In this document: positions 1 to 64,000 of the stretch, piece after piece
Layout of the letters: every line of letters starts with the position of its first letter
Position numbering within the stretch: position 1 is the stretch's first letter
NCBI RefSeq assembly: GCF_010729895.1
Contig: NZ_AP022612.1
Coordinates: 5,084,001-5,148,000, forward strand
From: Mycolicibacterium confluentis
Lineage (GTDB): Bacteria; Actinomycetota; Actinomycetes; Mycobacteriales; Mycobacteriaceae
Direction of reading: 5' to 3'
Length of the DNA: 64,000 nt
Notes under the pieces: model-generated
Told to the model about the DNA's origin: nothing
Databases searched by the model: none
What the model saw: the letters and a program-made list of their open reading frames with translations, nothing else
Position numbers and translations under genes: made by a program

Positions 1-198
1 CTCCTCGAGCATGCGCCGGAGGCCAACACGCTGAGCATGCAGCATCAGTTCTTCTGCCACTGGCAGTTGGCGACCTTCACCAATCCCGGCAAGGTCGGCA
101 CCTGGAATCTGGAGCCCTGGCGAGAGGTCGTCAGCGACACGATGCTGATCAACTCGGGGTGCAATCCTGGCGGACCGGACGACGTGCTCAACTGGTGA
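1..198 (+). CDS. C-terminal fragment of a secreted DUF2599-like protein
   Basis: An open frame runs from the window edge to a TGA at 196-198 and encodes the last 65 residues of a protein whose start lies outside. The fragment has a Trp-rich motif WNLEPWR, two cysteines (in FFCHW and GCNPGG) and otherwise small or polar residues. This resembles the conserved core of the mycobacterial DUF2599 family of exported proteins of unknown function, recognised from memory of the motif. The frame is uninterrupted and its 3' end overlaps the convergent gene at 188-925 by 11 bases. The family call is moderate; that this is a real gene end is more certain. Confidence 0.55.
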   Translation, partial: LLEHAPEANTLSMQHQFFCHWQLATFTNPGKVGTWNLEPWREVVSDTMLINSGCNPGGPDDVLNW

Positions 199-925
199 TG
201 CCGGCGAACGCCGGAGCGATCAGGTCGGACACACCCGCCCACGGGATGGTGATCGTCCGCCGTTCCCGGCCGAACTGGCCCTCGAGGAAGTGCAGTTCGA
301 TTCCGGCCGCGGTGGGAATCCAGAACCGATAGTTGCGTTCGATCGGCGCCATCGAGGGAGAGTACTCGGCCCATCCGCCTAGGGGCGGCGTCGGATAGGT
401 TGCGGGCAGAATCTGTTTCGTGAGCTCTGCGAGCCTGACCAGACCCGCCTGCCGGTCAACAAACAGGTTGTCCCAGACGATCTGAATTCCGCTGCGGGAG
501 TCGAACACCCGGGTGGCGACGGCGTCGACCGGCATGTTGGGCAGGTTGACCGCGTCGTACTGCCCGAGGAACAGCGCCGAGATGGTCATCGGGCGGAACA
601 GGAGCCTGCCCTGCGTGTGGAACGTCCACGGTGAGGTCTTGCTGGCGCTGGCGGCGTAGAGCCACACCTGCCCGTTGGCCTCGTCGTCGAGGATGCGGTT
701 GATCGTATCGGCGATCGCGGGGTCACCCCCGGCCACCTTCTCGTAGTTCACGGTCCAGTCGCCCAGGCCGTTGGGGCTGACGCCCGCCCGCACGTCCGGG
801 ACCACGGTGTAGGTGACGCCGTTGGAGACGGTGTCGGCGTGCGCACCCGGCGCCGTCCCGAGTGCGACCGTGATGGCGAGGCCGGCCGCAGCGAAGGTGC
901 GCCCGATTCGACTGCGACTGTGCAC
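188..925 (-). CDS. Secreted RsiV/DUF3298-like protein at the 3' end of the mce operon
   Basis: A 245-residue exported protein. The GTG at 925 is chosen because GGAGG sits seven bases upstream and an Sec signal peptide follows at once: basic residues 1-9, a hydrophobic core at 11-24 and an AHA cleavage site after residue 30. The mature part has the RsiV/DUF3298 pattern, including a phenylalanine-Asp-x3-Gly strand and a following WDNLF motif at about 141-155. RsiV is known as a lysozyme-binding anti-sigma factor ectodomain, but here there is no membrane segment or sigma-binding region, so that role cannot be assigned. It starts 14 bases after the Mce-associated protein and is probably co-transcribed with it. 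A role at the cell wall or with the Mce complex is inference from position. Confidence 0.7.
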   Translation of the reverse strand: MHSRSRIGRTFAAAGLAITVALGTAPGAHADTVSNGVTYTVVPDVRAGVSPNGLGDWTVNYEKVAGGDPAIADTINRILDDEANGQVWLYAASASKTSPWTFHTQGRLLFRPMTISALFLGQYDAVNLPNMPVDAVATRVFDSRSGIQIVWDNLFVDRQAGLVRLAELTKQILPATYPTPPLGGWAEYSPSMAPIERNYRFWIPTAAGIELHFLEGQFGRERRTITIPWAGVSDLIAPAFAGITS

Positions 926-939
926 TTTCCGTCCTCCAA

Positions 940-1581
940 TCACGGTATCTCGACGTTGCTGGTCAGCCAGCGGCCGTCGACCTTCTCCATCGTCATGATG
1001 ATTCTGCTGCGGTCGACCCGCGGTTCCGGATTGGCCGAGTTGGTCACCGACTGATCCACGAAGAGCATGACCTCGACCCTGTCGGGGGTCGCGGACTTCA
1101 CGCCGGCGGCCACCACGGTGCCCTTTGCCGCGGCCTTGTTGTCGATCAGCACGGACTTCAGCTGCGCACTCGACTGGCTGTACATGTTCTTGAATTCTCC
1201 TGTGGCGCCGTCCAGTACGGCCGCGAAGTTGGAGTCCAGCTTGGCCCCGTCGAGGCTCGTGAGAGTGACGGCGTACTGCTGTGCGGCCGCCGTCGCCTGT
1301 TCGGCGGCGGTGCTGATCTCGCGTTCGGACCTCAATTCCCACACCAGCACCACGGCCGCGGTCACGGCGGCGAGCAGCACCGCGACGCCCGTACCGAGGG
1401 CCAGCACTGTGCGTGTCGGTCGCCACGACCTGCTGGCTGCGGCGGACTCGTCAGATCCTTCGGCACCGGAGCCTCCGGCCGGGTCCTGACCGGCGTCCTG
1501 GTCTGCCGCTTCGTCGGCGTCCCTGGGGGCCTCATCGACGTCGTCGTGGACGTCCTGCAGCACGTCATCGGTGATGCTCAT
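940..1581 (-). CDS. Mce-associated membrane protein
   Basis: A 213-residue protein with a very acidic, Ala/Asp-rich cytoplasmic N-terminus (1-50), one transmembrane helix at about 58-81 and a compact extracytoplasmic domain of about 130 residues. This is the architecture of the Mce-associated (Mas) proteins that follow mceF in mycobacterial mce loci, which are thought to stabilise or assist the lipid transporter. The ATG at 1581 (MSITDD) is preferred over one six codons upstream. The gene lies 25 bases after mceF on the same strand. The call rests on architecture and position; there is no catalytic motif. Confidence 0.8.
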   Translation of the reverse strand: MSITDDVLQDVHDDVDEAPRDADEAADQDAGQDPAGGSGAEGSDESAAASRSWRPTRTVLALGTGVAVLLAAVTAAVVLVWELRSEREISTAAEQATAAAQQYAVTLTSLDGAKLDSNFAAVLDGATGEFKNMYSQSSAQLKSVLIDNKAAAKGTVVAAGVKSATPDRVEVMLFVDQSVTNSANPEPRVDRSRIIMTMEKVDGRWLTSNVEIP

Positions 1582-1606
1582 CTGGCTCCTTCTCGGCACG
1601 CCCGCA

Positions 1607-2860
1607 TCAGGGACCGTGCGGCGCTGGGGGCAGCGGGAGGTTCGGTCCGCCGTAGGGGGTCGGGATCGTCAGCGGCCCCATCGGCGTCGGATCGGCGCGC
1701 TTGAGCGGATCAGAGCCCGGCGGCGGCCCCGCGGTGTCGTCACCGGGCGGACGGGGGGCATTCCGGGCACCGCGCACCAGGTACTTGGGGTCCGGATTGG
1801 GACAGTAGGTGTACAGATAGGGCTCGGGGAAGTCCGTGACCGTCGGCGGGGACTTCGGCAGGTTGTAGTCGCAGGAGTACCGCTGGTAGAGGCTGACCGC
1901 GCCCCACACGCCACCGTCCCGGAACGAGCTGCCGAGTTCCGCCAACGCCGATCCCTGCCGATACTTCGGGAAGAAGAACTCCTCCAGCGCAGGAACCCGC
2001 AGGTACATCACCTGGGACGCCGTGGTCAGATTGCCCAGCAGCTGCACCATGGTCGGCGAGTTGTCGGCGATCAGGTCGTCGATCCGCTGCATCGTCCCGG
2101 GTCCCTGATCCAGCAGGGTGCGGTATCCACCATCCATGCGCTGCACGCCACCGAGGATGCCCGCCAGATTGGTCGATGTGGTCTCCAGCCCGGGACTGAC
2201 ATCGCGCACCGTTCCCAGCACCACCTTGCTGGTCCGCAGGAGGCTGACGGTCTGCGGCAGAACCGAATCCAGCGTCGACACCAGGAACGATCCACCGTCG
2301 AGGATCGCCCCGAGCTTCTCCGGCCCCTGCGGGCCGACTTTGAGTTCGTCGAGCACCGCGCGGAGTTTGTCGGGCTCGATCTGCTGCAGCGTGCCGTCGA
2401 GGTTGCCCAGCAGAGTTGCCAGCGACACCGGCGTCGACGTTCTGTTGCTGTCGACCTCGTCCCCGTCGGCCAGGTATGGGCCGTCGTTGCGGTCGGCCCG
2501 GAAGTCGAGGTACTGCTCTCCGGCCGGGGACAGCGCCGACACCCGGACCATGCTGTCGCTGGGAATCTCGGTGTCCGGGGCCAGCGCCGCGACCGCCATC
2601 ACGCCCCGCTCGGTCAGATCGATGGAGCGCACCCGACCCACCGGAACGCCGCGGAGGGTCACGTCCTGCCCCGGAAGGAGGCCGCCGGTCTCCTCCAGAT
2701 GAACGCGCACAAGCTTTTCCGTGCGGGTCGGGTCCACCCGCAGCGTCCCGAACACCAGGTAAGTCACGCCGATGACGAACATGACGGCCAGCGCGCACGC
2801 GGACAACCCGAGGCGTCTGTCTTTCGCGTAGCGGAGGCCGGCCAGCATCCGGGCGATCAC
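1607..2860 (-). CDS. mceF: MCE family protein, MceF position
   Basis: The sixth MCE subunit of the operon, 417 residues. It has an N-terminal transmembrane anchor (about 18-40) and an MCE/MlaD domain (about 48-125, with the LLPGQDVTLRGVPVGRV core). A long helical region with repeated Leu heptads follows, and the tail from about 375 is proline-rich. Mce proteins A to F form a periplasm-spanning hexameric tube that carries lipids to the YrbE permease; mycobacterial substrates include sterols and fatty acids. The GTG start overlaps the mceE stop as GTGA. Assignment to F is by gene order and by the long Pro-rich C-terminus with clustered Cys and Tyr. Confidence 0.92.
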   Translation of the reverse strand: MIARMLAGLRYAKDRRLGLSACALAVMFVIGVTYLVFGTLRVDPTRTEKLVRVHLEETGGLLPGQDVTLRGVPVGRVRSIDLTERGVMAVAALAPDTEIPSDSMVRVSALSPAGEQYLDFRADRNDGPYLADGDEVDSNRTSTPVSLATLLGNLDGTLQQIEPDKLRAVLDELKVGPQGPEKLGAILDGGSFLVSTLDSVLPQTVSLLRTSKVVLGTVRDVSPGLETTSTNLAGILGGVQRMDGGYRTLLDQGPGTMQRIDDLIADNSPTMVQLLGNLTTASQVMYLRVPALEEFFFPKYRQGSALAELGSSFRDGGVWGAVSLYQRYSCDYNLPKSPPTVTDFPEPYLYTYCPNPDPKYLVRGARNAPRPPGDDTAGPPPGSDPLKRADPTPMGPLTIPTPYGGPNLPLPPAPHGP

Positions 2861-4086
2861 GGTGTCCCCTCCGGCGCCGGAGTGTGGGGCGCCAACAGGT
2901 TCGTCCTGGGCGGCGCCGGCGCCAGGGACCCGGGTGCGGGTCCGATCAGGTCCGGCGGCGGCACATTGCCCGGCGGCGGTGTCGGCGCTCCCCAGAATTT
3001 GTTCCTCACCCGGATCAGCTCATAGGTGATGCTGCCCACCATATTTCGGAAGTCTTCGCGGGTGGGGGCGCGGCTGCCCGGGTCCGCGGGGTGGTACGGG
3101 TCGGCGAACGCACCGACCGCCAGGTCGGCCAGGTCGATGTCCACGTTGGACGACGTGCTGTTGGTCAGCTTGATGATCGGCCCGAACAGGAGGTTGAAGT
3201 TCGCCAATGACGCACCCGGCGCCTGGGATGCGTCATTGAGCGCCGCGGACAACCGGTTGATATCGGCCATCATGCTGCGGGACTCCTCGCCGCGCACCGA
3301 CGGCAGTTTGGCCAACTGCAGTGTGATCCGATTGACCTGGGTGATCAGGTCCACGATGTGGTTGGTGTTGTCCGACAATGTGCTCAGCGCCGGACTTGCG
3401 GCGGCCAGGGCGTCGTTGATGGCGGTCTGGCGTTCCGACAGCGTGGCCGCGACGTCGCCGGTCTGCGCCAGGGCGGCCTTGATGGACTGGGATCGGTCGG
3501 ACATGCTCTGGATCAGTCGGGTGGATTCGTCGAGGAACACCTGCAGGTCGTCGCCTTTGCCGCCGACCGCGGCGCCCATGCCGTTGATGACCTTGGTGAG
3601 GTTGCGGATCGCGCCGCCGTTGACCAGCAGGGCCGCGGTGCTGAGCACCTCCTCCACCGACGCGGCGGACGCTGTGTCGTCCACCGGTATCGAGTCCCCG
3701 GGTTGCAGCGTGGGGGAGGCGCTGGTGACCTGTGCTGGTGGACTGAGCGCGACGAACACGTCGCCCAACGGTGTGGCAGAACGCAGTTCGGCTCTGGTGC
3801 CCACCGGGATGCGCACGTCCGAGGCGATCTTCATGGTGACCACGGCCTGGTAGTTGCGGGCCGCCATGGACTCCACTTCGCCGACGTCGGCGCCCGACAG
3901 CCTGACCTTGGCCTTGGCCGGCAGGTTGAGGGCGTCGGTGAATGTCGCGGTGACGGGGTAGGTCTGGCGTCCCGCCGACGGGGCCGGCAGCGGCATCTGG
4001 TCGAGTCCCACCGAACACGACGTGACGCAGGCGGCCACGCATGCGGATGCGGTGCCTGCGGCCAGAGTTCTCACGATTCTGTTCAT
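2857..4086 (-). CDS. mceE: MCE family lipoprotein, MceE position
   Basis: A 409-residue Mce subunit. The ATG at 4086 gives a short signal peptide ending in a good lipobox, VTSC, with the lipidated Cys at 24. MceE is the lipoprotein of canonical mce operons (LprK/LprN type), so this fits the position. The MCE domain spans about 43-120, followed by the long helical domain and a Pro/Ala-rich C-terminus. The stop overlaps the mceF start, and the start lies directly at the mceD stop (4083-4085), so translation is probably coupled. Confidence 0.92.
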   Translation of the reverse strand: MNRIVRTLAAGTASACVAACVTSCSVGLDQMPLPAPSAGRQTYPVTATFTDALNLPAKAKVRLSGADVGEVESMAARNYQAVVTMKIASDVRIPVGTRAELRSATPLGDVFVALSPPAQVTSASPTLQPGDSIPVDDTASAASVEEVLSTAALLVNGGAIRNLTKVINGMGAAVGGKGDDLQVFLDESTRLIQSMSDRSQSIKAALAQTGDVAATLSERQTAINDALAAASPALSTLSDNTNHIVDLITQVNRITLQLAKLPSVRGEESRSMMADINRLSAALNDASQAPGASLANFNLLFGPIIKLTNSTSSNVDIDLADLAVGAFADPYHPADPGSRAPTREDFRNMVGSITYELIRVRNKFWGAPTPPPGNVPPPDLIGPAPGSLAPAPPRTNLLAPHTPAPEGTP

Positions 4087-5186
4087 GGTCCCAGCCCCGC
4101 CAATCCCTCGAGCATGCTGGTCATCCCGAAGTCGGGCCCGAAATCTGTGATGGTGCCGGTCGCGCAGCCGAGTTGCCTCATGCCCAGCAGGTTGCACAAC
4201 TCCTTGGTGGCCTGGCCGTTGAGTTCGATCTTGTCCAGGGTGGGATGCGCTCTGATGGCGTCCTTCTCGTGGTCGATCATGTTGTAGACGTTGTCCAGCA
4301 CCATGGGCGCCAGGTCCAGGGTCTCGGCCAGTTCCCGTCGATAATCGGCCATGGCCCGAGTCACCAACTCGGTGTTGGTCGCCGTGGAGTTGAGGTGCTC
4401 GCGGTTGCTCTCCAGCAGATCGGCAGTGCCCGAGAGGATCTGGTTGATCTGCGCTCCGGTGGAACCACTGCCCAACTGCTCGGCGCCCAGCACCTGGCTC
4501 AGCTGTCGGACGGCGGTGCCGACCTCACGGATCGTCTGGTCGTTCTCGGCGGCGGCCGTGGTCAGGCTGTCCAGACTGGTCACGATGGTGGTGATGGCGT
4601 CGCCGGTGGGGGCACCGCGCTCCTCGCTGAGTTGCAACGCCTTCGACAGCTCCCCCAGGGCGGAGCGGATCTTGGGCCCGTTGCCGGTGGTCATCGCGGC
4701 ACTGACGTTCAGCAGGTCCGTGACGGGCCCGGAACCCTTTCCGTCCCCCTGCAGTTCGACCGCGAGTTTGTCGATCATGGCCAGCACCCGATCGAATTCC
4801 ACTGGTGTACGGGTCCGGGCCAGACTGAGCCGATCGTTGTCGTTGAGGGTGGGGCCGCCCTTGTAGACGGGCGTGAACTCCACGTGTCGGTCGGTCAGGA
4901 TGGAGGTCGAGACTGTGACGGCCGTGGCGTCGGCGGGGATCTTCACACCGGGGTCGATGCGCATCGTGACGTCGACGTACTGGCCTTTGGCGTCGATCTT
5001 CTCGACCTTGCCCACCGGCATGCCCAGAATCGCCACCGCGTTGCCCTCGTACAGGCCGCTGGCGTTGTCGAACTGCGCGGTGATCGTCATGGCGCGGTCC
5101 CTGGACAGGGGCCCGCTGGAGCATCCACACGCCGCCGCCACCAATGCGATCACGGCCGTGAGCTTCCACAGAGAACGTGGACTCAT
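4083..5186 (-). CDS. mceD: MCE family protein, MceD position
   Basis: A 367-residue Mce subunit. The ATG at 5186 overlaps the mceC stop as ATGA. A hydrophobic signal or anchor covers 9-19 and is followed by Cys20-Gly-Cys22, which could allow lipidation, though the lipobox is poor compared with MceE. The MCE domain (about 33-110) contains the GLYEGNAVAILGMPVGKV core, followed by the helical tube-forming region. It works with the other five Mce subunits and YrbEA/B as the lipid-binding channel across the periplasm. Two or more Cys near the C-terminus could pair. Confidence 0.9.
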   Translation of the reverse strand: MSPRSLWKLTAVIALVAAACGCSSGPLSRDRAMTITAQFDNASGLYEGNAVAILGMPVGKVEKIDAKGQYVDVTMRIDPGVKIPADATAVTVSTSILTDRHVEFTPVYKGGPTLNDNDRLSLARTRTPVEFDRVLAMIDKLAVELQGDGKGSGPVTDLLNVSAAMTTGNGPKIRSALGELSKALQLSEERGAPTGDAITTIVTSLDSLTTAAAENDQTIREVGTAVRQLSQVLGAEQLGSGSTGAQINQILSGTADLLESNREHLNSTATNTELVTRAMADYRRELAETLDLAPMVLDNVYNMIDHEKDAIRAHPTLDKIELNGQATKELCNLLGMRQLGCATGTITDFGPDFGMTSMLEGLAGLGP

Positions 5187-6223
5187 TGGCAGTCCTCGAA
5201 GTAGTTCGGCAGGTTGAACTGGATGGCTCGGCTGCTGAGGGCGCACATGAACGAATCGATCAGCGTGCCCCCGGAGGAGGTGAAGTCGAACTCGTTCCCG
5301 CTGCCGGTGGCGTTGGCGAAGTTGCGCACCGGCACGGGCAGGATCTGCAGCGTGTTTCGGAGCAGTTCCTCGTTGCGCCCCACCGCCCCCAGCATGCCGT
5401 CGAGGTTGCCCAGGAGTTCATCGATCTGCGGTCGGTTGTCGATCAGCACGGGCCGCAGCTGGTTCACCAGTTTGGTGGTGGCATCGATCAACCGCACCAC
5501 CATCTCCCGGCGATTGGCCAGGTCCGACAGCACCACGTGCGACTGGTTGACCAGCAGCCCCAGGCTCTGCTGCTGATTGCTCAGCAGCTCGGTGACCCGC
5601 TGGGTGCTGCGCAACAGCGCACTGATCTCGTCGCGCCGAGCCGACAACACCGACGACAGGTGCGCAACATTGTCCAAGGCCTGCGGCAGGATCTCCGGTG
5701 TGCCCCGAAGCTGCTGGGACAGAGTCGTCATCGACTGCGCGATCTTCTCGGCGTCCACGGCCTCGAAGGTGGTGGTGGCGTCCTGCAGCGCAGCCTGCAG
5801 GTCGTAGGGCACTTCGGTGTTGGACAGCGGAATCCTGTTGTCCTCCAACTCCCCAGAGCCCGCCGGTTGCAGGTCGACGTAGCGTGCCCCGAGCAGTGTG
5901 GTCAGCTTGATCTCGGCACGTGTCGACCTCCCGGCAGGAACGGTGTCGTCGACCTCGAAGGTCACGGCCACATGGTCATCTTCGAGTCGAAGACCCTTCA
6001 CCGATCCGACGTGCACACCCGCCACGGTCACCTGGTCGCCAGCGCTGATGCCGGCGGCCTGTGCGAATTCGGCGGTGTAGGTGGTCTTTCCGAGGCCCAG
6101 GCGGCCAAGGCCGAGTGCGGCACCCAGCACGACCGCGATGATCGCGACCGTGATGACACCCAGGCGCAGCTTGCTGTGCTCCTCGATGGGCCGGTGGAAC
6201 AGGTTCTTGATCTTCTCCCTCAT
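5183..6223 (-). CDS. mceC: MCE family protein, MceC position
   Basis: A 346-residue Mce subunit: a short basic cytoplasmic start, a transmembrane helix at 19-41, an MCE domain at about 48-125 (GISAGDQVTVAGVHVGSV) and a helical region to the end. The C-terminus has two Cys, typical of MceC proteins. It lies four bases after mceB and overlaps mceD by ATGA. A structural component of the Mce lipid-transfer tube; no enzyme motif is present. Confidence 0.92.
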   Translation of the reverse strand: MREKIKNLFHRPIEEHSKLRLGVITVAIIAVVLGAALGLGRLGLGKTTYTAEFAQAAGISAGDQVTVAGVHVGSVKGLRLEDDHVAVTFEVDDTVPAGRSTRAEIKLTTLLGARYVDLQPAGSGELEDNRIPLSNTEVPYDLQAALQDATTTFEAVDAEKIAQSMTTLSQQLRGTPEILPQALDNVAHLSSVLSARRDEISALLRSTQRVTELLSNQQQSLGLLVNQSHVVLSDLANRREMVVRLIDATTKLVNQLRPVLIDNRPQIDELLGNLDGMLGAVGRNEELLRNTLQILPVPVRNFANATGSGNEFDFTSSGGTLIDSFMCALSSRAIQFNLPNYFEDCQ

Positions 6224-6227
6224 GAGC

Positions 6228-7265
6228 TCACCTGCACTTCGTACTGTTCTGGATCACGCCGCCGCGGGTTCCGTTGCGGACGATCGCGTCGATCAAGGCG
6301 TCGATGCGGGGGAACTGGCTGACTGTGATGTGACAGGCGTAGATGTCGAGGTGCGATCCGCCCTGGCTCATCCGGGCCAATCCCTTGAGCATCAGCGGCG
6401 TGTTGAACGCCATGTACGCAAAGCCCTGCTTGTCCTCCATGAAGTGTTTGGCGAAGCCGGGGTCGCGTTCCAGCCACTGCCGAAGGTCCGGCTGCACGTC
6501 CTCCATGATGTCCGCCAGGCGCCCACCCACGATGGACACCTGCTGCATGGAGTCGACGAATTCGGCACGGCGCTGGGCAAATCCGCTGAACATCGTCTTT
6601 GCCGAGCTGATCGAGGCGTCCAGGTCGCCGCTGCGTTGGGCCACCTGGTCCAGCACGGAGTTCAGGTGGGTCAGCACTCCCTCGAGAATCGCGTCGGTGC
6701 CGGAGTACGATTCGGCCAGCCGGGTGGTCTCGGCGATCAGCGTGGTGACCGCACCGCTGTCGCCCTCCATGGAGCGCACAATCGCGGTGGTCAGGTTGTC
6801 CACCTGGTCGGGGTTGAGGAGCGCGAACAGCGGTTCGAAACCGTTGAGCAGTCGGGAGATGTCGAACGACGGCTCGGTGCGTGACTCCGGGATCAGTGCC
6901 CCCGCGGGCAGTGTCTGCGGATCGCCGAAGTCGGCGAGTGCGAGCCCGAGGTACCGCTGCCCGATGATGTTCTGATAATCGATGGACGCCTTGGTGTTTC
7001 CGTACAACACCTGATCTGAGGCCACCTGGAAGTCGACCCGGGCCAACCTGCCGTCCAATCGGACGGCGTCGACCCGGCCCACCTTCACGCCGGCCATCCG
7101 CACCTCATCGCCGGCCTTGAGACCTGACACATCGGTGAACAGCGCGCTGTAAGAGTTCGCGGGTGCACCGACGTTGCGCTGCAGGGTGACGAACACCGAC
7201 CACAGCAGCGCGAAACACACTGCCAGGAAGACACATAACCCGATGAGGGGTTTCCGGTAGCTCAT
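6228..7265 (-). CDS. mceB: MCE family protein, MceB position
   Basis: A 345-residue Mce subunit with a transmembrane anchor at about 6-28 and an MCE domain at about 39-115 containing GLKAGDEVRMAGVKVGRV. The long helical domain follows and the C-terminus is short, with no Pro-rich tail, as usual for MceB. Its ATG overlaps the mceA stop (ATGA), so mceA, mceB and mceC are translationally linked. Confidence 0.92.
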   Translation of the reverse strand: MSYRKPLIGLCVFLAVCFALLWSVFVTLQRNVGAPANSYSALFTDVSGLKAGDEVRMAGVKVGRVDAVRLDGRLARVDFQVASDQVLYGNTKASIDYQNIIGQRYLGLALADFGDPQTLPAGALIPESRTEPSFDISRLLNGFEPLFALLNPDQVDNLTTAIVRSMEGDSGAVTTLIAETTRLAESYSGTDAILEGVLTHLNSVLDQVAQRSGDLDASISSAKTMFSGFAQRRAEFVDSMQQVSIVGGRLADIMEDVQPDLRQWLERDPGFAKHFMEDKQGFAYMAFNTPLMLKGLARMSQGGSHLDIYACHITVSQFPRIDALIDAIVRNGTRGGVIQNSTKCR

Positions 7266-8620
7266 GGGTCCACCCCCGGTTCCGGGGCGCCGGCTTCGGC
7301 GGGCAGAGGCGGTCCGGGCGGCGGCGTGGCGGGATCGGGGATCACGGTCACGGTGTTGCCGCGCGCGACCGGGCCGAGCAGCAGTTCCGAGGCGGCGTTG
7401 GTGTCGGGTCCCAGGATCTCCGCCAACTGCGCGCGCTCCTCGGGACTGCCCACCGGGCCGACGTTGCCGCCCGGCGGCGGAGGAAGGTTGGCGGGGTCGA
7501 GGTTGCGCGGCAGTACCGGCGGATCGGCCGTCAGCGGGGCATTCTTACAGCTTGGCCCCTCCAGAGTGCCGTACCGCGGGCAGTCCTGCCGCGTGTACAT
7601 CTTGTTGGGTGTGAACACCAGCATGAACTTGCCCACGGCCTTCTGCTTGTCCGATTTCCAGACGTGGGCGAAGAACCGGTTGGTGACGTCATTGAGCCTG
7701 GTGACCATCGGCGCGAATTCCCCTCCGCCGTCGGCGAGCACGCCCACCACGGGCGACAACTGAGTCGTGATCACGATGATGCGATCGGTGTTGTTCTCGA
7801 ACGCCTCCCCAACCTGGCCGAACGTGGTGATGCCGGCGGACAGGAAAGACGCCAACTCCTGACGCTTCTCGGCCACAGTCCGCATGGGGACCACCGCGTT
7901 GTGCACGGCGTCGAGCAGTTCCGGTGACGACGCCTGAAGGCCCTGCAGGGACTCCGAGAGCACCTGCAGCGTGGCCTCGCTGCCGTCGGGCACCATCACC
8001 TGATTGATCTCGTCGACAATGCGGTTGGCGCCGCCACCGGCGTGGGTCAGTTCGTCACCCTTGCCTGCGGTGGCCTCGGCGACCGCCGCAAGCACGCCCA
8101 CACTGTCCCGGGATCCCGGCCTGCCCGCAGCAGCCATCACGTCGCGCAGCTTGGTCAGCGCGGTCTGGAACTGCACGGTGGCCAGGCTGTCGTCCTGCGT
8201 GATCTGGTCGTCTGCCCGCAGACTCGGTGCCGGGCCGTTGTCGATCAGTTGGATGGACGACACCGCGAAGACGTTGCCCGGCACCACGCGTGCCGTGACG
8301 TTGGCGGGGATGCCTCCCGAGAAGTGCGGATCGAGGCTCAGCGTGACTCGGTTCGGTTGACCGTCGACCGCGGGTGTCACCCCTTCCACCGAACCCACCA
8401 GTGCACCGCGGAACTTCACGTCCGAGCCCGACGGAAGGCCGTCGCCGACGTCGGTGAGCAGCGCGAAGACCTCCAGCCGATTCGAGAAGGCCCCCTCCGA
8501 CTTGGCGATCGCGATGGCTGACACCAGCATCGCGACCAGAAGCAGGCCCAGCCCGCGCAACAGCAGTCGCCGATCAGAGATCGGCCGCTGCGCCGACTCG
8601 AGACCCTGCATCATCGTCAT
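7262..8620 (-). CDS. mceA: MCE family protein, MceA position
   Basis: The first Mce subunit, 452 residues. The ATG at 8620 overlaps the yrbEB stop as ATGA, which decides the start over a longer upstream frame. The transmembrane anchor is at about 20-39 and the MCE domain at about 48-125 (GLPSGSDVKFRGALVGSV). A long helical region follows, then a Pro/Gly-rich tail of about 90 residues with little predicted structure. MceA usually defines the locus type, but I cannot assign a type (mce1, 4, 5, 7 and so on) by reading alone. Confidence 0.92.
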   Translation of the reverse strand: MTMMQGLESAQRPISDRRLLLRGLGLLLVAMLVSAIAIAKSEGAFSNRLEVFALLTDVGDGLPSGSDVKFRGALVGSVEGVTPAVDGQPNRVTLSLDPHFSGGIPANVTARVVPGNVFAVSSIQLIDNGPAPSLRADDQITQDDSLATVQFQTALTKLRDVMAAAGRPGSRDSVGVLAAVAEATAGKGDELTHAGGGANRIVDEINQVMVPDGSEATLQVLSESLQGLQASSPELLDAVHNAVVPMRTVAEKRQELASFLSAGITTFGQVGEAFENNTDRIIVITTQLSPVVGVLADGGGEFAPMVTRLNDVTNRFFAHVWKSDKQKAVGKFMLVFTPNKMYTRQDCPRYGTLEGPSCKNAPLTADPPVLPRNLDPANLPPPPGGNVGPVGSPEERAQLAEILGPDTNAASELLLGPVARGNTVTVIPDPATPPPGPPLPAEAGAPEPGVDP

Positions 8621-9471
8621 CCGCCCAACCTCGCGCCGGACCCGATGCCCCACAGTCCCACGGTGAGAAGCAGATTCGCGATGATCATCACCGAGATGCT
8701 GGCCCGCATCGCGCGGCCCGCCGCGATGCCCACGCCCTGCGGACCGCCGGAGGCGAAGTAGCCGTAGTAACACTGAATGGTCGAGGTGATGGTCACGAAG
8801 ACAACCGCCTTGGCCACCGAATAGGCGATGTCGGTGCCGGTCAGCACAAGCCTGAAGTAATGGTCATACGAGCCCGCTGACACACCGCCGGACAACGTCA
8901 CGATGATCTGCACCGATGCGTAGTTGACCACCAGGCAGAGAACGTACAGCGGGATGATCGCGACCACCGAGGCCAGCAGGCGTGTGGTCACCAGGTACGG
9001 AATCGGCCGGATGGCAAGGGATTCCATGGCGTCGATCTCCTCGGAGATCCGCATCGAGCCCAGTTGCGCGGTGAATCGGCAGCCCGCCTGCGCGGCGAAC
9101 GCCAGGGCCGCCATGATGGGCGCCAGTTCACGGGTGGAGACAGTCGAGGAGAGCAGGCCCGCCGCGGGTTCCATCCCGAGCAGGTGCAGCGCCTGCAGGC
9201 CTTCGATGCCGATGATGGCGCCCGCCGTCGCCCCCAGCACGATGATCACACCCGCGGTGCCGCCGCCCACCACAATGGAGCCGTTGCCCCACGTGACGTC
9301 GGACAGGATCGCCAGGAAGGCCTTGCGATACCGCGTCAGCGTCACCGGAATTCCGGCCACGGCGTGGACGAAGAACGTGAGCATGTGGCCCAGGCGGACG
9401 CCGAGACCGCCCACCGACGCCGTGGCGCTGAGCAGTGGGCGAACGCCTCGGGGGTAGTAGGGAGCCGCCAT
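8617..9471 (-). CDS. yrbEB: YrbE/MlaE-family permease, second subunit
   Basis: A 284-residue inner-membrane permease of the MlaE family, with five or six hydrophobic segments and the family signature around SMRISEEIDAMESLAIRPI that contacts the ATPase. With YrbEA it forms the membrane core of an Mce importer, driven by an MceG/Mkl ATPase that is not encoded in this window (usually unlinked in mycobacteria). It shares one base with yrbEA (TGATG) and overlaps mceA by ATGA. Confidence 0.93.
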   Translation of the reverse strand: MAAPYYPRGVRPLLSATASVGGLGVRLGHMLTFFVHAVAGIPVTLTRYRKAFLAILSDVTWGNGSIVVGGGTAGVIIVLGATAGAIIGIEGLQALHLLGMEPAAGLLSSTVSTRELAPIMAALAFAAQAGCRFTAQLGSMRISEEIDAMESLAIRPIPYLVTTRLLASVVAIIPLYVLCLVVNYASVQIIVTLSGGVSAGSYDHYFRLVLTGTDIAYSVAKAVVFVTITSTIQCYYGYFASGGPQGVGIAAGRAMRASISVMIIANLLLTVGLWGIGSGARLGG

Positions 9472-10316
9472 CAGAGCGAGGCCTTCGGAAACAGCAGGAC
9501 GTACATCTGGGTGAACACCACGTTGGTGATCATCAGAAGCAGGATCGAGGCGACGACGGTGGCGTTGACGGAGTTGGCCACGCCCGCGGGACCGCCTTTA
9601 GTGGTCAGCCCCTTGTCGCACGCCACGATGGCGACGATGGCCCCGAACACGATCGACTTGATGATGGTCAGCACCAGGTCGCCCACGGTCGCGAAGGACG
9701 CGAACGTCGTCACGAAACTGCCCGGCGCACCGTCCTGCACGAACGTGTTGAACAGGTAGCCGGCCAGGAATCCGATGTAGCAGACCAGTCCGGTCAGCGC
9801 GACACTGACCACGATGGCCGCGGCCAATCGCGGCACCACCAGGCGCCGGATCGCCGAGATGCCCAGCACTTCAAGGGCATCCACCTCTTCACGAATGGTC
9901 CGTGACCCGAGGTCGGCGCAGATCGCGGAACCCACCGCCGACGCCATCAGCAGCGCCGCGACCAGTGGTGCGCCCTGTTTGATGACCGCGAGGCCACTGG
10001 CGGCACCGGCCAGCGACGTCGCGCCGACCTGTCCCGCCAGCAGCGCGAACTGGATCTGCAGGGTCACGCCGATCGGGATGGCCACACACATCGTGGGCAG
10101 CAGAGCAGTCGACGCCATGAACGCCGCCTGATGCACGAATTCGGGGAACGGGAACCGCCACCGGGCGATGTCCTGGACCAGATACTGCAGCGCCCGCAGT
10201 CCCAAGATGAACTGGCTGCCCACCGTCTCCAACGAGGCGACGGGATGCCGCGAGACGTAGCCCTTCGTCCAGTCGGTGATGTCTCCGACCGGCGATGGGC
10301 TCTGCCGCGTTGTCAC
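9471..10316 (-). CDS. yrbEA: YrbE/MlaE-family permease, first subunit
   Basis: A 281-residue MlaE-family permease with the conserved coupling-helix region SRTIREEVDALEVLGISAIR and several transmembrane helices. The GTG start at 10316 has a G-rich ribosome-binding site a few bases upstream. It is the first transporter gene of the mce block and follows the small coiled-coil gene after 18 bases, so the catabolic genes upstream are probably in the same transcript. Confidence 0.93.
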   Translation of the reverse strand: MTTRQSPSPVGDITDWTKGYVSRHPVASLETVGSQFILGLRALQYLVQDIARWRFPFPEFVHQAAFMASTALLPTMCVAIPIGVTLQIQFALLAGQVGATSLAGAASGLAVIKQGAPLVAALLMASAVGSAICADLGSRTIREEVDALEVLGISAIRRLVVPRLAAAIVVSVALTGLVCYIGFLAGYLFNTFVQDGAPGSFVTTFASFATVGDLVLTIIKSIVFGAIVAIVACDKGLTTKGGPAGVANSVNATVVASILLLMITNVVFTQMYVLLFPKASL

Positions 10317-10334
10317 ACTGTCCCCCCGCCCCCC

Positions 10335-10652
10335 TCAGCCCCACCGCGGCTGATCGGGCTCCGACGTGATCGCTGCCCCGAACCTGCGCTTGAAGGCGTC
10401 CCCCGCCTGTTGGTCTCGTCGGTATCGCTCGCCGCTGCGGCGCAGCAGCTCGATGCGCTCCTCGAGACGACGCACCCGGTCGGGGTCAGGGGGCGACGTG
10501 CTGCGCGCCTGCTCCAATTCCGCTGTGGTCGAAGCAACCTCCTCGGAGAGCCGGGCCGCCACCTCCCCGAACGTCAACAGGTCGTAGTCGTCGGTCTCAG
10601 GCCGATCCACCACTGCCCCGTCGTCGCCCTGGACGTCCGGCTCATCCGTCAT
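10335..10652 (-). CDS. Small acidic coiled-coil protein between amidohydrolase and yrbEA
   Basis: A 105-residue soluble protein. Residues 1-25 are acidic and probably disordered; 26-85 are Glu/Arg/Leu-rich with heptad spacing that suggests a helical hairpin or coiled coil; the tail is short. It has no signal peptide and no Cys. It lies three bases after the amidohydrolase and 18 before yrbEA, so it is tightly embedded in the operon. I do not recognise a named family. A role as a small partner of the amidohydrolase or of the cytoplasmic face of the permease is speculation. Confidence 0.75.
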   Translation of the reverse strand: MTDEPDVQGDDGAVVDRPETDDYDLLTFGEVAARLSEEVASTTAELEQARSTSPPDPDRVRRLEERIELLRRSGERYRRDQQAGDAFKRRFGAAITSEPDQPRWG

Positions 10653-10655
10653 CGG

Positions 10656-11816
10656 TCAGCGTCCGCCGTCGAAGTGCAGCAGTTCGCGTGCGTTGAGTTC
10701 GACGATGCGGTGCACGTCGGCGTCGGGGACGTTCAGCAGGTTCTCCGAGATCCGCTTACGACTGTTGGGCCAGTTGGAGTCCGAGTGCGGGTAGTCGACC
10801 TCGACGAGGATGTTCTCGATGCCGATCAGGTCTCGCGAGTTCACCCCGTGCTCATCGTCGATGAAGCAGCCCCAGAAATGCTTACTGAACAGGTCCGACG
10901 GCCGGTCGGTCCGGCTGATGTTCTGGTACCAGCGGTGCCGCTCCCAGGTGTAGTCCAAGCGTTCCAGCAGATAGGGGATCCAGCCGATGCCGCCTTCGGA
11001 CAGCATGAACTTGATGTTCGGATGCCGTTGCAGCATGCCCGAGAACACCAGGTCCGCGGTGCTCCACATCAGGTTGGTCGAGAATGTGGCGATGGCGACC
11101 GCAAACGGCGCCATATCCGCGGGATTCGGGTTCTGGAACGAGAAGCCCGGAACATAGCCACCCGCCCCGAAGTGCAGGCACACCGGCATGTCCGCGGCCT
11201 CGAGTGCGTCCCACAACACCTCCCAGTGGGTGGGGTGGTGGAACGACGGCAGGCCCAGCGGGACCGGGCTGTCGGGGAAGGACACCGCCTTGGTCCCCTT
11301 CGCGGCCAACCGCTCCACCTCCGTCGCGGCGCCCTGCGGATCCCAAGTCGGAAGGATTCCCAACGGAATCAGTCGATCCGGCGCGCTGGCGCACCACTCG
11401 TCGACCTGGAAGTCGTTCCAGGCCCGGACACAGGCGAGGGCCAGGTCCTTGTCCTTGGCGCGCTGGAACACTCCGCCGCCGAATCCCGGGAACGACGGGA
11501 ACGACAGCGCGGCGTGCACACCGTCGATGTCCATGTCCTTGACCCGTTCGGCGGGGTCGTAGCAGCCCGGGATCATCTGGTCGTAGCGCACGGGCTCCAT
11601 GCCGTACTCCGACGGCGGCTTACCCGCGACCGCATTCAGGCCGATCTGCGGATACAGCTGGCCTTCGTAGCGCCAGACATGGTGCCCCTCAGGCGTTTCG
11701 ATGATCTGCGGACCCTCGTCGAGGTGGCCCTGCTCCAGCCGGTCCTGCCACACGCGCGGGTGCTCGATGACGTGGTCGTCCACCGAGATGATCTTCATCC
11801 AATCCTGCAGCGGCAT
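10656..11816 (-). CDS. Amidohydrolase (Amidohydrolase_2 family)
   Basis: A 386-residue cytoplasmic hydrolase or decarboxylase-type TIM barrel. The start at 11816 is set by GGAGG about eight bases upstream. The N-terminal metal motif reads SVDDHVIEHP rather than a plain HxH. A mid-barrel His is in VCLHFGAGG and the late catalytic Asp in EVDYPHSDS, as in the large actinobacterial amidohydrolase family linked to lipid and aromatic catabolism. The real reactions in this family are mostly unknown and include decarboxylation and ring or amide hydrolysis. The gene begins 67 bases after the acyl-CoA dehydrogenase and runs into the mce operon. Confidence 0.85.
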   Translation of the reverse strand: MPLQDWMKIISVDDHVIEHPRVWQDRLEQGHLDEGPQIIETPEGHHVWRYEGQLYPQIGLNAVAGKPPSEYGMEPVRYDQMIPGCYDPAERVKDMDIDGVHAALSFPSFPGFGGGVFQRAKDKDLALACVRAWNDFQVDEWCASAPDRLIPLGILPTWDPQGAATEVERLAAKGTKAVSFPDSPVPLGLPSFHHPTHWEVLWDALEAADMPVCLHFGAGGYVPGFSFQNPNPADMAPFAVAIATFSTNLMWSTADLVFSGMLQRHPNIKFMLSEGGIGWIPYLLERLDYTWERHRWYQNISRTDRPSDLFSKHFWGCFIDDEHGVNSRDLIGIENILVEVDYPHSDSNWPNSRKRISENLLNVPDADVHRIVELNARELLHFDGGR

Positions 11817-11883
11817 GATGTCTCCTCCAAATCGAAACCTTCGGTGGCGCTGATCGGCGCCGTGCACACCAGTGCGGACGGGC

Positions 11884-13059
11884 TCAACGCGGCAATCCCA
11901 GTGCGCGTTCGGCGATGAGGTTGCGCAGCACCTCGTTGGTCCCGCCGGCGATCGTGAATGCCCGCGCGTACAGGAACGCGTCCTGCCACCAGCCCTGATC
12001 GCGCACCTGCGAGTCGCCTTCGATCCGGACGCCGTCATGCCCCTGCAGATCCAGCCCGTACTCGTGCAGGGCCAGGTTGATCTCGCTGAACAGGATCTTC
12101 GACACCGGTGCGTCACCGAGGTCTCCGGTGCCGTGCAGCGCCCGACTGTCGCCGAGGGCCGAAACCAGGGAATTGACATGCACATCCGCGACGAACCCGC
12201 CGATGGTCTGACGTACGTCGTCGCGCTCGATGGCCGGCCGCCCGTCGACTGTCACCTCATTCGCGAGGCGCGCCAGTCGATCCAACGCGCCGAACAGCGA
12301 TGCACCGCTGCCCGCGCTGGACCGCTCTAGGGCCAGGCTCGCGGTGGTCACCGCCCAACCCTGGTTCACCTCGCCGATGACCCGGCTCGCGGGGATGCGA
12401 ACCTCGTCGAAGAACACCTCGTTGAAGTCTGCGGTCCCGGTGATCTCCCGCAGTGGCCGGACCGAGACGCCCGGGGTGGTCATGTCCAGCGCGAACGCCG
12501 TGATGCCCGCGTGCTTCGGGGCGTCGTTGTCAGTGCGCGCCAGGAGGTAGCCCCAGTCGGCGTACTGGCCGTTGGTGGTCCACACCTTCTGCCCGTTGAC
12601 GACGAAGTCGTCACCGGACCGGCGAGCCTTCGTCCGCAGGCTGGCCAGGTCACTTCCGGCGTCGGGTTCGCTGAACAGCTGGCACCAGATGTGCTCGCCC
12701 GACCGGATGCGCGGCAGGAAGTGGTCCTTCTGCTCCTTGGTCCCCGAGGCGATGATCGCCGCGGCGGCCAGCAGGCCACCACCCACGGGTCCGGCGCCGC
12801 CCGCTCGGATCAGTTCGTCGGTGACCGCGGACTCGAACAGGGGATGGGGATTCTCCAGCCCGCCGTACTCGACGGGCCAGTGCACTCCCAGCAACTGTTC
12901 GGAGAACAGCAGGCCAGTCCACTTTCGCAGGGCGGGGATCTCATGTGCTTCAGGTGCACGAACGCCGGTGCGGGGGTGCCGAGGCGGGGCATGTTTGGCC
13001 GCCAGATCGCGAACCCGACGTCGCACTTCGTCAAGTTCGGTGTCCTGCCCGAGTTGCAC
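11884..13059 (-). CDS. Acyl-CoA dehydrogenase (FadE type)
   Basis: A flavoenzyme of about 391 residues that forms the alpha,beta double bond of an acyl-CoA thioester. It shows the FAD-contact segment WCQLFSEPDAGSD, the middle-domain WTTNGQYADW region and the C-terminal GGTNEVLRNLIAERALG helix. The GTG at 13059 is chosen for the GGGAGAG sequence just upstream; a longer frame exists. It diverges from a second, shorter acyl-CoA dehydrogenase at 13177. Mycobacterial FadE proteins for bulky substrates such as sterol side chains often form heterotetramers of two different chains, so these two may be partners; that is inference. Confidence 0.9.
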   Translation of the reverse strand: MQLGQDTELDEVRRRVRDLAAKHAPPRHPRTGVRAPEAHEIPALRKWTGLLFSEQLLGVHWPVEYGGLENPHPLFESAVTDELIRAGGAGPVGGGLLAAAAIIASGTKEQKDHFLPRIRSGEHIWCQLFSEPDAGSDLASLRTKARRSGDDFVVNGQKVWTTNGQYADWGYLLARTDNDAPKHAGITAFALDMTTPGVSVRPLREITGTADFNEVFFDEVRIPASRVIGEVNQGWAVTTASLALERSSAGSGASLFGALDRLARLANEVTVDGRPAIERDDVRQTIGGFVADVHVNSLVSALGDSRALHGTGDLGDAPVSKILFSEINLALHEYGLDLQGHDGVRIEGDSQVRDQGWWQDAFLYARAFTIAGGTNEVLRNLIAERALGLPR

Positions 13060-13176
13060 GAATCTCTCTCCCAGCGCTGTGACCCGACCCAAATTTAGCT
13101 TAATCAGTATCCTGTATCTTTGGGACGGGTTTTGCAATCCCCCGTCGATCCGCCGACTTCAGCTAAGGAGCAGCCC

Positions 13177-14304
13177 GTGAACTTCGAGCTCACCGAGGAG
13201 CAGAGGGGTCTGGTCGACTCCACCCGGTCGCTGCTGGCCGCCAAGTGCTCGCTTGATCGCACGCGCGAGCTGATCGACTCCGACGCCGGATTCGACGTCG
13301 AACTGTGGCGCCACGGCGTCGGCCTCGGCTGGCCGGCCCTGGCGATCGCGGAGGACGACGGCGGCCTGGGACAGCAGACGATCGACCTCGCCCTTGTTGC
13401 CGTGGAACTGGGGCGCAGCCTCGCCGCCACGCCGTTCATCCCCAGCGTCGTCGTCGCCGACGCGATCGGGCGTTCGGAGACTGCCCAGAAATCCAAACTG
13501 CTGCAGTCGATCTCAGAGGGCACCGCCACTGCGTCGTGGGCCTTCGCCGAGTACGGCCAGCCATGGTCGCGCGCCGGAATCAGCACCACCGCCGAGCCAC
13601 GCGGAGAGGGTTGGGTGCTCGACGGAGCGAAGGTGTCGGTGCAGGACGCGGACACCGCCCAGACCCTGCTCGTCGACGCCCTGCTCGAGGGACGGGTGGC
13701 GCGCTTCGTCGTCCCCGCCGACAGTCCGGGGGTGCGGATCGGACGTCAGGCCACCCTCGATGTCACCCGAAGCTACTGCGACGTGACGCTTGCGAAGGTC
13801 GCCGTCGGCGCCGAAGCCCTCTGTGCCTCAGGCGATCTCGCGGACGCATCCCTGAATCGCACGCTCGCGCTCAACACCGTCTTAGTGGCCGCCGAACTCG
13901 TGGGCATCGGACAGCGACTGCTGGATATGACCGTGGGCTACGTCAAGGAGCGGGTCCAGTTCGGGAAGCCGGTCGGCAGCTTCCAGGCGGTCAAGCACAA
14001 GTGCGCCGACATGCGCATCTGGGCGCAGGCCAGCACCGCCGCGACCTACTACGCCGCGCTGGCCCTCGACAGTGAGAAGCACGACGTCGACCATGCGGTG
14101 AGCGTGGCGAAGGCCTACGTGTCGGACGCGATCAACCGCGTGGCCGGGCACGCGCTGCAACTGCACGGCGGCATCGGCTTCACGTGGGAGCACGACCTGC
14201 ACCTGTATCTGCGCCGGGCCCGGGCCGACGCGGCGCTGTCCGGGGACGCCCGGCATCACCGGGAGCGACTGTGCGCGGCGTTGGCAGCCGAGGCCGTCGG
14301 CTGA
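13177..14304 (+). CDS. Acyl-CoA dehydrogenase, probable partner subunit
   Basis: A 375-residue acyl-CoA dehydrogenase-fold protein; the GTG at 13177 has AAGGAG at the ideal distance. It contains the C-terminal region RVQFGKPVGSFQAVKHKCAD and the LQLHGGIGFTWEHDLHLYLRR helix. The mid-domain FAD/substrate motif is weak: the usual TEPxxGSD stretch is replaced by a divergent sequence near FAEYGQPWSRAG. That is typical of the non-catalytic or half-site subunit in mycobacterial alpha2beta2 FadE complexes. It stands divergent to the fuller FadE gene at 11884-13059, with 117 bases of shared promoter region. Confidence 0.88.
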   Translation: MNFELTEEQRGLVDSTRSLLAAKCSLDRTRELIDSDAGFDVELWRHGVGLGWPALAIAEDDGGLGQQTIDLALVAVELGRSLAATPFIPSVVVADAIGRSETAQKSKLLQSISEGTATASWAFAEYGQPWSRAGISTTAEPRGEGWVLDGAKVSVQDADTAQTLLVDALLEGRVARFVVPADSPGVRIGRQATLDVTRSYCDVTLAKVAVGAEALCASGDLADASLNRTLALNTVLVAAELVGIGQRLLDMTVGYVKERVQFGKPVGSFQAVKHKCADMRIWAQASTAATYYAALALDSEKHDVDHAVSVAKAYVSDAINRVAGHALQLHGGIGFTWEHDLHLYLRRARADAALSGDARHHRERLCAALAAEAVG

Positions 14305-14413
14305 GTCTCTCTTCCCGCAGGGCCCGCACCCTCTTTGCCTCCAGCGCAACCAGGTACGCAGTGGGCGTCTGAACCCGTAGCCAGTGCGCGCTCGGCAGGG
14401 CGAGTGTCTGGTG

Positions 14414-14809
14414 TCAGGCTGAGCGTCGCTCGGCGGCCAGCACCGAGTGGACGTTCGCGGTGCGACGCTCCGGCAGGGACCGCACCTCGCCTCTGGCCTC
14501 GTCGGCCACCACACCGCGATAGGTCTGAAGGTACCGACGCTCGGCCTCGCGCATGACGTCGCCGCGGATCGGGTCGAGCCCGAGCCTCACCTCGGCATCC
14601 GCTTCCTGGTTGGCCACCTGCCAGCGCCGGACATAGAAGCACGCAACTCCCGCTGCGTAGCACGCGACCATCGCGATGCCGATCACCGGAGCCAGACCCC
14701 ACCCCAAGGCCAGAGCTCCAACGAACAGGCCCAGGTTGAGGAAGCCCAGCAGGATCAGAACGTACCCCCACATGGGAAAACGGACCTTGTTGATGATTCT
14801 GCGAAGCAT
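14414..14809 (-). CDS. Small two-helix membrane protein divergent from TetR
   Basis: A 131-residue protein. The ATG at 14809 is preceded by GGAGG six bases upstream, which is better than the GTG two codons earlier. Two hydrophobic helices lie at about 13-34 and 37-57, followed by a basic/acidic soluble tail of about 70 residues rich in Arg and Glu. No enzyme motif or family is recognised. It shares a 63-base intergenic region, with a near-perfect palindrome, with the divergent TetR gene and is therefore its likely target. Confidence 0.75.
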   Translation of the reverse strand: MLRRIINKVRFPMWGYVLILLGFLNLGLFVGALALGWGLAPVIGIAMVACYAAGVACFYVRRWQVANQEADAEVRLGLDPIRGDVMREAERRYLQTYRGVVADEARGEVRSLPERRTANVHSVLAAERRSA

Positions 14810-14829
14810 GAGCACCCTCCATTACGATT

Positions 14830-14852
14830 CGCTACGCGTAGCGTAGCGCTAC
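14830..14852. promoter_or_regulatory. Palindromic operator pair between TetR and membrane protein genes
   Basis: The sequence CGCTACGCGTAGCG (14830-14843) is a perfect 14-base palindrome and is followed by the 10-base palindrome GTAGCGCTAC (14843-14852). A further GTAGCG half-site is at 14860-14865. They fill the short region between the divergent starts at 14809 and 14873. This is the usual place and form of a TetR autoregulatory operator; binding is inferred. Confidence 0.7.
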
Positions 14853-14872
14853 AGTCAGTGTAGCGTGTTTTC

Positions 14873-15406
14873 ATGACCAGCGCCGATTCCGATCCCGTGG
14901 GCGTGCGCATCCTGGAAGCCGCCCTCCAACTGCTGCGCTCGCGCGGACCTCGCGCGGTGACGATGCAGTCGGTGACCGAGACCACCGGAATCGCGAAGAC
15001 CACGCTGTACCGCAGGCACCCGAACCGTCGGGCGCTGTTGGCGGCCGCCTTGGAGCGGCTCGCGCCGCAGTCGTCGATCGATGCCGATGCCACCCGCGAG
15101 CAGCGGCTGCGTTGGGCGGTCTCGCAGTCGGTGGAGGTGATCGTGACCGGCATCGGGCCCGGCGGGTTCGCGGCCCTCTTGACCAACGAGGATCCCGAAT
15201 TCAGCGAGGTGTTCCGCGCAATCCTGGTGACCCATCGCGAAGCAGCGGTCGCCGCGCTGAATCTCGAAGAGTTCGACGGCGACACCGTCGTGGACATAAT
15301 CGTCGGCGGCTATGTGGCGGAGTTCGCCCGTTGCGGCACGGTGGATGACTCCTGGACCGACAGGGTCGTGACCATGCTCGCCGGCGCCGGCGACACTGGA
15401 CCGTGA
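14873..15406 (+). CDS. TetR-family transcriptional regulator
   Basis: A 177-residue repressor. The N-terminal helix-turn-helix (about 12-57) contains TMQSVTETTGIAKTTLYRRHPNRRAL, quoted here only as the region around residues 29-55, with the TetR hallmark TTLYRRHPNR. The C-terminal helical ligand domain (about 80-177) is of unknown specificity. It very probably represses itself and the divergent small membrane protein through the palindromes at 14830-14852. No catabolic neighbour is clearly coupled to it. Confidence 0.9.
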   Translation: MTSADSDPVGVRILEAALQLLRSRGPRAVTMQSVTETTGIAKTTLYRRHPNRRALLAAALERLAPQSSIDADATREQRLRWAVSQSVEVIVTGIGPGGFAALLTNEDPEFSEVFRAILVTHREAAVAALNLEEFDGDTVVDIIVGGYVAEFARCGTVDDSWTDRVVTMLAGAGDTGP

Positions 15407-15461
15407 CCCGAACCCGCTGCGGCCTTGCCCAATGCCGCCACGGTGCGGTGGCCAGGGATCT

Positions 15462-17039
15462 CTATGAGCTGCGCTGCGCGGCGACCATCTTGCGCACCAG
15501 GGCCTTCTGAATCTTGGAGCTCGGCGTCCTGGGGAAGTCATCGACCTGGTGAATCTCTTCCGGCCACTTCTGTTTGGCCAGGCCACTGTTCGCGAAGTGT
15601 GCGCGCAGCTCGTCCATCGAGGGCAGGGGCGCGTGGGGTTTCATCCGCAGCACCGCGGCGGTGCGCTCACCGAAGCGGTCGTCGGGGGCAGCCACCGCCA
15701 CCGCCTCAGCGACACCGGCCATCGTCGACAGCACCTCCTCCACCTCCATGGCGCTGATGTTCTCCCCACCGCGGATGATGATGTCGGATTTACGGTCGAC
15801 GATCGACAGGTATCCGTCGTTGTCCAGAACCCCGATGTCCCCGGTGTGATACCAGCCTTCGTCGTCAAAGGCGTTGCGGGTCAGTTCTTCGTCGAGGTAG
15901 CCCAGACACAGGTCCGGTCCGCGGCTGAGGATCTCCCCGTCGGCGGTCAACCGAATCTCCACCCCCGGGAGTGCCTGTCCGTCGGTGTACATCCGTTTGT
16001 CGGCCGGCGCGGTGTAGTGCGTGCTGCTGATGGAGGGGTGCTCGGTGCTGCCGTACGAACGCCATACCGTGACCCCCTGCTCGTGGAGTCGCCGTGCGAC
16101 CGCGGCCGGCACCGACGATCCGCCCATGCCGGCGTACCGCATGTTGTCCAGGTCTGCGGGGGTGAAGTCGGGGTGGTCGAGAAGACTGATGACGAAGTAT
16201 GGTGCGCCACCGCCGAATGTCAGTCCGTCACTGCGCATCAGCGCCAAAGTCTGCGCGGGATTCCAGGCGTCGGTGAGGTAGACCGGCGTGCCGTTCAGCA
16301 CGGGGATCAGGAAAGCGTTCAACATGCCGATGAAATGACCGACGGGCGCCGCGGTGAGCTGCCGTTCCAGCCCCGGCGGATACGCGGCACTGAGCTGCCG
16401 AGTCTCGTACGCCAACGTCTGGTGGCTGTGGACCACCCCCTTGGCGTCACGGGTGGTTCCCGAGGTGAAGGCGATCACCGCCGGTGTTGCCGGCGCAACC
16501 TCGAGGTTGTCGGTGAGTGGCTCGTCGTCCAGCAGCTCATCGAAGTCGCGTCCCACCACCCCGACGATCGGGATGTCGGAGTACAGCTCCGGCTGATATC
16601 GCGTCCGGCCGAACTCCTCGAACGTGATGAACACCTTGGGTTTGGCGGTCGCCGCGATGTGCTGGATCTCCTTGGCACCGTAGAAATGCACGACGGGCAC
16701 CACCACCGCGCCCAGGAATGCCGACGCCCAGAACGTGGCTGCGGCCTCCATCCAGTTCGGCAGCTGGAATGCGACGACATCGCCTGGACCGACCCCCCTG
16801 CGGCGCAGGCCCGCGGCGAGCCTGCGGGCGATCCGCTCGACGTCGTCGAAGGTTCCCGACCACGGGCGGGTCGCGGAGTGCACCCGGAACTCCGCCTGGG
16901 GTGTACGGCGCAGACCCTGTGTCAGCAGGTCCGCGATCGTCTCCTCGGTCCACCATCCGTTCGCGGTGTACGACTGCACCAATTCGGCTGGAATGGCGCG
17001 GTTTACCAACGTCGGGCCGGTTCCGACCGAGCGATTCAC
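15462..17039 (-). CDS. Acyl-CoA synthetase / AMP-dependent ligase
   Basis: An adenylate-forming enzyme of about 525 residues that activates a carboxylic acid with ATP and, in most relatives, CoA. Visible core motifs are FTSGTTRDAKGVVHSH (P-loop), YGSTEHPS, YHTGDIG, DRKSDIIIRGGENIS and the C-terminal catalytic lysine in RTPSSKIQK. The GTG at 17039 has AAGGA six bases upstream; another GTG five codons earlier has no such site. It lacks the insertion typical of fatty acyl-AMP ligases, so a CoA ligase is favoured. An inverted repeat at 17081-17100 lies in its promoter region and links it to the regulon extending to 31.5 kb. Confidence 0.9.
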   Translation of the reverse strand: MNRSVGTGPTLVNRAIPAELVQSYTANGWWTEETIADLLTQGLRRTPQAEFRVHSATRPWSGTFDDVERIARRLAAGLRRRGVGPGDVVAFQLPNWMEAAATFWASAFLGAVVVPVVHFYGAKEIQHIAATAKPKVFITFEEFGRTRYQPELYSDIPIVGVVGRDFDELLDDEPLTDNLEVAPATPAVIAFTSGTTRDAKGVVHSHQTLAYETRQLSAAYPPGLERQLTAAPVGHFIGMLNAFLIPVLNGTPVYLTDAWNPAQTLALMRSDGLTFGGGAPYFVISLLDHPDFTPADLDNMRYAGMGGSSVPAAVARRLHEQGVTVWRSYGSTEHPSISSTHYTAPADKRMYTDGQALPGVEIRLTADGEILSRGPDLCLGYLDEELTRNAFDDEGWYHTGDIGVLDNDGYLSIVDRKSDIIIRGGENISAMEVEEVLSTMAGVAEAVAVAAPDDRFGERTAAVLRMKPHAPLPSMDELRAHFANSGLAKQKWPEEIHQVDDFPRTPSSKIQKALVRKMVAAQRSS

Positions 17040-17080
17040 CTGAGTCCTTGACACTCAGGCAGTGTGGCACGCATCATACG

Positions 17081-17100
17081 AATCAATCAAGCGATTGATT
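17081..17100. promoter_or_regulatory. Regulon operator site 1
   Basis: AATCAATCAAGCGATTGATT: perfect 8-base inverted arms around a 4-base centre. It lies between the AMP-ligase (minus, start 17039) and the NTF2-like gene (plus, start 17209) and could control both. It matches four other sites at 24947, 26441, 26526 and 26641. Confidence 0.8.
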
Positions 17101-17208
17101 GGAAGCAGCACTACGAAAAGGGCTGGGGTGCCGAGCAGTTTCTCGGCCAGGACGCTGTCCGGCCCCAGTTCGGCACCACCAACCGCTAACCGGCACAGAG
17201 GATTGAGA

Positions 17209-17640
17209 ATGGATATCCAGGAGATCAGCGACCGGCTCGAGATCGAAGCGCTGCTCGCGAAGTACGCCAGGGCGGTCGACACCCGCGACTGGGACTTGTG
17301 GCGGTCGTTGTTCACCGATGATGCGGTGGTGGATTATTCGTCGGCCGGCGCCATAGCCGGAACCCGCGACGAGGTCGCCGACTGGCTGGCGCAGGCGCTG
17401 AGCGCGATGCAGATGATGCAGCACTTCATCTCCAACATCGAGGTGGAGATCGCCGGTGACACCGCGCAGGTGCGCGCCATGTTCTACAACCCGATGCAGC
17501 TGCCGGGGATGGACGAGCTGAGCTACTGCGGTGGCTACTACCACCACACCATGGTCCGGACACCGGCGGGCTGGCGTAGTCGAGCGTTGCGTGAAGAGAA
17601 CGCCTGGTTCGCGAATCCGCTGCTTCCGGCCCAGGGCTAG
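17209..17640 (+). CDS. SnoaL/NTF2-like protein
   Basis: A 143-residue protein of the SnoaL-like (NTF2 fold) family, starting at MDIQEISDRLEIEALL. The family pattern of an N-terminal helix, then YARAVDTRDWDLWRSLFTDDAVVDY and a curved sheet with paired His (QHFISN, YYHHTMV), is clear. Members act as hydratases, isomerases or dehydratases on polycyclic or lipid substrates, or as non-catalytic binding proteins, so the reaction here is not known. It is followed after eight bases by an epimerase/dehydrogenase gene and controlled by a promoter next to operator site 1. Confidence 0.85.
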   Translation: MDIQEISDRLEIEALLAKYARAVDTRDWDLWRSLFTDDAVVDYSSAGAIAGTRDEVADWLAQALSAMQMMQHFISNIEVEIAGDTAQVRAMFYNPMQLPGMDELSYCGGYYHHTMVRTPAGWRSRALREENAWFANPLLPAQG

Positions 17641-17648
17641 ACCGCTCA

Positions 17649-18638
17649 ATGAGCAAGAAATTGGTCATCGGGGGCAGCGGCTTCATCGGCTCGAACGTCA
17701 TCCGCAAGCTGGTCGAACGTGGCGAAGATGTCCGGGTGATGCTGCGAGAGACCAGCTCCACCAAAGGAATCGATGATCTCGATGTCGAGCGCTGCTACGG
17801 CGACGTCTTCGACGACGAGGCGCTGCGCAGCGCGATGGCTGGATGCGATGTCGTGTTCTACTGCGTGGTGGACGCTCGCGCGTGGCTGCGCGACCCTTCC
17901 CCGTTGATCCGGACGAATGTCGAAGGTCTGCGCCATGTCCTCGACGCCGCGGTCGATGCCGATCTGAGGCGCTTCGTCTTCATGTCCACCATCGCCACGC
18001 TGGCGGTCAGCGAGGACGGCACGCCCGTCACCGAGGACGACCCGTGCAATTGGTACGACGACGGCGGTGCCTACACCCAGTGCCGAGTCGACGCCGAGAA
18101 CCTGGTGTTGTCTTACGCGAACGACATGGGACTGCCCGCCGTCGCACTGTGCATATCCAACACCTACGGGCCGCGGGACTGGCAACCGACACCGCACGGC
18201 GGCTTGATCGCCGCCATCTCCGCGGGGAAGGCCCCGTTCTACTTCCGCGGCATCGGCCAGGAGGTCGTGGGCATCGAGGATGCCGCGGAAGCGATGATCC
18301 TGGCCTCGGACAAGGGCCGGGTCGGGGAACGGTACATCATCTCGGATCGGTTCGTGACCACCCGCGAACTGCACACGCTGGCCGCCAAGGCCGGTGGGGT
18401 GCGGGCACCGTGGATCGGGATCCCCCGGCGGTTGCTGCTGGCCCTGGCGTCGGCCACCCAGTGGGTAGGCGACACGACCGGACGCGAGATCAAATTCGTC
18501 CGACGCGCGTTCGACATGGTCGACAAGATGTCGCCGCTGGATCACAGCAAGGCCGAACGTGAACTCGGCTGGCGACCGACCCCGATCGAGGACTCGATCC
18601 GCAAGGCTGTCGCGTTCTACCGCGAGCACGGCATGTAG
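17649..18638 (+). CDS. NAD(P)-dependent epimerase/3beta-HSD-like extended SDR
   Basis: A 329-residue extended short-chain dehydrogenase with the N-terminal dinucleotide motif GGSGFIGS. The NTYGPRDW segment and C-terminal helices are typical of epimerases and 3beta-hydroxysteroid dehydrogenases. The catalytic YxxxK motif reads Tyr-Thr-Gln-Cys-Arg (codons at 18072-18086), so Arg replaces the usual Lys, which may alter or abolish normal oxidoreductase chemistry. It is co-transcribed with the SnoaL-like gene and converges on the TetR gene at 18645. The substrate is unknown. Confidence 0.85.
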   Translation: MSKKLVIGGSGFIGSNVIRKLVERGEDVRVMLRETSSTKGIDDLDVERCYGDVFDDEALRSAMAGCDVVFYCVVDARAWLRDPSPLIRTNVEGLRHVLDAAVDADLRRFVFMSTIATLAVSEDGTPVTEDDPCNWYDDGGAYTQCRVDAENLVLSYANDMGLPAVALCISNTYGPRDWQPTPHGGLIAAISAGKAPFYFRGIGQEVVGIEDAAEAMILASDKGRVGERYIISDRFVTTRELHTLAAKAGGVRAPWIGIPRRLLLALASATQWVGDTTGREIKFVRRAFDMVDKMSPLDHSKAERELGWRPTPIEDSIRKAVAFYREHGM

Positions 18639-18644
18639 TGCTGC

Positions 18645-19259
18645 CTACTTGAACAGCGTTCCGCTGACCAGGCGTTTCAGCGCCTTGACCGTGGAGTGGT
18701 ACTCATCGGGATCCGCAGTTGCCGCGTAGTCGGTCATCCCTTGCAGGACGAGGTAGATCGAGTTCGCCACGCTGTCGATGTCGGTCGACCGTGGTAGCGC
18801 GCCTTCTCGACGGGCCTGTCTGATGATGTCGAGAGTCACCTCCCGCAGCGACGAGAACAGGGTGTCGCGGCTCTCGGCCAGGTGCCTCGCGGTGCCGACC
18901 CGGATAGCACGGTCGAATGCGGCGATCAGCGGATACTCCCGCATCAACTGATCACACTCATCGAAGACCGCGACCAATCGTTCCCGGAAATCCTCGCTGC
19001 GCTGCGCGGACGCGGCCACGCGAGGAATCGTCATCTCCGCCCACTCGTCCAGCGTCGCTTTGATCAGCTCGGTCTTGTTCGGAAAGTAGTGGTAGAGGCT
19101 TCCGCTGGTCATATCCGCTTTTCGGGCGATCTCCCGTATCGTCGCCCGTTCATACCCCACTTCGGCAACGCAGCGCATAGTGGCGTCGATGATCCGCCGC
19201 CGGGTCTCCTCGCCGTTGGCGCCGACTGGCCGGCCCAGCAGCGATGGGTTGGTGGACAC
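18645..19259 (-). CDS. TetR-family regulator, likely regulator of the catabolic regulon
   Basis: A 204-residue repressor; the GTG at 19259 has a strong G-rich ribosome-binding site. The helix-turn-helix spans about 18-64 and includes IREIARKADMTSGSLYHYF. The C-terminal domain resembles the TetR_C type common in regulators of acyl-CoA metabolism (KstR2-like). It is the last gene of the operon that begins with the TPP enzyme at 24906, 25 bases after the flavoprotein. That suggests autoregulation through the operator at 24947-24966. I infer that it binds all five AATCAATC-type inverted repeats. Confidence 0.88.
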   Translation of the reverse strand: MSTNPSLLGRPVGANGEETRRRIIDATMRCVAEVGYERATIREIARKADMTSGSLYHYFPNKTELIKATLDEWAEMTIPRVAASAQRSEDFRERLVAVFDECDQLMREYPLIAAFDRAIRVGTARHLAESRDTLFSSLREVTLDIIRQARREGALPRSTDIDSVANSIYLVLQGMTDYAATADPDEYHSTVKALKRLVSGTLFK

Positions 19260-19284
19260 GGATCCCCCTAAGTCGGCGAACGTA

Positions 19285-20913
19285 TTACCTCGAGTTTCTC
19301 ATGCCGCCCACTGGCCGCGGTGCCTCCGCGGCGGCCGCGGCCGCATGCTCGCCGGCCCGCCTGCCGGAGAACACGCAGTCGGCGAGCGCCAGACCGCTGA
19401 CGTAGCTGTTGGAGCAGACGCCCACCGCGGTCCGTCCCGCGGCGTACAGGCCGGGTATGGGATGGCCCTCATGATCGATCACCAGGCCGGTGTCACCGTC
19501 CACCTTCAACCCGCCGAGAGTCAGTCCCGGCACCGGGTAGGTCAGTGAGGGACGAACGGAGATGTCGATGCCGTAGAACGGGGGGCGGACGATCGGTGCG
19601 CACAATTCGGGTGCCTTGTGGGCGGAATCATCACCCCCCGATGCGATGGCCGCGTTGTAGGCATCGACGGTGGCGACCAGCCCCGAGCTGGAGATTCCCA
19701 GTTTGCGGGCCAGCTCGGACAGGGTCGCCGCCTTGCGGTGACCGAAGCTGAACACGGCCGCGATCTGCATACGCAGGATCGACTCGGCCTGCTCCCTCCC
19801 CTGAGCACGCGCCCGCTTCCACGTGTCGGCGTCGACGATTGCATAACCCTTGCCGCCGAACTGACGGACCATGATGTCGCAATGCGTGGCGCCGTAGAGA
19901 TCCTCGTTGGCGATCCGGTCGCCATTGACCCCGACCGTGACCCCCTCGATCAGGGCCGACGGGGGGGTCAGGAGCCGCCAGGCACTGACCCGATCCAGCT
20001 GATCCGTGGCGCCGCCGGCACTCACACCGAGGCGGATGCCCGCACCGTCGTCGGCACGGGTACCCAGCGGCCGGATCTGGGTGAATGCCGGCGCATGACG
20101 GCGCAGCATGTCGTGGTTGAACGCGAATCCGCCCGCCGCCAACACCACGTTCGGCGCGGTGAACGTGCGCTCCTGGGCGCGCCGCTGCCACATCCGGTCG
20201 GCAAGGCCCGTGACGGGATGACCGATCGGCGGCATCCAGTTCGTCAGCTTCGCGCCCACCGCCGTTGTCCGACCATGCAGGAACTGTGCTGATCGACTGC
20301 CACCGATCCAGGTGCGGCAGCGGATTCCGCTCACCCGGCCGTCGACGATCACCAGATCATCCACGACGGTGCGGGGCAGAAACGTGACGCCAAGTTTCAG
20401 GGCGGCATCGCGCATCCGGCGCCACAGGTCCCGGCCGGACTTCGTCCCCGTCGCGATCTGGCGGTGCCCCCGGGGCGCGGGCCTGGCGTGCAACCGGTAC
20501 GGATAAGCCTTCTCGTTTCCGGAGAAGTACAGATAGTGCTTAGTCGGGTAGGAGGTCTTGTAAGTACACAACGACCCCTCGAACTGCGCTCCGTGCTTCT
20601 CCAACCAGGCCAGCTGTTCGACGCTGCCATCGCAGAACCGGCGCAGGGTGGCGTCGCCGACGACACCCTGCACTTCCTGCCGCAGGTAGTTGAACATGTT
20701 CTCGGGGTCGTCGTCGTAGCCGGCCGCCTTCTGGTACGGCGTCCCGCCGCCGGCGTAGACCACGCCACCAGACACCGCTGACGATCCGCCGCCCAGGGCA
20801 CGGTCCACCGCGAGCACCCGAGCCCCGTTCTCGGCCGCCGCGATGGCCGCGCACACTCCGGCAAGGCCGAAGCCCACCACAATCAGGTCGAAATCATCAG
20901 TGACCCTCGACAT
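19285..20913 (-). CDS. FAD-dependent oxidoreductase (FAD_binding_2; ketosteroid dehydrogenase/fumarate reductase-like)
   Basis: A 542-residue flavoprotein. The start at 20913 has GGAGG six bases upstream. The N-terminal FAD motif VVGFGLAGVCAAIAAAENG is followed by the loop GGGSSAVSGGVV, and the C-terminal FAD motif is PGLYAAGRTAVG. This is the layout of 3-ketosteroid dehydrogenases and fumarate/urocanate reductases, which add or remove hydrogens next to a carbonyl. It overlaps the ferredoxin gene by 17 bases, but the fold is not that of a ferredoxin-NAD reductase. It is more likely a dehydrogenase in the pathway than the electron supply of the Rieske enzyme. Confidence 0.88.
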   Translation of the reverse strand: MSRVTDDFDLIVVGFGLAGVCAAIAAAENGARVLAVDRALGGGSSAVSGGVVYAGGGTPYQKAAGYDDDPENMFNYLRQEVQGVVGDATLRRFCDGSVEQLAWLEKHGAQFEGSLCTYKTSYPTKHYLYFSGNEKAYPYRLHARPAPRGHRQIATGTKSGRDLWRRMRDAALKLGVTFLPRTVVDDLVIVDGRVSGIRCRTWIGGSRSAQFLHGRTTAVGAKLTNWMPPIGHPVTGLADRMWQRRAQERTFTAPNVVLAAGGFAFNHDMLRRHAPAFTQIRPLGTRADDGAGIRLGVSAGGATDQLDRVSAWRLLTPPSALIEGVTVGVNGDRIANEDLYGATHCDIMVRQFGGKGYAIVDADTWKRARAQGREQAESILRMQIAAVFSFGHRKAATLSELARKLGISSSGLVATVDAYNAAIASGGDDSAHKAPELCAPIVRPPFYGIDISVRPSLTYPVPGLTLGGLKVDGDTGLVIDHEGHPIPGLYAAGRTAVGVCSNSYVSGLALADCVFSGRRAGEHAAAAAAEAPRPVGGMRNSR

Positions 20914-21247
20914 TCGCCGCCTCCTGGTCGTTGTTGGTGGACTTCTTGACACCGGGCTTGCGCACCGTGATGGGTCCAGAGGCCTTGACCTGGCAGGCCA
21001 GTCTGATCCGGCGCGGGTTGGCGCGCCGGACCCTGCGGTCGAGGTCCGCGAGCAATGCGACCTCGGCGTCGGTGCGTTCGGAGAGCAGGTGCAGGCCGTC
21101 GAGTATCTCGCATCGACAGGCAGTGCAGGTGCCGCGGGCGAAACACAGTGTCGGCCAGTCATATCCGCAACGCCAGGCAGCCTGCATCAGCGTCTCGCCG
21201 GGTTGCACGTCAATGTCGACGCCCGCGGGCTCCACCCGCATCGTCAC
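20897..21247 (-). CDS. [2Fe-2S] plant-type ferredoxin
   Basis: A ferredoxin of about 116 residues. With the GTG at 21247 as start, the cluster ligands are Cys35, Cys41, Cys44 and Cys85 (LCFARGTCTAC and LACQV), the usual C-x5-C-x2-C plus distal Cys. Two further Cys (27, 46) are extra. An ATG two codons downstream is an alternative start. It follows the Rieske oxygenase by 10 bases and probably passes electrons to it. The C-terminal 25 residues are a charged tail that overlaps the next gene. Confidence 0.88.
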   Translation of the reverse strand: MTMRVEPAGVDIDVQPGETLMQAAWRCGYDWPTLCFARGTCTACRCEILDGLHLLSERTDAEVALLADLDRRVRRANPRRIRLACQVKASGPITVRKPGVKKSTNNDQEAANVEGH

Positions 21248-21257
21248 CGAAGGCAGC

Positions 21258-22664
21258 TCAGTACGTCGCAATGTAGCGGTCGATCTCGCTGTGCAACGAG
21301 AAGATCATCGGCTCATATTTTGGCGACAGGGTCGAGTGCGTGATGGCGCCCGAGCGGTAGCCCGCCTGCTGGCGGTAGATGTTGCCCATGTCCTGCTGCA
21401 ACACGAACGGCCAGTCCTCCGGTTCCAGCGGACCTTCTCGACGAGGAGCCGCGTTGTCCATATCGCAGCGCCGCGGGATCTGCATCGCCAGGGCCTCGAA
21501 GATCGCCGAGTCCGGGTCGTGGCCGTTCGGACGGAACCGGTAGAACAGTAGATTTCCGGTCAGCCCGAGAAAGACGAAGTTGGGGAACACGAATCCGTAT
21601 GTCGAGATGTTGGGATCCAACGGAGGCAGCGGAATGTCGGCCTCTTCGGCGTACTTGTAGAGCTCCTCGAAGAACTTGAGCAGCACCTGGTCGTCGGGCA
21701 GGTCACGGATCCGGTCGGCGATGTACTCGTCGCGCGCGGTGGCGAATCCGTCGGTGCCCTCGAAGAGCACCTGATTCTGGTCAATGAAGAACCGGCCCGG
21801 TTCCATCCCGGCGACCAGCGTCGGAGGCAGGACGTAATCTTCCGGATGTTCCGGATCGAACGGTGTGGTGGTGTCGACATGACCCATGCCGTGGTGGAAG
21901 TAGGGGACCCCGTCAGCGTTGTAGTCGTCGTCGGCGGCCCCCATCGCGAGTTCTGGGTGGGCCTGCATGACGTGGTAGGCCTCGAGGAACGCCTCCGTGG
22001 CCACCTTCCAGTTGCCAGGCACTATCGAGTGCTTCCACCAGCGCACACGCATCCGGTCCATCGCCATCGGTCCCAGGTGCTTGTCGTAGGTACCGAAGAA
22101 CTCCTCGAGGGTCGGCGCCTCATCGTCGAAGTTGATCCAGACGAAGCCGTATTTGACGGCCGAGCGCACCTCGGTCAGCAGCATCTTGTCCGGGTCGATC
22201 GAGCCCGGCACGAAACCCTTACGGCAGTAGATGTACGACTGGCTGCCGTCGGTGTTGAACCGCCACCCGTGGAAGGGGCAGACGATCTGATTGCCGCCGA
22301 ATGTCCCGGCATCGGCAGGTTCGACCAGTTGAGTGGCCCGGTGCGGACAGACATTGTTGAGCACCTTGATGCTGCGGTCGGGCTGACGCACCGCAATGAC
22401 CGTCTTGTCGACAATCGTGTACTCGATGAAATCCCCGGGTTCGGGGATGTCCTCCTCGCGGCATGCCCACTGCCAGGTGTGCAGCCACATCTTCTCGTAC
22501 TCCAGATCGGCGAACTGCCGGTCGTAGTAGCGCTCAACGGGTAGATGCACACCGTCGGCGACCCGGAACGGCACCGCGGTGGTGTCGACGTCGTGCCTGG
22601 GCACGTACGGGGCCGCCGCTTCGGCGGTCGTCACTGCCCCGGGTGGAGTGAGTTGCGCTGTCAT
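21258..22664 (-). CDS. Rieske non-heme iron oxygenase, alpha subunit
   Basis: A 468-residue ring-hydroxylating-type oxygenase. The Rieske [2Fe-2S] ligands are Cys106, His108, Cys129 and His132 (CPHRA and CPFHGW). The mononuclear iron site is around EAYHVMQAH, with His231 and His236. It is longer than most relatives, with an insertion after the iron site. No beta subunit is adjacent, so it is probably a homo-oligomeric monooxygenase, demethylase or dioxygenase fed by the ferredoxin encoded 10 bases downstream. A dedicated reductase is not visible in the operon. Confidence 0.92.
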   Translation of the reverse strand: MTAQLTPPGAVTTAEAAAPYVPRHDVDTTAVPFRVADGVHLPVERYYDRQFADLEYEKMWLHTWQWACREEDIPEPGDFIEYTIVDKTVIAVRQPDRSIKVLNNVCPHRATQLVEPADAGTFGGNQIVCPFHGWRFNTDGSQSYIYCRKGFVPGSIDPDKMLLTEVRSAVKYGFVWINFDDEAPTLEEFFGTYDKHLGPMAMDRMRVRWWKHSIVPGNWKVATEAFLEAYHVMQAHPELAMGAADDDYNADGVPYFHHGMGHVDTTTPFDPEHPEDYVLPPTLVAGMEPGRFFIDQNQVLFEGTDGFATARDEYIADRIRDLPDDQVLLKFFEELYKYAEEADIPLPPLDPNISTYGFVFPNFVFLGLTGNLLFYRFRPNGHDPDSAIFEALAMQIPRRCDMDNAAPRREGPLEPEDWPFVLQQDMGNIYRQQAGYRSGAITHSTLSPKYEPMIFSLHSEIDRYIATY

Positions 22665-22674
22665 GCCACGCCTT

Positions 22675-22905
22675 TCAGTTGATGGTGGCGACGACGGTGC
22701 CGACCGGGTAGTCCTCGTCGACCTCGCCGATGATGGAGATCTGACCGTCAGCCGGGCTTTCGACCTCGGTCTCGGTCTTGTCAGTGGCCAGCACGTAGAT
22801 GGCCTGGCCGGCCGCAACGGTGTCGCCGTCCGCGCAGAGCCATTCAGTGATCTGGCCCTGTTCGACGGCGACACCGAGCTTTGGGATTCGCACTTCATGC
22901 GCCAT
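22675..22905 (-). CDS. Stand-alone lipoyl-domain protein
   Basis: A 76-residue protein consisting of only one biotinyl/lipoyl domain. The modifiable lysine is Lys43 in ATDKTETEV; the DKxET context marks lipoylation rather than biotin (MKM). It has no peripheral-subunit-binding or acyltransferase domain, unlike E2 subunits of 2-oxoacid dehydrogenases. It sits between the E1 beta gene (19 bases upstream) and the Rieske oxygenase gene (10 bases downstream). It probably accepts an acyl or hydroxyalkyl group from the TPP enzyme; the next step is not encoded here. Confidence 0.88.
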   Translation of the reverse strand: MAHEVRIPKLGVAVEQGQITEWLCADGDTVAAGQAIYVLATDKTETEVESPADGQISIIGEVDEDYPVGTVVATIN

Positions 22906-22924
22906 GGGTGTGTTCGCCTTTCCG

Positions 22925-23920
22925 TTAACCCAGCACTGCCCGAATGGCCGGTTCGATCCGGCTGACGGGCAGGAAGTTCTGTTCGAGTGACGATGCGTAG
23001 GGAACCGGGGTGTTGGCCCCGCCGACCCGGCCGACCGGTGCCGCCAACTCACCGAAGAGTTCGGAGTGGATCTGCGCGCTCAGTTCGGCGCCGAACCCGC
23101 CACGGGTGACCGCCTCGTGCACCACGACCGCCCGCCGCGTCTTCGCCACGGAGCTGAAGATGGTGTCAGTGTCAAGCGGCTGCAGCGAACGCAGATCGAT
23201 CACCTCGGCCGAGATACCCTCGCCGGCCAGCTTTTCCGCCTCGGCGAGGCAGTCCAGCACCTGGCGGCCATAGGTGATCAGGGTCAGGTCAGTGCCCTCC
23301 CGCGCGATGCGGGCCTTACCCAGCGGTACCCGGTAGTCACCTTCGGGCACCTCGTCACGGACCGCGAAGTACAGGCTGCTCATCTCGACGATCACCACGG
23401 GGTCGTCGTCGAAGATTGCCGACAGCAGCAGGCCCTTGGCATCGGCGGCGGTGGACGGTATCGCCACCTTGAGTCCCGGGGTATGGATCAGCGTGGCTTC
23501 CAGCATCTCGGAATGCTGCGCACCGAATCCCGCTCCGGCACCTGTGGTGGTGCGGACCGTGAGCGGGATCGGCGTGGCGCCGCCGGACATGTAGCGAAGT
23601 TTGGCCGCATGGTTGAAGAGTTGGTCTGCAGCAACGGAGATGAAGTTCATCAGCATGATCTCGGCCACCGGGCGCATGCCGGCCATCGCAGCACCGATCG
23701 CCGCGCCCATGATCGCCTGTTCGCTGATGGGTGTGCAGCGCACCCGTTCTGAGCCGTACTTGGCTTCCAGGCCCTTGTGCACACCGAAGCCGCCACCCTT
23801 GGGGTCCTGGATGTCCTCGCCGAGTTCGAAGACCTCCGGGTCAAGTCCCAGCGCGACATCGAGGCCGTCCCGGATGGCGTCGAGCATCATCAGGGGGCGG
23901 GACGCGGTTGCGGTGCTCAT
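22925..23920 (-). CDS. TPP-dependent 2-oxoacid/acetoin dehydrogenase-type E1, beta subunit
   Basis: A 331-residue E1 beta chain, starting at an ATG that overlaps the alpha stop by ATGA. Family landmarks are LGEDIQDPKGGGFGV, TPISEQAIMGAAIGAAMAG and the C-terminal VDLRSLQPLDTDTI and VVHEAVTRGGFGAE segments. With the alpha chain it forms the heterotetramer that decarboxylates or cleaves a 2-oxo compound and passes the fragment to lipoamide. The presence of a Rieske oxygenase and a lone lipoyl domain instead of E2 and E3 makes the physiological substrate unclear. Confidence 0.92.
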   Translation of the reverse strand: MSTATASRPLMMLDAIRDGLDVALGLDPEVFELGEDIQDPKGGGFGVHKGLEAKYGSERVRCTPISEQAIMGAAIGAAMAGMRPVAEIMLMNFISVAADQLFNHAAKLRYMSGGATPIPLTVRTTTGAGAGFGAQHSEMLEATLIHTPGLKVAIPSTAADAKGLLLSAIFDDDPVVIVEMSSLYFAVRDEVPEGDYRVPLGKARIAREGTDLTLITYGRQVLDCLAEAEKLAGEGISAEVIDLRSLQPLDTDTIFSSVAKTRRAVVVHEAVTRGGFGAELSAQIHSELFGELAAPVGRVGGANTPVPYASSLEQNFLPVSRIEPAIRAVLG

Positions 23921-24906
23921 CGAACGGTCTCCTCGGCGTAGACGTCGGTGGTGAGTTCGGACGGATCGGGCAGCGGCTGCTCGTATGCCCATTCGGCGGC
24001 ATCGTTGACCTCTTCCTGGGCGGCCCGGTCTATCTCGTCCAGTTCTTCTGCAGCGACGCCGAATTCATCGATCAGGCGCTGACGGAACAGCGGGATCGGG
24101 TCGGCTGCATTCGCGTCGGCAAGTTCTTCGGCGGGAATGTATTCGCTCTGGTCGCCGAAGTAGTGGCCGCAGAATCGGTAGGTGACGGCCTCCAACAGGG
24201 TGGGTCCGCCGCCGCCTCTGGCGCGTTCGATGGCCTGACCCGCGGCGTCGTAGAGCTCGACGGGGTCGTTGCCGTTTACGGTGGCCCCCGCCATGGAGTA
24301 CGCCACCGCACGATCGGCGATGTTGGCGACCGTGGTGCCACCGGCCAGCGGGGTGTACTCGGCCCACTTGTTGTTCTGGCAGACGAAGATCACCGGCAGC
24401 TTCCACAGCGATGCCAGGTTGAGGCTTTCGTGAAACGCTCCGATGTTGCTGGCGCCGTCGCCGAAGTTGACCACGGCCACCTGGTCGGTCCCCCGCATCT
24501 GGGCGGCCAGGGCCAGGCCGTTGGCGATCGGCAGGCCTGATCCGACCACACCGGTGGTGACCATCAGCCCGTGCTTGGGCGAGGTGACATGCATGGGGCC
24601 ACCCTTGCCACGGCAGGTTCCGGCGGACCGGCCCAGATACTCGGCCCAAAGGTCGCGCAGCGGCACGCCTTTGGCGATCTGGTCATGCAGACCCCGATAG
24701 GTGGTCACGACGTAATCGGCGGGTCGCAGGTGAGCGGCGACCGATGCGGCCGCGAACTCCTGCCCGCGTGGCGAGTAGTACATTCCGGCGAACTTGCCGC
24801 TCATCATCTGCGCTCGATAGGTCTCGTCGAACGATTTGATGCGCGCCGCCGTGCGGTACAACCCGACCAGGGTCGCCTGGTCCAGTCCTGTTTCGATGGT
24901 CGTCAT
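23917..24906 (-). CDS. TPP-dependent 2-oxoacid/acetoin dehydrogenase-type E1, alpha subunit
   Basis: A 329-residue E1 alpha chain. The thiamine-diphosphate motif starts at GDG (149-151) and ends at NN (178-179). The conserved TTYRGLHDQIAKG and CRGKGGPMH segments are present. It is the first gene of a seven-gene operon that ends with TetR. The promoter region contains operator site 2 at 24947-24966, 40 bases upstream of the start. Relatives act on pyruvate, branched 2-oxoacids or acetoin; the residues seen do not decide between them. Confidence 0.92.
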   Translation of the reverse strand: MTTIETGLDQATLVGLYRTAARIKSFDETYRAQMMSGKFAGMYYSPRGQEFAAASVAAHLRPADYVVTTYRGLHDQIAKGVPLRDLWAEYLGRSAGTCRGKGGPMHVTSPKHGLMVTTGVVGSGLPIANGLALAAQMRGTDQVAVVNFGDGASNIGAFHESLNLASLWKLPVIFVCQNNKWAEYTPLAGGTTVANIADRAVAYSMAGATVNGNDPVELYDAAGQAIERARGGGGPTLLEAVTYRFCGHYFGDQSEYIPAEELADANAADPIPLFRQRLIDEFGVAAEELDEIDRAAQEEVNDAAEWAYEQPLPDPSELTTDVYAEETVR

Positions 24907-24946
24907 CGGAGATCTGCTCCCCTCGGAAGGGTGGTTGAAGTGTGCG

Positions 24947-24966
24947 AATTAATCAATTGATTGATT
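24947..24966. promoter_or_regulatory. Regulon operator site 2
   Basis: AATTAATCAATTGATTGATT lies 41-60 bases upstream of the E1 alpha start, in the only promoter-sized gap before the seven-gene operon. It differs from the consensus arm at one position (T for C at position 4). Confidence 0.78.
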
Positions 24967-25024
24967 GGATCTACGTTATGAGGTGGGTCACGTTCCGTCA
25001 AGCACTGATCCGCGGGATCCAGCC

Positions 25025-25549
25025 TCAGTTCAGTGGCCGGATCGGGTCGCTGCCGTCCCAACCGTCCGCAGCGTCCCGGACGAACTTGGCAAGGCCCTGG
25101 GTGACGTCGTTGTATTCCATGAGTTCCACAACGGTGGCCACGCCGGCGGGTGGTTCGACGTACGCGTACCGCACTCCCCCCTCCTCTGCGCTGGACCAGA
25201 CCACGGGCCAGCCGGCATCCCGCACTGCGCGTAATGTCGCGTCGAAATCCTCTGGCCAATAGGCCAACTGATGAAACCCCGGCCCATTGCCATCGAGGAA
25301 CTCCGTGTAGATGCTCGGCGTGTCTCCGTGCTGCTCGATCAGTTCGAGCTGCAGCTCACCGCTGTTGGCCAGTGCGATCGAGATGGTCACTTCACACCGT
25401 TCGCCACGATGATCAGCCTGCTGCACGATGCGGCGCAGCACGAACCATGGACCCACCCCGAGTTCCACCCAGCTGGCCAGTGCGGCATCGAGGTCGCCGA
25501 CCACGTAACCGATCTGTCGGACCGGCCCGGGCAGTGGCGAGGAAGACAT
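25025..25549 (-). CDS. VOC/glyoxalase-family protein
   Basis: A 174-residue vicinal-oxygen-chelate fold protein; the ATG at 25549 has GGAG six bases upstream. Two beta-alpha-beta-beta-beta modules are visible. Metal-ligand positions read Gln (VRQIGYVV, usually His), Glu (LQLELIEQ), His (GFHQLAY) and Glu (VVELMEY). One ligand position is therefore substituted, as also seen in some epimerase-like members. It lies 24 bases after the SDR gene and is presumably co-transcribed from operator site 3. An epimerase, isomerase or ring-opening role in the same pathway is inference. Confidence 0.85.
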   Translation of the reverse strand: MSSSPLPGPVRQIGYVVGDLDAALASWVELGVGPWFVLRRIVQQADHRGERCEVTISIALANSGELQLELIEQHGDTPSIYTEFLDGNGPGFHQLAYWPEDFDATLRAVRDAGWPVVWSSAEEGGVRYAYVEPPAGVATVVELMEYNDVTQGLAKFVRDAADGWDGSDPIRPLN

Positions 25550-25573
25550 CTGAACTCCAATCATTCAGGCGGA

Positions 25574-26395
25574 TCAGGCGAGCTGGGTGCCGCCGTCAAC
25601 GGACAGCACCTGCCCGGTGACGAATGCAGCCGCGTCAGAGGCGAGATAGACCACCGCAGCGCCGACCTCGGCCGGTAAGGCGAACTGGCGTTCCAAGACG
25701 GTGCGCCGGGCAATCGAGGTCAGTTCCTCCGCCCGGTCGACCATCAGCCGTGCGAACACTCCGTCGGGGTGCCACCGACTGCCCGTGGAGATGGCGTCCG
25801 CCCCGTCGGGAAAGGTCGAGTACGGGGCCACCGCGTTTACCGTCACCCCGTGCGTACCAACTTCTTTGGCCAGCACCCTGGTGAAGGCATGGACGGCACC
25901 CTTCATCGCGGAATACACCGCGAGCAGCGGATCACCGACGATCCCCGATGTCGAGCCGATGTTGACGATCCGGCCCCAGCCACGAGCGATCATCCCGGGC
26001 AGGAACGCGTGGGTGCAGTTGAGGACGCTCACGAAGGTGAGGTCGATATCGTCCCGCCATGCCGCCGGGTCGGATTCCGCGAAGGCATCCATCCCGACAT
26101 TGCCGCCCACACCGTTGACCAGAACATCGACGGCGCCGAATCGTTCACCCACTGCCACTGCCATCGCCGCAGCGTCGGCACGGTCGGTCACGTCGCAGGC
26201 CTGCCAGTGCACATCTCGCGCGCCTCGCTCAAGCAGGTGGGCACACACCTTCGCACCCTGGTTCGGATCCCGCCCGACGACAACGATGTTCGCACCCTCG
26301 GCCGCGAACTCCGTCGCGATACCACGTCCGATGTTGGCATTGGCGCCGGTAACGACCACGGTGCGCCCGGCGAGTCCGGTTTCCAAATTCCTCAC
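25574..26395 (-). CDS. Short-chain dehydrogenase/reductase
   Basis: A 273-residue classical SDR. The GTG at 26395 has GAAGG seven bases upstream. The cofactor motif is TGANANIGRG, the NAG-equivalent is NGVGG (variant), the catalytic residues are Ser in IGSTSG and YSAMK, and the C-terminus ends SVDGGTQLA. A longer loop (STGSRWHPDG) shapes the substrate pocket. It is followed by the VOC gene and preceded by operator sites 3 and 4. Confidence 0.9.
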   Translation of the reverse strand: MRNLETGLAGRTVVVTGANANIGRGIATEFAAEGANIVVVGRDPNQGAKVCAHLLERGARDVHWQACDVTDRADAAAMAVAVGERFGAVDVLVNGVGGNVGMDAFAESDPAAWRDDIDLTFVSVLNCTHAFLPGMIARGWGRIVNIGSTSGIVGDPLLAVYSAMKGAVHAFTRVLAKEVGTHGVTVNAVAPYSTFPDGADAISTGSRWHPDGVFARLMVDRAEELTSIARRTVLERQFALPAEVGAAVVYLASDAAAFVTGQVLSVDGGTQLA

Positions 26396-26440
26396 CGCAC
26401 CTTCGGTTTGACTGCTGAACTGATGCCCGAGACTTCACTG

Positions 26441-26460
26441 AATCAATCAGTTGCTTGATT
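26441..26460. promoter_or_regulatory. Regulon operator site 3
   Basis: AATCAATCAGTTGCTTGATT lies 46-65 bases upstream of the SDR start at 26395. The right arm has one mismatch to the consensus. Confidence 0.75.
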
Positions 26461-26525
26461 CCCGTGAACGCGAAGTTCGCGGACACCTAGCGCACGCGTC
26501 GACACGCCTGCGGCAGCCGCCGTGG

Positions 26526-26545
26526 AATCAATCATTCGATCGATT
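26526..26545. promoter_or_regulatory. Regulon operator site 4
   Basis: AATCAATCATTCGATCGATT lies midway in the 302-base gap between divergent genes at 26395 and 26698. One mismatch in the right arm. Its centre is 85 bases from site 3 and 115 from site 5, so it could serve either promoter. Confidence 0.72.
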
Positions 26546-26640
26546 CCTTCAAGATATGTCTGACGTCACATCAGGTCAAGAACGTGACCGACACCGCAGA
26601 ATTTCCTTGACGACGACGGGTCAAGATCCTAGCCTCAATA

Positions 26641-26660
26641 AATCAATCAGTTGATTAGTT
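26641..26660. promoter_or_regulatory. Regulon operator site 5
   Basis: AATCAATCAGTTGATTAGTT lies 38-57 bases upstream of the sulfotransferase start at 26698. The left arm is perfect; the right arm has two mismatches. The rest of the 302-base gap shows no gene. Confidence 0.75.
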
Positions 26661-26697
26661 CCCTGGCCGGGCTGCTGCCCATGACGAGAGAGACGCG

Positions 26698-27972
26698 ATG
26701 CCCGACATCATCACCGTCGACGACCTGCGCGACCCCCAGCTGACCGACCTGCAGCGCCAGGTGCTCGACGCCACCCGGCACCAAGAGGTGGACTTCGACA
26801 TCGACAAGGTGCTCGACGAGGCAGTGGCGACCTCCGGCATCACCGACTTCGACGGCGAGGGCCTCGACGGCGAATTTCGCGAGCGCTTGGGCGTCCACTT
26901 CGCCGCCATCGACGCCGACGACCTCAACCCGCTGTCCCGGATGACATTGCGCGAGCGCTCGGTTCGCCTGCTGCGCAACCGCGTGCTGTTCACCGACCTG
27001 ATGCGGCGCTACCCCGAGATCGAGGACATCGAGATCGAGAAGCCGTTCATCGTCATCGGGATGCCGCGTTCTGGCACGACTCACTTCGTCAACCTGATCG
27101 CGGCCGACAGCCGGCGCCGGGCGCTCCCCTACTGGGAGAGCCGCGAACCGTTCCCCATCCGCGGTGAGGCCGCCGGCCCCAACGGTATCGACCCCCGGTA
27201 CCAGCGCACCGCTGACGAGTACGGCTTCGTCAAGGAGTTCATGCCGTTCGCGCTCGCCGTGCACGACCGCTACCCGGAGGCCATCGAGGAGGAGATCGAG
27301 CTCGATCTCGACTTCTCCAACTACATCGTGGAGTGGTACGCCCAGGTGCCGCAGTGGCGGGACTATTACCTGGGACTCGACCAGGTGAAGCACTACGGCT
27401 ACCTGAAGAACGTGCTGAAGGCGTTGACGTTCTTGCGCGGGCCGCAGACCTGGGTGCTCAAGGCTCCCCAGCACTGTGAACAGATCCCCGCACTGCTGGA
27501 GGTCTTCCCCGACGCCACCTTCGCCTTCACCCATCGCGATCCCGTCGCCGTCATCCAGTCCACCGTCACGCTGATGGCGTACGGCGACCGAATCCGACGC
27601 GAGAAGGTCGACACCGACTGGGTGGTCAACTACTGGGTGGACCGGGTGGAACGGCTCCTGGGCGCGTGTGTGCGCGACCGGGACCTGGTACCCGCTGAAC
27701 GGAGTATCGACATCTCGTTCCACCACCTCAACGGCAACGAGATCCCGTTCCTCGAACAGCTCTATCAGCGTGGCGGCGTGGACCTGACCCCCGAGACCCG
27801 AAACGCGTTCAACAGCTACCTGTCAGGCAATCCGCGCGGTAAGCACGGCCGCATCGCCTACGACTTGGAGCGGCACTTCGACCGTAGCCCCGACGAGATC
27901 CGCAGTCGTTTCGACTTCTACTTCGACAAGTTCGATGTACGGCCGGAGAATTCCGGCGCGGACGCCCGGTGA
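26698..27972 (+). CDS. Sulfotransferase-family protein (PAPS-dependent)
   Basis: A 424-residue protein of the mycobacterial Sulfotransfer_3 type. The 5'-phosphosulfate loop is IGMPRSGTTHFVNLIA near residue 120, and the 3'-phosphate-binding Arg/Ser segment is FTHRDPVAVIQST. Such enzymes move sulfate from PAPS to lipid or steroid hydroxyls, although many members have unproven activity. The start has a GAGAGAG ribosome-binding site and operator site 5 upstream. It overlaps the next gene by GTGA. Coupling with a sulfatase-fold protein is unusual. Confidence 0.85.
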   Translation: MPDIITVDDLRDPQLTDLQRQVLDATRHQEVDFDIDKVLDEAVATSGITDFDGEGLDGEFRERLGVHFAAIDADDLNPLSRMTLRERSVRLLRNRVLFTDLMRRYPEIEDIEIEKPFIVIGMPRSGTTHFVNLIAADSRRRALPYWESREPFPIRGEAAGPNGIDPRYQRTADEYGFVKEFMPFALAVHDRYPEAIEEEIELDLDFSNYIVEWYAQVPQWRDYYLGLDQVKHYGYLKNVLKALTFLRGPQTWVLKAPQHCEQIPALLEVFPDATFAFTHRDPVAVIQSTVTLMAYGDRIRREKVDTDWVVNYWVDRVERLLGACVRDRDLVPAERSIDISFHHLNGNEIPFLEQLYQRGGVDLTPETRNAFNSYLSGNPRGKHGRIAYDLERHFDRSPDEIRSRFDFYFDKFDVRPENSGADAR

Positions 27973-29243
27973 CCACGTTGTCCGGCAGGAGCATTGACGA
28001 CTTCGAGCCGATCCATCGCAGTAGGCCCGGCGCCGACGAACTCGCCGGGGCGTCGGCCCGGGAGGCACAGCAGGTCGCGCCGGGGGTCTGGATGTCACCC
28101 GGACTCACCAACTCCTACCTGTTGACCACCGACGACGGCCGGATCGTGGTCAACACCGGGATGGGCTTCGAATCCCCGGTGCACAAGGCCAACTTCGACG
28201 CCGTCGACGACGGCACGGTGCGCTACATCATCTACACCCAGGGGCATGCCGACCACGTTGGCGGTACGGACGTGTTCCGTGAACCCGGCACTCACATCGT
28301 CGCGCAGGCGAACTGGGAGATGTGGCGTGACGACACCGACCGCCTGCTGGCGCACCGTGCGCGAAACACGATGTTCGCCTTCGTCGACAAGATCAGTGCC
28401 ACCGTCGCCGGCATCCAGGAGCGATTCGGGCAGGTGCTGCCCGCGCAGGCCGCCCCGGACCCCGACATCATCGTCGAGGACACCTTGTCCCTGGAGCTGG
28501 GTGGGCGTCGCATCGAGCTGATCGCCACCCCCGGCGGCGAGACCACCGACTCTCTCGTCGTGTGGCTGCCCGATGAGCGGATCTGCCTCTGCGGCAACCT
28601 TTTCGGTCCGGTGTTTGGGCACATCCCCAACCTCGTCACCATGCGTGGCGATCGCTATCGCGATGCGCTGGTCGCGGTCGCATCCTACGAGCGTGTCCGC
28701 CAGCTGCAGCCCGAGGTGCTCATCACCGGCCACTTCGAACCAATCCAAGGGGCCGCCCGGATCAACGCCGAGTTGATCCGGCTGCGCGATGCGGTCCAAT
28801 TCCTGCACGACGAGACCGTGACCGCCATGAACGCCGGTGACGACGTCCGCGATGCGATGGCAGCGATCACGCTGCCGCCCGAGCTGGAGGTGGGACAGGG
28901 CTACGGCAAGGTCAGCTGGAACGTCAGGGCGATCTGGGAGAACTACAACGGCTGGTTCCATCGCCGGTCCACTACCGAGTTGTATCCCGTCGGGCCCGAG
29001 TCCATCAGCTCCGATCTAGTCGAGCTTGCCGGCTCCGACGCACTCGTCGAGCGCGCGGGTCGACTGCTGGCGGCCGGTGAGCCGCTGCGCGCGATTCACC
29101 TCGGCGAAATCGTATTCAACGCCGACCCCGACAACCAGCGGGCACGGTCGGTGCTCAGGGCAGCCCACGAAGTGCTGCTGGGGCAAAGCACGAACTTCTG
29201 GGAGTCGGCCTGGCTTCGCAAACAGATTGGAGAATTGGCATGA
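27969..29243 (+). CDS. Metallo-beta-lactamase-fold, alkyl-sulfatase-like protein with altered metal site
   Basis: A 424-residue protein with an MBL domain (about 30-240) and a C-terminal alkyl-sulfatase dimerisation domain, recognised from YGKVSWNVRAIWENYNGWFHRR. The metal motif reads Gln-Gly-His-Ala-Asp-His, so the first His of HxHxDH is Gln. The Glu expected before Asn in the following metal loop appears to be Gly (LCGNLFG). The late His (ITGHFEP) is kept. It may therefore bind one metal or act on something other than alkyl sulfates. It overlaps both neighbours by four bases (GTGA, ATGA). Confidence 0.85.
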   Translation: MTTLSGRSIDDFEPIHRSRPGADELAGASAREAQQVAPGVWMSPGLTNSYLLTTDDGRIVVNTGMGFESPVHKANFDAVDDGTVRYIIYTQGHADHVGGTDVFREPGTHIVAQANWEMWRDDTDRLLAHRARNTMFAFVDKISATVAGIQERFGQVLPAQAAPDPDIIVEDTLSLELGGRRIELIATPGGETTDSLVVWLPDERICLCGNLFGPVFGHIPNLVTMRGDRYRDALVAVASYERVRQLQPEVLITGHFEPIQGAARINAELIRLRDAVQFLHDETVTAMNAGDDVRDAMAAITLPPELEVGQGYGKVSWNVRAIWENYNGWFHRRSTTELYPVGPESISSDLVELAGSDALVERAGRLLAAGEPLRAIHLGEIVFNADPDNQRARSVLRAAHEVLLGQSTNFWESAWLRKQIGELA

Positions 29244-29986
29244 CCGCACGCGCAACCTACGACTTCACGGGGACGACAGCCCTGGTCACCGGCGGCACCA
29301 GTGGCATAGGCCATTCCATCGCGACCAAGCTGCGCGATGCGGGTGCCACCGTGACCACCACGGGGCGCAAGCCCCAGGCCGCAGACTACGGAGTCGACCT
29401 CGACGGCATCACCTACCACCAACTCGAGCTCACTGACCGGGCCGGAATCCAAGAACTGGCAGCCGGATTCAGCACCCTCGACATCCTTGTGAACAACGCT
29501 GGCGCGATCTTCGCAGGCGGCCTAGACGAGTCGACGCCCGACGGCTTCCGGGCCACCGTGGACCTCAACCTGTTCGGGCCGTTCGAACTCACCACGGCCC
29601 TCTACGCCGCGCTGGCCAAGTCTGCGGCACCCGGCGGCGCCAGCGTCGTCGGACTCTCCTCGCTGTCCACCGTGCGGGCCGTCCCGATGGTGCCCGCCTA
29701 CGGTGCCGCGAAGTCTGGAGTTCTCGCAATGACGCGGAACTTCGCGATGAAGTGGGGCCCCGACAAGATCCGGGTCAACGCCGTCACCGCCGGCTTCATC
29801 GACACCCCGATGACCTCGCCGGAACTGGTCCCGGACTACATCGCCGAACAGTGCGCGCGGACCCCCCTGGGGCGCCTCGGCACACCCGACGAGGTCGCCG
29901 AGGCTGTCATCTTCCTGTGCACCGAGAACAGTGCCTTCATCACCGGATCCGTCGTCACCATCGACGGCGGTTACTGCGTCAGCTGA
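29240..29986 (+). CDS. Short-chain dehydrogenase/reductase
   Basis: A 248-residue classical SDR with TGGTSGIG, NNAG, catalytic Ser in LSSLS, YGAAK and a TIDGGYCVS end. The start overlaps the upstream stop as ATGA. It is the third gene of the sulfotransferase operon and is followed after 25 bases by the Rieske oxygenase. Probably oxidises or reduces a hydroxyl or ketone on the pathway substrate. Confidence 0.92.
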   Translation: MTARATYDFTGTTALVTGGTSGIGHSIATKLRDAGATVTTTGRKPQAADYGVDLDGITYHQLELTDRAGIQELAAGFSTLDILVNNAGAIFAGGLDESTPDGFRATVDLNLFGPFELTTALYAALAKSAAPGGASVVGLSSLSTVRAVPMVPAYGAAKSGVLAMTRNFAMKWGPDKIRVNAVTAGFIDTPMTSPELVPDYIAEQCARTPLGRLGTPDEVAEAVIFLCTENSAFITGSVVTIDGGYCVS

Positions 29987-30011
29987 CCCAGCCCCGAGAC
30001 AAGGAGATGCC

Positions 30012-31187
30012 ATGACCGCAGAATCCGTCCTGCCCCGCCCGGACACCCACGACTTGGGCACCGACCCGATCCCCACGGGCCCGTATTACGAGCCCGAGTA
30101 CTTCGAGGCCGAACGTGAGGCCATCTTCAAACGGACGTGGCTCGAGATCGGGCACGTCTGCGAACTGCCGACGCCCAACAGCTACATCGTGCGCGACCTC
30201 GAGGTCGCCAACACCACGGTATTGATCACCCGCGGCAAGGACGGTGTCATCCGCGCGTTCCACAACGTGTGCACGCACCGCGCCACCCAGCTGGTACTCG
30301 ACCGCGGTGGGCAGCGTTCGTCCTTCAGTTGCCAGTACCACGGCTGGAACTTCACCCCCGACGGTCGGTTGCGGTCGGCACCGGACTTCGGGAACTTCTA
30401 CGTCGACAAGACCCAGTGCGGGTTGCCCAAGATCTCGGTCGATGTGTGCGCCGGGTTGATCTTCATCAACCTGGACCCGGAGCCGAAGCAGAGTCTGCGC
30501 GAGTTCCTCGGGCCGATGGCCGCCAAGCTGGAGCTGTTGCCCGTCGCTCAGGCCACGACGTTCACCGAGTATGTCTACGAGATCGACGCGAACTGGAAAC
30601 TGACGTTCGACAACTTCCAGGAGAACTATCACCTGCGGTTCATCCATCCCCGCAGCGGCGGCAACGGCCCAACCGGGCCAGACAACCCGTTCGGTTACCC
30701 CACCGACATCGGGTTCTCGGGGCCGCATCGATTCCAAACCGTCTGGACCAACCCGGAATTCACGCCCGCCGAGGTTCAGGGAATAGCTCTGATGAAGCAA
30801 CTCGAGGGTGCGCTGGCCAGGCAGCTCGAGTTCAACATGGACTACCTCGTGCTGTTCCCGAACTTCTTCATCTTCGGGATGGCCATCCAACACTTCTCGC
30901 ACGTCGTCTACCCGGTCTCGCCGACGAAATCCCGTGGCGTGGTGCGGCTGTACTGGGTCGGCGACGACGTGAACGCCAGCGAGCGCTTCGCCCGCGAGTA
31001 CGCGGCCTGCACGACGCTGGACATTCACTCCGAGGACCGTGAGGTCATCGAGGCCGGCCAGCGCGGCATCAGCAGCGGTGCACTGAGCCACATCCACTTC
31101 CAGGCGCAGGAGGTCCTGTTGCGACATCTCTACCTCGAAGTCGATGCGGCGGTGTCGTCCTACCGGGCCGAGCAGGTGCGCCGATGA
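30012..31187 (+). CDS. Rieske non-heme iron oxygenase, alpha subunit (second of the locus)
   Basis: A 391-residue oxygenase; AAGGAG precedes the ATG at 30012. The Rieske ligands are Cys87, His89, Cys107 and His110. The iron-site motif is NFQENYHLRFIH, with His207 and His212 and a hydrophobic C-terminal domain. It is shorter than, and clearly different from, the oxygenase at 21258-22664, so the locus has two separate oxygenation steps or two substrates. It lacks an adjacent ferredoxin and may share the one at 20897. The next gene overlaps its stop by ATGA. Confidence 0.92.
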   Translation: MTAESVLPRPDTHDLGTDPIPTGPYYEPEYFEAEREAIFKRTWLEIGHVCELPTPNSYIVRDLEVANTTVLITRGKDGVIRAFHNVCTHRATQLVLDRGGQRSSFSCQYHGWNFTPDGRLRSAPDFGNFYVDKTQCGLPKISVDVCAGLIFINLDPEPKQSLREFLGPMAAKLELLPVAQATTFTEYVYEIDANWKLTFDNFQENYHLRFIHPRSGGNGPTGPDNPFGYPTDIGFSGPHRFQTVWTNPEFTPAEVQGIALMKQLEGALARQLEFNMDYLVLFPNFFIFGMAIQHFSHVVYPVSPTKSRGVVRLYWVGDDVNASERFAREYAACTTLDIHSEDREVIEAGQRGISSGALSHIHFQAQEVLLRHLYLEVDAAVSSYRAEQVRR

Positions 31188-31528
31188 GCACCGACCTGTT
31201 GCCGCCCGGCTTCGAGACCCTGGAACGGTTTGTCGACCAGTGGGTGGCCGACTCGGCCAATGAGCGCCTCCAGCGGCGGCTGAACAGTTCCGAAGCCGAG
31301 CGGGTGGAGTTCTTCAACGCCGCGAAGGATCGTCTGCAGGACGGCCTGACCTACCTGGACAAGAAGCCGTTCGCCGAGTACGACGACGACGAGAACCGGC
31401 TCATGCAACTGTTTCTCAGTTTCGCCCACATCGCGCTGGCAGTCGAGGTGCAGGGTGACGCCGAGCCGAAGCACGCTGAAGGTGCACGGTACATGACCAT
31501 CACCCGGGCGCCATCGCAATTGTGTTGA
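31184..31528 (+). CDS. Small helical protein coupled to the Rieske oxygenase
   Basis: A 114-residue soluble, mostly helical protein starting with the ATGA overlap to the oxygenase. It is rich in Glu, Arg and Leu, with a conserved-looking SSEAERVEFFNAAKDRL region and a C-terminal FAHIALAVEVQGDAEPKHA. It is too small and lacks the fold of a classical oxygenase beta subunit. I do not recognise a named family. Translational coupling suggests that it binds or assists the oxygenase, which is inference. Confidence 0.8.
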   Translation: MSTDLLPPGFETLERFVDQWVADSANERLQRRLNSSEAERVEFFNAAKDRLQDGLTYLDKKPFAEYDDDENRLMQLFLSFAHIALAVEVQGDAEPKHAEGARYMTITRAPSQLC

Positions 31529-31659
31529 GTCGCCAATGCCACACCAGAAGTCGATCAAGGAACCCTCGGTCAAGCTGGATGAGAAGTGGCGATCTTGACT
31601 GGCTGTGCGGGCGACCTCAGTCAGGCAGGATCGCGGCGTAGCGGCTCGTGCGCCTTCGT

Positions 31660-32475
31660 CTACGTGGGGATGAGGGCGCGGGCCGTGTCCACACACGGAC
31701 GGAGTCGATCGAGCGGTCCCAGGCCGGCTTCGGCCTGCGATCGCAGGGGGACCTCCAGCCCGATGGGTATGTTTCTGGGCAATGCGTCAAGAAGGTCTGC
31801 CAAGGGCAGAGTTCCGGTGCCTGGGATCATGCGCTCGAAGGTTGCGGCGACAATGTAATCCTCCATGCTCTCGATGACCGGGCTGTCGCTCAGCTGTCCA
31901 TACCCGATGGTCGCGGGATCCAGTGCTCGGATGGCGTCGGCGCCGGCGCCGGATCGCGCGATGTGCATGGTGTCGATCAGCAGTTGAAAGTCGGGCCGGG
32001 CCACGTGCTTGACTGCGTTGACTGCCGTATCGAGGTTGCCCACAACGGATCCCGGCATCATCTCCAGAGTTGTCTGCATACCGCGTTCGGCGGCCATCTC
32101 GGCGAGGGTGGCGAACTGGTCGAAGGTGCGGTCAAGGTCCGGATCCAGTCCGAGAGTGTTGATCCGCGGCGCACCCAGTTCGTGCATGAGGTCGAGATCG
32201 ACCGCGAACGCGTCCCAGTCGAGGTCCGGGATGATGAGGAAACCCTCTTCCAACGAGATCTCAACGCCACAGTCCGCCATCGCGGTGCGCATATCCCGCC
32301 TCAGTGCGGCATCGTCGCGCAGCGAAAACGGCGGATAGCCCAGCGAATCCAGTGGCATCGCGGTCAGACCCGTCGAGATGTAGGAGCAGCCGAGTGCCGC
32401 GGCGACCTGCACGAACTCCACGGGCGGCAGCCCGAAGACGCTCAGGTCCTCGATGGCGAGTCGATCGGCGCTCAC
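31660..32475 (-). CDS. Sugar phosphate isomerase/epimerase-like TIM-barrel protein
   Basis: A 271-residue AP-endonuclease-2-type TIM barrel. Candidate metal ligands are Glu (SLEEGF and TLEMMP), Asp and His (IDTMHIARSG) and the late Glu (IGLEVPLRS). Members are isomerases, epimerases or dehydratases. It overlaps the upstream SDR by ATGA and is the second gene of a two-gene operon. A different activity on a non-sugar keto or hydroxy compound is possible. Confidence 0.85.
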   Translation of the reverse strand: MSADRLAIEDLSVFGLPPVEFVQVAAALGCSYISTGLTAMPLDSLGYPPFSLRDDAALRRDMRTAMADCGVEISLEEGFLIIPDLDWDAFAVDLDLMHELGAPRINTLGLDPDLDRTFDQFATLAEMAAERGMQTTLEMMPGSVVGNLDTAVNAVKHVARPDFQLLIDTMHIARSGAGADAIRALDPATIGYGQLSDSPVIESMEDYIVAATFERMIPGTGTLPLADLLDALPRNIPIGLEVPLRSQAEAGLGPLDRLRPCVDTARALIPT

Positions 32476-33329
32476 AGCCCCGCCTTGGTGGCCGCTCCTG
32501 CGTCGACGAACAACTGCTGTCCGGTGACATACCGCGCTTCATCAGAGGCCAGATACACCACCGCGTGTGAGATGTCCGAAGGGTCGACATAGGGAACCGG
32601 AATGGCGTGTATGTACGTGAATCCCACCTCTGCATCCGCACGCGTCGGATTCTCGAGATCCGGACGAAATGCCCGGTAGATGGCGTCGATGTGCAACATG
32701 TCGGTGTCGACGTTCGTGGGATGTATCGCGTTGACGCGAATCCGCTGGTCGCCCAGCACCAAGGCAAGCGACTTCGTGTATTCGCGCAGCATGCTCTTCG
32801 CCAGGCCGTAACCCACTGCGCCCGGACCCTGCAGTCCCAGTCCGTCGGTCCTGTTCACCTGCGATGCAAGTGCCGCAATTGATCCGGTCACCACGATCGA
32901 CGACCCCTGCGGCAGATACGGAAGCCCGGCGCTGACCGTGTTGACGACACCAATGAAGTCCACGTCGAACGCGTCGATGAAGCCCTGCACGGGGACCGTG
33001 GGGCCGAATGCCGAAATTCCGGCGTTGGCCACGATCACGTCGAGGTGGCCGAGTTCGACCACGGCGCCCTCAAGCGTGTCCCGCAGCTGGGAACGATCGC
33101 GCACGTCGGCTTGAGCGGCGACGATGCGCCGTCCCATGCCCTCGACCAGACCTCGGGTCTCCGCCAGGTCAGCCTCGGTCCCAAGAGCGTTGGGATTGGA
33201 AGCGATGTCGCTGCAGATGTCGAGGGCGATGATGTCAGCCCCCTCCGCGGCCATGTGCAGCGCGTGACTGCGGCCCTGCCCCCGCGCTGCGCCGGTAACC
33301 AACGCCACTTTGCCTTCGAGTCGAGCCAT
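32472..33329 (-). CDS. Mycofactocin-coupled SDR family oxidoreductase
   Basis: A 285-residue SDR. It has the TGAARGQGRSHA cofactor motif, the acidic LDICSDI strand end, the YGLAKS active site and an inserted segment around residues 205-245. These features mark the actinobacterial group whose NAD is tightly held and reoxidised through mycofactocin. It would oxidise an alcohol in the cytoplasm. Its start faces the P450 gene across 289 bases containing the motif pair at 33411 and 33526. Confidence 0.85.
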   Translation of the reverse strand: MARLEGKVALVTGAARGQGRSHALHMAAEGADIIALDICSDIASNPNALGTEADLAETRGLVEGMGRRIVAAQADVRDRSQLRDTLEGAVVELGHLDVIVANAGISAFGPTVPVQGFIDAFDVDFIGVVNTVSAGLPYLPQGSSIVVTGSIAALASQVNRTDGLGLQGPGAVGYGLAKSMLREYTKSLALVLGDQRIRVNAIHPTNVDTDMLHIDAIYRAFRPDLENPTRADAEVGFTYIHAIPVPYVDPSDISHAVVYLASDEARYVTGQQLFVDAGAATKAGL

Positions 33330-33399
33330 ATCGGATCACCTTCGCGATTCTGGGACTGAGCCGCCCCTTGACACCTTGGGTAACAGCAGGTTTCACATT

Positions 33400-33430
33400 T
33401 TCAGACTGCCATACGATCGTACAGTCTGAA
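33400..33430. promoter_or_regulatory. Nested inverted repeat upstream of mycofactocin-type SDR and P450
   Basis: Outer arms TTCAGACTG (33400-33408) and CAGTCTGAA (33422-33430) are perfect inverted repeats. Inside them lies the palindrome TACGATCGTA (33412-33421). The element is 71 bases upstream of the SDR start. It contains ATACGATCGTACAG, which recurs in inverted orientation at 33526-33539. Confidence 0.75.
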
Positions 33431-33525
33431 CCGGATGACGCACCCGGATTCGGCCACCCAGATGACGCTCGAAAACCACCGGCAGCCCGGAGACCGGGAG
33501 GCCATCCCGGACTCCAGCCCGCTGG

Positions 33526-33539
33526 CTGTACAGTTGTAT
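33526..33539. promoter_or_regulatory. Second copy of the ATACNNNNGTACAG motif
   Basis: CTGTACAGTTGTAT, whose reverse complement ATACAACTGTACAG matches ATACGATCGTACAG at 33411-33424 in 10 of 10 fixed positions. It lies 80-93 bases upstream of the P450 start. The pair probably binds one regulator controlling both divergent genes; no regulator gene is adjacent. Confidence 0.6.
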
Positions 33540-33618
33540 AGTCGATGCCGGTGGGTTGGAAGGCTCACCAATCACCGCGAGGTGCGAACCTGAACCTCGA
33601 CCCCTTGCCCAGGAGACG

Positions 33619-34809
33619 ATGTTGAGCGAGCTCTATTACGACCCATGGCATGTCGATATCGACCTCGACCCCTACCCGACCTACCGCCGACTGCGGGACG
33701 AGCAACCGCTGTACTACAACGAGCGCCACGATTTCTGGGGCCTGAGTCGATATGCCGACGTCGATGCTGCACTGCGTGATCCGCAACGCCTCAGCTCGGC
33801 CAAGGGGGACATCCTCGAAGTGGTCAAGACCGACCCCGTGATGCCGCCTGGTGTCTTCATCAACGAAGACCCCCCACTGCACACCATGCACCGGGCGTTG
33901 GTCGCACGGGCATTCATGCCCAAGAAGATGCGGGCGCTGGAGGATAAGGTCCGCGCGTTCTGTGTGGCCTGCCTCGACCCGCTGGTCGGCGGAGCGTCCT
34001 TCGACTTCGTCCAAGATCTCGGCGCGGAGTTGCCGATGCGCACCATCGGCATGCTCGTCGGAATCCCCGATGCAGACCAGCCGTCGGTGCGGGCCCAGGC
34101 GCACGCCGTGCTGCGCAACAAACCCGGCGAACCGCTGCCGGTGAAAAAGGACCACTACTTCGACGGTGACATGTTCACCGAGTACGTCGCGTGGCGGAAG
34201 AAGAACCCCTCCGACGACCTGATCACCGAGCTGCTTAATGTCGAGTTCGAAGACCAGACAGGTGCCACCCGCACCCTTCGCACCGATGAGCTGCTGATCT
34301 TTCTGGCCGTCATCGCCGGCGCCGGTGTCGAAACAACGGGCAGGCTCTTCGGCTGGATGGGCAAGGTGCTGGCCGAGCATCCCGATCAGCGTCAGGAACT
34401 CGTCGATGATCCGTCGCGCATCCCGGTCGCAATCGAAGAGCTGCTGCGCTACGAGCCCCCCGGCCCGCACGTCGCCCGCTTCGTCGCCGAGGCCGACGTC
34501 GAGTTCCACGGTCAGACCGTGCCCGCCGGCAGTGCCCTCCTGCTGATGCTGGCGTCGGCCAATCGTGACGAGCGGCACTTCGAATCGCCCGATTCATTCG
34601 ACATCCATCGGAAACCCGGGGGCCACTTGACCTTCGGCCGCGGTGCGCACTTCTGCCTGGGTGCGCCGCTCGCGCGTCTCGAAGGGCGGATTGCGCTGGA
34701 GGAAGTGCTCAAACGCTTCCCGAAATGGGAGATCGACATGGCCGGGGCACGGCGGTCACGCACATCGACGGTGCGCGGCTGGGACACTATGCCGGCAATC
34801 CTCGGCTGA
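33619..34809 (+). CDS. Cytochrome P450
   Basis: A 396-residue soluble bacterial P450; AGGAGA lies five bases before the ATG. The heme ligand is Cys346 in FGRGAHFCLG, the K-helix ExxR is EELLRYE, and the I-helix reads GAGVETTGR, with the oxygen-activation acid/Thr pair as Glu-Thr. Bacterial relatives hydroxylate terpenes, steroids or fatty acids, with electrons from ferredoxins. No ferredoxin is adjacent. It is followed by a methyltransferase gene. Confidence 0.93.
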   Translation: MLSELYYDPWHVDIDLDPYPTYRRLRDEQPLYYNERHDFWGLSRYADVDAALRDPQRLSSAKGDILEVVKTDPVMPPGVFINEDPPLHTMHRALVARAFMPKKMRALEDKVRAFCVACLDPLVGGASFDFVQDLGAELPMRTIGMLVGIPDADQPSVRAQAHAVLRNKPGEPLPVKKDHYFDGDMFTEYVAWRKKNPSDDLITELLNVEFEDQTGATRTLRTDELLIFLAVIAGAGVETTGRLFGWMGKVLAEHPDQRQELVDDPSRIPVAIEELLRYEPPGPHVARFVAEADVEFHGQTVPAGSALLLMLASANRDERHFESPDSFDIHRKPGGHLTFGRGAHFCLGAPLARLEGRIALEEVLKRFPKWEIDMAGARRSRTSTVRGWDTMPAILG

Positions 34810-34902
34810 AAAGGGTGACCCCGACGGTCGATGCCGGGTTCGTGGTCATGTGAAACGCCGGGGAGCCCGATCCCGCGGGCCCCAGAAACCGTCGCCACGG
34901 GT

Positions 34903-35751
34903 ATGTTCGATCTGGTGGAACATCCAGACGGCGAAAGAGTCGACGCCAGCAATCTGACCGGGGTTTCCGAGACCGCGTTGCTGACGCTCTACGGCCGCGC
35001 CTATCAGGCCGGGCACCCGAAGGCGATCCTCAGCGACCCGATGGCGATCAAGCTTGCCGACTCGATCGAGTTCGACTTCGAAAAGTTCGGGCGCAAGGGC
35101 CAGGAGATGGCGTTGCGATCGCTGGCGTTCGACAAGGCGGCGTCGCAGTATCTGAGGGCCCATCCCAAGGCCACGGTCGTCGCACTCGCCGAGGGTCTGC
35201 AGACCAGCTTCTGGCGACTGTCCAGTGCACTGCCGGACAGCCAGTTTCAATGGCTGACAATCGATTTCGAACCGATCATCAAACTCCGTGAGCGGCTTCT
35301 GCCGTCCTCACCCAGAATTCACACCCTGGCCCAGTCCGCGCTGGACTACTCCTGGATGGACCAGGTCGACACCAGCGAGGGCGTCTTCATCACCGCGGAG
35401 GGCCTGCTGATGTATCTGCAGCCCGAGGAGTCGATGGGGCTGATCACCGAATGCGCGCGCCGGTTCCCCGGTGGTCAGATGATCTTCGACCTGCCACCCG
35501 TCATGGTGAAGAAGTTCGCGCCGAAAGGCGTGCGATCCACGCGCCGTTACCGCGTGCCGCCCATGCCGTTCAGCCTCAAGCCTTCCGAGCTTGCGGACCT
35601 TGCGAACACCGTTCCGGGCATCCGCGCGGTGCACGACCTGCCGATGCCGGCCGGCCGGGGCTTCCTGTTCGAGAAGGTGTTCCCCGCGTTCTGGCAGCTG
35701 AAGCTGACCAAGCAGTACCGCGGGGCCTACACGCTGCTCGAATTCGGCTGA
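34903..35751 (+). CDS. Class I methyltransferase, LCMT/PPM-like family
   Basis: A 282-residue SAM-dependent methyltransferase of the leucine carboxyl methyltransferase-like family abundant in mycobacteria. Visible landmarks are ILSDPMAIKLAD, VVALAEGLQTSFWRL (SAM motif; the usual Gly-Cys-Gly is EGL here), the acidic TIDFEPII and the catalytic-side EGLLMYL. The ATG at 34903 fits the family N-terminus, but its ribosome-binding site is weak and a start up to 24 codons earlier is possible. The substrate is unknown; it may O-methylate the P450 product. Confidence 0.82.
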   Translation: MFDLVEHPDGERVDASNLTGVSETALLTLYGRAYQAGHPKAILSDPMAIKLADSIEFDFEKFGRKGQEMALRSLAFDKAASQYLRAHPKATVVALAEGLQTSFWRLSSALPDSQFQWLTIDFEPIIKLRERLLPSSPRIHTLAQSALDYSWMDQVDTSEGVFITAEGLLMYLQPEESMGLITECARRFPGGQMIFDLPPVMVKKFAPKGVRSTRRYRVPPMPFSLKPSELADLANTVPGIRAVHDLPMPAGRGFLFEKVFPAFWQLKLTKQYRGAYTLLEFG

Positions 35752-35773
35752 GCGCTGCCGAGACGCAGGCCGA

Positions 35774-36190
35774 TCAGAACGGCGTGCTGTTGGACTGCCA
35801 CTTGGCCTCCTCAGGCCGCGGGCCGTAGCGACGCGCATAGTCGTCATGCAGTCGAGCCTGCTTCTGCCGGTTCACCGCGTCGATCAGACGCGGGTCGAGG
35901 CCGTGCTGGGCCAGACGGTGCCTACGCCACACCTTGTTCAACGCCAGCGCCATCAGGAGCGCCCAGATGTAGATCGGCACGGTCATCTCGATGTGCACGT
36001 AGAGGGATGCGGGAAGCAACCAGAACGGGGCGAGCACGAACAGCGGGGGGATCGCCATGCGGATCACGTGCCGTCGAACCGCACCGTCACCGGTGATGTC
36101 CTTGGCGACCCACTCGCGCATGCTGTCGGGAAGGCGCTTCCCATACGAATAGGCGATGTACTGCCAGAGGTTGGGTTTGGCCGCGGCCAT
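35774..36190 (-). CDS. DUF5313-like membrane protein
   Basis: A 138-residue protein with an amphipathic N-terminus (PNLWQYIAYSYGKRLPDSMREWV), two transmembrane helices at about 46-63 and 70-86, and a basic C-terminus. The opening pattern resembles the mycobacterial DUF5313 family, of unknown function. It ends 22 bases from the convergent methyltransferase stop and follows the MarR gene by 26 bases, so it may be transcribed with it. Confidence 0.75.
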   Translation of the reverse strand: MAAAKPNLWQYIAYSYGKRLPDSMREWVAKDITGDGAVRRHVIRMAIPPLFVLAPFWLLPASLYVHIEMTVPIYIWALLMALALNKVWRRHRLAQHGLDPRLIDAVNRQKQARLHDDYARRYGPRPEEAKWQSNSTPF

Positions 36191-36216
36191 GATCGCTCCT
36201 ACGGGTCGTTGGTGGT

Positions 36217-36705
36217 TCAGGTCTGCAGTGCGCCGGCCGACAATGCGGCGACGTTGATTCGGGTCAGCACTTCACGCAAGTGCGCAAGCTCGGACAGGTC
36301 GACACCCAGTCGCTCGACAACCGCGGGCGGGATCTCGAGTGCGCGAGTGCGCAGGGCCATGCCCGCATCGGTGAGCCTGACATCGACGGCGCGTTCGTCG
36401 GTGACGCTGCGGGTCCGGGTGATGAGGCCCAGCCCCTCGAGCCGTTTGAGCATGGGCGACAGTGTTGCGGAGTCAAGCTGCAGCGCGTCGGCGATCTGCT
36501 TGACGGCCATCGGCGGCTTGTCCGCTCCCGCACCCTTCTGGTGATCCCAGAGTGCGAGCATCACCAGGTACTGCGGATGGGTCAGCCCGAGTGGTTCGAG
36601 CAGCGGCCGGTAGACCGCGAGCACCGCCCGGTTGGTGACCGCAAGCGCGAAGCAGACCTGCTGCTCAAGCGCGAGGGGGTCGAGGTCCTGGACGGTGGTC
36701 ACCAC
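36217..36705 (-). CDS. MarR-family regulator, OhrR-like
   Basis: A 162-residue winged-helix regulator beginning at GTG 36705. The N-terminal LEQQVCFAL places a Cys at position 18, at the peroxide-sensing Cys position of OhrR. LEPLGLTHPQYLVMLALW and the wing TRTRSVTDERAVDVRLT are typical of that group. No ohr gene is adjacent; likely targets are itself and the DUF5313-like gene. The upstream palindrome at 36725 is a candidate operator. Confidence 0.85.
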   Translation of the reverse strand: MVTTVQDLDPLALEQQVCFALAVTNRAVLAVYRPLLEPLGLTHPQYLVMLALWDHQKGAGADKPPMAVKQIADALQLDSATLSPMLKRLEGLGLITRTRSVTDERAVDVRLTDAGMALRTRALEIPPAVVERLGVDLSELAHLREVLTRINVAALSAGALQT

Positions 36706-36724
36706 TCCATTGTGCGCTAATAGT

Positions 36725-36734
36725 TAGTGCACTA
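36725..36734. promoter_or_regulatory. Candidate MarR operator
   Basis: TAGTGCACTA is a perfect 10-base palindrome 20 bases upstream of the MarR start, within GCTAATAGTTAGTGCACTAG. Position and symmetry suggest autoregulation. Confidence 0.55.
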
Positions 36735-36805
36735 GCAATGTCTGACTGGTCACATGCGGCTGATCTGCGACGCCGTTCCCTGGACCGACCGCGCCACGAG
36801 GAAAT

Positions 36806-37213
36806 CTAGTCGATGACCGCAACTGCCTCGACCTCGACGAGCAGATCGGGTTCGGCCAGCGCGGCCACTCCGATCCCCGTCAGCGGAGGCGCCGTCGTGA
36901 TGCCCAGTCGCGCAGACGCCCGCGCCACCCCTTCGACCCACTGAGACATCTTCTCCGGTGCCCACTCCACGAAGTAGGCAGTCAGTTTCGTGACGTCGTC
37001 GAACGAGGCGCCCGCCGCGGCCAGCGCCGTCGCCAGATTCTCGTAGCACTGCTCGACCTGCGCGGCCAGATCACCTTCACCGACCCGCTCACCCTCGGCC
37101 GTCCGGGCGACCTGTCCTGCGACGAACACCAACTTCGTTCCGGTGGCCACCGCCACCTGGCGGTAGATGTCGTGTTGGGGCAGCCCGTCGGGGTTCAGCA
37201 GTGTGATCGGCAT
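36806..37213 (-). CDS. Rid-family (YjgF/YER057c/UK114) protein
   Basis: A 135-residue Rid protein with a strong GAAGGAG ribosome-binding site. The fold pattern (VFVAGQVARTAEGE, KLTAYFVEWAPEK, LLVEVEAVAVI) is clear. The Arg that deaminates imines in true RidA is absent: the expected ARS/ART stretch reads APPLTG. It is therefore more likely one of the Rid1-7 type paralogues with another ligand or reaction. It stands alone on the minus strand. Confidence 0.88.
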   Translation of the reverse strand: MPITLLNPDGLPQHDIYRQVAVATGTKLVFVAGQVARTAEGERVGEGDLAAQVEQCYENLATALAAAGASFDDVTKLTAYFVEWAPEKMSQWVEGVARASARLGITTAPPLTGIGVAALAEPDLLVEVEAVAVID

Positions 37214-37512
37214 ACCTTCTCCTTCGTGTGGACGTCTCCGGCGAAGCGCAGGCGCATTCCGGTCGAGACCAGTAAACGCGAAGCGGTCCCACTCCCCGCG
37301 GAGTGAGCCCGGCGCACGCGGCAGTCCGCGGCCCTCACTGACTTCACTCAGTTTCACTCTTTCCTTAGCGCAGGTGCCGGGATAGCGTGCTCAGCGAGCA
37401 GAGATGTCTGCGTCCAGGCGTAGTCACTCGACATGTCGAGCCGTTCACGGCATCGAGGGTCAACGTTCCCGGCGCATGTGAACTGATTCAAGTCACTCAA
37501 GGGAGGGTGAGA

Positions 37513-38256
37513 GTGCAGATCGTCGAGCAGGTGCAGGACCGGCCCAAGGCGGGAAACATCAAAGCGCAGTGGGTCAGCCTGTGGACCGGACCCGCAGTGG
37601 GGGCTGTTCTGGTGATCGCGATGCTGGCCTTCCCAGGGTTCTGGCCGCCGATGTCGCCGACGATGTCGGCCGACGAGGTCGCGTCGTTCTATGCCGAACA
37701 CACGGCCTGGATGCGCTTTTCCCAGGTGACCTTCAACCTGTGTGGGGTCATGGTGCTGCCGTTCTTCATGGTGATCGCGGTCCAGATGAAACGCATGAAG
37801 CAGACCCACGTCTTCGCCTACTGCTACCTGACAGCCGTCGTCAGCGGCGTCACCATCTTCGCGCTGTCGAACATCCTGTTTCTGGTGGCGGCATTCCGGC
37901 CAGACCGCAGTCCCGAGTTGGTGATGCTGCTCAACGATCTGGCGTGGATCGTGTTGATCGCACCGATCGGGATGGTGGTCAGCCAGTTCGTGGTGCTGGC
38001 GTTGGCCGTCTACTTCGATGACGGCCCGGATCCGGTGTTCCCCCGGTGGGTGGGCCACTATTCGTTGGCCACCGCCGTGGCGATGGTTCCCGCAGCAGGT
38101 GCCGCTGTCTTCCACACCGGACCGCTGGCCTGGGATGGACTCCTGTCGTTCTGGGTGCGCAACGGCGCGTTCGCGGCGTTCGTGGTGGTGATGTTCTTCG
38201 TGCTGCGCCGAGCGGTGCTTCGCCAGGCCGTCGACGAGGGCGTGGTGGCCCCATGA
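37513..38256 (+). CDS. Multi-pass membrane protein, first of a duplicated pair
   Basis: A 247-residue integral membrane protein with about six hydrophobic segments. The GTG at 37513 has GGGAGG six bases upstream. The motif AAFRPDRSPELVMLLNDL and the segment TGPLAWDG recur in the next gene, so the two arose by duplication. No known family is certain. It opens an operon with cytochrome oxidase subunit III- and IV-like genes, suggesting a membrane redox complex. The 299 bases upstream (37214-37512) show no gene. Confidence 0.78.
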   Translation: MQIVEQVQDRPKAGNIKAQWVSLWTGPAVGAVLVIAMLAFPGFWPPMSPTMSADEVASFYAEHTAWMRFSQVTFNLCGVMVLPFFMVIAVQMKRMKQTHVFAYCYLTAVVSGVTIFALSNILFLVAAFRPDRSPELVMLLNDLAWIVLIAPIGMVVSQFVVLALAVYFDDGPDPVFPRWVGHYSLATAVAMVPAAGAAVFHTGPLAWDGLLSFWVRNGAFAAFVVVMFFVLRRAVLRQAVDEGVVAP

Positions 38257-39002
38257 GCACCCTGACCCCGGACCGGCCGAGCACAGAGGTCACCCGCCCG
38301 GGCGGGGGCAAGCCCGACGTCCGCTTCATGACGTGGTTCTTCCCGATCTGGTACGGCGTCTTCGGCGTGATCATCTGCCTGCTGGCCAGGGTCACTCCCC
38401 CTCCGCGACCGGATGTGACCGCGGCCGACAAGGTCGCGTTCTTCACGCAGCACGGGCTGACCATTCAGATCGGCTTCTCGCTGCTGCTGATCCTGCTCGG
38501 CGGCGCGGCGTGGACCAACGGCCTTGTGGCGTACCAGATCAAGCGGATGTCGGTGGGCTCGGTGTTCGCCTACGGCTACATCGGCGGCATGGGAGTCGGG
38601 GCGCTGCCCGGATTCCTCCTCGTGGCGGTGTGCTTCCTGACCGCCGCGTTCCGCCCAGACCGGGACCCCGAACTCATCAGCCTGCTCTATGACCTGGGCA
38701 TGCTGTCGTACAACGGTTCGTTGGGCTGCTTCACGGCGGCGTATCTGGTCTTCGCGATCGCGATCCTCTACGACAAGAACGGGATCTTCCCGAAATGGTT
38801 TGCGTACGTGACTGTCTGGCAGATCATCACCGAGGTCATCGCCACCCAGATGTTCGTCTTCAAGGCCGGACCGTTTGCGTGGAACGGTTCCATCGCTTTC
38901 TGGTGGTCGGTGGTGGTGTTCTCGGTCTGGTTGGGAGCGTTGATCATCCTGCTCAGACAGGCCGCCGAGCGGCAGAGCGCCGACGAACCGGCGGTGGGAT
39001 GA
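38253..39002 (+). CDS. Multi-pass membrane protein, second of a duplicated pair
   Basis: A 249-residue membrane protein overlapping its paralogue by ATGA. It has about six transmembrane helices, a Pro-rich cytoplasmic N-terminus, AAFRPDRDPELISLLYDL in a loop and AGPFAWNG before the last helix, matching the upstream protein. No His pattern for heme is obvious. It is followed by the subunit III-like gene after four bases, so the products probably share a complex or pathway. Confidence 0.78.
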   Translation: MSTLTPDRPSTEVTRPGGGKPDVRFMTWFFPIWYGVFGVIICLLARVTPPPRPDVTAADKVAFFTQHGLTIQIGFSLLLILLGGAAWTNGLVAYQIKRMSVGSVFAYGYIGGMGVGALPGFLLVAVCFLTAAFRPDRDPELISLLYDLGMLSYNGSLGCFTAAYLVFAIAILYDKNGIFPKWFAYVTVWQIITEVIATQMFVFKAGPFAWNGSIAFWWSVVVFSVWLGALIILLRQAAERQSADEPAVG

Positions 39003-39006
39003 CTCC

Positions 39007-39624
39007 ATGAAGGAAGAGCTCTCAGTGGGGTCCTCTGACGTCCTGCCCGCCACACCGGACACCGATCCGACGCATGCGCGCAGTCACCTGCCCGGCGACG
39101 GAGACATGTGGGTGATGGTCCTCGGTGACCTGATCATCTTCGCCGGGTACTTCGTCGTCTTCATGATCTACCGCGCGATGAATCCCGGCGAATTCCTGCA
39201 GGCGCAGCAGCATCTCGCGATCAACCTCGGCGTGCTCAACACCGTGATCCTGCTGACCAGTTCATGGTTCGTCGCCCGGGCCGTACTCGCGACCCGCGGC
39301 GGCCAACACGCGCAGGCGGTGCGGTTGATCTACGCCGGAGGGTTCCTCGGCCTGCTGTTCATGATCGTCAAGGGCTACGAGTGGTACGCCAAGATCGCTG
39401 CCGGCCACACCAACGCCGAGACGTTCTACTCGTTCTACTACGTGATCACCGGCGTGCATCTGGTGCATGTGTTGATCGGGCTCATCGTGCTGGGTGCCCT
39501 GGTGCGTGAACTCCACAACCCCTCGCGCCGTCGAGCATCCATGGTGGAGTCCGGCGCAATCTACTGGCACATGGTCGATCTGCTCTGGGTGCTGATCTTC
39601 GCCCTGCTGTATGTGATGAGGTGA
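39007..39624 (+). CDS. Cytochrome c oxidase subunit III-like protein (NorE/CoxC type)
   Basis: A 205-residue membrane protein with five transmembrane helices. The conserved heme-copper oxidase subunit III segments are MWVMVLGDLIIFAGYFVVF, YYVITGVHLVHVLIG and the closing IYWHMVDLLWVLIFALLYV. The true respiratory subunit III of mycobacteria (CtaE) lies beside the bc1 genes, which are not here. This is therefore a secondary copy like NorE, often linked to oxygenases or NO metabolism. Confidence 0.88.
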   Translation: MKEELSVGSSDVLPATPDTDPTHARSHLPGDGDMWVMVLGDLIIFAGYFVVFMIYRAMNPGEFLQAQQHLAINLGVLNTVILLTSSWFVARAVLATRGGQHAQAVRLIYAGGFLGLLFMIVKGYEWYAKIAAGHTNAETFYSFYYVITGVHLVHVLIGLIVLGALVRELHNPSRRRASMVESGAIYWHMVDLLWVLIFALLYVMR

Positions 39625-39625
39625 C

Positions 39626-39922
39626 ATGACCGACACGACAACTCCTGTCCGTCCGGACTCCGCGCGGACCATGACCTGGGTGTGGCTGGCTCTCACAGTG
39701 ATCACGGTGGGTTCGTGGTGGCTGGCCCCCGCCAACGCAGAGGGCACGGTGCAGGCCAGCACACCGATCACAGCTCTGGTCCTGGCTCTCGCGTTCATCA
39801 AGGGCCGCCTGATCATCCGTCACTTCATGGAGGTGCGCACCGCACCCAAGTGGCTCAAACTGGCGACCGATGCCTGGTTGGCGACGTTGGTGGTCGCGGT
39901 CTTCGTGATCTACCTCGTCTGA
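39626..39922 (+). CDS. Cytochrome c oxidase subunit IV-like protein (CoxD/NorF type)
   Basis: A 98-residue protein with three hydrophobic helices in the prokaryotic cytochrome oxidase subunit IV pattern (TPITALVLALAFIKGRLIIRHFMEVR). It starts two bases after the subunit III-like gene. The pairing of III- and IV-like subunits without I or II matches NorE-NorF-type accessory modules. Confidence 0.85.
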   Translation: MTDTTTPVRPDSARTMTWVWLALTVITVGSWWLAPANAEGTVQASTPITALVLALAFIKGRLIIRHFMEVRTAPKWLKLATDAWLATLVVAVFVIYLV

Positions 39923-39964
39923 GGGCTGCCCTGACACCGTGATCTGATTTTGTAAAGTGGCCGG

Positions 39965-40783
39965 ATGGCCATGCCGACCGCCAAGGTCCACCCGGTGAAC
40001 ACACCGCTGGGGCGCTTCGGCGTCGAGACCCTGGTGGACAGTCCCGACCCCTTCATGGCATTGATGCCCATGGCCGGCCTGACGAACCCGCTGACCGGTC
40101 GACCCACGCTGGGACCCCTGGCGGTTCTCGTCGACTATGTCGCCGGGATGGTGAACCACCACCGACGGGCGCCGAACGAATGGACGGTGTCGAGCGAACT
40201 CGCGATGGAACTCACGGCGGATGCTCACGCGATCATCACCGCCGCGCCGGATGTGCCGGTGCTCGGCACGGCACATCCATTCGGCGCCAAGGGCGCCAGC
40301 TCGTTGGGGGTCTGCGAACTCACGCACGGCGGCACCGTCATCGGTTCCGGATCGGTCCGGTCGGTGCACATCGCCCGCCCAGAGGTGTTCGACGATCCCC
40401 ACGCCGAACGAGCCGTCGACGATCGCCCCAGGCCGACCGACATCAGCGAGATCATGACCGTACGCGGCGTCGCTGGTGAACGGGCGGTGCTCCATCAGGC
40501 GCCGAACTCCGCGCTCAACAACGACATGGGCGTGGTGCATGGCGGGGTGGCGTCCACGGGGCTGGAACTGGTGGCGTCAGCGGCGTTGAACACCAACCGC
40601 GAACAACCCCTCACGACAGCCTCGCTTCGGGTGAACTTCATCCGGCAGCTGAAATGCGGCGACGACTCCCGCTACGTGGGCACGCTGGTACGTGCGGGCC
40701 GCCGCAGTGGCGTGGCGGATGCCGAGGCGATCAGCGCCGACGGTTCTGTGGCGTTGACGGCACGCCTCACCGCGTACTGCTGA
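39965..40783 (+). CDS. Two-domain hot-dog thioesterase-like protein
   Basis: A 272-residue protein with two hot-dog halves: residues 1-135 and 150-272. The second has the PaaI-type motif NNDMGVVHGGVASTGLELVASAAL. Such proteins hydrolyse acyl-CoA esters or dehydrate hydroxyacyl-CoA. It stands 42 bases after the oxidase-like operon and may have its own promoter. Confidence 0.85.
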   Translation: MAMPTAKVHPVNTPLGRFGVETLVDSPDPFMALMPMAGLTNPLTGRPTLGPLAVLVDYVAGMVNHHRRAPNEWTVSSELAMELTADAHAIITAAPDVPVLGTAHPFGAKGASSLGVCELTHGGTVIGSGSVRSVHIARPEVFDDPHAERAVDDRPRPTDISEIMTVRGVAGERAVLHQAPNSALNNDMGVVHGGVASTGLELVASAALNTNREQPLTTASLRVNFIRQLKCGDDSRYVGTLVRAGRRSGVADAEAISADGSVALTARLTAYC

Positions 40784-41211
40784 GCACAGATTCGCGTGCC
40801 GCACGATCGGACGGTTCGCGCGGCGACACCCGCACCACGCCCCCCTTGCTCGGCTCGTAGGCCACACCGCGGAACGTGGGGGCTCATCCGGGCTCGATGT
40901 CGTCATCATCTGGTAGGTCGAGAGGATCGTGCGCACACCGACATCGCGAGCACCCGTACGTGGGTCGACTGCACTCGCCACAGCGGGTGTCCACGTTCGA
41001 CGAGGTTGAACTGGTGGCCCTGATGACCCACGACCCCGCACGTGCTGAGGTCTTCATCCGCCGCACCGCTGGAGGGCACGGCGTCCACATCGCGATCGCA
41101 TTGGAGGTCTGCGTTGGCGCGGACCTGACCGAGCCGATTGAAGCTGGCCGGTAGCGAGGTTGGCCGTCAGCATCGATGACTGCGTCCGTGCAATCGACGA
41201 ACGTATCCGTC
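40784..41211. other. 428-base region with no supported gene
   Basis: Between the thioesterase-like gene and the secreted hydrolase. The short frames on both strands have no good start, no ribosome-binding site and no recognised domain. One plus-strand stretch (40980-41152) encodes a protein-like run (FDEVELVALMTHDPARAEV) and may be a gene remnant, but it cannot be named. Confidence 0.5.
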
Positions 41212-42036
41212 ATGACCAGACGCCATCTCAAGACACTGTGCACCAGCGCCCTGGCGAGCGCTGTCGTCGCCGCCGGCACCCTGCTGACCGCAGGCACCGC
41301 ATCGGCCGCCCCACCGCTGCGGCCGACGATCGTGCTGGTGCACGGCGCCTGGGCCGATACCTCCAGTTGGGACGGTGAAGTCTCCGCGCTGCAGCATCAG
41401 GGTTACGACGTGCGCGCGATCGCCAACCCGTTGGAGAACCTCACCACCGACTCGCAGTACGTCGCATCATTCCTGAAGACGGTGACCGGGCCCGTCGTGC
41501 TGGTCGGGCACTCCTACGGCGGATCGGTGATCACCAACGCCGCTGCAACAGAACCGAACGTCAAGGCGCTGGTCTACGTCGACGCCGCGGCTCCCGACGT
41601 GGGTGAGACCAACGGTTCACTGAGCGGCGCGGATTCGGTGCTCAAGCAGAGGCCCGAGACCGAACTGTTCGACAAGCTCCCCTATCCCGGTGCCCCTGCG
41701 GGTGCGATGGATCTGTACCTGAAGAAGGACATCTTCCTGCAGCACTTCGCCAATGACCTACCCACCGACGTCGCAACCCGACTGTGGGCCACCCAGCGCA
41801 CCGCGTCCACGGCCGCCTTCGACACGCCGTCGAAATACGCTGCGTGGAAGACGATCCCGTCGTGGTACTTCATCAGCAGCGGGGATCAGATCATCACACC
41901 GGCCTCCGAGGAGGCCATGGCGAACAGGGCCCACTCCCACGTCACAATGTTCGACGGCGGTTCACATCTGACGCTCATCTCGCACCCCGATGCGGTCACC
42001 GCGGTGATCGAGCAGGCCGCAGAGTCGGTGTCGTGA
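41212..42036 (+). CDS. Secreted alpha/beta hydrolase
   Basis: A 274-residue hydrolase with a signal peptide (basic 1-7, hydrophobic 11-27, ASA cleavage near 32). The oxyanion segment is VLVHGAWAD, the nucleophile is Ser101 in GHSYGGS, and the catalytic His is probably that of GGSHLTLI or SHPD near the C-terminus. The ATG at 41212 gives a full signal peptide, while the ATG twelve codons upstream would bury it. Substrates of this RsbQ/EstX-like group are esters, otherwise unknown. It is convergent with the deacetylase-like gene, one base apart. Confidence 0.87.
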   Translation: MTRRHLKTLCTSALASAVVAAGTLLTAGTASAAPPLRPTIVLVHGAWADTSSWDGEVSALQHQGYDVRAIANPLENLTTDSQYVASFLKTVTGPVVLVGHSYGGSVITNAAATEPNVKALVYVDAAAPDVGETNGSLSGADSVLKQRPETELFDKLPYPGAPAGAMDLYLKKDIFLQHFANDLPTDVATRLWATQRTASTAAFDTPSKYAAWKTIPSWYFISSGDQIITPASEEAMANRAHSHVTMFDGGSHLTLISHPDAVTAVIEQAAESVS

Positions 42037-42037
42037 T

Positions 42038-42913
42038 TCAGCGTGGCACATCGGGCGGGGTGATGGACCGGGGCGAAAGACCCAGCGTACGAATGTGTTC
42101 GGCGATCGTGCCGAGGTTGGTGACCCACACGTCATCGTGATCGAGGACGTAGCGCATGAGGTCGTCGAGTTCGGCGGCACGCGAAGGCCGGCCGGTCAGG
42201 AACGGATGGTTGGTCAGCACCCAGCACCCACCGACCCGGCGCAGACCGTCGAACTCCACCTGCCACAGTTCGCGGGCCTTGCGGGGAGTCTCGATCAGCC
42301 CGCTGCCGGAGATGTCAGGCAGGTAGCAGTACTGCTCCCAGTCGTCGAGCGCCCACTGGATGGGGATCTCGACCAGAGACTCGGCGGCACCCGGAGTGAC
42401 GGCCAGTTCATAGGGGTGGTCGGCGTCCATCAGGCTGGAGTCGTAGAGGAAACCCCGTTCGGCCAGCAGTGCCGGGGTGCGCCACGACAGGTCCCACATC
42501 GGCGCGCGGTATCCGCTGGGCCGCACCCCGGCCACCTCAGCCAGGGCCTCCAGCCCCTTGTCGATCGCGGTGATCTCCTCCTCGAGCGTCAGCGCTGTCG
42601 GCTGCTCGTGCAGGTACCCGTGGTGCGCGATCTCATGGCCCGCCGCGACGATGCTGCGGATCGCCTCCGGATAGCGGTCCGCGGTGTGGCCCGGGACGAA
42701 GAACGTCGAGGGAATCTGATGACGCTCAAGCAGGTCCAGGATCCGCGGGATGCCCACCAGGGGGCCGTACGCCTGGTGGCTCATGACGCTCATCCGTGCG
42801 CCGACGGATTCTAGGGTTCCCTGCGGTCCCCAAAGTACCGCCGACTCGGCATCCACATCGAAGGTGAACGCCGCGGCGGCGGTTTTACCGTCCGGCCAAC
42901 GGATCTGGTTCAT
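42038..42913 (-). CDS. Polysaccharide-deacetylase-like (NodB/PuuE-type) hydrolase
   Basis: A 291-residue hydrolase with the NodB fold: FTFDVDAE (catalytic Asp and metal Asp), EIAHHGYLHEQP (His ligands) and GYRAPMWD. It has no signal peptide, so it is cytoplasmic. With a ureohydrolase and permease in the operon, it resembles the PuuE/allantoinase-type members that open small amide rings, rather than a cell-wall deacetylase. It shares one base with the agmatinase-like gene (TGATG). Confidence 0.85.
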   Translation of the reverse strand: MNQIRWPDGKTAAAAFTFDVDAESAVLWGPQGTLESVGARMSVMSHQAYGPLVGIPRILDLLERHQIPSTFFVPGHTADRYPEAIRSIVAAGHEIAHHGYLHEQPTALTLEEEITAIDKGLEALAEVAGVRPSGYRAPMWDLSWRTPALLAERGFLYDSSLMDADHPYELAVTPGAAESLVEIPIQWALDDWEQYCYLPDISGSGLIETPRKARELWQVEFDGLRRVGGCWVLTNHPFLTGRPSRAAELDDLMRYVLDHDDVWVTNLGTIAEHIRTLGLSPRSITPPDVPR

Positions 42914-43884
42914 CAGCCGACCATAATGCTGATGAGCTCGTAGGCGACGTTGGCCGCGGCGACGGCCGTGACTTCGGCGTGGTCGTAGGCCGGTGCCACT
43001 TCGACGACATCGGCGCCGACGATGTTCAACGTGCGCATGGCGCGCAGCACCGCAATCAATTCCCGGCTCGTCATGCCGCCGATCTCGGGCGTGCCCGTTC
43101 CGGGCGCGAACGCGGGGTCCAGGACGTCGATGTCGATGGAGACGTAGACGGGGTGATCGCCGACTCGCTCCAGCACTCGGTCGATCACCCCGTCGATGCC
43201 GATGCGGTCGATGTCGCGGCAGTGCACCACTGTGAAACCGAGGCCCGCGTCCTGCAGGAGGTCCGCCCGGTCATAGAGCGAACCCCTGATGCCGACGTGC
43301 GCGGACCTGCCCTTGACCAGCAGTCCCTGCTCCGAGGCGCGACGAAACGGTGTGCCGTGGGTGCAGGGCGCGCCGAAGTAGGTGTCCCACGTGTCCAGGT
43401 GCGCATCGAAGTGCACCAGTGCGACTGGGCCGTGCACCTCGTTGACGGCCTGCAGCGCAGGCAGCGCGATGGTGTGGTCGCCGCCGAGCATCACGATTCG
43501 CTGCTCGGGCCGGGTGATCAGACCCCGTACCCCATCACGGATCTCGTCGACCGCGGTACCGATGTCGAAGGGGTTGGCCGCGATGTCGCCGGCGTCGACC
43601 ACCTGGGCGGAGGCGAAGGGGGTCACGTCGAGGGCCGGGTGGTACGGCTTGAGCAGACGCGACGCCTGGCGGATCGCGGCGGGGCCGAAACGCGCGCCGG
43701 GACGATAGGTCACCCCGGAGTCGAAGGGCACCCCCACGACGGCGATGTCGTAGTCGGTCACCTCATGGCGCTGCGGCAGTCGCGCGAAAGTTCCCAGCCC
43801 CGCATAGCGCGGCACTGACTGCGCGTCGACCTGTCCCCAGACCCCGGGCGCCGTCTCCACATACGGTTGGCTGTGCACTGTCAT
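42913..43884 (-). CDS. Ureohydrolase, agmatinase family
   Basis: A 323-residue arginase/agmatinase-fold enzyme with the binuclear manganese motifs GGDHT, HFDAHLDTWD and SIDIDVLDP. It would release urea from a guanidino compound such as agmatine, guanidinobutyrate or guanidinopropionate; the sequence does not decide which. The ATG at 43884 is taken, though a GTG two codons later has better spacing to AAGG. It lies eight bases after the first SDR and is the fourth gene of the permease operon. Confidence 0.9.
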   Translation of the reverse strand: MTVHSQPYVETAPGVWGQVDAQSVPRYAGLGTFARLPQRHEVTDYDIAVVGVPFDSGVTYRPGARFGPAAIRQASRLLKPYHPALDVTPFASAQVVDAGDIAANPFDIGTAVDEIRDGVRGLITRPEQRIVMLGGDHTIALPALQAVNEVHGPVALVHFDAHLDTWDTYFGAPCTHGTPFRRASEQGLLVKGRSAHVGIRGSLYDRADLLQDAGLGFTVVHCRDIDRIGIDGVIDRVLERVGDHPVYVSIDIDVLDPAFAPGTGTPEIGGMTSRELIAVLRAMRTLNIVGADVVEVAPAYDHAEVTAVAAANVAYELISIMVG

Positions 43885-43892
43885 TCCTTCCG

Positions 43893-44657
43893 TCAGGCTC
43901 TCGACCGTGTCGAGCCGCCGTTGCACGAGATCACTTGGCCGACCACAGACTCCAGGTCGAAGTCGGACAGCAGTTCGACCGCGGCCGCGGCTTCGTCGGG
44001 AGACCCGATGCGGCCCAAGGGGATCGAAGCTGCATACCGCTGTTGCATCACGGCGAGGTCGACACCCGCGGCATCAGCATCGATCAGAAGTTGCGGGGTG
44101 TCGGTGACTCCGGGAGCCACCGCATTGACGATGATGTGCTCCGGTGCCAGTTCCCGGCCCAGCGTCTTCACCAGCGAGATCAGCCCCGATTTGGCCGCGG
44201 CGTAGGCCGTGGCCTCGGGCCAGCCCGTGACACCCCATTCACTGGAGATCACCACGATGCGACCGGCGCCCAGCGCCCGCATGTACGGCAGCACCGCCTG
44301 CACCAGAAAGAACGTGCCGCCGAGGTTGGTGTCGACGACCTTCCACCAGTCGTCGTCCGCGTGATCCAGAAGGGGTGCCATGGTCATGTAGGCGTGGTTG
44401 GCCACCAGGATGTCGAAGCGGCCCGCGGACTGCGCGACATGGGCTGCGATTCGCGCACATTCGTCGGCGTCGGACACATCTCCGGCAACGGCCAGTCCGC
44501 CGATCTCCGCTGCCAGCGCCGCCAGTTGTGGGCTGTCGCGGATGTCGTTGACGGCCACCGTGGCACCGGCGGCCGCGAGGCGACGAGCATGCGCGGCACC
44601 CATCCCCTGGGCGGCGCCGCTGACCAGAGCGACTCGGCCCTGCAGGTTCGTGCTCAT
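43893..44657 (-). CDS. Short-chain dehydrogenase/reductase
   Basis: A 254-residue classical SDR with SGAAQGMGAAHA, NHAYM at the NAG position (variant), catalytic Ser in ISSEWG, YAAAK and an SCNGGS end. The ATG overlaps the upstream SDR stop (ATGA). Probably oxidises an alcohol or semialdehyde-derived intermediate of the imported amine; substrate not predictable. Confidence 0.9.
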   Translation of the reverse strand: MSTNLQGRVALVSGAAQGMGAAHARRLAAAGATVAVNDIRDSPQLAALAAEIGGLAVAGDVSDADECARIAAHVAQSAGRFDILVANHAYMTMAPLLDHADDDWWKVVDTNLGGTFFLVQAVLPYMRALGAGRIVVISSEWGVTGWPEATAYAAAKSGLISLVKTLGRELAPEHIIVNAVAPGVTDTPQLLIDADAAGVDLAVMQQRYAASIPLGRIGSPDEAAAAVELLSDFDLESVVGQVISCNGGSTRSRA

Positions 44658-45352
44658 ATCACTGCTCCGGAGTTCACGTTGACCACGTCGCCGACGCTGG
44701 ACGTCGCATCGCAGACCAGATATTCGACGCACCGAGCCACCTCGTGCGGAGCGGTCAACCGCCGCAGCGGCAACGTGTCGAGGTATTCCGCTGCGCGCCA
44801 AGGTGAATCGTCGGCCAGCAGTGGAGTGTCCGTGGGCCCCGGCGCCACCGCGTTGATCCGCACACCGTGAGGAGCCACCTCGGCAGCCAGGCTGCGGACG
44901 ACCCCGAGGATCGCACCCTTGGCCGCCGCGTAGTGCGCGTCACCGTCGCCCCCGCCGACGGCCAGTTCACTGGCCACCGCGACCAGGGCGCCGCGGTGCT
45001 CAATCAGGTCCGGCAGCGTCGCCCGAGCGACATTCACCAGACCACCGAGGTGCACCCGCAGCATCCGCTGCCACGCCTGCACGCTGATGTCCGTCACCGG
45101 GGCCATCTCGTAGTGGCCCGCCGACGTCACCACCGCGTGCACGGGCCCGAGCTTCCCCCGAATCTCGGCCACCGCGGATGCCACAGCCGCGCCGTCCGAA
45201 ACATCCACGGCCACAGTGTGTTCAGCCTGTGGTACCGCGCCGACGAGGTCCAGGCAGCCCACGGCGAAACCACGTCCGGTCAAAGCGGTGACGACGGCGG
45301 CTCCGATGCCGCTCGCTCCACCGGTGACCAGCGCGACGGGTTTCTCACTCAC
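44654..45352 (-). CDS. Short-chain dehydrogenase/reductase
   Basis: A 232-residue SDR with TGGASGIGAA, TSAG in place of NNAG, catalytic Ser in VASELA and YAAAK; it ends VNVNSGAVI. The GTG start overlaps the permease stop (GTGA). It differs enough from the next SDR to be a separate activity, not a recent duplicate. Confidence 0.9.
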   Translation of the reverse strand: MSEKPVALVTGGASGIGAAVVTALTGRGFAVGCLDLVGAVPQAEHTVAVDVSDGAAVASAVAEIRGKLGPVHAVVTSAGHYEMAPVTDISVQAWQRMLRVHLGGLVNVARATLPDLIEHRGALVAVASELAVGGGDGDAHYAAAKGAILGVVRSLAAEVAPHGVRINAVAPGPTDTPLLADDSPWRAAEYLDTLPLRRLTAPHEVARCVEYLVCDATSSVGDVVNVNSGAVI

Positions 45353-46815
45353 GGTTGATCGGCCAATTCGTCACGGGCCTCGGCGTCGTCGACCACCGCG
45401 GTGCCCGTGATCCGTGAGCGCACCGAGGCGAAGAGCACTGCGCCGATCGCACCCAGCGCCACGACGCCGATCCACACCGACCAGTCCAACCAGCGCTGCT
45501 CAAAAGCCACCCGCGGCCAGGCGATGTTGAGGAACTGCAGCGCAGCCCACACCACGGCGACGACCGCCACCGGCAGCGTCACACGGCCCAGGGAGAAGTT
45601 GCCGGGGCGCCATCCGCGACGCAGCAGCACCGCCAGGAATCCGACGAGCGGGAACAGGAAAGCGAGGTAGAAGCCGCCCGCGGTGAAGTTGACCATCAGC
45701 GAGTAGATGTCGCCTGCGACGATGCTCAGCAGGAACAGGCCGGCGCCGACCACCGTGGTGACCAGGATGGCGACCGTCGGGATACGGGCCGCACCGCGCA
45801 GACGGACCAACGTGTCCGCCGCGGGCAGCGCGCCGTCGCGGGCGTAGGCCCAGATGACGCGGGAGGCCGAGGTCTGCAGGGCCAGGAAGCTGGCCAGGAA
45901 GCCGATGACGAACAGCACCTGCACGGGTTTGGCGATGCCCGCACCCAGCGTGGCGGTCAGGGTGTCGTACACCGGGTCGCTCACCGCGCCCTCGGCAACG
46001 GCGTCGAGGTCGGGGATCGCCAGGATGATCGCCAGGCTGGAGTAGGCCACGACCAGCGCGATGAAGCCCAGCGAGAACAGCACGGCCTTCGGCAGTTGCC
46101 TGCGAGGTTCGTGGACCTCTTCGGCGATCGATCCGGCGCTCTCAAAGCCCACGAAGGACCAACCGATGAACGCCACCGCGAGCATGAACGGGCCGGTCAG
46201 ATAGGCCAGGAAGTCGACGTCGGGCCCACCGCCCTCGAACAGCACCGACAGCGAGTTCTGCCGATGGAAGAGCAGCAGCCAGGTGCCCAGCACCACCGAA
46301 CCGATGACCTCGGCGATGATGCTGCCGATCATGAACATCTTCAATGCTCCCCGACCGACGAGGTTGACCGCGGTGCCGGCCAGGAGGATCACCAGCGCGA
46401 TCAGCGCCAGCGTCCCACCCGAGGGCTCTTCCAACCCGACGATGTTGGCGATGAAGCCCGCCGAACCGAGCGCCACGGTCGCCATCGCGATCACCAGCGT
46501 CCACATGTAGACCCAGCCCGCGAACCACCCGTACGTCGTCCCGAGCAGGCGACGGGACCACTGGTAGATCGAGCCCTCCAAGGGCCAGCGCGACACCAGG
46601 GTCGCGAACACCAGCGCCACCAGGAACTGCCCGCCGAACACCAGCAGGAAGCCCCACCAGAAGCTGGGGCCCGCGGCGGACAGCGCGAGGCCGAAGATGC
46701 CGTAGAGCGCCACGATCGGCGAGATGAAGGCGAAGGCGAACGCGAAGGCCGACCATAACGAGAATTCCCGGCGCAGCACCTGAGGCTGCTCGTCGGACCC
46801 GACCGATGTCGACAT
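45349..46815 (-). CDS. APC-superfamily amino acid/polyamine permease
   Basis: A 488-residue transporter with twelve hydrophobic segments and the APC signatures FISPIVALYGIFGLAL (helix 1), a GWSFVGFES segment (helix 6) and ALQTSASRVIWAYARDGALP. It is the first gene of a five-gene operon and sets the theme of amine uptake. The ATG at 46815 has GGGAG seven bases upstream. It diverges from the PucR gene with 170 bases between. Confidence 0.9.
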   Translation of the reverse strand: MSTSVGSDEQPQVLRREFSLWSAFAFAFAFISPIVALYGIFGLALSAAGPSFWWGFLLVFGGQFLVALVFATLVSRWPLEGSIYQWSRRLLGTTYGWFAGWVYMWTLVIAMATVALGSAGFIANIVGLEEPSGGTLALIALVILLAGTAVNLVGRGALKMFMIGSIIAEVIGSVVLGTWLLLFHRQNSLSVLFEGGGPDVDFLAYLTGPFMLAVAFIGWSFVGFESAGSIAEEVHEPRRQLPKAVLFSLGFIALVVAYSSLAIILAIPDLDAVAEGAVSDPVYDTLTATLGAGIAKPVQVLFVIGFLASFLALQTSASRVIWAYARDGALPAADTLVRLRGAARIPTVAILVTTVVGAGLFLLSIVAGDIYSLMVNFTAGGFYLAFLFPLVGFLAVLLRRGWRPGNFSLGRVTLPVAVVAVVWAALQFLNIAWPRVAFEQRWLDWSVWIGVVALGAIGAVLFASVRSRITGTAVVDDAEARDELADQP

Positions 46816-46985
46816 GTGTTGCTCCCACTGTTCGGTGCGTTGTTGGCAGGAACTATCACGCGAGGTCAGCGCATATGCCAGCCGGAATGCTGAACACGCA
46901 TCCATCGCACCGGCGCAGATCCTCGCATTGGAGGATTGCACAACGTTACCGTCCCCTTATGTGACGTTGGCGTTACGCTCGGACA

Positions 46986-48368
46986 ATGGTTTCGCCGTTG
47001 CAGAGGGGGACGGATTCGGCCGCGCCCACACTGCGCGACCTGCTCGACGCCCCTGGGGTGGGGCTGGTGGCGCCCGCGGGCCCGGCGCAGGATCTGGACC
47101 GGACGATCAGCTGGGCGCACACCACCGAACTGCGGGATCCATCGCGCTATCTGCGTGGCGGCGAGTTGGTGTGCACCGTCGGGATCAGCCTGCAGTCGCC
47201 CGAGGACTGTCTGACGTTCGCCGATTCATTGGCCAAGTCCAACGCTGCGGGCATCTGCTTCGGTGTCGGAGACGGCCATGATGTGGTTCCCTCGGCACTG
47301 CTCGCGCAGTGTCGGGTGCACGGCCTTCCCGTGCTCGTCGCGTCACCGGATGTGCCGTTCAGTCGGGTCAGCCGGTTTGTCGCGGAGTACGGCCTCGACG
47401 TCGAGATCGCGGTGGCACGCGCGACCAATGCTCTTGTGCCCGAACTTCTCTCTTCGCTGCGGCGGCATGAATCCACTCGCGAGCTGCTGGACACCGCAGG
47501 CCGGATGCTGGAGTGCTCCTTCGTCCTGACCCCGGCCGGCGCCCACGACGGCGGGGAGGCGATGGCCTCGGTCGAGGTGCCCGGGGTGGGCACGCTGGGG
47601 TGGATCGGACTCGGGGAGCGTCCAGAACCAGGCCTTCTCGACCTGATCGCGCGATTCGTTCGCGCGACCCAGGGGCAGCAGGACGTCGAGGCCGCCCTGA
47701 CCCGAGAACGGGTCGGCCAGCTGCTGTCCCTGGTGGAGCGGCGCATGTTGCTGCCCGATGCGCTCGGGCAACTGTTGGCGTGGCCGGGGTTCACCGCGGA
47801 GACGCTCATCTGCTCGGCGTGGCCGGCCGGTGCGGGCGCCCTGCTGTCCATGGCGTTCCCCGAGGCGCTCGTCGGAGACGCCCCGGACCTGTGTCTGATG
47901 CTGAGCACCGACCTCTTGGAGGTGGTCGACGACCTGTCCCTGCCGTCGGGACACTCAGCGCCGGTGCCTCTGATCGAGGTCGGTTCGGCGATCGGCCAGG
48001 CTCGCATCGCGTTGGATCTGGCGCAGCGCCGTGGCCACCGCGTCGGCCCGGGACAGTTGAGCAGTCTGGACAGCCTCCTCGAGCAACTGCCGCTGGCCCA
48101 GTTGGCCCCGTTCCGTCAGCAGTTGATCGATCCGCTGGCGCAGATGGACCGAAGGCGCGGCACTCAGCACGTGCGCACTCTGCGGACCTTCCTGGCCGCG
48201 GACGGGTCGCTGAGCGAGACCGCCCGCCAGTTGTACCTGCACATCAACACTGTGCGACACCGGCTGGGCCGGATACACGAACTCACCGGCAGGGATCCGT
48301 TCAAGCACGCGGACCAGGCGGCGTTCGCCATCGGACTGCACACCGCGCGCCGCGAAGACCGGACCTGA
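46986..48368 (+). CDS. PucR-family transcriptional regulator
   Basis: A 460-residue activator or repressor: an N-terminal PucR domain (about 15-135, with GGELVCTVG), a middle linker/GGDEF-like region and a C-terminal helix-turn-helix (ETARQLYLHINTVRHRLGRI, about 415-434). PucR proteins sense purine or amine metabolites. It diverges from the permease operon and is its likely regulator. The intergenic region has repeated CGTTAC elements at 46945-46950 and 46972-46977, candidate half-sites. Confidence 0.9.
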   Translation: MVSPLQRGTDSAAPTLRDLLDAPGVGLVAPAGPAQDLDRTISWAHTTELRDPSRYLRGGELVCTVGISLQSPEDCLTFADSLAKSNAAGICFGVGDGHDVVPSALLAQCRVHGLPVLVASPDVPFSRVSRFVAEYGLDVEIAVARATNALVPELLSSLRRHESTRELLDTAGRMLECSFVLTPAGAHDGGEAMASVEVPGVGTLGWIGLGERPEPGLLDLIARFVRATQGQQDVEAALTRERVGQLLSLVERRMLLPDALGQLLAWPGFTAETLICSAWPAGAGALLSMAFPEALVGDAPDLCLMLSTDLLEVVDDLSLPSGHSAPVPLIEVGSAIGQARIALDLAQRRGHRVGPGQLSSLDSLLEQLPLAQLAPFRQQLIDPLAQMDRRRGTQHVRTLRTFLAADGSLSETARQLYLHINTVRHRLGRIHELTGRDPFKHADQAAFAIGLHTARREDRT

Positions 48369-48374
48369 CTCGGG

Positions 48375-49076
48375 TCAGATCCGGTTGACGGCGAATGCCG
48401 CGCCCTGCCCGACCATGCCGTTCATCGGGTACAGCGCGTGGGCCAGCGACGGCCCGCCGACCGGGACCGTTTCACAGACCGAGTCGCCGGGGGCACATAG
48501 GCTCAGCGTCTTATCGGCGAACAGGGGACCGATCTCCAGCGCGGGGACGTCGTAGTGCTGCAGGAACGCCCCCGACGGCTGGCCGAACAGGACCACCGCC
48601 GCCACGTGAGCGGCCAGGTCAGCGGTCAACGGCGCCGGGACGAGCGCGGCCGGAACACCCGCCGGGACCGCCGCCGAGGTGACGAATCCGGTGAGCGCCG
48701 CGCCCTGCGAGTAACCGCCCAGGATCAGTTTGGTGTCCGGGCAGGTCGTGGCCATGAACTGGACGCGGTCGCGCTCGTCGCGAATCCCGTCAACCACGGT
48801 GCGGGCGATCTCCATGCGGTCGTTGAAGTTGCCGCTGGCGGCGTAGTTCACGGGGTAGACCGCCACATTCTTTCCGCCGGCCTGGGCGCGGACGGAGTCG
48901 ACGAATGCCTGCCCCACTCCGCCGACGCCCGGGGGTTCGGCCGTGCCGCGGGCGAACACCACCTCGGCGTCCGGGCAGGGTTCGGCGGAGGCGGCCGGAC
49001 CGCCCGCGCCCACCAGCAGGCCACCTGCCGCGATCACCACCGCGCCCATTGCCTGCAGAATCCTCCGACTGCGCAT
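48375..49076 (-). CDS. Secreted cutinase-family esterase
   Basis: A 233-residue exported serine esterase; the ATG at 49076 has the best-spaced GGAGGAG. Signal peptide cleavage is after ASA near residue 31. The catalytic triad is Ser123 (GGYSQG), Asp198 (CAPGDSVC, in a disulfide loop) and His213 (LAHALYP). Mycobacterial members (Cfp21/Culp type) cleave lipid or polyester esters outside the cell. Converges with the PucR gene. Confidence 0.92.
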   Translation of the reverse strand: MRSRRILQAMGAVVIAAGGLLVGAGGPAASAEPCPDAEVVFARGTAEPPGVGGVGQAFVDSVRAQAGGKNVAVYPVNYAASGNFNDRMEIARTVVDGIRDERDRVQFMATTCPDTKLILGGYSQGAALTGFVTSAAVPAGVPAALVPAPLTADLAAHVAAVVLFGQPSGAFLQHYDVPALEIGPLFADKTLSLCAPGDSVCETVPVGGPSLAHALYPMNGMVGQGAAFAVNRI

Positions 49077-49149
49077 GGCCATCTCCTCCCCGTCCGGCTC
49101 ACGTGCTTTCCAGGTACCCCCGGGCGCGGCGGGCCGAAACGATGAAAAG

Positions 49150-49752
49150 TCAGTCGAGGCCGCGGGCGACCAGTGCCTCGGCGAAACCGTCGGCGCTCCG
49201 CAGCGCGGAGACCACCACGGGCGCGACGGCCGTCCTCGGCGAGAACCGCAGACCCCGCGCCCGGCGCGCCTCGTCGACCTGACGCACGGTCTCGACCATC
49301 AATGGGATCGACCGCAGCGCCAGGGCCAACGCCAACGCCACGCGGTCGACCGGCAGGCCGACCCTGCCCAGTGGCCGCATACCCGCGGTCAGGGCGGCCA
49401 GCATGTCGGTGGTGCGCGTGCTCATCGTGACAACCATCGCCAAAAGCACTGACAGCAGCAGGATTCCGCACACCACCAGCGCGCGGCGCCAGTCGGTGAG
49501 CAGGACCTGGAAGGCGAAGATGAAGACCACGACCCACAGCACCGGCCGCAGTTGCGCGAACACGGCGCGAGCACTGAAACGGGCGAGCACCACGATCACG
49601 GCCACGCCCGCAGCCGCGACAACGAGTCGTGCCGGCGAGTCGACCAAGACGGACATCCCCACGATCAGCGCGCCGAGTGCCAGCAGTTTGAGACCGGCCG
49701 GCAGGCGGTGCAGGACCGACGTGCCCGGTTGATACAGCCCCAGCGTCGTCAT
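49150..49752 (-). CDS. bioN: ECF transporter T component (BioN-like)
   Basis: A 200-residue membrane protein with several helices and the two Ala-Arg-Gly coupling motifs (EARRARG and LVARG) that dock into the ATPase. It overlaps the ATPase gene by ATGA and completes an ECF module with BioY, so biotin is the substrate. The BioN name is from context. Confidence 0.9.
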   Translation of the reverse strand: MTTLGLYQPGTSVLHRLPAGLKLLALGALIVGMSVLVDSPARLVVAAAGVAVIVVLARFSARAVFAQLRPVLWVVVFIFAFQVLLTDWRRALVVCGILLLSVLLAMVVTMSTRTTDMLAALTAGMRPLGRVGLPVDRVALALALALRSIPLMVETVRQVDEARRARGLRFSPRTAVAPVVVSALRSADGFAEALVARGLD

Positions 49753-50441
49753 GTCATCGACTCCCGGTAGGCGGACAGGGCCACCGCGGGCACATCGTCG
49801 GCGCGGACCCGCCCGTCGTCCAGGACGATCACGCGGTCGAAATCGTCGACCAACTCCAGGTCGTGTGTGACCACGATGAGCTGCACGTCGAGCGTCGCGA
49901 AGGCGTCACGCATCATTCGGGCGTTGCGCAGGTCGAGCAGCGTCGTCGGTTCGTCGGCGACCACGATGCGCGGTTCGGTGACCAGGACGGCGGCCAGTGC
50001 GAGCAACTGCTTCTGACCACCCGACAGCAGATGCGCCGGATGGTCAGCGTGACCTGCCAGCCCGAACCGTTCGAGCACCTGCCGGACGCGGTCGGCGCGC
50101 TCCTGCCGGCTCAGAGACTGCCGCGACAGCGACAGTTCGATGTCCTCGGCGACGGTCGGCATGAGGATCTGCCGGTCGGGGTCGGTGAAGACGAAGCCGA
50201 CCTCGCGGCGAACCTTCCGCGCGGATCTCCGGGTGTCAAGCTCGCCGACCCGCACCGTGCCGCTGTCGGGGACGACGAGGGCGTTGATCATCCGGGCCAG
50301 CGTCGACTTGCCGCCCCCGTTGGGGCCGACCACACCGATGCGCCGTTCGGCCAGGGTGAGTGAAAGATCCCGCAGCACAGCGCGTTCGCCGTAGGCGTGG
50401 GACACCCGGTCGAAGACGATGCCACGGCCGGGGTCAGGCAT
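49749..50441 (-). CDS. bioM: ECF transporter ATPase (BioM-like)
   Basis: A 230-residue ABC ATPase with Walker A GPNGGGKST, signature LSGGQKQ, Walker B IVVADEPT and the switch His in VTHDLE. It energises biotin uptake with BioN and BioY. The ATG at 50441 is used; a GTG three codons upstream is an alternative. The start overlaps the bioY stop by eight bases. Confidence 0.92.
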   Translation of the reverse strand: MPDPGRGIVFDRVSHAYGERAVLRDLSLTLAERRIGVVGPNGGGKSTLARMINALVVPDSGTVRVGELDTRRSARKVRREVGFVFTDPDRQILMPTVAEDIELSLSRQSLSRQERADRVRQVLERFGLAGHADHPAHLLSGGQKQLLALAAVLVTEPRIVVADEPTTLLDLRNARMMRDAFATLDVQLIVVTHDLELVDDFDRVIVLDDGRVRADDVPAVALSAYRESMT

Positions 50442-51060
50442 CGGGGACACCGGCGCGGCGCTTCCGCCACGGCGCGATCAGACCCGGGCGGGCGCGGTGT
50501 ACCTGGGCGGCGACCGCCGCGGTGACGACCGCCTTGGCCACGTCGCCGGGCAGGTAGATGCCGTTGGTCGACAACGCGGCCCACCATGACAGGTCGGTGC
50601 GCAGCATCAGGCCCGCCGTTCCGAACGCGTAGATCACCGCCATGCCGCCGACGACGTTGATCACGATTCCCCACAACACCCGGTATCGCGGCATCATCAC
50701 GGCGGTGAGGGCGCCGATCACGATGACGGCGGGCAGCCATCCCACGAAGAATCCCGCCGTCGGCGACGCCAGCGCGACCAGTCCGGACCGCGCGCCGGCG
50801 AGGATCGGCAGACCGGCGATCGCCAGGATCGCGAACAACCCCACCGCGAGTGCGCCCTTGCGGGGGCCGAGAATCGATCCGGCGAGCATCACGCCGAGGG
50901 TCTGCAGGGTGATCGGCACGCCGCTGGGGCCGATCGTGAACGTGCCCGGCAGGCCGAGGGCGGCGATCAGGGCGGCGAAGACGGCGGCCTGGGTCATATC
51001 CCCGGGGGTCACGGTCAGCCTCGACCGTCCGGTCTGCTCAGCCGACGCCACGTCGACCAT
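50434..51060 (-). CDS. bioY: BioY, biotin-specific S component
   Basis: A 208-residue substrate-binding membrane protein with about six helices. The BioY pattern (GPSGVPITLQTLGVMLAGSILGP, SPTAGFFVGW, NGIYLPGDVAKAV) is clear. It is the first gene of the bioYMN operon. A palindromic element starts 11 bases upstream of its start and would be in its 5' leader. No BioQ-type operator was recognised by eye. Confidence 0.92.
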   Translation of the reverse strand: MVDVASAEQTGRSRLTVTPGDMTQAAVFAALIAALGLPGTFTIGPSGVPITLQTLGVMLAGSILGPRKGALAVGLFAILAIAGLPILAGARSGLVALASPTAGFFVGWLPAVIVIGALTAVMMPRYRVLWGIVINVVGGMAVIYAFGTAGLMLRTDLSWWAALSTNGIYLPGDVAKAVVTAAVAAQVHRARPGLIAPWRKRRAGVPDA

Positions 51061-51070
51061 TATCGCCCCC

Positions 51071-51123
51071 GCGATTTGTGGAGTTTCACCGGCGGTGCGC
51101 GCCGGTGACGCCCCACAAGTCGC
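51071..51123. repeat. Palindromic repeat element, copy A
   Basis: A 53-base element: left arm 51071-51094, spacer 51095-51099, right arm 51100-51123, arms largely complementary (core TTGTGG and TCACCGGCG against CGCCGGTGA and CCACAAG). The same 24-5-24 layout and related sequence occur at 52676-52728 and in a damaged form at 54008-54055. It lies between bioY and the divergent DUF4185 gene. Confidence 0.75.
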
Positions 51124-51248
51124 ATCTCGACACGATCACGGGTCGGTACCCATCGCGCATCACAGATCACAGTGATCGCTTCAGTCACTAGCGTCACATC
51201 AGCCTACTGCCGACGTCATCGCCGCGTCCTGTTCCGAGAGGTGGTGAC

Positions 51249-52679
51249 ATGTCGCCGCGCCTGCGCACCACCCCGATGTCGACAGCATCGGCCTTCGCCA
51301 TCTGCATCTGCGTCGCCGCCGGCGTTGCCCCTCCCGCGCACGCCGAACCCTGCGAGGGCGCCTCCGCCGCGGCGCAGCCACTGCCGAACCAGGCGGTCCA
51401 GATCCCCAGCCCGTCGCGGCTCGCACCGTTCAACCGCCCTATCGGCCACAAACCCGTCGGCGCCAACGACCAGGCCCCCCTGCCCCGTCTCGGCCAACTG
51501 CCGCTGGCGATCCTCAAGGCGCTGATCCCGCAGTCGGCCCAGGTCGAGAAGCAGGCCGCGGTCGCGCCCGTGCCCAACCCGGGCGCCAACCAGCAGGCCC
51601 AACCGGTTCCGGCCCAGGCGCCGGTTCAGGCGGCCCCCGCGCCCGCGGCAGCGCCCGTGCCCGCCGCACCCCCGGGCACGTCGATAGTCGGCTGGGTCAC
51701 CGGCCCGGACAGCCCCAACGAGACCATCAAACGGTTCGCCATCACCGGCACTGACCTCGGAATCATGTGGGACAACGGTGATCCCGCCAACCGTCAGGTC
51801 CTGATGGCCTTCGGAGACACCAACGGCTACTGCGGCATCCCGGGCAAGCAGTGGCGGTACAACGTCCTGTTCCGCAGCCAGGACGGCGCGCTCGCCAAGA
51901 CCGTCGCCGTGCCGGACGGTGTCGTGGCCAACCCGTACTCCGGTTCGCCCGTCTGGCGTCCCGGGATCTCCAAGCAGATCGTCAACACCATCGGCCGAGC
52001 CCCACAGGAGACCGGCATCATTCCCACCGCGGGTGTCGCGGTCGGCAGAAACCAGTTCATGAACTTCATGTCGATCCGGAATTGGGACAGCCCCGGTTCG
52101 TGGTCGACGAACTTCTCGGCCATCGCGGTGTCCTCGGACAACGGGGAGAACTGGGGCGTCTACCCGGGCACAATCCGCCCGCCGGGCGGCGGCAACGAGA
52201 ACTTCCAGATGGGCGCGTTCCTCAAGCCCGGTCCCGGCGACCCCTACCTGTACTCCTTCGGAACCCCGAACGGACGTGGCGGTTCGGCGTACATCGCCCG
52301 CGTACCACCGAATTTCGTGCCCGACCTCACCAAGTACGAGTACTGGAACGCAGGCAGCAACTCATGGGTGCCGAGCAATCCCGCGGCCGCGACACCGGTG
52401 ATCCCAGGACCGGTCGGCGAGATGTCCGCCCAGTACAACACGCACCTCAAGCAGTACCTGGCGCTGTACGGGAACGGGCACAACGACGTCGTCATGCGGA
52501 CCGCGCCCGCGCCGCAGGGGCCCTGGAGTCCCGAGATGCTGCTGGTGCCGTCATCGCAGATCCCGGGCGGCATCTACGCGCCGTACCTGCATCCGTGGTC
52601 GACGGGCAGGGAGTTGTACTACAACCTGTCCCTGTGGTCGGCGTACAACGTCATGCTGATGCGCACCGTGTTGCCGTGA
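51249..52679 (+). CDS. Secreted DUF4185 protein, possible D-arabinan hydrolase (GH183-type)
   Basis: A 476-residue exported protein: signal peptide (cleavage near AHA at 32), a Pro/Ala/Gln-rich linker at about 100-142, then a DUF4185 domain with repeated FGDTN, NGENWGVYPG and GPWSPEMLL blade-like motifs. DUF4185 members in mycobacteria include endo-D-arabinanases (family GH183) that cut arabinogalactan or lipoarabinomannan. Whether this one has that activity is not shown by reading. Its stop codon lies inside palindromic element B. Confidence 0.82.
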   Translation: MSPRLRTTPMSTASAFAICICVAAGVAPPAHAEPCEGASAAAQPLPNQAVQIPSPSRLAPFNRPIGHKPVGANDQAPLPRLGQLPLAILKALIPQSAQVEKQAAVAPVPNPGANQQAQPVPAQAPVQAAPAPAAAPVPAAPPGTSIVGWVTGPDSPNETIKRFAITGTDLGIMWDNGDPANRQVLMAFGDTNGYCGIPGKQWRYNVLFRSQDGALAKTVAVPDGVVANPYSGSPVWRPGISKQIVNTIGRAPQETGIIPTAGVAVGRNQFMNFMSIRNWDSPGSWSTNFSAIAVSSDNGENWGVYPGTIRPPGGGNENFQMGAFLKPGPGDPYLYSFGTPNGRGGSAYIARVPPNFVPDLTKYEYWNAGSNSWVPSNPAAATPVIPGPVGEMSAQYNTHLKQYLALYGNGHNDVVMRTAPAPQGPWSPEMLLVPSSQIPGGIYAPYLHPWSTGRELYYNLSLWSAYNVMLMRTVLP

Positions 52680-52728
52680 CCTGCGGAGTCTCACCTGCGG
52701 TGAGCGCCGGTGACACTCCGCAGGTCAC
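52676..52728. repeat. Palindromic repeat element, copy B
   Basis: Left arm 52676-52699, spacer GTGAG (52700-52704), right arm 52705-52728; the arms differ at only two of 24 positions. It includes the stop codon of the DUF4185 gene and ends five bases before the stop of the convergent binding-protein gene. It would form a very stable hairpin in RNA from either strand, so it may act as a bidirectional terminator. Confidence 0.85.
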
Positions 52729-52733
52729 AGGGC

Positions 52734-53783
52734 TCAGCCCTGCTTGGTGATGTCGAAGTCGTCCGGCAGGAGGTTGTCGGTGATGCCCGCGACATCCACG
52801 CTCTTGGGCAGCTCCCCGGCCTCGAAGAACGCGTCCGCGAGCGCCTGCTCGGCAGCGACGTCTTCAGAGGTGACCGGCCCGACGGCGAACGGGTAGGCCT
52901 CGACCGTCGCGCGCGCGTCCTCGATGGGAACCCCGGTCTCCTTGGCGATGGCCTTGGCGTACTCCTCGGGGTTCTTCTGCGCCCAGTCGAACAGCTTCGA
53001 GATCCGGGTCAGGACATCCGCCAATGCAGCCCGCCGCTTCGGATCGTTGAGCGACTTGTCGGTGGCCACGTAGTAGTTGTTGACCTGATCGATCGGCGGG
53101 AGACCCTTCGCGATGATGCGTGCCCCATCACGAACTGCGATGGCCGACTGCGGATTCCAGATGGACCAGGCGTCCACCTTGCCGTTCTTGAACGCCGCCG
53201 CGCCCGCCGCAGGATCCAGGAAGACGAACTCGACGTCCTGAGGCGTCAGGCCGACGCTCTTGACCGCCAAGAGCGCCAGACCGTGAGCCGAGCTTCCCTG
53301 CGGGATGGCGAGCTTCTTGCCCTTGAGGTCCGAGAGGGTCTGGATGGCCGAGTCCTTCGGCACGATGATGTTCTCGGCCGCCCTGGTGGGGTCGGCGCCG
53401 TGTTGCGTGGCAACGATTTTGAAGCCGTACTGCGTGGCTGCCCCGCTGATCGGGGGCACCGTACCGACATAGCCCAGATCGATCTCGCCGGTCGCGGCAG
53501 CCTGCACCAGCGGAGGCCCGAAGTCGAAGCGGGCGAACTTCACCTTGTACGGCGCGTTGTCGAAGACACCGGTGACCTTCGCCAGCTCCTCGCTGCCGTC
53601 GCCACCGTTGTCGCCGAGGGTGAAGGTGTACTCGCTCCACTCCGGGTGGTCTTCCGTGGATGCGCCGGCGAAGGTGCTCAGCGGGCCTGCGGAGGACGTG
53701 TCCGCTGAGTCGCACGCCGGAAGTACCGTGGCCGCGGTGAGCATGCCGACAACGCCAAGTGCTCTGAAATGCCTGTTGAACAT
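52734..53783 (-). CDS. ABC transporter substrate-binding lipoprotein (sulfonate/taurine-type)
   Basis: A 349-residue lipoprotein with an LPAC lipobox (Cys24) and AGGAG before the ATG. The periplasmic-binding fold shows the SsuA/TauA/NMT1 features: GEIDLGYVGTVPPISGA, LKGKKLAIPQGSSAHG and KVDAWSIWNPQSA. No permease or ATPase gene is adjacent; its partners must be elsewhere or lost. It could supply sulfonate sulfur, although other small organics are possible. Confidence 0.88.
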   Translation of the reverse strand: MFNRHFRALGVVGMLTAATVLPACDSADTSSAGPLSTFAGASTEDHPEWSEYTFTLGDNGGDGSEELAKVTGVFDNAPYKVKFARFDFGPPLVQAAATGEIDLGYVGTVPPISGAATQYGFKIVATQHGADPTRAAENIIVPKDSAIQTLSDLKGKKLAIPQGSSAHGLALLAVKSVGLTPQDVEFVFLDPAAGAAAFKNGKVDAWSIWNPQSAIAVRDGARIIAKGLPPIDQVNNYYVATDKSLNDPKRRAALADVLTRISKLFDWAQKNPEEYAKAIAKETGVPIEDARATVEAYPFAVGPVTSEDVAAEQALADAFFEAGELPKSVDVAGITDNLLPDDFDITKQG

Positions 53784-54007
53784 GGGGTCTCCTGGAGTTC
53801 TTTGAGAGGGGCTCGGGCCCGAGTCAGGACACGACTGCACTCGGGCGCAACCGTGATCACCAGTGCTGGGCCCGTTGAGCGCGCGAGAAGGCTACTCAGA
53901 CAGAACGGTTGGCGGACAACAACTATCGCCGCGGGTACTCATGGCCACCATCATGCGGCACAGACGTTCAGCGCGGGAGGGATGAAATCGACGCGATTCC
54001 TATCCGC

Positions 54008-54055
54008 GCGAGCTGTGGAGCGTCAGCGGCGCTCAGCGCCGGTTCCACAGGTCAC
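54008..54055. repeat. Palindromic repeat element, copy C (right arm shortened)
   Basis: Left arm 54008-54031 and spacer CTCAG (54032-54036) match copies A and B. The right arm 54037-54055 has lost five bases. It lies in the 268-base gap between the binding-protein start and the MFS stop and reaches into the stop codon of the MFS gene at 54052-54054, much as copy B does at its neighbour. The rest of the gap shows no gene. Confidence 0.7.
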
Positions 54056-55398
54056 TGGGAGCGGGCCCAGGCACTTCCCTGTTCTCGGTCGAGCACCGTG
54101 ATGCCCTTGTTCTTCAACCCGAAGATGTACACCAGCAGGCTCACCCCGATGATCACCGTGACGTAGACGATGAACAGCATGGTGTGGTCGGGCTTGGACG
54201 CCTGGTACAGCATCGGTGCGGTGCCGCCGAACACCGAGTTGGCCAGCGCGTAGCCCAATCCCACTCCGAGCGCGCGGATCTCGGCGGGGAACAGCTCGGC
54301 CTTCACGATCGCGTTTACCGAGGTGTAGCCAGTGAGGATGACGTAGCCGACCGCCAGCAGCGCCAACGCCGTGAGCGCCGACGTCGCCTTGGGCAGGTAG
54401 GTGAGCAGGACGTAGGTGTAGAGCACACCGCCGATGCCGAAGAACACCAGCAGCACCTTCCGACCCACCCGGTCACTGAGCAGACCACCGAGCGGTTGCA
54501 GGAGCATCAGGAAGATCAGGCCCGCCAGGTTGACCCACGTCGCGGTCATCGCTCCGTCGGACCCGAAGGTCGACTTCACGATCGCGGGGGCATTGACGCT
54601 GTAGGTGTAGAACGCGACGGTCCCGCCCGCGGTGATGAGGAAGACCAGCAGCAGCGGCCGCCAATGGATGCCGAACAGGGTCTTCAGCGACCCGGCGTTG
54701 CGGTCGGCACCCGACCGGATGGCCTCGAGGTGTGATTCGCTCAGCGACTCATCCATCGAGCGGCGAATCCACAGCACCACCAGCGCCGCGATGCCACCGA
54801 TGAAGAACCCTATCCGCCAACCCCATTCGTGCAGCGCGTCGTTATCGAGGAAGTGCAATGCGATCAGCAGAGTGAACTGTGCGAGAACATGGCCGCCGAC
54901 GAGCGTGACGTATTGGAACGACGAGAGGAACCCACGCCGGTTGGCGGTGGCCGCCTCCGACATGTACGTCGCTGACGTGCCGTACTCTCCGCCGGTGGCG
55001 AAACCCTGTACGAGACGGGCAATCACGAGAATCACCGCGGCCCACCACCCGATGGTGTCGCGCGTGGGCATGATCGCCACGATGAACGAGCACATCGACA
55101 TGACGGTGATCGACACCATCAGCGCGGACTTTCGGCCACGCCGGTCGGCGAAGCGCCCGAAGAACCAGGAGCCGACGGGGCGCATGATGAACGTCACGGC
55201 GAAGATCGCGTAGATGTAGAACGTGGAGTTGGTGTCGGCCTTATCGAAGAACTGTGCCTCGAAGTAGCTGGCGAACACCGTGTAGACGTAGACGTCGTAC
55301 CACTCGACGAGGTTGCCCGCCGACCCCTTCATGGTGTTGAGCACCGCACGGCGGGTGCTCGTCGGGGCGTGCGTGGGGGCCGGAGCCGTGTCGGTCAT
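54052..55398 (-). CDS. MFS transporter, metabolite:H+ symporter (MHS) type
   Basis: A 448-residue twelve-helix transporter of the MHS branch (KgtP/ProP/ShiA-like): NLVEWYDVYVYTVFASYF at helix 1, GRFADRRGRKSALM between helices 2 and 3, and TGGEYGTSATYMSE at helix 4. Likely imports an organic acid or betaine. It is followed in transcription by the sulfonate-type binding-protein gene. Confidence 0.9.
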   Translation of the reverse strand: MTDTAPAPTHAPTSTRRAVLNTMKGSAGNLVEWYDVYVYTVFASYFEAQFFDKADTNSTFYIYAIFAVTFIMRPVGSWFFGRFADRRGRKSALMVSITVMSMCSFIVAIMPTRDTIGWWAAVILVIARLVQGFATGGEYGTSATYMSEAATANRRGFLSSFQYVTLVGGHVLAQFTLLIALHFLDNDALHEWGWRIGFFIGGIAALVVLWIRRSMDESLSESHLEAIRSGADRNAGSLKTLFGIHWRPLLLVFLITAGGTVAFYTYSVNAPAIVKSTFGSDGAMTATWVNLAGLIFLMLLQPLGGLLSDRVGRKVLLVFFGIGGVLYTYVLLTYLPKATSALTALALLAVGYVILTGYTSVNAIVKAELFPAEIRALGVGLGYALANSVFGGTAPMLYQASKPDHTMLFIVYVTVIIGVSLLVYIFGLKNKGITVLDREQGSAWARSQ

Positions 55399-55425
55399 TT
55401 AGCGAAGGTAACGGATCCAGAGCGC

Positions 55426-57072
55426 TCAGTCGTCGCCAGCCGCGACCAAGGACTCCAACTGCACCTTGGGGTTGTCCCGCTGGAACCCCTCAAGGCGCCA
55501 CTTCGTGGAGAACACCGCGAGGATGACGCCGTCGGTTCGGGTGAACACTTCGCAGGACGGCTGTCGCTGCAGGAACTCCACGTCCGCCGGATCGACGACG
55601 GCGCGGGCCACCTGATACGGAAGCGGCTCCAACTGGATCGGTGCGCTGAGTTCTGCGGCCATCCGATGACTGGCCACTTCGAACTGCATCGGCCCGACGG
55701 CCGCGAACACCGGTGCCTGCTCACCGCGGCGATCCGAGCGCAGAACCTGGACGACGCCCTCCTGCTCAAGCTGCGCGATGCCCTTGCGGAACTGCTTGTG
55801 CTTGCTGGGGTCGGTGCCGCGCGCCACGGCGAAATGCTCGGGCGAGAAGCTCGGAATGGGCGGGTACTGCACGGGAATGTCGCGGTAGAGCGTGTCGCCC
55901 GGGCGCAGCGCGGCCGCGTTGGCCAGGCCGATGACATCCCCGGGCCAGGCCGTGTCCAGGGTCGAGCGCTGCTGGCCGAACACCGACTGTGCGTACTTCG
56001 TGACGAATGGCTTTCCGGTGGCGGCGTGGGTCAGGACCTCGCCACGTTCGAACGTGCCCGAGCACACCCGGGCGTAGGCGATGCGGTCGCGGTGGTTGGA
56101 GTCCATGCCGGCCTGGACTTTGAACACGAACGCGCTGAACGGGGCGGACGCCTCGCGCCGGTTGCCGTCGACGTCGAGTTGTCCGTTCGGCGACGGCGCA
56201 AGCTGGGCCAGCACGTCCAGCAACTGGTTGACGCCGAAGTTCAGCGCCGCGGAGGTGAACAGGACCGGCGTGGAGGTGCAGTTGAAGAAGGTCTCCGCAT
56301 CGAAGTCGGCGCCGTCGGCGCTGAGCAGTTCGGACTCCTCGACGGCGGTGTCCCAGTCGATGCCCGCGGCCTCGTGCGCCCGCGAGGGGTCGATGTGCTC
56401 CTCGGGTGCGGCGGTCGCGCCGCCCGCGGTGCGGGTGAACCGGATGAAATTTCCGGCGCGCCGGTCAAGGACGCCCTTGAAGTCGCCGGCGATGCCGACG
56501 GGCCAGGTCAGCGGCGTGGGCCGCAGCCCGATGCGCGCCTGGATCTCGTCCATCAGTTCCAGCGCGTGGCGGCCGGGGCGGTCCCATTTGTTGACCACGG
56601 TGATGATCGGAATCCGGCGCAGACGGCACACTTCGAACAGCTTGAGGGTCTGCGGCTCGAGGCCCTTGGCGGCGTCGATGAGCATCACCGCGGAGTCGAC
56701 CGCGGTCAGCACGCGGTAGGTGTCCTCGGAGAAGTCGGCGTGGCCTGGGGTGTCGAGCAGGTTGACGATGCAGGTCTCACCGGTGTTGGTCTGGTACGGG
56801 AACTGCATCGCTGTCGAGGTGATGGAGATACCGCGCGCCTTCTCCATCTCCATCCAGTCCGACACCGTCGAACGTCGTCCGGCCTTGCCGTGGATGGCAC
56901 CTGCCTCGGTGATGGCCTTCGCGTGCAGGACCAGGGCCTCGGTCAGCGTGGACTTGCCGGCGTCGGGGTGGCTGATCACGGCGAACGTACGGCGACGTCG
57001 CGCTTCTGCGGAAATTCGGTCTGCATGGGGCCCGGCGGCCACTGCGGACACGCCTGGAGCGGTATCGGTCAT
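55426..57072 (-). CDS. prfC: Peptide chain release factor 3
   Basis: A 548-residue translational GTPase of the RF3 class. G-motifs are SHPDAGKST (G1), DTPGHADF (G3), NKWDR (G4, Trp where Leu is common) and an ARGISIT switch I. The C-terminal domains (KYAQSVFGQQRSTLDTAWPG, QFEVASHRM) match RF3. It recycles RF1 and RF2 from the ribosome. Confidence 0.95.
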   Translation of the reverse strand: MTDTAPGVSAVAAGPHADRISAEARRRRTFAVISHPDAGKSTLTEALVLHAKAITEAGAIHGKAGRRSTVSDWMEMEKARGISITSTAMQFPYQTNTGETCIVNLLDTPGHADFSEDTYRVLTAVDSAVMLIDAAKGLEPQTLKLFEVCRLRRIPIITVVNKWDRPGRHALELMDEIQARIGLRPTPLTWPVGIAGDFKGVLDRRAGNFIRFTRTAGGATAAPEEHIDPSRAHEAAGIDWDTAVEESELLSADGADFDAETFFNCTSTPVLFTSAALNFGVNQLLDVLAQLAPSPNGQLDVDGNRREASAPFSAFVFKVQAGMDSNHRDRIAYARVCSGTFERGEVLTHAATGKPFVTKYAQSVFGQQRSTLDTAWPGDVIGLANAAALRPGDTLYRDIPVQYPPIPSFSPEHFAVARGTDPSKHKQFRKGIAQLEQEGVVQVLRSDRRGEQAPVFAAVGPMQFEVASHRMAAELSAPIQLEPLPYQVARAVVDPADVEFLQRQPSCEVFTRTDGVILAVFSTKWRLEGFQRDNPKVQLESLVAAGDD

Positions 57073-57143
57073 AGCATCATCGACTGTATTGGCCCAAGCC
57101 GCCCATGCGGTAATCGCGGCTGCTCAGGGCCCCGGGAATGTGG

Positions 57144-58247
57144 CTAAGAGAACTCGATGATCTGCCGCACGGCCGTACCGTCGGCGAGCGCGTCCATGCC
57201 GGCGTTGACCTGTTCGAGCGTGATCGTCGACGACACCAGGGACTCCACGGGAAGCCGTCCGTCGCGCCACAGCTCCACGAAACGGGGGATGTCTCGGACG
57301 GGGACCGACGATCCCAGATAGCTTCCGATCAGCGAGCGCCCCTCGGCAACCAGGCTCAGCGGTGACAGGCTGATCTGGGCATCGGGTCGCGGGAGGCCGA
57401 CGGTGATGGTGCGCCCACCGGGTGCCGTCAGGGCGATCGCGGTGTCCAGCGCGGCGGGATGGCCCGCGGCCTCGATGACGACGTCGGCCTCCAGTCGACG
57501 ATCGGTGGCCTCTTCGGGGGTGTAGGCGTCGGGAACTCCCAGTGCGCGGGCGCGCTCGAGTTTGTCCATCACGGGGTCGACGCCGACCACGTGGACGCCG
57601 TCGTGGGCGAGGGCCGTCATCAGCGCGGCCATCCCGACCCCGCCGAGGCCCACGACCGCGACTGTCTGCCCGGGAAGTGGCTGACCCGCGTTGAGCACCG
57701 CTCCGCCGCCGGTCAGGACGGCGCACCCCAGCAGCGACGCGACGACCGGCGGAACGTCCGCGTCGACGGGCACCACCGAGCGGCGGTCGACGACGGCGTG
57801 GCTGGCGAAGCCCGAGACTCCCAGGTGATGGAAGACAGGCGCACCGTCGCGGCTCAGTCGGATGTCGCCGTCCATCAGGGTGCCCGCTCCGTTGGCGGCG
57901 CTTCCGGGCAGGCACGGCGCGCGGCCTCCAGTCGCGCACCCAGCGCACTGTCCGCAGCGCGGCAGGAAGGTCAACACCACCCGCTGGCCCACCGTGAGGT
58001 CACAATCACGCCCGACCCGTTCGATGATCCCGGCCGCCTCGTGCCCGAGCAACATCGGCACCGGTCGGACGCGGTTGCCGTCGATCACGGAAAGATCCGA
58101 GTGGCACAGCCCGGCTGCCTCGATCCGCACCAACACCTCGTCGGGACCGGGCGGCGCGAGGTCGAGTTCGGCGATTGTCAGCGGTTCGGTGATGCCGTAC
58201 GGACGTGGCAGGCCGATCTGTTCGAGTACGGCCCCACGGATCTTCAT
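57144..58247 (-). CDS. Zinc-dependent alcohol dehydrogenase (MDR family)
   Basis: A 367-residue medium-chain dehydrogenase. Catalytic zinc ligands are in GLCHSD and GHEAAG, and the structural-zinc Cys cluster is CGQCAGCATGGRAPC. The NAD motif is GLGGVGMAALMTA and the adenine-binding acid follows (GVDPVMDK). Class III-like alcohol or aldehyde oxidation. Diverges from the thioesterase gene. Confidence 0.92.
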   Translation of the reverse strand: MKIRGAVLEQIGLPRPYGITEPLTIAELDLAPPGPDEVLVRIEAAGLCHSDLSVIDGNRVRPVPMLLGHEAAGIIERVGRDCDLTVGQRVVLTFLPRCGQCAGCATGGRAPCLPGSAANGAGTLMDGDIRLSRDGAPVFHHLGVSGFASHAVVDRRSVVPVDADVPPVVASLLGCAVLTGGGAVLNAGQPLPGQTVAVVGLGGVGMAALMTALAHDGVHVVGVDPVMDKLERARALGVPDAYTPEEATDRRLEADVVIEAAGHPAALDTAIALTAPGGRTITVGLPRPDAQISLSPLSLVAEGRSLIGSYLGSSVPVRDIPRFVELWRDGRLPVESLVSSTITLEQVNAGMDALADGTAVRQIIEFS

Positions 58248-58282
58248 GAGGCCAGCTTGCCTCGACTGCCACACTCGACGCC

Positions 58283-58747
58283 ATGACGAATGACGAACGG
58301 TCGCTGCGAAGCGGTGATTTCCCGGTGCACTGGCCGGTGCTGACCCGTTGGACCGACAACGACATGTTCGGTCACCTCAACAACGCGGTGTACTACGAGA
58401 TGTTCGACACCGCGATCAACGCGTGGATCAACACCGTCACGGGGACCGATCCGGTGACCGCGCCGTGGCTGGGCGTCGTGGCTGAGTCCGGATGCCGGTA
58501 CTACGCCGAGCTGAAGTTCCCCGATCCGCTGGCCGTGGGGTTGGGCGTCGCACGGTTGGGCCGCAGCAGCGTCACCTACCGGCTCGCGGCGTTCCAGACC
58601 CCGCACGATCAGATCGGCGTAGGCGATCATCCGGTCGCGGCCGTCGGCCACTGGGTGCATGTGTACGTCGACCGCACGACCCGTAGGCCGGTGCCGATCC
58701 CCGACGAGATCCGGTCGCTGCTCGAAAGTGCGCAGACCCCTGGATGA
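58283..58747 (+). CDS. Hot-dog acyl-CoA thioesterase (4HBT/YbgC type)
   Basis: A 154-residue single-domain thioesterase. The catalytic Asp is in TRWTDNDMFGHLNNAVYYEMFDT, the 4-hydroxybenzoyl-CoA thioesterase signature. Hydrolyses an acyl-CoA of unknown chain. Its start lies 35 bases from the divergent alcohol dehydrogenase. Confidence 0.9.
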   Translation: MTNDERSLRSGDFPVHWPVLTRWTDNDMFGHLNNAVYYEMFDTAINAWINTVTGTDPVTAPWLGVVAESGCRYYAELKFPDPLAVGLGVARLGRSSVTYRLAAFQTPHDQIGVGDHPVAAVGHWVHVYVDRTTRRPVPIPDEIRSLLESAQTPG

Positions 58748-58761
58748 TTCGCCGACGCCGG

Positions 58762-59424
58762 TCACGCCTTGCGCATGCTGACCGCGAGGTCTTCCATCTC
58801 CTCCTCGGTGGGGGCGCGCAGCGGCAGCGGTGCTGCCCCGTCCGGGCGCGGTTCCAACGCGTCGAGGACCAATTCCAGGTAGCGCCGCCACAGTTGGGGC
58901 TGACCGGGAGTGTGCATGGTGCTGACCACCATCATGAGCGCACCGATGTCCAGGGGTTCGATGTCGGCGCGGACGGCGCGCTCACGTTTCGCGCGATCCA
59001 GCAGGCTCTTCACTGCCGGTTCGATCCGGCGGCGCACCCGGACCAGACGCTCGTCGCGGAATGCGGTGCCGGCGACCAACTCCTGCAGTCCGCGATTGTC
59101 GACCTGCATCTCGAGGGCCTTCTCGAGAAACCACCGCAGGCCACTCCACCCGTCAGGCTTCTCCAGGGCCTCGTCAGAAAGGGCGACCAGCGTCTCCACC
59201 CGAGACTCGAACAACGCGATGACGAGTTCGGCCCGCTCCGGAAACCGGCGGTACACCGTCCCGACGCCGACACCGGCGCGCCGCGCGATCACGTCGTAGC
59301 CGACCTCCAACCCCTCCTCGGCGAACGCCTCGCTCGCGGCGTCCAGGACGCGCTGCCGGTTGCGGGCGGCGTCCCGCCGGAGCGCCTTTCCCTCCTGGTC
59401 AGCGGGGGATTCGGAGCGGGGCAC
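58762..59424 (-). CDS. TetR-family regulator of the divergent exporter
   Basis: A 220-residue TetR protein. The HTH lies at about 18-64 (DVIARRAGVGVGTVYRRFPERAEL in part), with a C-terminal helical domain. The GTG at 59424 is the best start before the HTH, though its ribosome-binding site is poor. It faces the MFS exporter across 143 bases with two tandem operators, so it likely represses export and itself. Confidence 0.9.
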   Translation of the reverse strand: MPRSESPADQEGKALRRDAARNRQRVLDAASEAFAEEGLEVGYDVIARRAGVGVGTVYRRFPERAELVIALFESRVETLVALSDEALEKPDGWSGLRWFLEKALEMQVDNRGLQELVAGTAFRDERLVRVRRRIEPAVKSLLDRAKRERAVRADIEPLDIGALMMVVSTMHTPGQPQLWRRYLELVLDALEPRPDGAAPLPLRAPTEEEMEDLAVSMRKA

Positions 59425-59500
59425 GCCGTAAGGATACGAAACCGCGCATGTGTGTCCGTCGCTGCGCGCTGTGTCCAACGCCACGTTTTCCCCCACTCAC

Positions 59501-59524
59501 TGAAATGGAATCCGCTTTCCGGAT
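59501..59524. promoter_or_regulatory. Upstream copy of tandem TetR operator
   Basis: TGAAATGGAATCCGCTTTCC continuing to 59524 matches the copy at 59534-59557 (shared TGAAA, GGAAT, CTTT and TTCCG) and is an imperfect inverted repeat. The two copies are 33 bases apart, about three helical turns. Confidence 0.65.
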
Positions 59525-59533
59525 AGCCTACCC

Positions 59534-59557
59534 TGAAACGGAATTACTTTTCCGTTT
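59534..59557. promoter_or_regulatory. Downstream copy of tandem TetR operator
   Basis: Arms AAACGGAA (59536-59543) and TTCCGTTT (59550-59557) are a perfect inverted repeat around a 6-base centre. It ends 10 bases before the exporter start, so binding would block the exporter promoter or leader. Confidence 0.75.
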
Positions 59558-59567
59558 GGGAGATCCC

Positions 59568-61100
59568 GTGACCACATTGCAGAGAACGCCACCCACCGAG
59601 ACCCGCTCCCCCGAGTCCGGGCGGCATCGGAGGCCCGCGGCCAGTTCGAGCCGTATCTACGGGGGTGGCTCGCGCTGGCTGATCCTGGGCGTCATCGCGC
59701 TGGCCCAGCTGGTCGTGGTGCTGGACGCCACGATCGTGAACATCGCGCTTCCGTCGGCCCAGCAGGATCTCGGCTTCTCCGACGACGCCAGGCAGTGGCT
59801 CATCACCGCGTACGCGCTGGCCTTCGGCTCACTGCTGCTGCTGGGCGGCCGACTCGGCGACCTCGTCGGCCGCAAACCGATGTTCCTCATCGGCTTGATC
59901 GGGTTCGCGTCCGCCTCCGCCCTCGGCGGCGCGGCAGGCAGCTTCGAGGTGCTCGTCACTGCCCGCGCGCTGCAGGGTGTCTTCGGAGCGATGCTGGCAC
60001 CGGCAGCACTGTCCCTTCTGACCGTCACCTTCACGGAAAAGGACGAGCGGGCGAAGGCCTTCGGCGTCTTCGGGGCCATCTCCGGAGGTGGCGGCGCGAT
60101 CGGCCTGATCCTCGGCGGCGCGTTGACCGAGTACCTGTCCTGGCGGTGGTGCCTGTACGTGAATGCTCCGCTGGCGCTGGCCGCCGTCGTGGGCACGATT
60201 GTCCTGATCCCGTCGTTGGCCAAGTCCGCCACGCGGGCACGCATCGACCTGCCCGGTTCGCTGGTCATCGTCGGCGGCCTGGTCGCGCTGGTGTACGGCC
60301 TCGGCAACGCCGAATCCGAGGGCTGGACCAGTATGACCACGCTGACGTGCATCACGCTGGGCATCGCACTGATCGGCATCTTCCTGCTCATCGAGCGCGA
60401 CGTCGCCAATCCTCTTCTGCCACTGCGGATCCTCGCCGACCGGACGAGGGGCGGCGCCTACGCCGCGCTGGCGGTCTGCGGGGCGGGAATGTTCGCGGTG
60501 CTGCTGTTCCTCACCTTCTACATGTCGACGATCAAGCAGTTCAGCCCGCTGCAGACCGGTTTCGCCTTCCTGCCGATGATCGCCGCCCTGGCCGTGACGG
60601 CCACCGCGCTTGCCAAGGTGACCGCGCTGGTCGGGCCGAAGCTCTCGGTGTTCACGGGCATGCTGTTCGCGGCCGGCGGCCTGATGTTGTTCACGCTGCT
60701 GGACTTCGACAGCTCCTACCTGACGCACGTGGTGCCGGGCCTGGTGATCACCGGCATCGGGTTGGGCCTCGTGATGGCCCCGGCGATGGCGGCCGCCACC
60801 TCCGGAGTGCAGGCCGACGATGCCGGGGTCGCCTCAGCGGCCGTCAGCACCTTCCAACAGATTGGCGGGTCGATCGGCACCGCGGTCCTCAGCGCTCTGG
60901 CCGCGGCAGCGGCGTCGGACTACCTGCAGGGCAGGGCGCCGAATCCCGCCAACCAGGCGATGGCCGCGATGGAGAGCTACACCACGACGTTCTTTTGGGG
61001 CGCAGCGATATTCGCCGCTGGCGCAGTGGTCTGCGGGCTCCTGTTCCCGCCCGGACCCGTGCAGGCGGATCCTGAGGCCGAACCGGTCATGGCGCACTGA
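59568..61100 (+). CDS. MFS drug exporter, DHA2 (EmrB/QacA) family
   Basis: A 510-residue transporter with about fourteen helices. Signatures are VVLDATIVNIALP (motif D1), GGRLGDLVGRKPMFLIG (motif A), the helix 4-5 motif C with GGGAIGLILGG and a C-terminal GGSIGTAVLSALA. Exports hydrophobic or cationic drugs with proton exchange; specificity unknown. The GTG at 59568 has a GGGAGA site. Confidence 0.92.
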   Translation: MTTLQRTPPTETRSPESGRHRRPAASSSRIYGGGSRWLILGVIALAQLVVVLDATIVNIALPSAQQDLGFSDDARQWLITAYALAFGSLLLLGGRLGDLVGRKPMFLIGLIGFASASALGGAAGSFEVLVTARALQGVFGAMLAPAALSLLTVTFTEKDERAKAFGVFGAISGGGGAIGLILGGALTEYLSWRWCLYVNAPLALAAVVGTIVLIPSLAKSATRARIDLPGSLVIVGGLVALVYGLGNAESEGWTSMTTLTCITLGIALIGIFLLIERDVANPLLPLRILADRTRGGAYAALAVCGAGMFAVLLFLTFYMSTIKQFSPLQTGFAFLPMIAALAVTATALAKVTALVGPKLSVFTGMLFAAGGLMLFTLLDFDSSYLTHVVPGLVITGIGLGLVMAPAMAAATSGVQADDAGVASAAVSTFQQIGGSIGTAVLSALAAAAASDYLQGRAPNPANQAMAAMESYTTTFFWGAAIFAAGAVVCGLLFPPGPVQADPEAEPVMAH

Positions 61101-61151
61101 CGCGACCCCCAGCACCGTGCCGCGGCTGGCCGACCCGCCGCGGTGCGGTGC

Positions 61152-62888
61152 TCAGGCGTCGAGGCGGGCGAACCGGCGGCCTCGGTACTGCTCAACGCAC
61201 GCCGAGCGGCGCACCTTGCCGCTGGTGGTGATCGGAATCGAACCAGGCGGAACGAGAACGAGATCCGCGATGGCCAGACCGTGCGAGTTGGAGATCGCCG
61301 ACGTGACTTCCCGCTTCACTACGGCGAGCTTCTCAGCGGCCTCCTGCGACTCCCCCCGATCCCTGACTTCCGCGATCACCACCAGCTTCTCGGTCTGACT
61401 GTCCGGGACGGCGATCGCCACGCACCGCCCATGCGTGACCTCTTGGATGGTTGCCTCCAGGTCGTCGGGCGAATGGTTACGCCCGTACACGATCAGCAGG
61501 TCCTTGATACGTGCGACGACGAACAGCTCACCGCCGAAGACGAAACCCGAATCACCTGTGCGCAACCAGGTTCCGTCGGGAGTGTCCGGAGACGACCCGA
61601 CGATCTCGGAACCGAATGTGGCTGCAGTCTCGTCCGGCTTCTGCCAGTAGCCCTGTGCGACGTTGTCACCGTGCACCCAGATCTCGCCGACCACCCCCTC
61701 AGGGCACTCGTGGCGGGTCTCAGGATCGACAATGCGGACGGTCGGCGACTGCGGCATCCCGTAGCTGACCAGCGGTGTGCCACTGCGGCCTTCGGCGCGC
61801 TCCGCCGTTCCGGCACTGAGCTTGTCGGCGTCGAACCGCACGATGACCGGCGGTTCGACAGCGGCGCGGGTCGCCACATAGACAGCAGCCTCTGCAAGGC
61901 CGTAGGACGGCCGGATCGCAGTGTCGGGCAGGTTGAACTGCGCGAAGTGCTGCGTGAAGCGCTGCAGTGCAGCCGGATTCACCCGTTCGCTGCCGGTCGC
62001 GATGGTCTGCACGTCGGACAGATCCAGCCCCGCCATGTCCTCCGCCGACGTTTTACGCACTGCCAGTTCGAACGCGAAATTCGGTGCTGCCGTGTATGTT
62101 CGGCTGTTGCTCGCGGCCAGCTGCATCCACCGTGCGGGACGCTGCAGGAAAGCCATCGGACTCGTGAGCACTGCGGGAACTCCGAGCAGAACGGGCGCAC
62201 AGATTCCCAGGTATAGACCCATGTCGTGGTAGAAGGGCAGCCAGGACACAATCGTGGTGCCCGGCGGCGGAATTCGGCCGTGTACGGAGAAGAAGTCGAA
62301 TGCCCACTGCTGGTAGTTCGTCATGATGTTCTTGTGCGACATGACAACCCCGGCGGGCGTACGCGTCGATCCCGACGTGTACTGCAGGTACGCGATCTCC
62401 GGGACGTCGTCCTCCGACGGACCGGGCCCGGGTTGGGCCTCCAGGTCCACCTTGTCGATCTCGACGACTGAGGGCGCGGGTCCGTCGGCGCCGGCTTTCA
62501 CATAGTCGCCGATCAGACCGACGACGGACGACGTTGTGAGGACGACCGACGGGGCTGCGTCGGCCATCACCGAACTGACGCGCTCGTCACTGACACCGCC
62601 TTGGGGGACCGCGAGCGGCACTGCGACAATTCCCGCGTGCAGCGATGCGAGGAACGCGACGATGTACTCAAACCCCTGCGGCGCCAGGATCACCGCCCGG
62701 TCGCCCACCGACACGAGTCTCCCGAGTTCGTTGGCCAGGTTGCGCACGCGCCGATACAGCTGCGCCCAGGTGAGCGTCTCGACGGCGCCGTTCCAGTCCT
62801 TGTCGTAGTCGACGAACGTGTACGCGGTGTCATTGGGCTGCATACTCGCCCGCTCGCGCAGCACTGTCGGAACCGACGTCTCAGTCAC
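61152..62888 (-). CDS. Fatty acyl-AMP ligase (FAAL, FadD type)
   Basis: A 578-residue adenylating enzyme. Motifs are [17 protein letters not shown] (P-loop), [15 protein letters not shown], typical of FAALs, [23 protein letters not shown] and the catalytic lysine in ITTSGKVRR. The insertion after the [17 protein letters not shown] region that blocks CoA use in FAALs seems present. FAALs load fatty acids on polyketide or peptide synthases for cell-wall lipids, but no PKS is adjacent. Confidence 0.9.
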
Positions 62889-62973
62889 GCATTTCAAAGT
62901 ACCGCCGCGAACGTCATCGCAAAGCGAAATGACGTTTGCTAGCTAAACAAACGACTTTGAGGCGGACCTGACG

Positions 62974-64000
62974 TCACTGGACCGTGCGGGCCAACCGGTC
63001 GGCGATCAGACTGGCGAACCTGGCCGGATCCTCCGGCACATCACCCTCCGCGAGAAGGGCCGTGCCGTAAATCAATTCTGCGGTCTCGTCCAGCGCTGAG
63101 TCGTCATCTGCCCGCTGGGCGTAGGCCTGCTGTAGGCCCGTGATGAGCGGGTGCTTCGGATTGAGTTCGAGGATGCGTTTCCCGACCGGGACCACCTGCC
63201 CCGACGCCCGGTACATGCGCGCGAGCGCAGGCGTGATGCCGAAGTTGTCGGTGATCAGGCAGGCCGGCGACTCGGTCAGTCGCGTGGACAGTCGCACATC
63301 TTTGACGTGCTCGGTCAGAGTCTCCTTCAGCCAGGTCAGGAGGTCGGCGAAGTCCTTCTGCTGCTCCTCGCGCTCAGCCTCGTGCTCGGCCTTCTCCGCC
63401 TCGGTGTCGAGGTCCACTTCGCCCTTGGCGACCGATTGCAGCGGTTTCCCGTCGAACTCGGTCACCGACCCGGTCCAGACCTCGTCGACCGGGTCGGTCA
63501 GCAGCAGGACCTCGTAGCCCTTTGCCTTGAACGCCTCCAGATGCGGCGACTTGAGAAGCTGCTCGCGCGACTGCCCGGTGGCGTAGAAGATCTGCGTCTG
63601 GCCCTCCGGCATGCGTTGGACGTAGTCGGCCAGAGTGGTGAGCTCGTCCTCGCCGCGGGTGGAGGCGAACGACGCGATGCGCAGCAGGGTGTCCTGGTTG
63701 TCGACGTCCGACATCAGCCCCTCTTTGAGGGCCGCGCCGAACTGAGTCCACAGCGTGCGGTAGTCCTGAGGCCGCTCCGACTGCAGGGTCTTGATCGTCG
63801 ACAGCACCTTCTTGGTCAGGCGGCGGCGGATCGCGGTGAGCTGCCGGTTCTGCTGCAGAATTTCCCGGGAGACGTTGAGCGACACGTCCTCTGCGTCGAC
63901 CACACCCTTGACGAAGCGCAGATACCTGGGGATGAGTTGGTCGCAGTCATCAGTGACGAAGACCCGCTTGACGTAGAGGTGCACCCCGGTACCGGCGTCC
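62974..64000 (-). CDS. htpG: Chaperone HtpG (Hsp90), N-terminus cut by window edge
   Basis: At least 342 residues of the C-terminal part of HtpG: the middle domain with GVHLYVKRVFVTDD and the catalytic-loop NVSREILQQN, then the dimerisation domain to the stop at 62974. The frame is open to the window edge, so the ATPase domain lies outside. Strong match to the bacterial Hsp90 sequence pattern. Confidence 0.95.
   Translation of the reverse strand, partial: DAGTGVHLYVKRVFVTDDCDQLIPRYLRFVKGVVDAEDVSLNVSREILQQNRQLTAIRRRLTKKVLSTIKTLQSERPQDYRTLWTQFGAALKEGLMSDVDNQDTLLRIASFASTRGEDELTTLADYVQRMPEGQTQIFYATGQSREQLLKSPHLEAFKAKGYEVLLLTDPVDEVWTGSVTEFDGKPLQSVAKGEVDLDTEAEKAEHEAEREEQQKDFADLLTWLKETLTEHVKDVRLSTRLTESPACLITDNFGITPALARMYRASGQVVPVGKRILELNPKHPLITGLQQAYAQRADDDSALDETAELIYGTALLAEGDVPEDPARFASLIADRLARTVQ

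Follow-up and report, generated by a model that had tools for sequence, protein, structure and literature searches.

The window analysed here is a 64,000-nucleotide stretch of the Mycolicibacterium confluentis genome with a GC content of 66%, in which five 20-bp inverted repeats begin at 17081, 24947, 26441, 26526 and 26641, each with at most two mismatches to AATCAATCANNNGATTGATT. The candidate regulon comprises approximately 17 genes; the original prediction had counted about 16 in five units, and the units stand, with a total of 17 (1 + 2 + 7 + 2 + 5) when the TetR gene is included. The sites, formerly placed only upstream of these units, do serve all five and are located in three intergenic regions. 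The 17081 site lies between the AMP-ligase (−) and the SnoaL/epimerase genes (+), the 24947 site precedes E1 alpha (−), and the 26441, 26526 and 26641 sites are all situated between the SDR/VOC (−) and sulfotransferase (+) units.

Table 1. Genes and putative operators of the locus, in order of position in the window.
Feature	Position	Strand	Basis or remark
Second TetR-family gene, beside AMP-ligase	14873..15406		PF00440 E=8e-11
AMP-binding acyl-CoA ligase-like	15462..17054	-	PF00501 E=2.8e-54
Operator 1	17081..17100	.	perfect palindrome halves AATCAATC/GATTGATT; kept in 5 other species
SnoaL-like protein	17209..17640	+	PF13577 E=3.5e-33
NAD-dependent epimerase/3beta-HSD-like	17649..18638	+	PF01370, PF01073
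TetR-family regulator (204 aa), at the end of the E1 operon	18645..19259	-	PF00440 E=1e-17
FAD-dependent dehydrogenase	19285..20904	-	passes NCBIfam NF005511 and NF005513, both named only 'FAD-binding protein'
[2Fe-2S] ferredoxin	20897..21241	-	PF00111 E=2.1e-10
Rieske oxygenase alpha subunit RHO1	21258..22634	-	PF00355, PF00848 on longer frame 21258-22898
Stand-alone lipoyl domain, 72 aa, without acyltransferase domain	22675..22893	-	PF00364 E=4.7e-16
E1 beta-like	22925..23920	-	PF02779/PF02780 on longer frame 22925-23992
E1 alpha-like (thiamine diphosphate dehydrogenase)	23917..24906	-	PF00676 E=1.2e-73
Operator 2	24947..24966	.	upstream of E1 alpha...TetR operon; aligned in 6 species
VOC/glyoxalase-like	25025..25564	-	PF13669 E=1.9e-23
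Short-chain dehydrogenase SDR1	25574..26395	-	PF00106/PF13561
Operator 3	26441..26460	.	SDR1 leader; window only, among 6 species compared
Operator 4	26526..26545	.	SDR1/VOC promoter
Operator 5	26641..26660	.	sulfotransferase-operon promoter
Sulfotransferase family 3	26698..27972	+	PF13469 E=3.2e-31
Metallo-beta-lactamase fold + alkyl-sulfatase dimerisation domain	27969..29243	+	PF00753, PF14863
Short-chain dehydrogenase SDR2	29240..29986	+	PF13561
Second Rieske oxygenase alpha subunit RHO2	30012..31187	+	
Conserved 114-aa protein	31184..31528	+	84 homologues

The enzyme core consists of the Rieske oxygenase, the ferredoxin, the flavoprotein, E1 alpha/beta and the stand-alone lipoyl domain, and it recurs on a Streptomyces plasmid (L180) and in genomes of the class (L201-L204). 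The 2-oxoacid and acetoin dehydrogenase complexes share E1 alpha, E1 beta and a lipoyl domain with this operon; unlike in those complexes, the lipoyl domain here stands alone without an E2 core, beside the Rieske oxygenase, ferredoxin and flavoprotein, and no E2 acyltransferase domain is present among the 17 annotated genes. The nearest solved structure to the FAD-dependent dehydrogenase is 3-ketosteroid delta4-5alpha-dehydrogenase, and the epimerase weakly resembles the HpnA and SdmB models with scores below their cut-offs, together hinting faintly at a steroid- or terpenoid-like substrate. RHO1 has no characterised close relative among the matches listed (the best 120 of 484 in one search), and the 114-aa protein has no Pfam match. 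Judging from the protein families, the gene set is probably catabolic, and it is plausible that the 17 genes form one pathway. The riboflavin/lumichrome pathway also uses thiamine and Rieske enzymes (PMC12746152), but a link to it was rejected because LumK and LumL are 20 and 23 kDa, unlike E1 alpha/beta, and because the available part of that source mentions no lipoyl protein. Among the open-access matches listed, neither an E1-lipoyl-Rieske module nor the operator is described.

At up to three mismatches, the window contains 12 strand-wise matches, all of which are the five sites, re-found where they had been predicted, or copies of them shifted by 4 bp. The 5.88-Mb genome at the same threshold yields the five sites and one non-palindromic 3-mismatch half-match at genome position 711044, and the relaxed palindrome AAYYRATC-N4-GATYRRTT with at most one mismatch yields the same five and one GC-rich site at 4572433; the motif is therefore near-exclusive to the five sites and not scattered randomly over the genome. 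The cluster and its sites are also found in M. diernhoferi (G224), M. peregrinum, M. pyrenivorans, M. vaccae and [M.] burgundiense, and the operator is present in all five of these other cluster-bearing species examined, including the one with a split cluster. In [M.] burgundiense, the regulon is in two parts with sites 16-18 kb apart, preceding the AMP-ligase, E1, SDR1 and sulfotransferase genes (the last with 4 mismatches). In the six-species alignment, few blocks of the three intergenic regions are as well conserved as the operators, with much of the flanking sequence diverged. The conserved SDR-side operator is that at 26526, not 26441; the SDR/sulfotransferase intergenic region of the five relatives contains two sites only, neither matching 26441.

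Since the repeats are short, AT-rich palindromes in a GC-rich window, they could be considered chance palindromes, or members of a mobile or structural repeat family, devoid of a regulatory role. However, only 0.01 matches would be expected in the window by chance (100 dinucleotide shuffles), the repeats occur only before genes, and they keep their position in the different species with much of the surrounding sequence diverging; with the near-exclusivity in the genome, such an origin is rejected as extremely improbable. Four of the five sites start 3-6 bp after a -10-like element of a promoter-like sequence, where the elements are consensus matches (five found in a region scan against 2.3 expected in shuffles, with two of the four cited elements passing the scan rule). 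On the + strand of operator 1, TTGACA-18-CATCAT ends 3 bp upstream of the site. On the − strand of operator 2, TTGACG (25001-24996), a 17-bp spacer and TAACGT (24978-24973) are followed by the operator. Operator 4 has TTGACC-17-TATCTT on the − strand, and operator 5 has TTGACG at 26607, 17 bp and TAGCCT at 26630. Such a position directly after the -10 element is the geometry of repressor operators and argues for steric repression. An activating or dual role of TetR at these sites is unlikely against this geometry, even though some mycobacterial TetR-like proteins activate, such as GplR1 (PMC12455991), and the AMP-ligase unit has a TATGAT -10-like element on the − strand (17078-17073) that lies downstream of operator 1.

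The TetR protein encoded at 18645-19259 is well supported, by comparative evidence, as the candidate regulator of the five sites, to which it very probably binds. This role had been proposed from its place at the end of one unit, and the operator indeed follows its clade into unrelated neighbourhoods and other genera. Among the best 80 of 502 confirmed TetR-relative loci, 53 have a nearby operator (best site with at most 3 mismatches), compared with 0 of 80 reversed controls; the operator-bearing relatives include Nocardia, Frankia and Actinomadura, other genera contribute 13 named loci, 10 of which have the operator, and it is retained by relatives of 50-60% identity in other gene contexts. 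Among 297 genomes, a site with at most one mismatch occurs in 18 of the 19 best-scoring TetR genomes vs 4 of the 278 others (Fisher 4.6e-24), with a cut-off chosen after the tables were seen. Because the genomes are related, none of these counts are independent. Other loci count against the assignment. No site is found at 10 of 27 complete single-TetR loci at up to one mismatch, or at 4 of 27 at up to two, and those without a close site include Rhodococcus coprophilus (L118) and Nocardia sp. alder85J (L119); one of the 19 genomes (G147) has nothing better than a 3-mismatch site near its TetR.

Another regulator, the TetR at 14873-15406 or the product of a distant gene, might instead bind the palindromes and leave the 18645 TetR as a passenger. 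The 14873 protein is also of the TetR family and its gene lies beside the AMP-ligase, and similar sites exist in a few genomes without an 18645 orthologue: G315 and G015 contain a site with at most one mismatch, yet over long stretches their TetRs reach at most 39% identity (the TetR with 39% being a fragment at a contig start), and some of the 2-mismatch sites, of the form AATCAACCA-N3-GATTGATC, come from genomes that lack a match to the 18645 TetR at 1e-20. However, none of the seven ~20-kb cluster loci of the five relatives contains an orthologue of the 14873 TetR (best E 4e-4, 29% over 86 aa), which was rejected as the regulator for this reason, whereas six of these loci contain the 18645 TetR with 55-95% identity and the seventh (L082) is the remaining part of the split [M.] burgundiense cluster. 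As the operator also tracks the 18645 clade into other gene sets, control by a different protein is very unlikely. A replaced regulator in [M.] burgundiense, whose TetR is 55% identical to that of the window, was dropped as weak, because the AMP-ligase, SnoaL and epimerase proteins are also only 67-72% identical.

It is thus highly likely, from sequence comparison, that the 18645-19259 TetR acts as a homodimeric local repressor, released by an inducer, that switches the 17-gene oxidative catabolic set. In the absence of the inducer, the homodimer would occupy the 20-bp palindrome AATCAATC-N4-GATTGATT just downstream of the target -10 elements and block RNA polymerase. The inducer, a substrate or intermediate of the pathway, would probably be a hydrophobic metabolite such as a CoA ester, and its binding to the C-terminal domain would release TetR and turn on the whole set. 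TetR itself would simultaneously be switched on, since its gene closes the E1 operon.

The 18645 TetR contains an N-terminal TetR helix-turn-helix (PF00440, 64 bits vs a cut-off of 24), and KstR is among its nearest solved structures. It fails the KstR model NF033703 (61.4 bits vs a cut-off of 280) and the ScbR-type autoregulator receptor model NF041196 (81 bits vs a cut-off of 150). KstR and KstR2 are mycobacterial TetR repressors of cholesterol catabolism that control dispersed catabolic units via short palindromes, and the KstR regulon includes a flavin dehydrogenase and a Rieske oxygenase. The window operator is presumably unlike the KstR/KstR2 motifs, and the E1/lipoyl and metallo-beta-lactamase genes are not known to belong to either regulon. 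In a survey of mycobacterial TetR regulators, palindromic motifs are given for 30 regulators (PMC4482099). In M. tuberculosis Rv3160c-Rv3161c, compared here by description, a TetR represses a putative Rieske-type oxygenase gene, resembling the window in the combination of TetR and Rieske-type oxygenase; however, the Rv3160c operator consists of 12-bp and 8-bp inverted repeats before its own operon, unlike the 20-bp palindromes of the window, and the available part of the source describes no multi-unit regulon, compared with five units here (PMC7810876).

Beyond the window, divergent TetR pairs have asymmetric operators (AATCAATC + ATAYRATC, the A and B half-sites) at 37 of 39 loci, a partly circular count since the B consensus was written after the pair loci were seen; anchoring on the exact AATCAATC half only is the less biased form of the search. 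AA and BB sites are found at 0 of the 39 pair loci within 1 mismatch. Complete single-TetR loci have symmetric operators at 17 of 27 and asymmetric ones at 0 of 27. In 38 of 39 pairs, the recognition helix of one of the two proteins is altered, and one H-type plus one N-type helix is found in 37 of 39 by pattern, or 38 with L132 read by eye. These divergent paralogues, with different helices and an asymmetric operator, show the sequence features of a two-gene TetR heterodimer, and a split, heterodimeric TetR is predicted from the operators and altered helices. The joint reading, in which the window TetR is the symmetric single-gene form, helix residues encode the operator and A/B pairs are obligate heterodimers in many mycobacteria, seems somewhat more probable than its converse. 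Within that code, histidine (TSGSLYHYFP) would correspond to AATCAATC, asparagine (TSASLYNYFP) to ATAYRATC, and arginine (TSAAIYRYFP; the Streptomyces plasmid and four class loci) to AAGTAAMT. In the L121 pair, which lies beside an A-B site, the two helices both have histidine (H-type); the code may therefore involve more than this one residue. In L201-L204 and L180, which have the closest module, the AATCAATC motif is absent within 4 mismatches; another palindrome, AAGTAACTGTTCATTTACTT or a close variant of it, spotted by eye, precedes the oxygenase in 5 of 5, although L201-L204 share one genus label and are close to one lineage. In L201-L204 it follows a TTGACA/TTAAAGT-like promoter (L204: CTAAAGT).

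Among the matches listed, the precedents for divergent heterodimeric TetR pairs are Mce3R, AvaR1/AvaR2 and ScbR/ScbR2 only. Mce3R has an asymmetric operator and two non-identical helix-turn-helix units, like those proposed for the paired relatives, but it is one fused polypeptide and they are two genes; the window TetR, single, of 204 aa with one TetR_N stretch and a symmetric operator, is unlike this double TetR (PMC11667970). AvaR1/AvaR2 and ScbR/ScbR2 resemble the paired relatives as homologous TetR pairs able to heterodimerise on DNA, and one target is exclusive to the ScbR/ScbR2 heterodimer, as cited in PMC5744401. The same probe is recognised by the homodimers of AvaR1 and AvaR2 and by their heterodimer (PMC5744401), whereas the pair-locus operators consist of two half-site types.

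The locus offers a complete, testable candidate regulon, with a protein, five operators and 17 candidate targets, for an oxidative pathway with an unusual Rieske oxygenase/flavoprotein/thiamine-E1/stand-alone-lipoyl module at its centre. Furthermore, the regulator clade may provide a natural series tying recognition-helix residues to half-site sequence. The paired genes with asymmetric operators predict a heterodimeric TetR, which bears on the evolution of TetR specificity; if this is true, the A/B pair would be the two-gene counterpart of the fused Mce3R.

The five 20-bp inverted repeats of the original prediction are borne out by a scan of the window with the consensus AATCAATCANNNGATTGATT, in which all matches with up to three mismatches fall at one of the five places or at its 4-bp-shifted copy, with 0.01 expected by chance. 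In the whole genome, a single contig of 5,876,557 bases with the window at 5084001–5148000, the same scan again recovers the five places, plus a single poor match at 711044 that is not palindromic; the reversed pattern yields 0 matches. Relaxing the palindrome brings in one further site, at 4572433, which is GC-rich. Random genome-wide occurrence, named beforehand as refuting the prediction, is hence not seen, and, because the genome scans give almost nothing elsewhere, the operator set is essentially exclusive to the regulon locus. With unit boundaries inferred from gene spacing and strand, the regulon holds 17 genes in five units, tetR included, in agreement with the predicted 16 or so.

Transcription units, promoter-like elements with their operators, and related palindromes
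Feature	Position	Strand	Remarks
Unit 1: AMP-ligase	15462-17054	-	
Unit 2: SnoaL, epimerase	17209-18638	+	
Unit 3: E1 alpha, E1 beta, lipoyl, RHO1, ferredoxin, FAD enzyme, TetR	24906-18645	-	neighbouring genes overlap or lie no more than 40 bp apart
Unit 4: SDR1, VOC	26395-25025	-	
Unit 5: sulfotransferase, metallo-beta-lactamase-fold protein, SDR2, RHO2, 114-aa protein	26698-31528	+	
Operator, SnoaL side	17081-17100		TTGACA, 18 bp, CATCAT; operator after 3 bp
Operator, E1 side	24947-24966		TTGACG, 17 bp, TAACGT; operator after 6 bp
Operator, SDR1 side	26526-26545		TTGACC, 17 bp, TATCTT; operator after 5 bp
Operator, sulfotransferase side	26641-26660		TTGACG, 17 bp, TAGCCT; operator after 5 bp
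AAGTAACTGTTCATTTACTT-type palindrome before oxygenase	L201 5339-5358		class locus
AAGTAACTGTTCATTTACTT-type palindrome before oxygenase	L202 8996		class locus
AAGTAACTGTTCATTTACTT-type palindrome before oxygenase	L203 10182		class locus
AAGTAACTGTTCATTTACTT-type palindrome before oxygenase	L204 10927		class locus
AAGTAACTGTTCATTTACTT-type palindrome before oxygenase	L180 14917		Streptomyces plasmid

Promoter-like elements precede four of the operators; a mechanical promoter scan recovers two of the four and finds 5 elements in 18.5 kb versus 2.3 in shuffles, so that such elements alone are weak evidence. In six-species alignments of the three intergenic regions, the operators rank with the best-conserved blocks; conservation is also seen in the TTGACG/CATA elements and at the start (5' end) of E1 alpha. 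The site at 26441 was not found in the other five species aligned and is best read as a putative extra, recent operator. The operator is also absent before the xylose-isomerase-like gene and SDR3 (31660–33329, minus strand) and before the P450 gene beyond; three relatives share the former gene in synteny, of which two also share SDR3, and the locus of the other stops short of it. Around 17109–17189, only about the last 25 codons of a SnoaL/NTF2-like gene are left, and most of this gene therefore appears deleted in the window; both relatives examined (M. diernhoferi G224 and M. pyrenivorans) carry such an extra gene between the operator and SnoaL. Approximately 5 kb from the regulon, a gene run at 1607–10316, judged by eye, looks like an mce/YrbE lipid-import operon.

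The cluster and its sites are present in M. diernhoferi, M. peregrinum (G021), M. pyrenivorans, M. vaccae, and [M.] burgundiense (G304). None of the seven cluster loci of these five relatives has an orthologue of the window's other TetR gene (14873–15406). The TetR gene at 18645–19259 is found in six of them, and the remaining locus is the TetR-free half of the split G304 cluster. There, the AMP-ligase/TetR sites lie 16–18 kb away from the E1 and SDR1 sites, and operators remain in front of AMP-ligase, E1, and SDR1 and, in a form with 4 mismatches, of the sulfotransferase. Identity to the window is 55% for the TetR, 67–72% for AMP-ligase, SnoaL, and epimerase, and 88–92% for the E1 and Rieske proteins. 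A genome scan with the TetR alignment confirmed 502 loci; among the best 80, retained for operator analysis, 53 carry an operator match with up to three mismatches, versus 0/80 read backwards. This includes 10 of the 13 named loci that belong to other genera (Nocardia, Actinomadura, Frankia, Parafrankia, Actinocorallia, and Rhodococcus), with quite different gene sets; no site was found at some single-TetR loci, e.g., in Rhodococcus coprophilus and Nocardia sp. alder85J. Among 297 genomes of the genus, which are related to one another, a site with at most one mismatch occurs in 18 of the 19 top-TetR-score genomes versus 4 of the 278 others, as counted by eye with the cut at 19 set after the tables were viewed. 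The exceptions are G147, with only a 3-mismatch site, and G315 and G015, with sites and without a close TetR. Both the co-occurrence of the operator with this clade and the non-conservation of the 14873 TetR support the predicted role of the 18645–19259 TetR as regulator of the five-operator regulon.

Five loci (L061, L062, L068, L070, and L071) share a near-identical site, AATCAACCA-N3-GATTGATC, at 1501–1520, which recurs in several genomes without a match to the window TetR at 1e-20. Around the operator-bearing TetR genes of L083, L095, and L098 lie oxygenases, P450s, and SDR-like or luciferase-like flavin enzymes, judged by similarity to window proteins and by the look of the sequence; thus, oxidative catabolism seems to be the speciality of this clade.

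The best 80 loci comprise 39 with two divergent TetR genes (among L121–L175; e.g., L145 5813 and 9256, L122 9245), 27 with one complete gene, and 14 at contig ends. Operators were scored over 16 positions as symmetric pairs of half-site A (AATCAATC) or B (ATAYRATC), or as asymmetric AB. With at most one mismatch, single loci show AA in 17/27 and asymmetric sites in 0/27, pair loci AB in 37/39 (63 AB sites in total) with neither AA nor BB, and contig-end loci AA in 2/14 and AB in 7/14; reversed controls give 0 in all classes. At two mismatches, the values become AA 22/27 and AB 2 for single loci, and AB 39/39, AA 5, and BB 1 for pair loci. An alternative scan, anchored solely on an exact AATCAATC half, gives 53 partner halves in pair loci, of which 52 end in ATC, 37 start with ATA, and none is AATCAATC; in the 41 non-pair loci, contig ends included, 25 of 42 partner halves start with AAT. 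Of 248 genomes, 49 contain an exact match to ATAYRATC-N4-GATTGATT (reversed control 0), namely 46/63 genomes with at least two TetR homologues, 2/24 with one, and 1/161 with none; homologues were counted per genome irrespective of adjacency, and many genomes overlap the 80-locus set. The correlation is strong, yet the independent events are few, because many pairs probably share one ancestral duplication.

In 38 of the 39 pairs, one protein carries a histidine recognition helix (mostly TSGSLYHYFPNK, the same as the single form) and the other an asparagine helix (mostly TSASLYNYFPNK); the exception, L121 (9317, 10016, and 10639), has the histidine helix in both TetR genes alongside an exact AB site. 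The Streptomyces plasmid and four class loci encode a related TetR (33–34%) with arginine in the helix TSAAIYRYFP, and AAGTAACTGTTCATTTACTT or a near form stands at their oxygenase promoter. The simplest reading would be a recognition code with an A–B heterodimer on asymmetric sites, and the asymmetric operators, together with the altered recognition helix of one member, suggest that the paired proteins may form heterodimers. Homologous TetR proteins that heterodimerise are on record, namely AvaR1/AvaR2 and ScbR/ScbR2, one with an exclusive target (PMC5744401), and Mce3R fuses two TetR units in one protein and has an asymmetric operator (PMC11667970); a split TetR pair with asymmetric operators was not found described in the portions of the literature searched.

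For the oxygenase RHO1, no characterised close relative was found among the structure, NCBIfam, and protein matches listed: the nearest solved structures, of low similarity, are carnitine monooxygenase and biphenyl-type dioxygenases, and six NCBIfam models match, all under cut-off. With M. confluentis included, RHO1 occurs in 4/297 genomes of the genus (E <= 1e-60), 1/397 of the order (E <= 1e-100), and 11/394 of the class (E <= 1e-70). Protein search gave relatives in M. intracellulare (P0025, 70%) and M. pyrenivorans (P0026, 68%), so the latter seems to carry a second, diverged RHO1 besides its 91% copy. On the Streptomyces plasmid (L180 14962–20753), genes for TetR, oxygenase, ferredoxin, FAD protein, E1 alpha, E1 beta, and the lipoyl protein lie in a row. 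The six enzyme genes (window counterpart 19285–24906) are complete in 13 (L201–L207, L209–L213, and L215) of 16 further loci from ten class genomes, in several gene orders, with an FAD match of just 25–28% in nine of the 13; of the remaining three, a contig end truncates one, and the other two have, out of the six, the oxygenase alone or with ferredoxin. Since content is conserved while order is shuffled, the six appear to form one functional module. The pathway may hydroxylate and dehydrogenate a ring and then, in a thiamine-dependent step, cleave a carbon–carbon bond onto lipoate; an E2 acyltransferase is missing from the 17 regulon genes, and weak hints point to a steroid- or terpenoid-like substrate. 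The system is a TetR-controlled catabolic regulon, a known kind, with an unusual enzyme core. The regulator clade is less ordinary, probably combining a mutable operator code with heterodimers.
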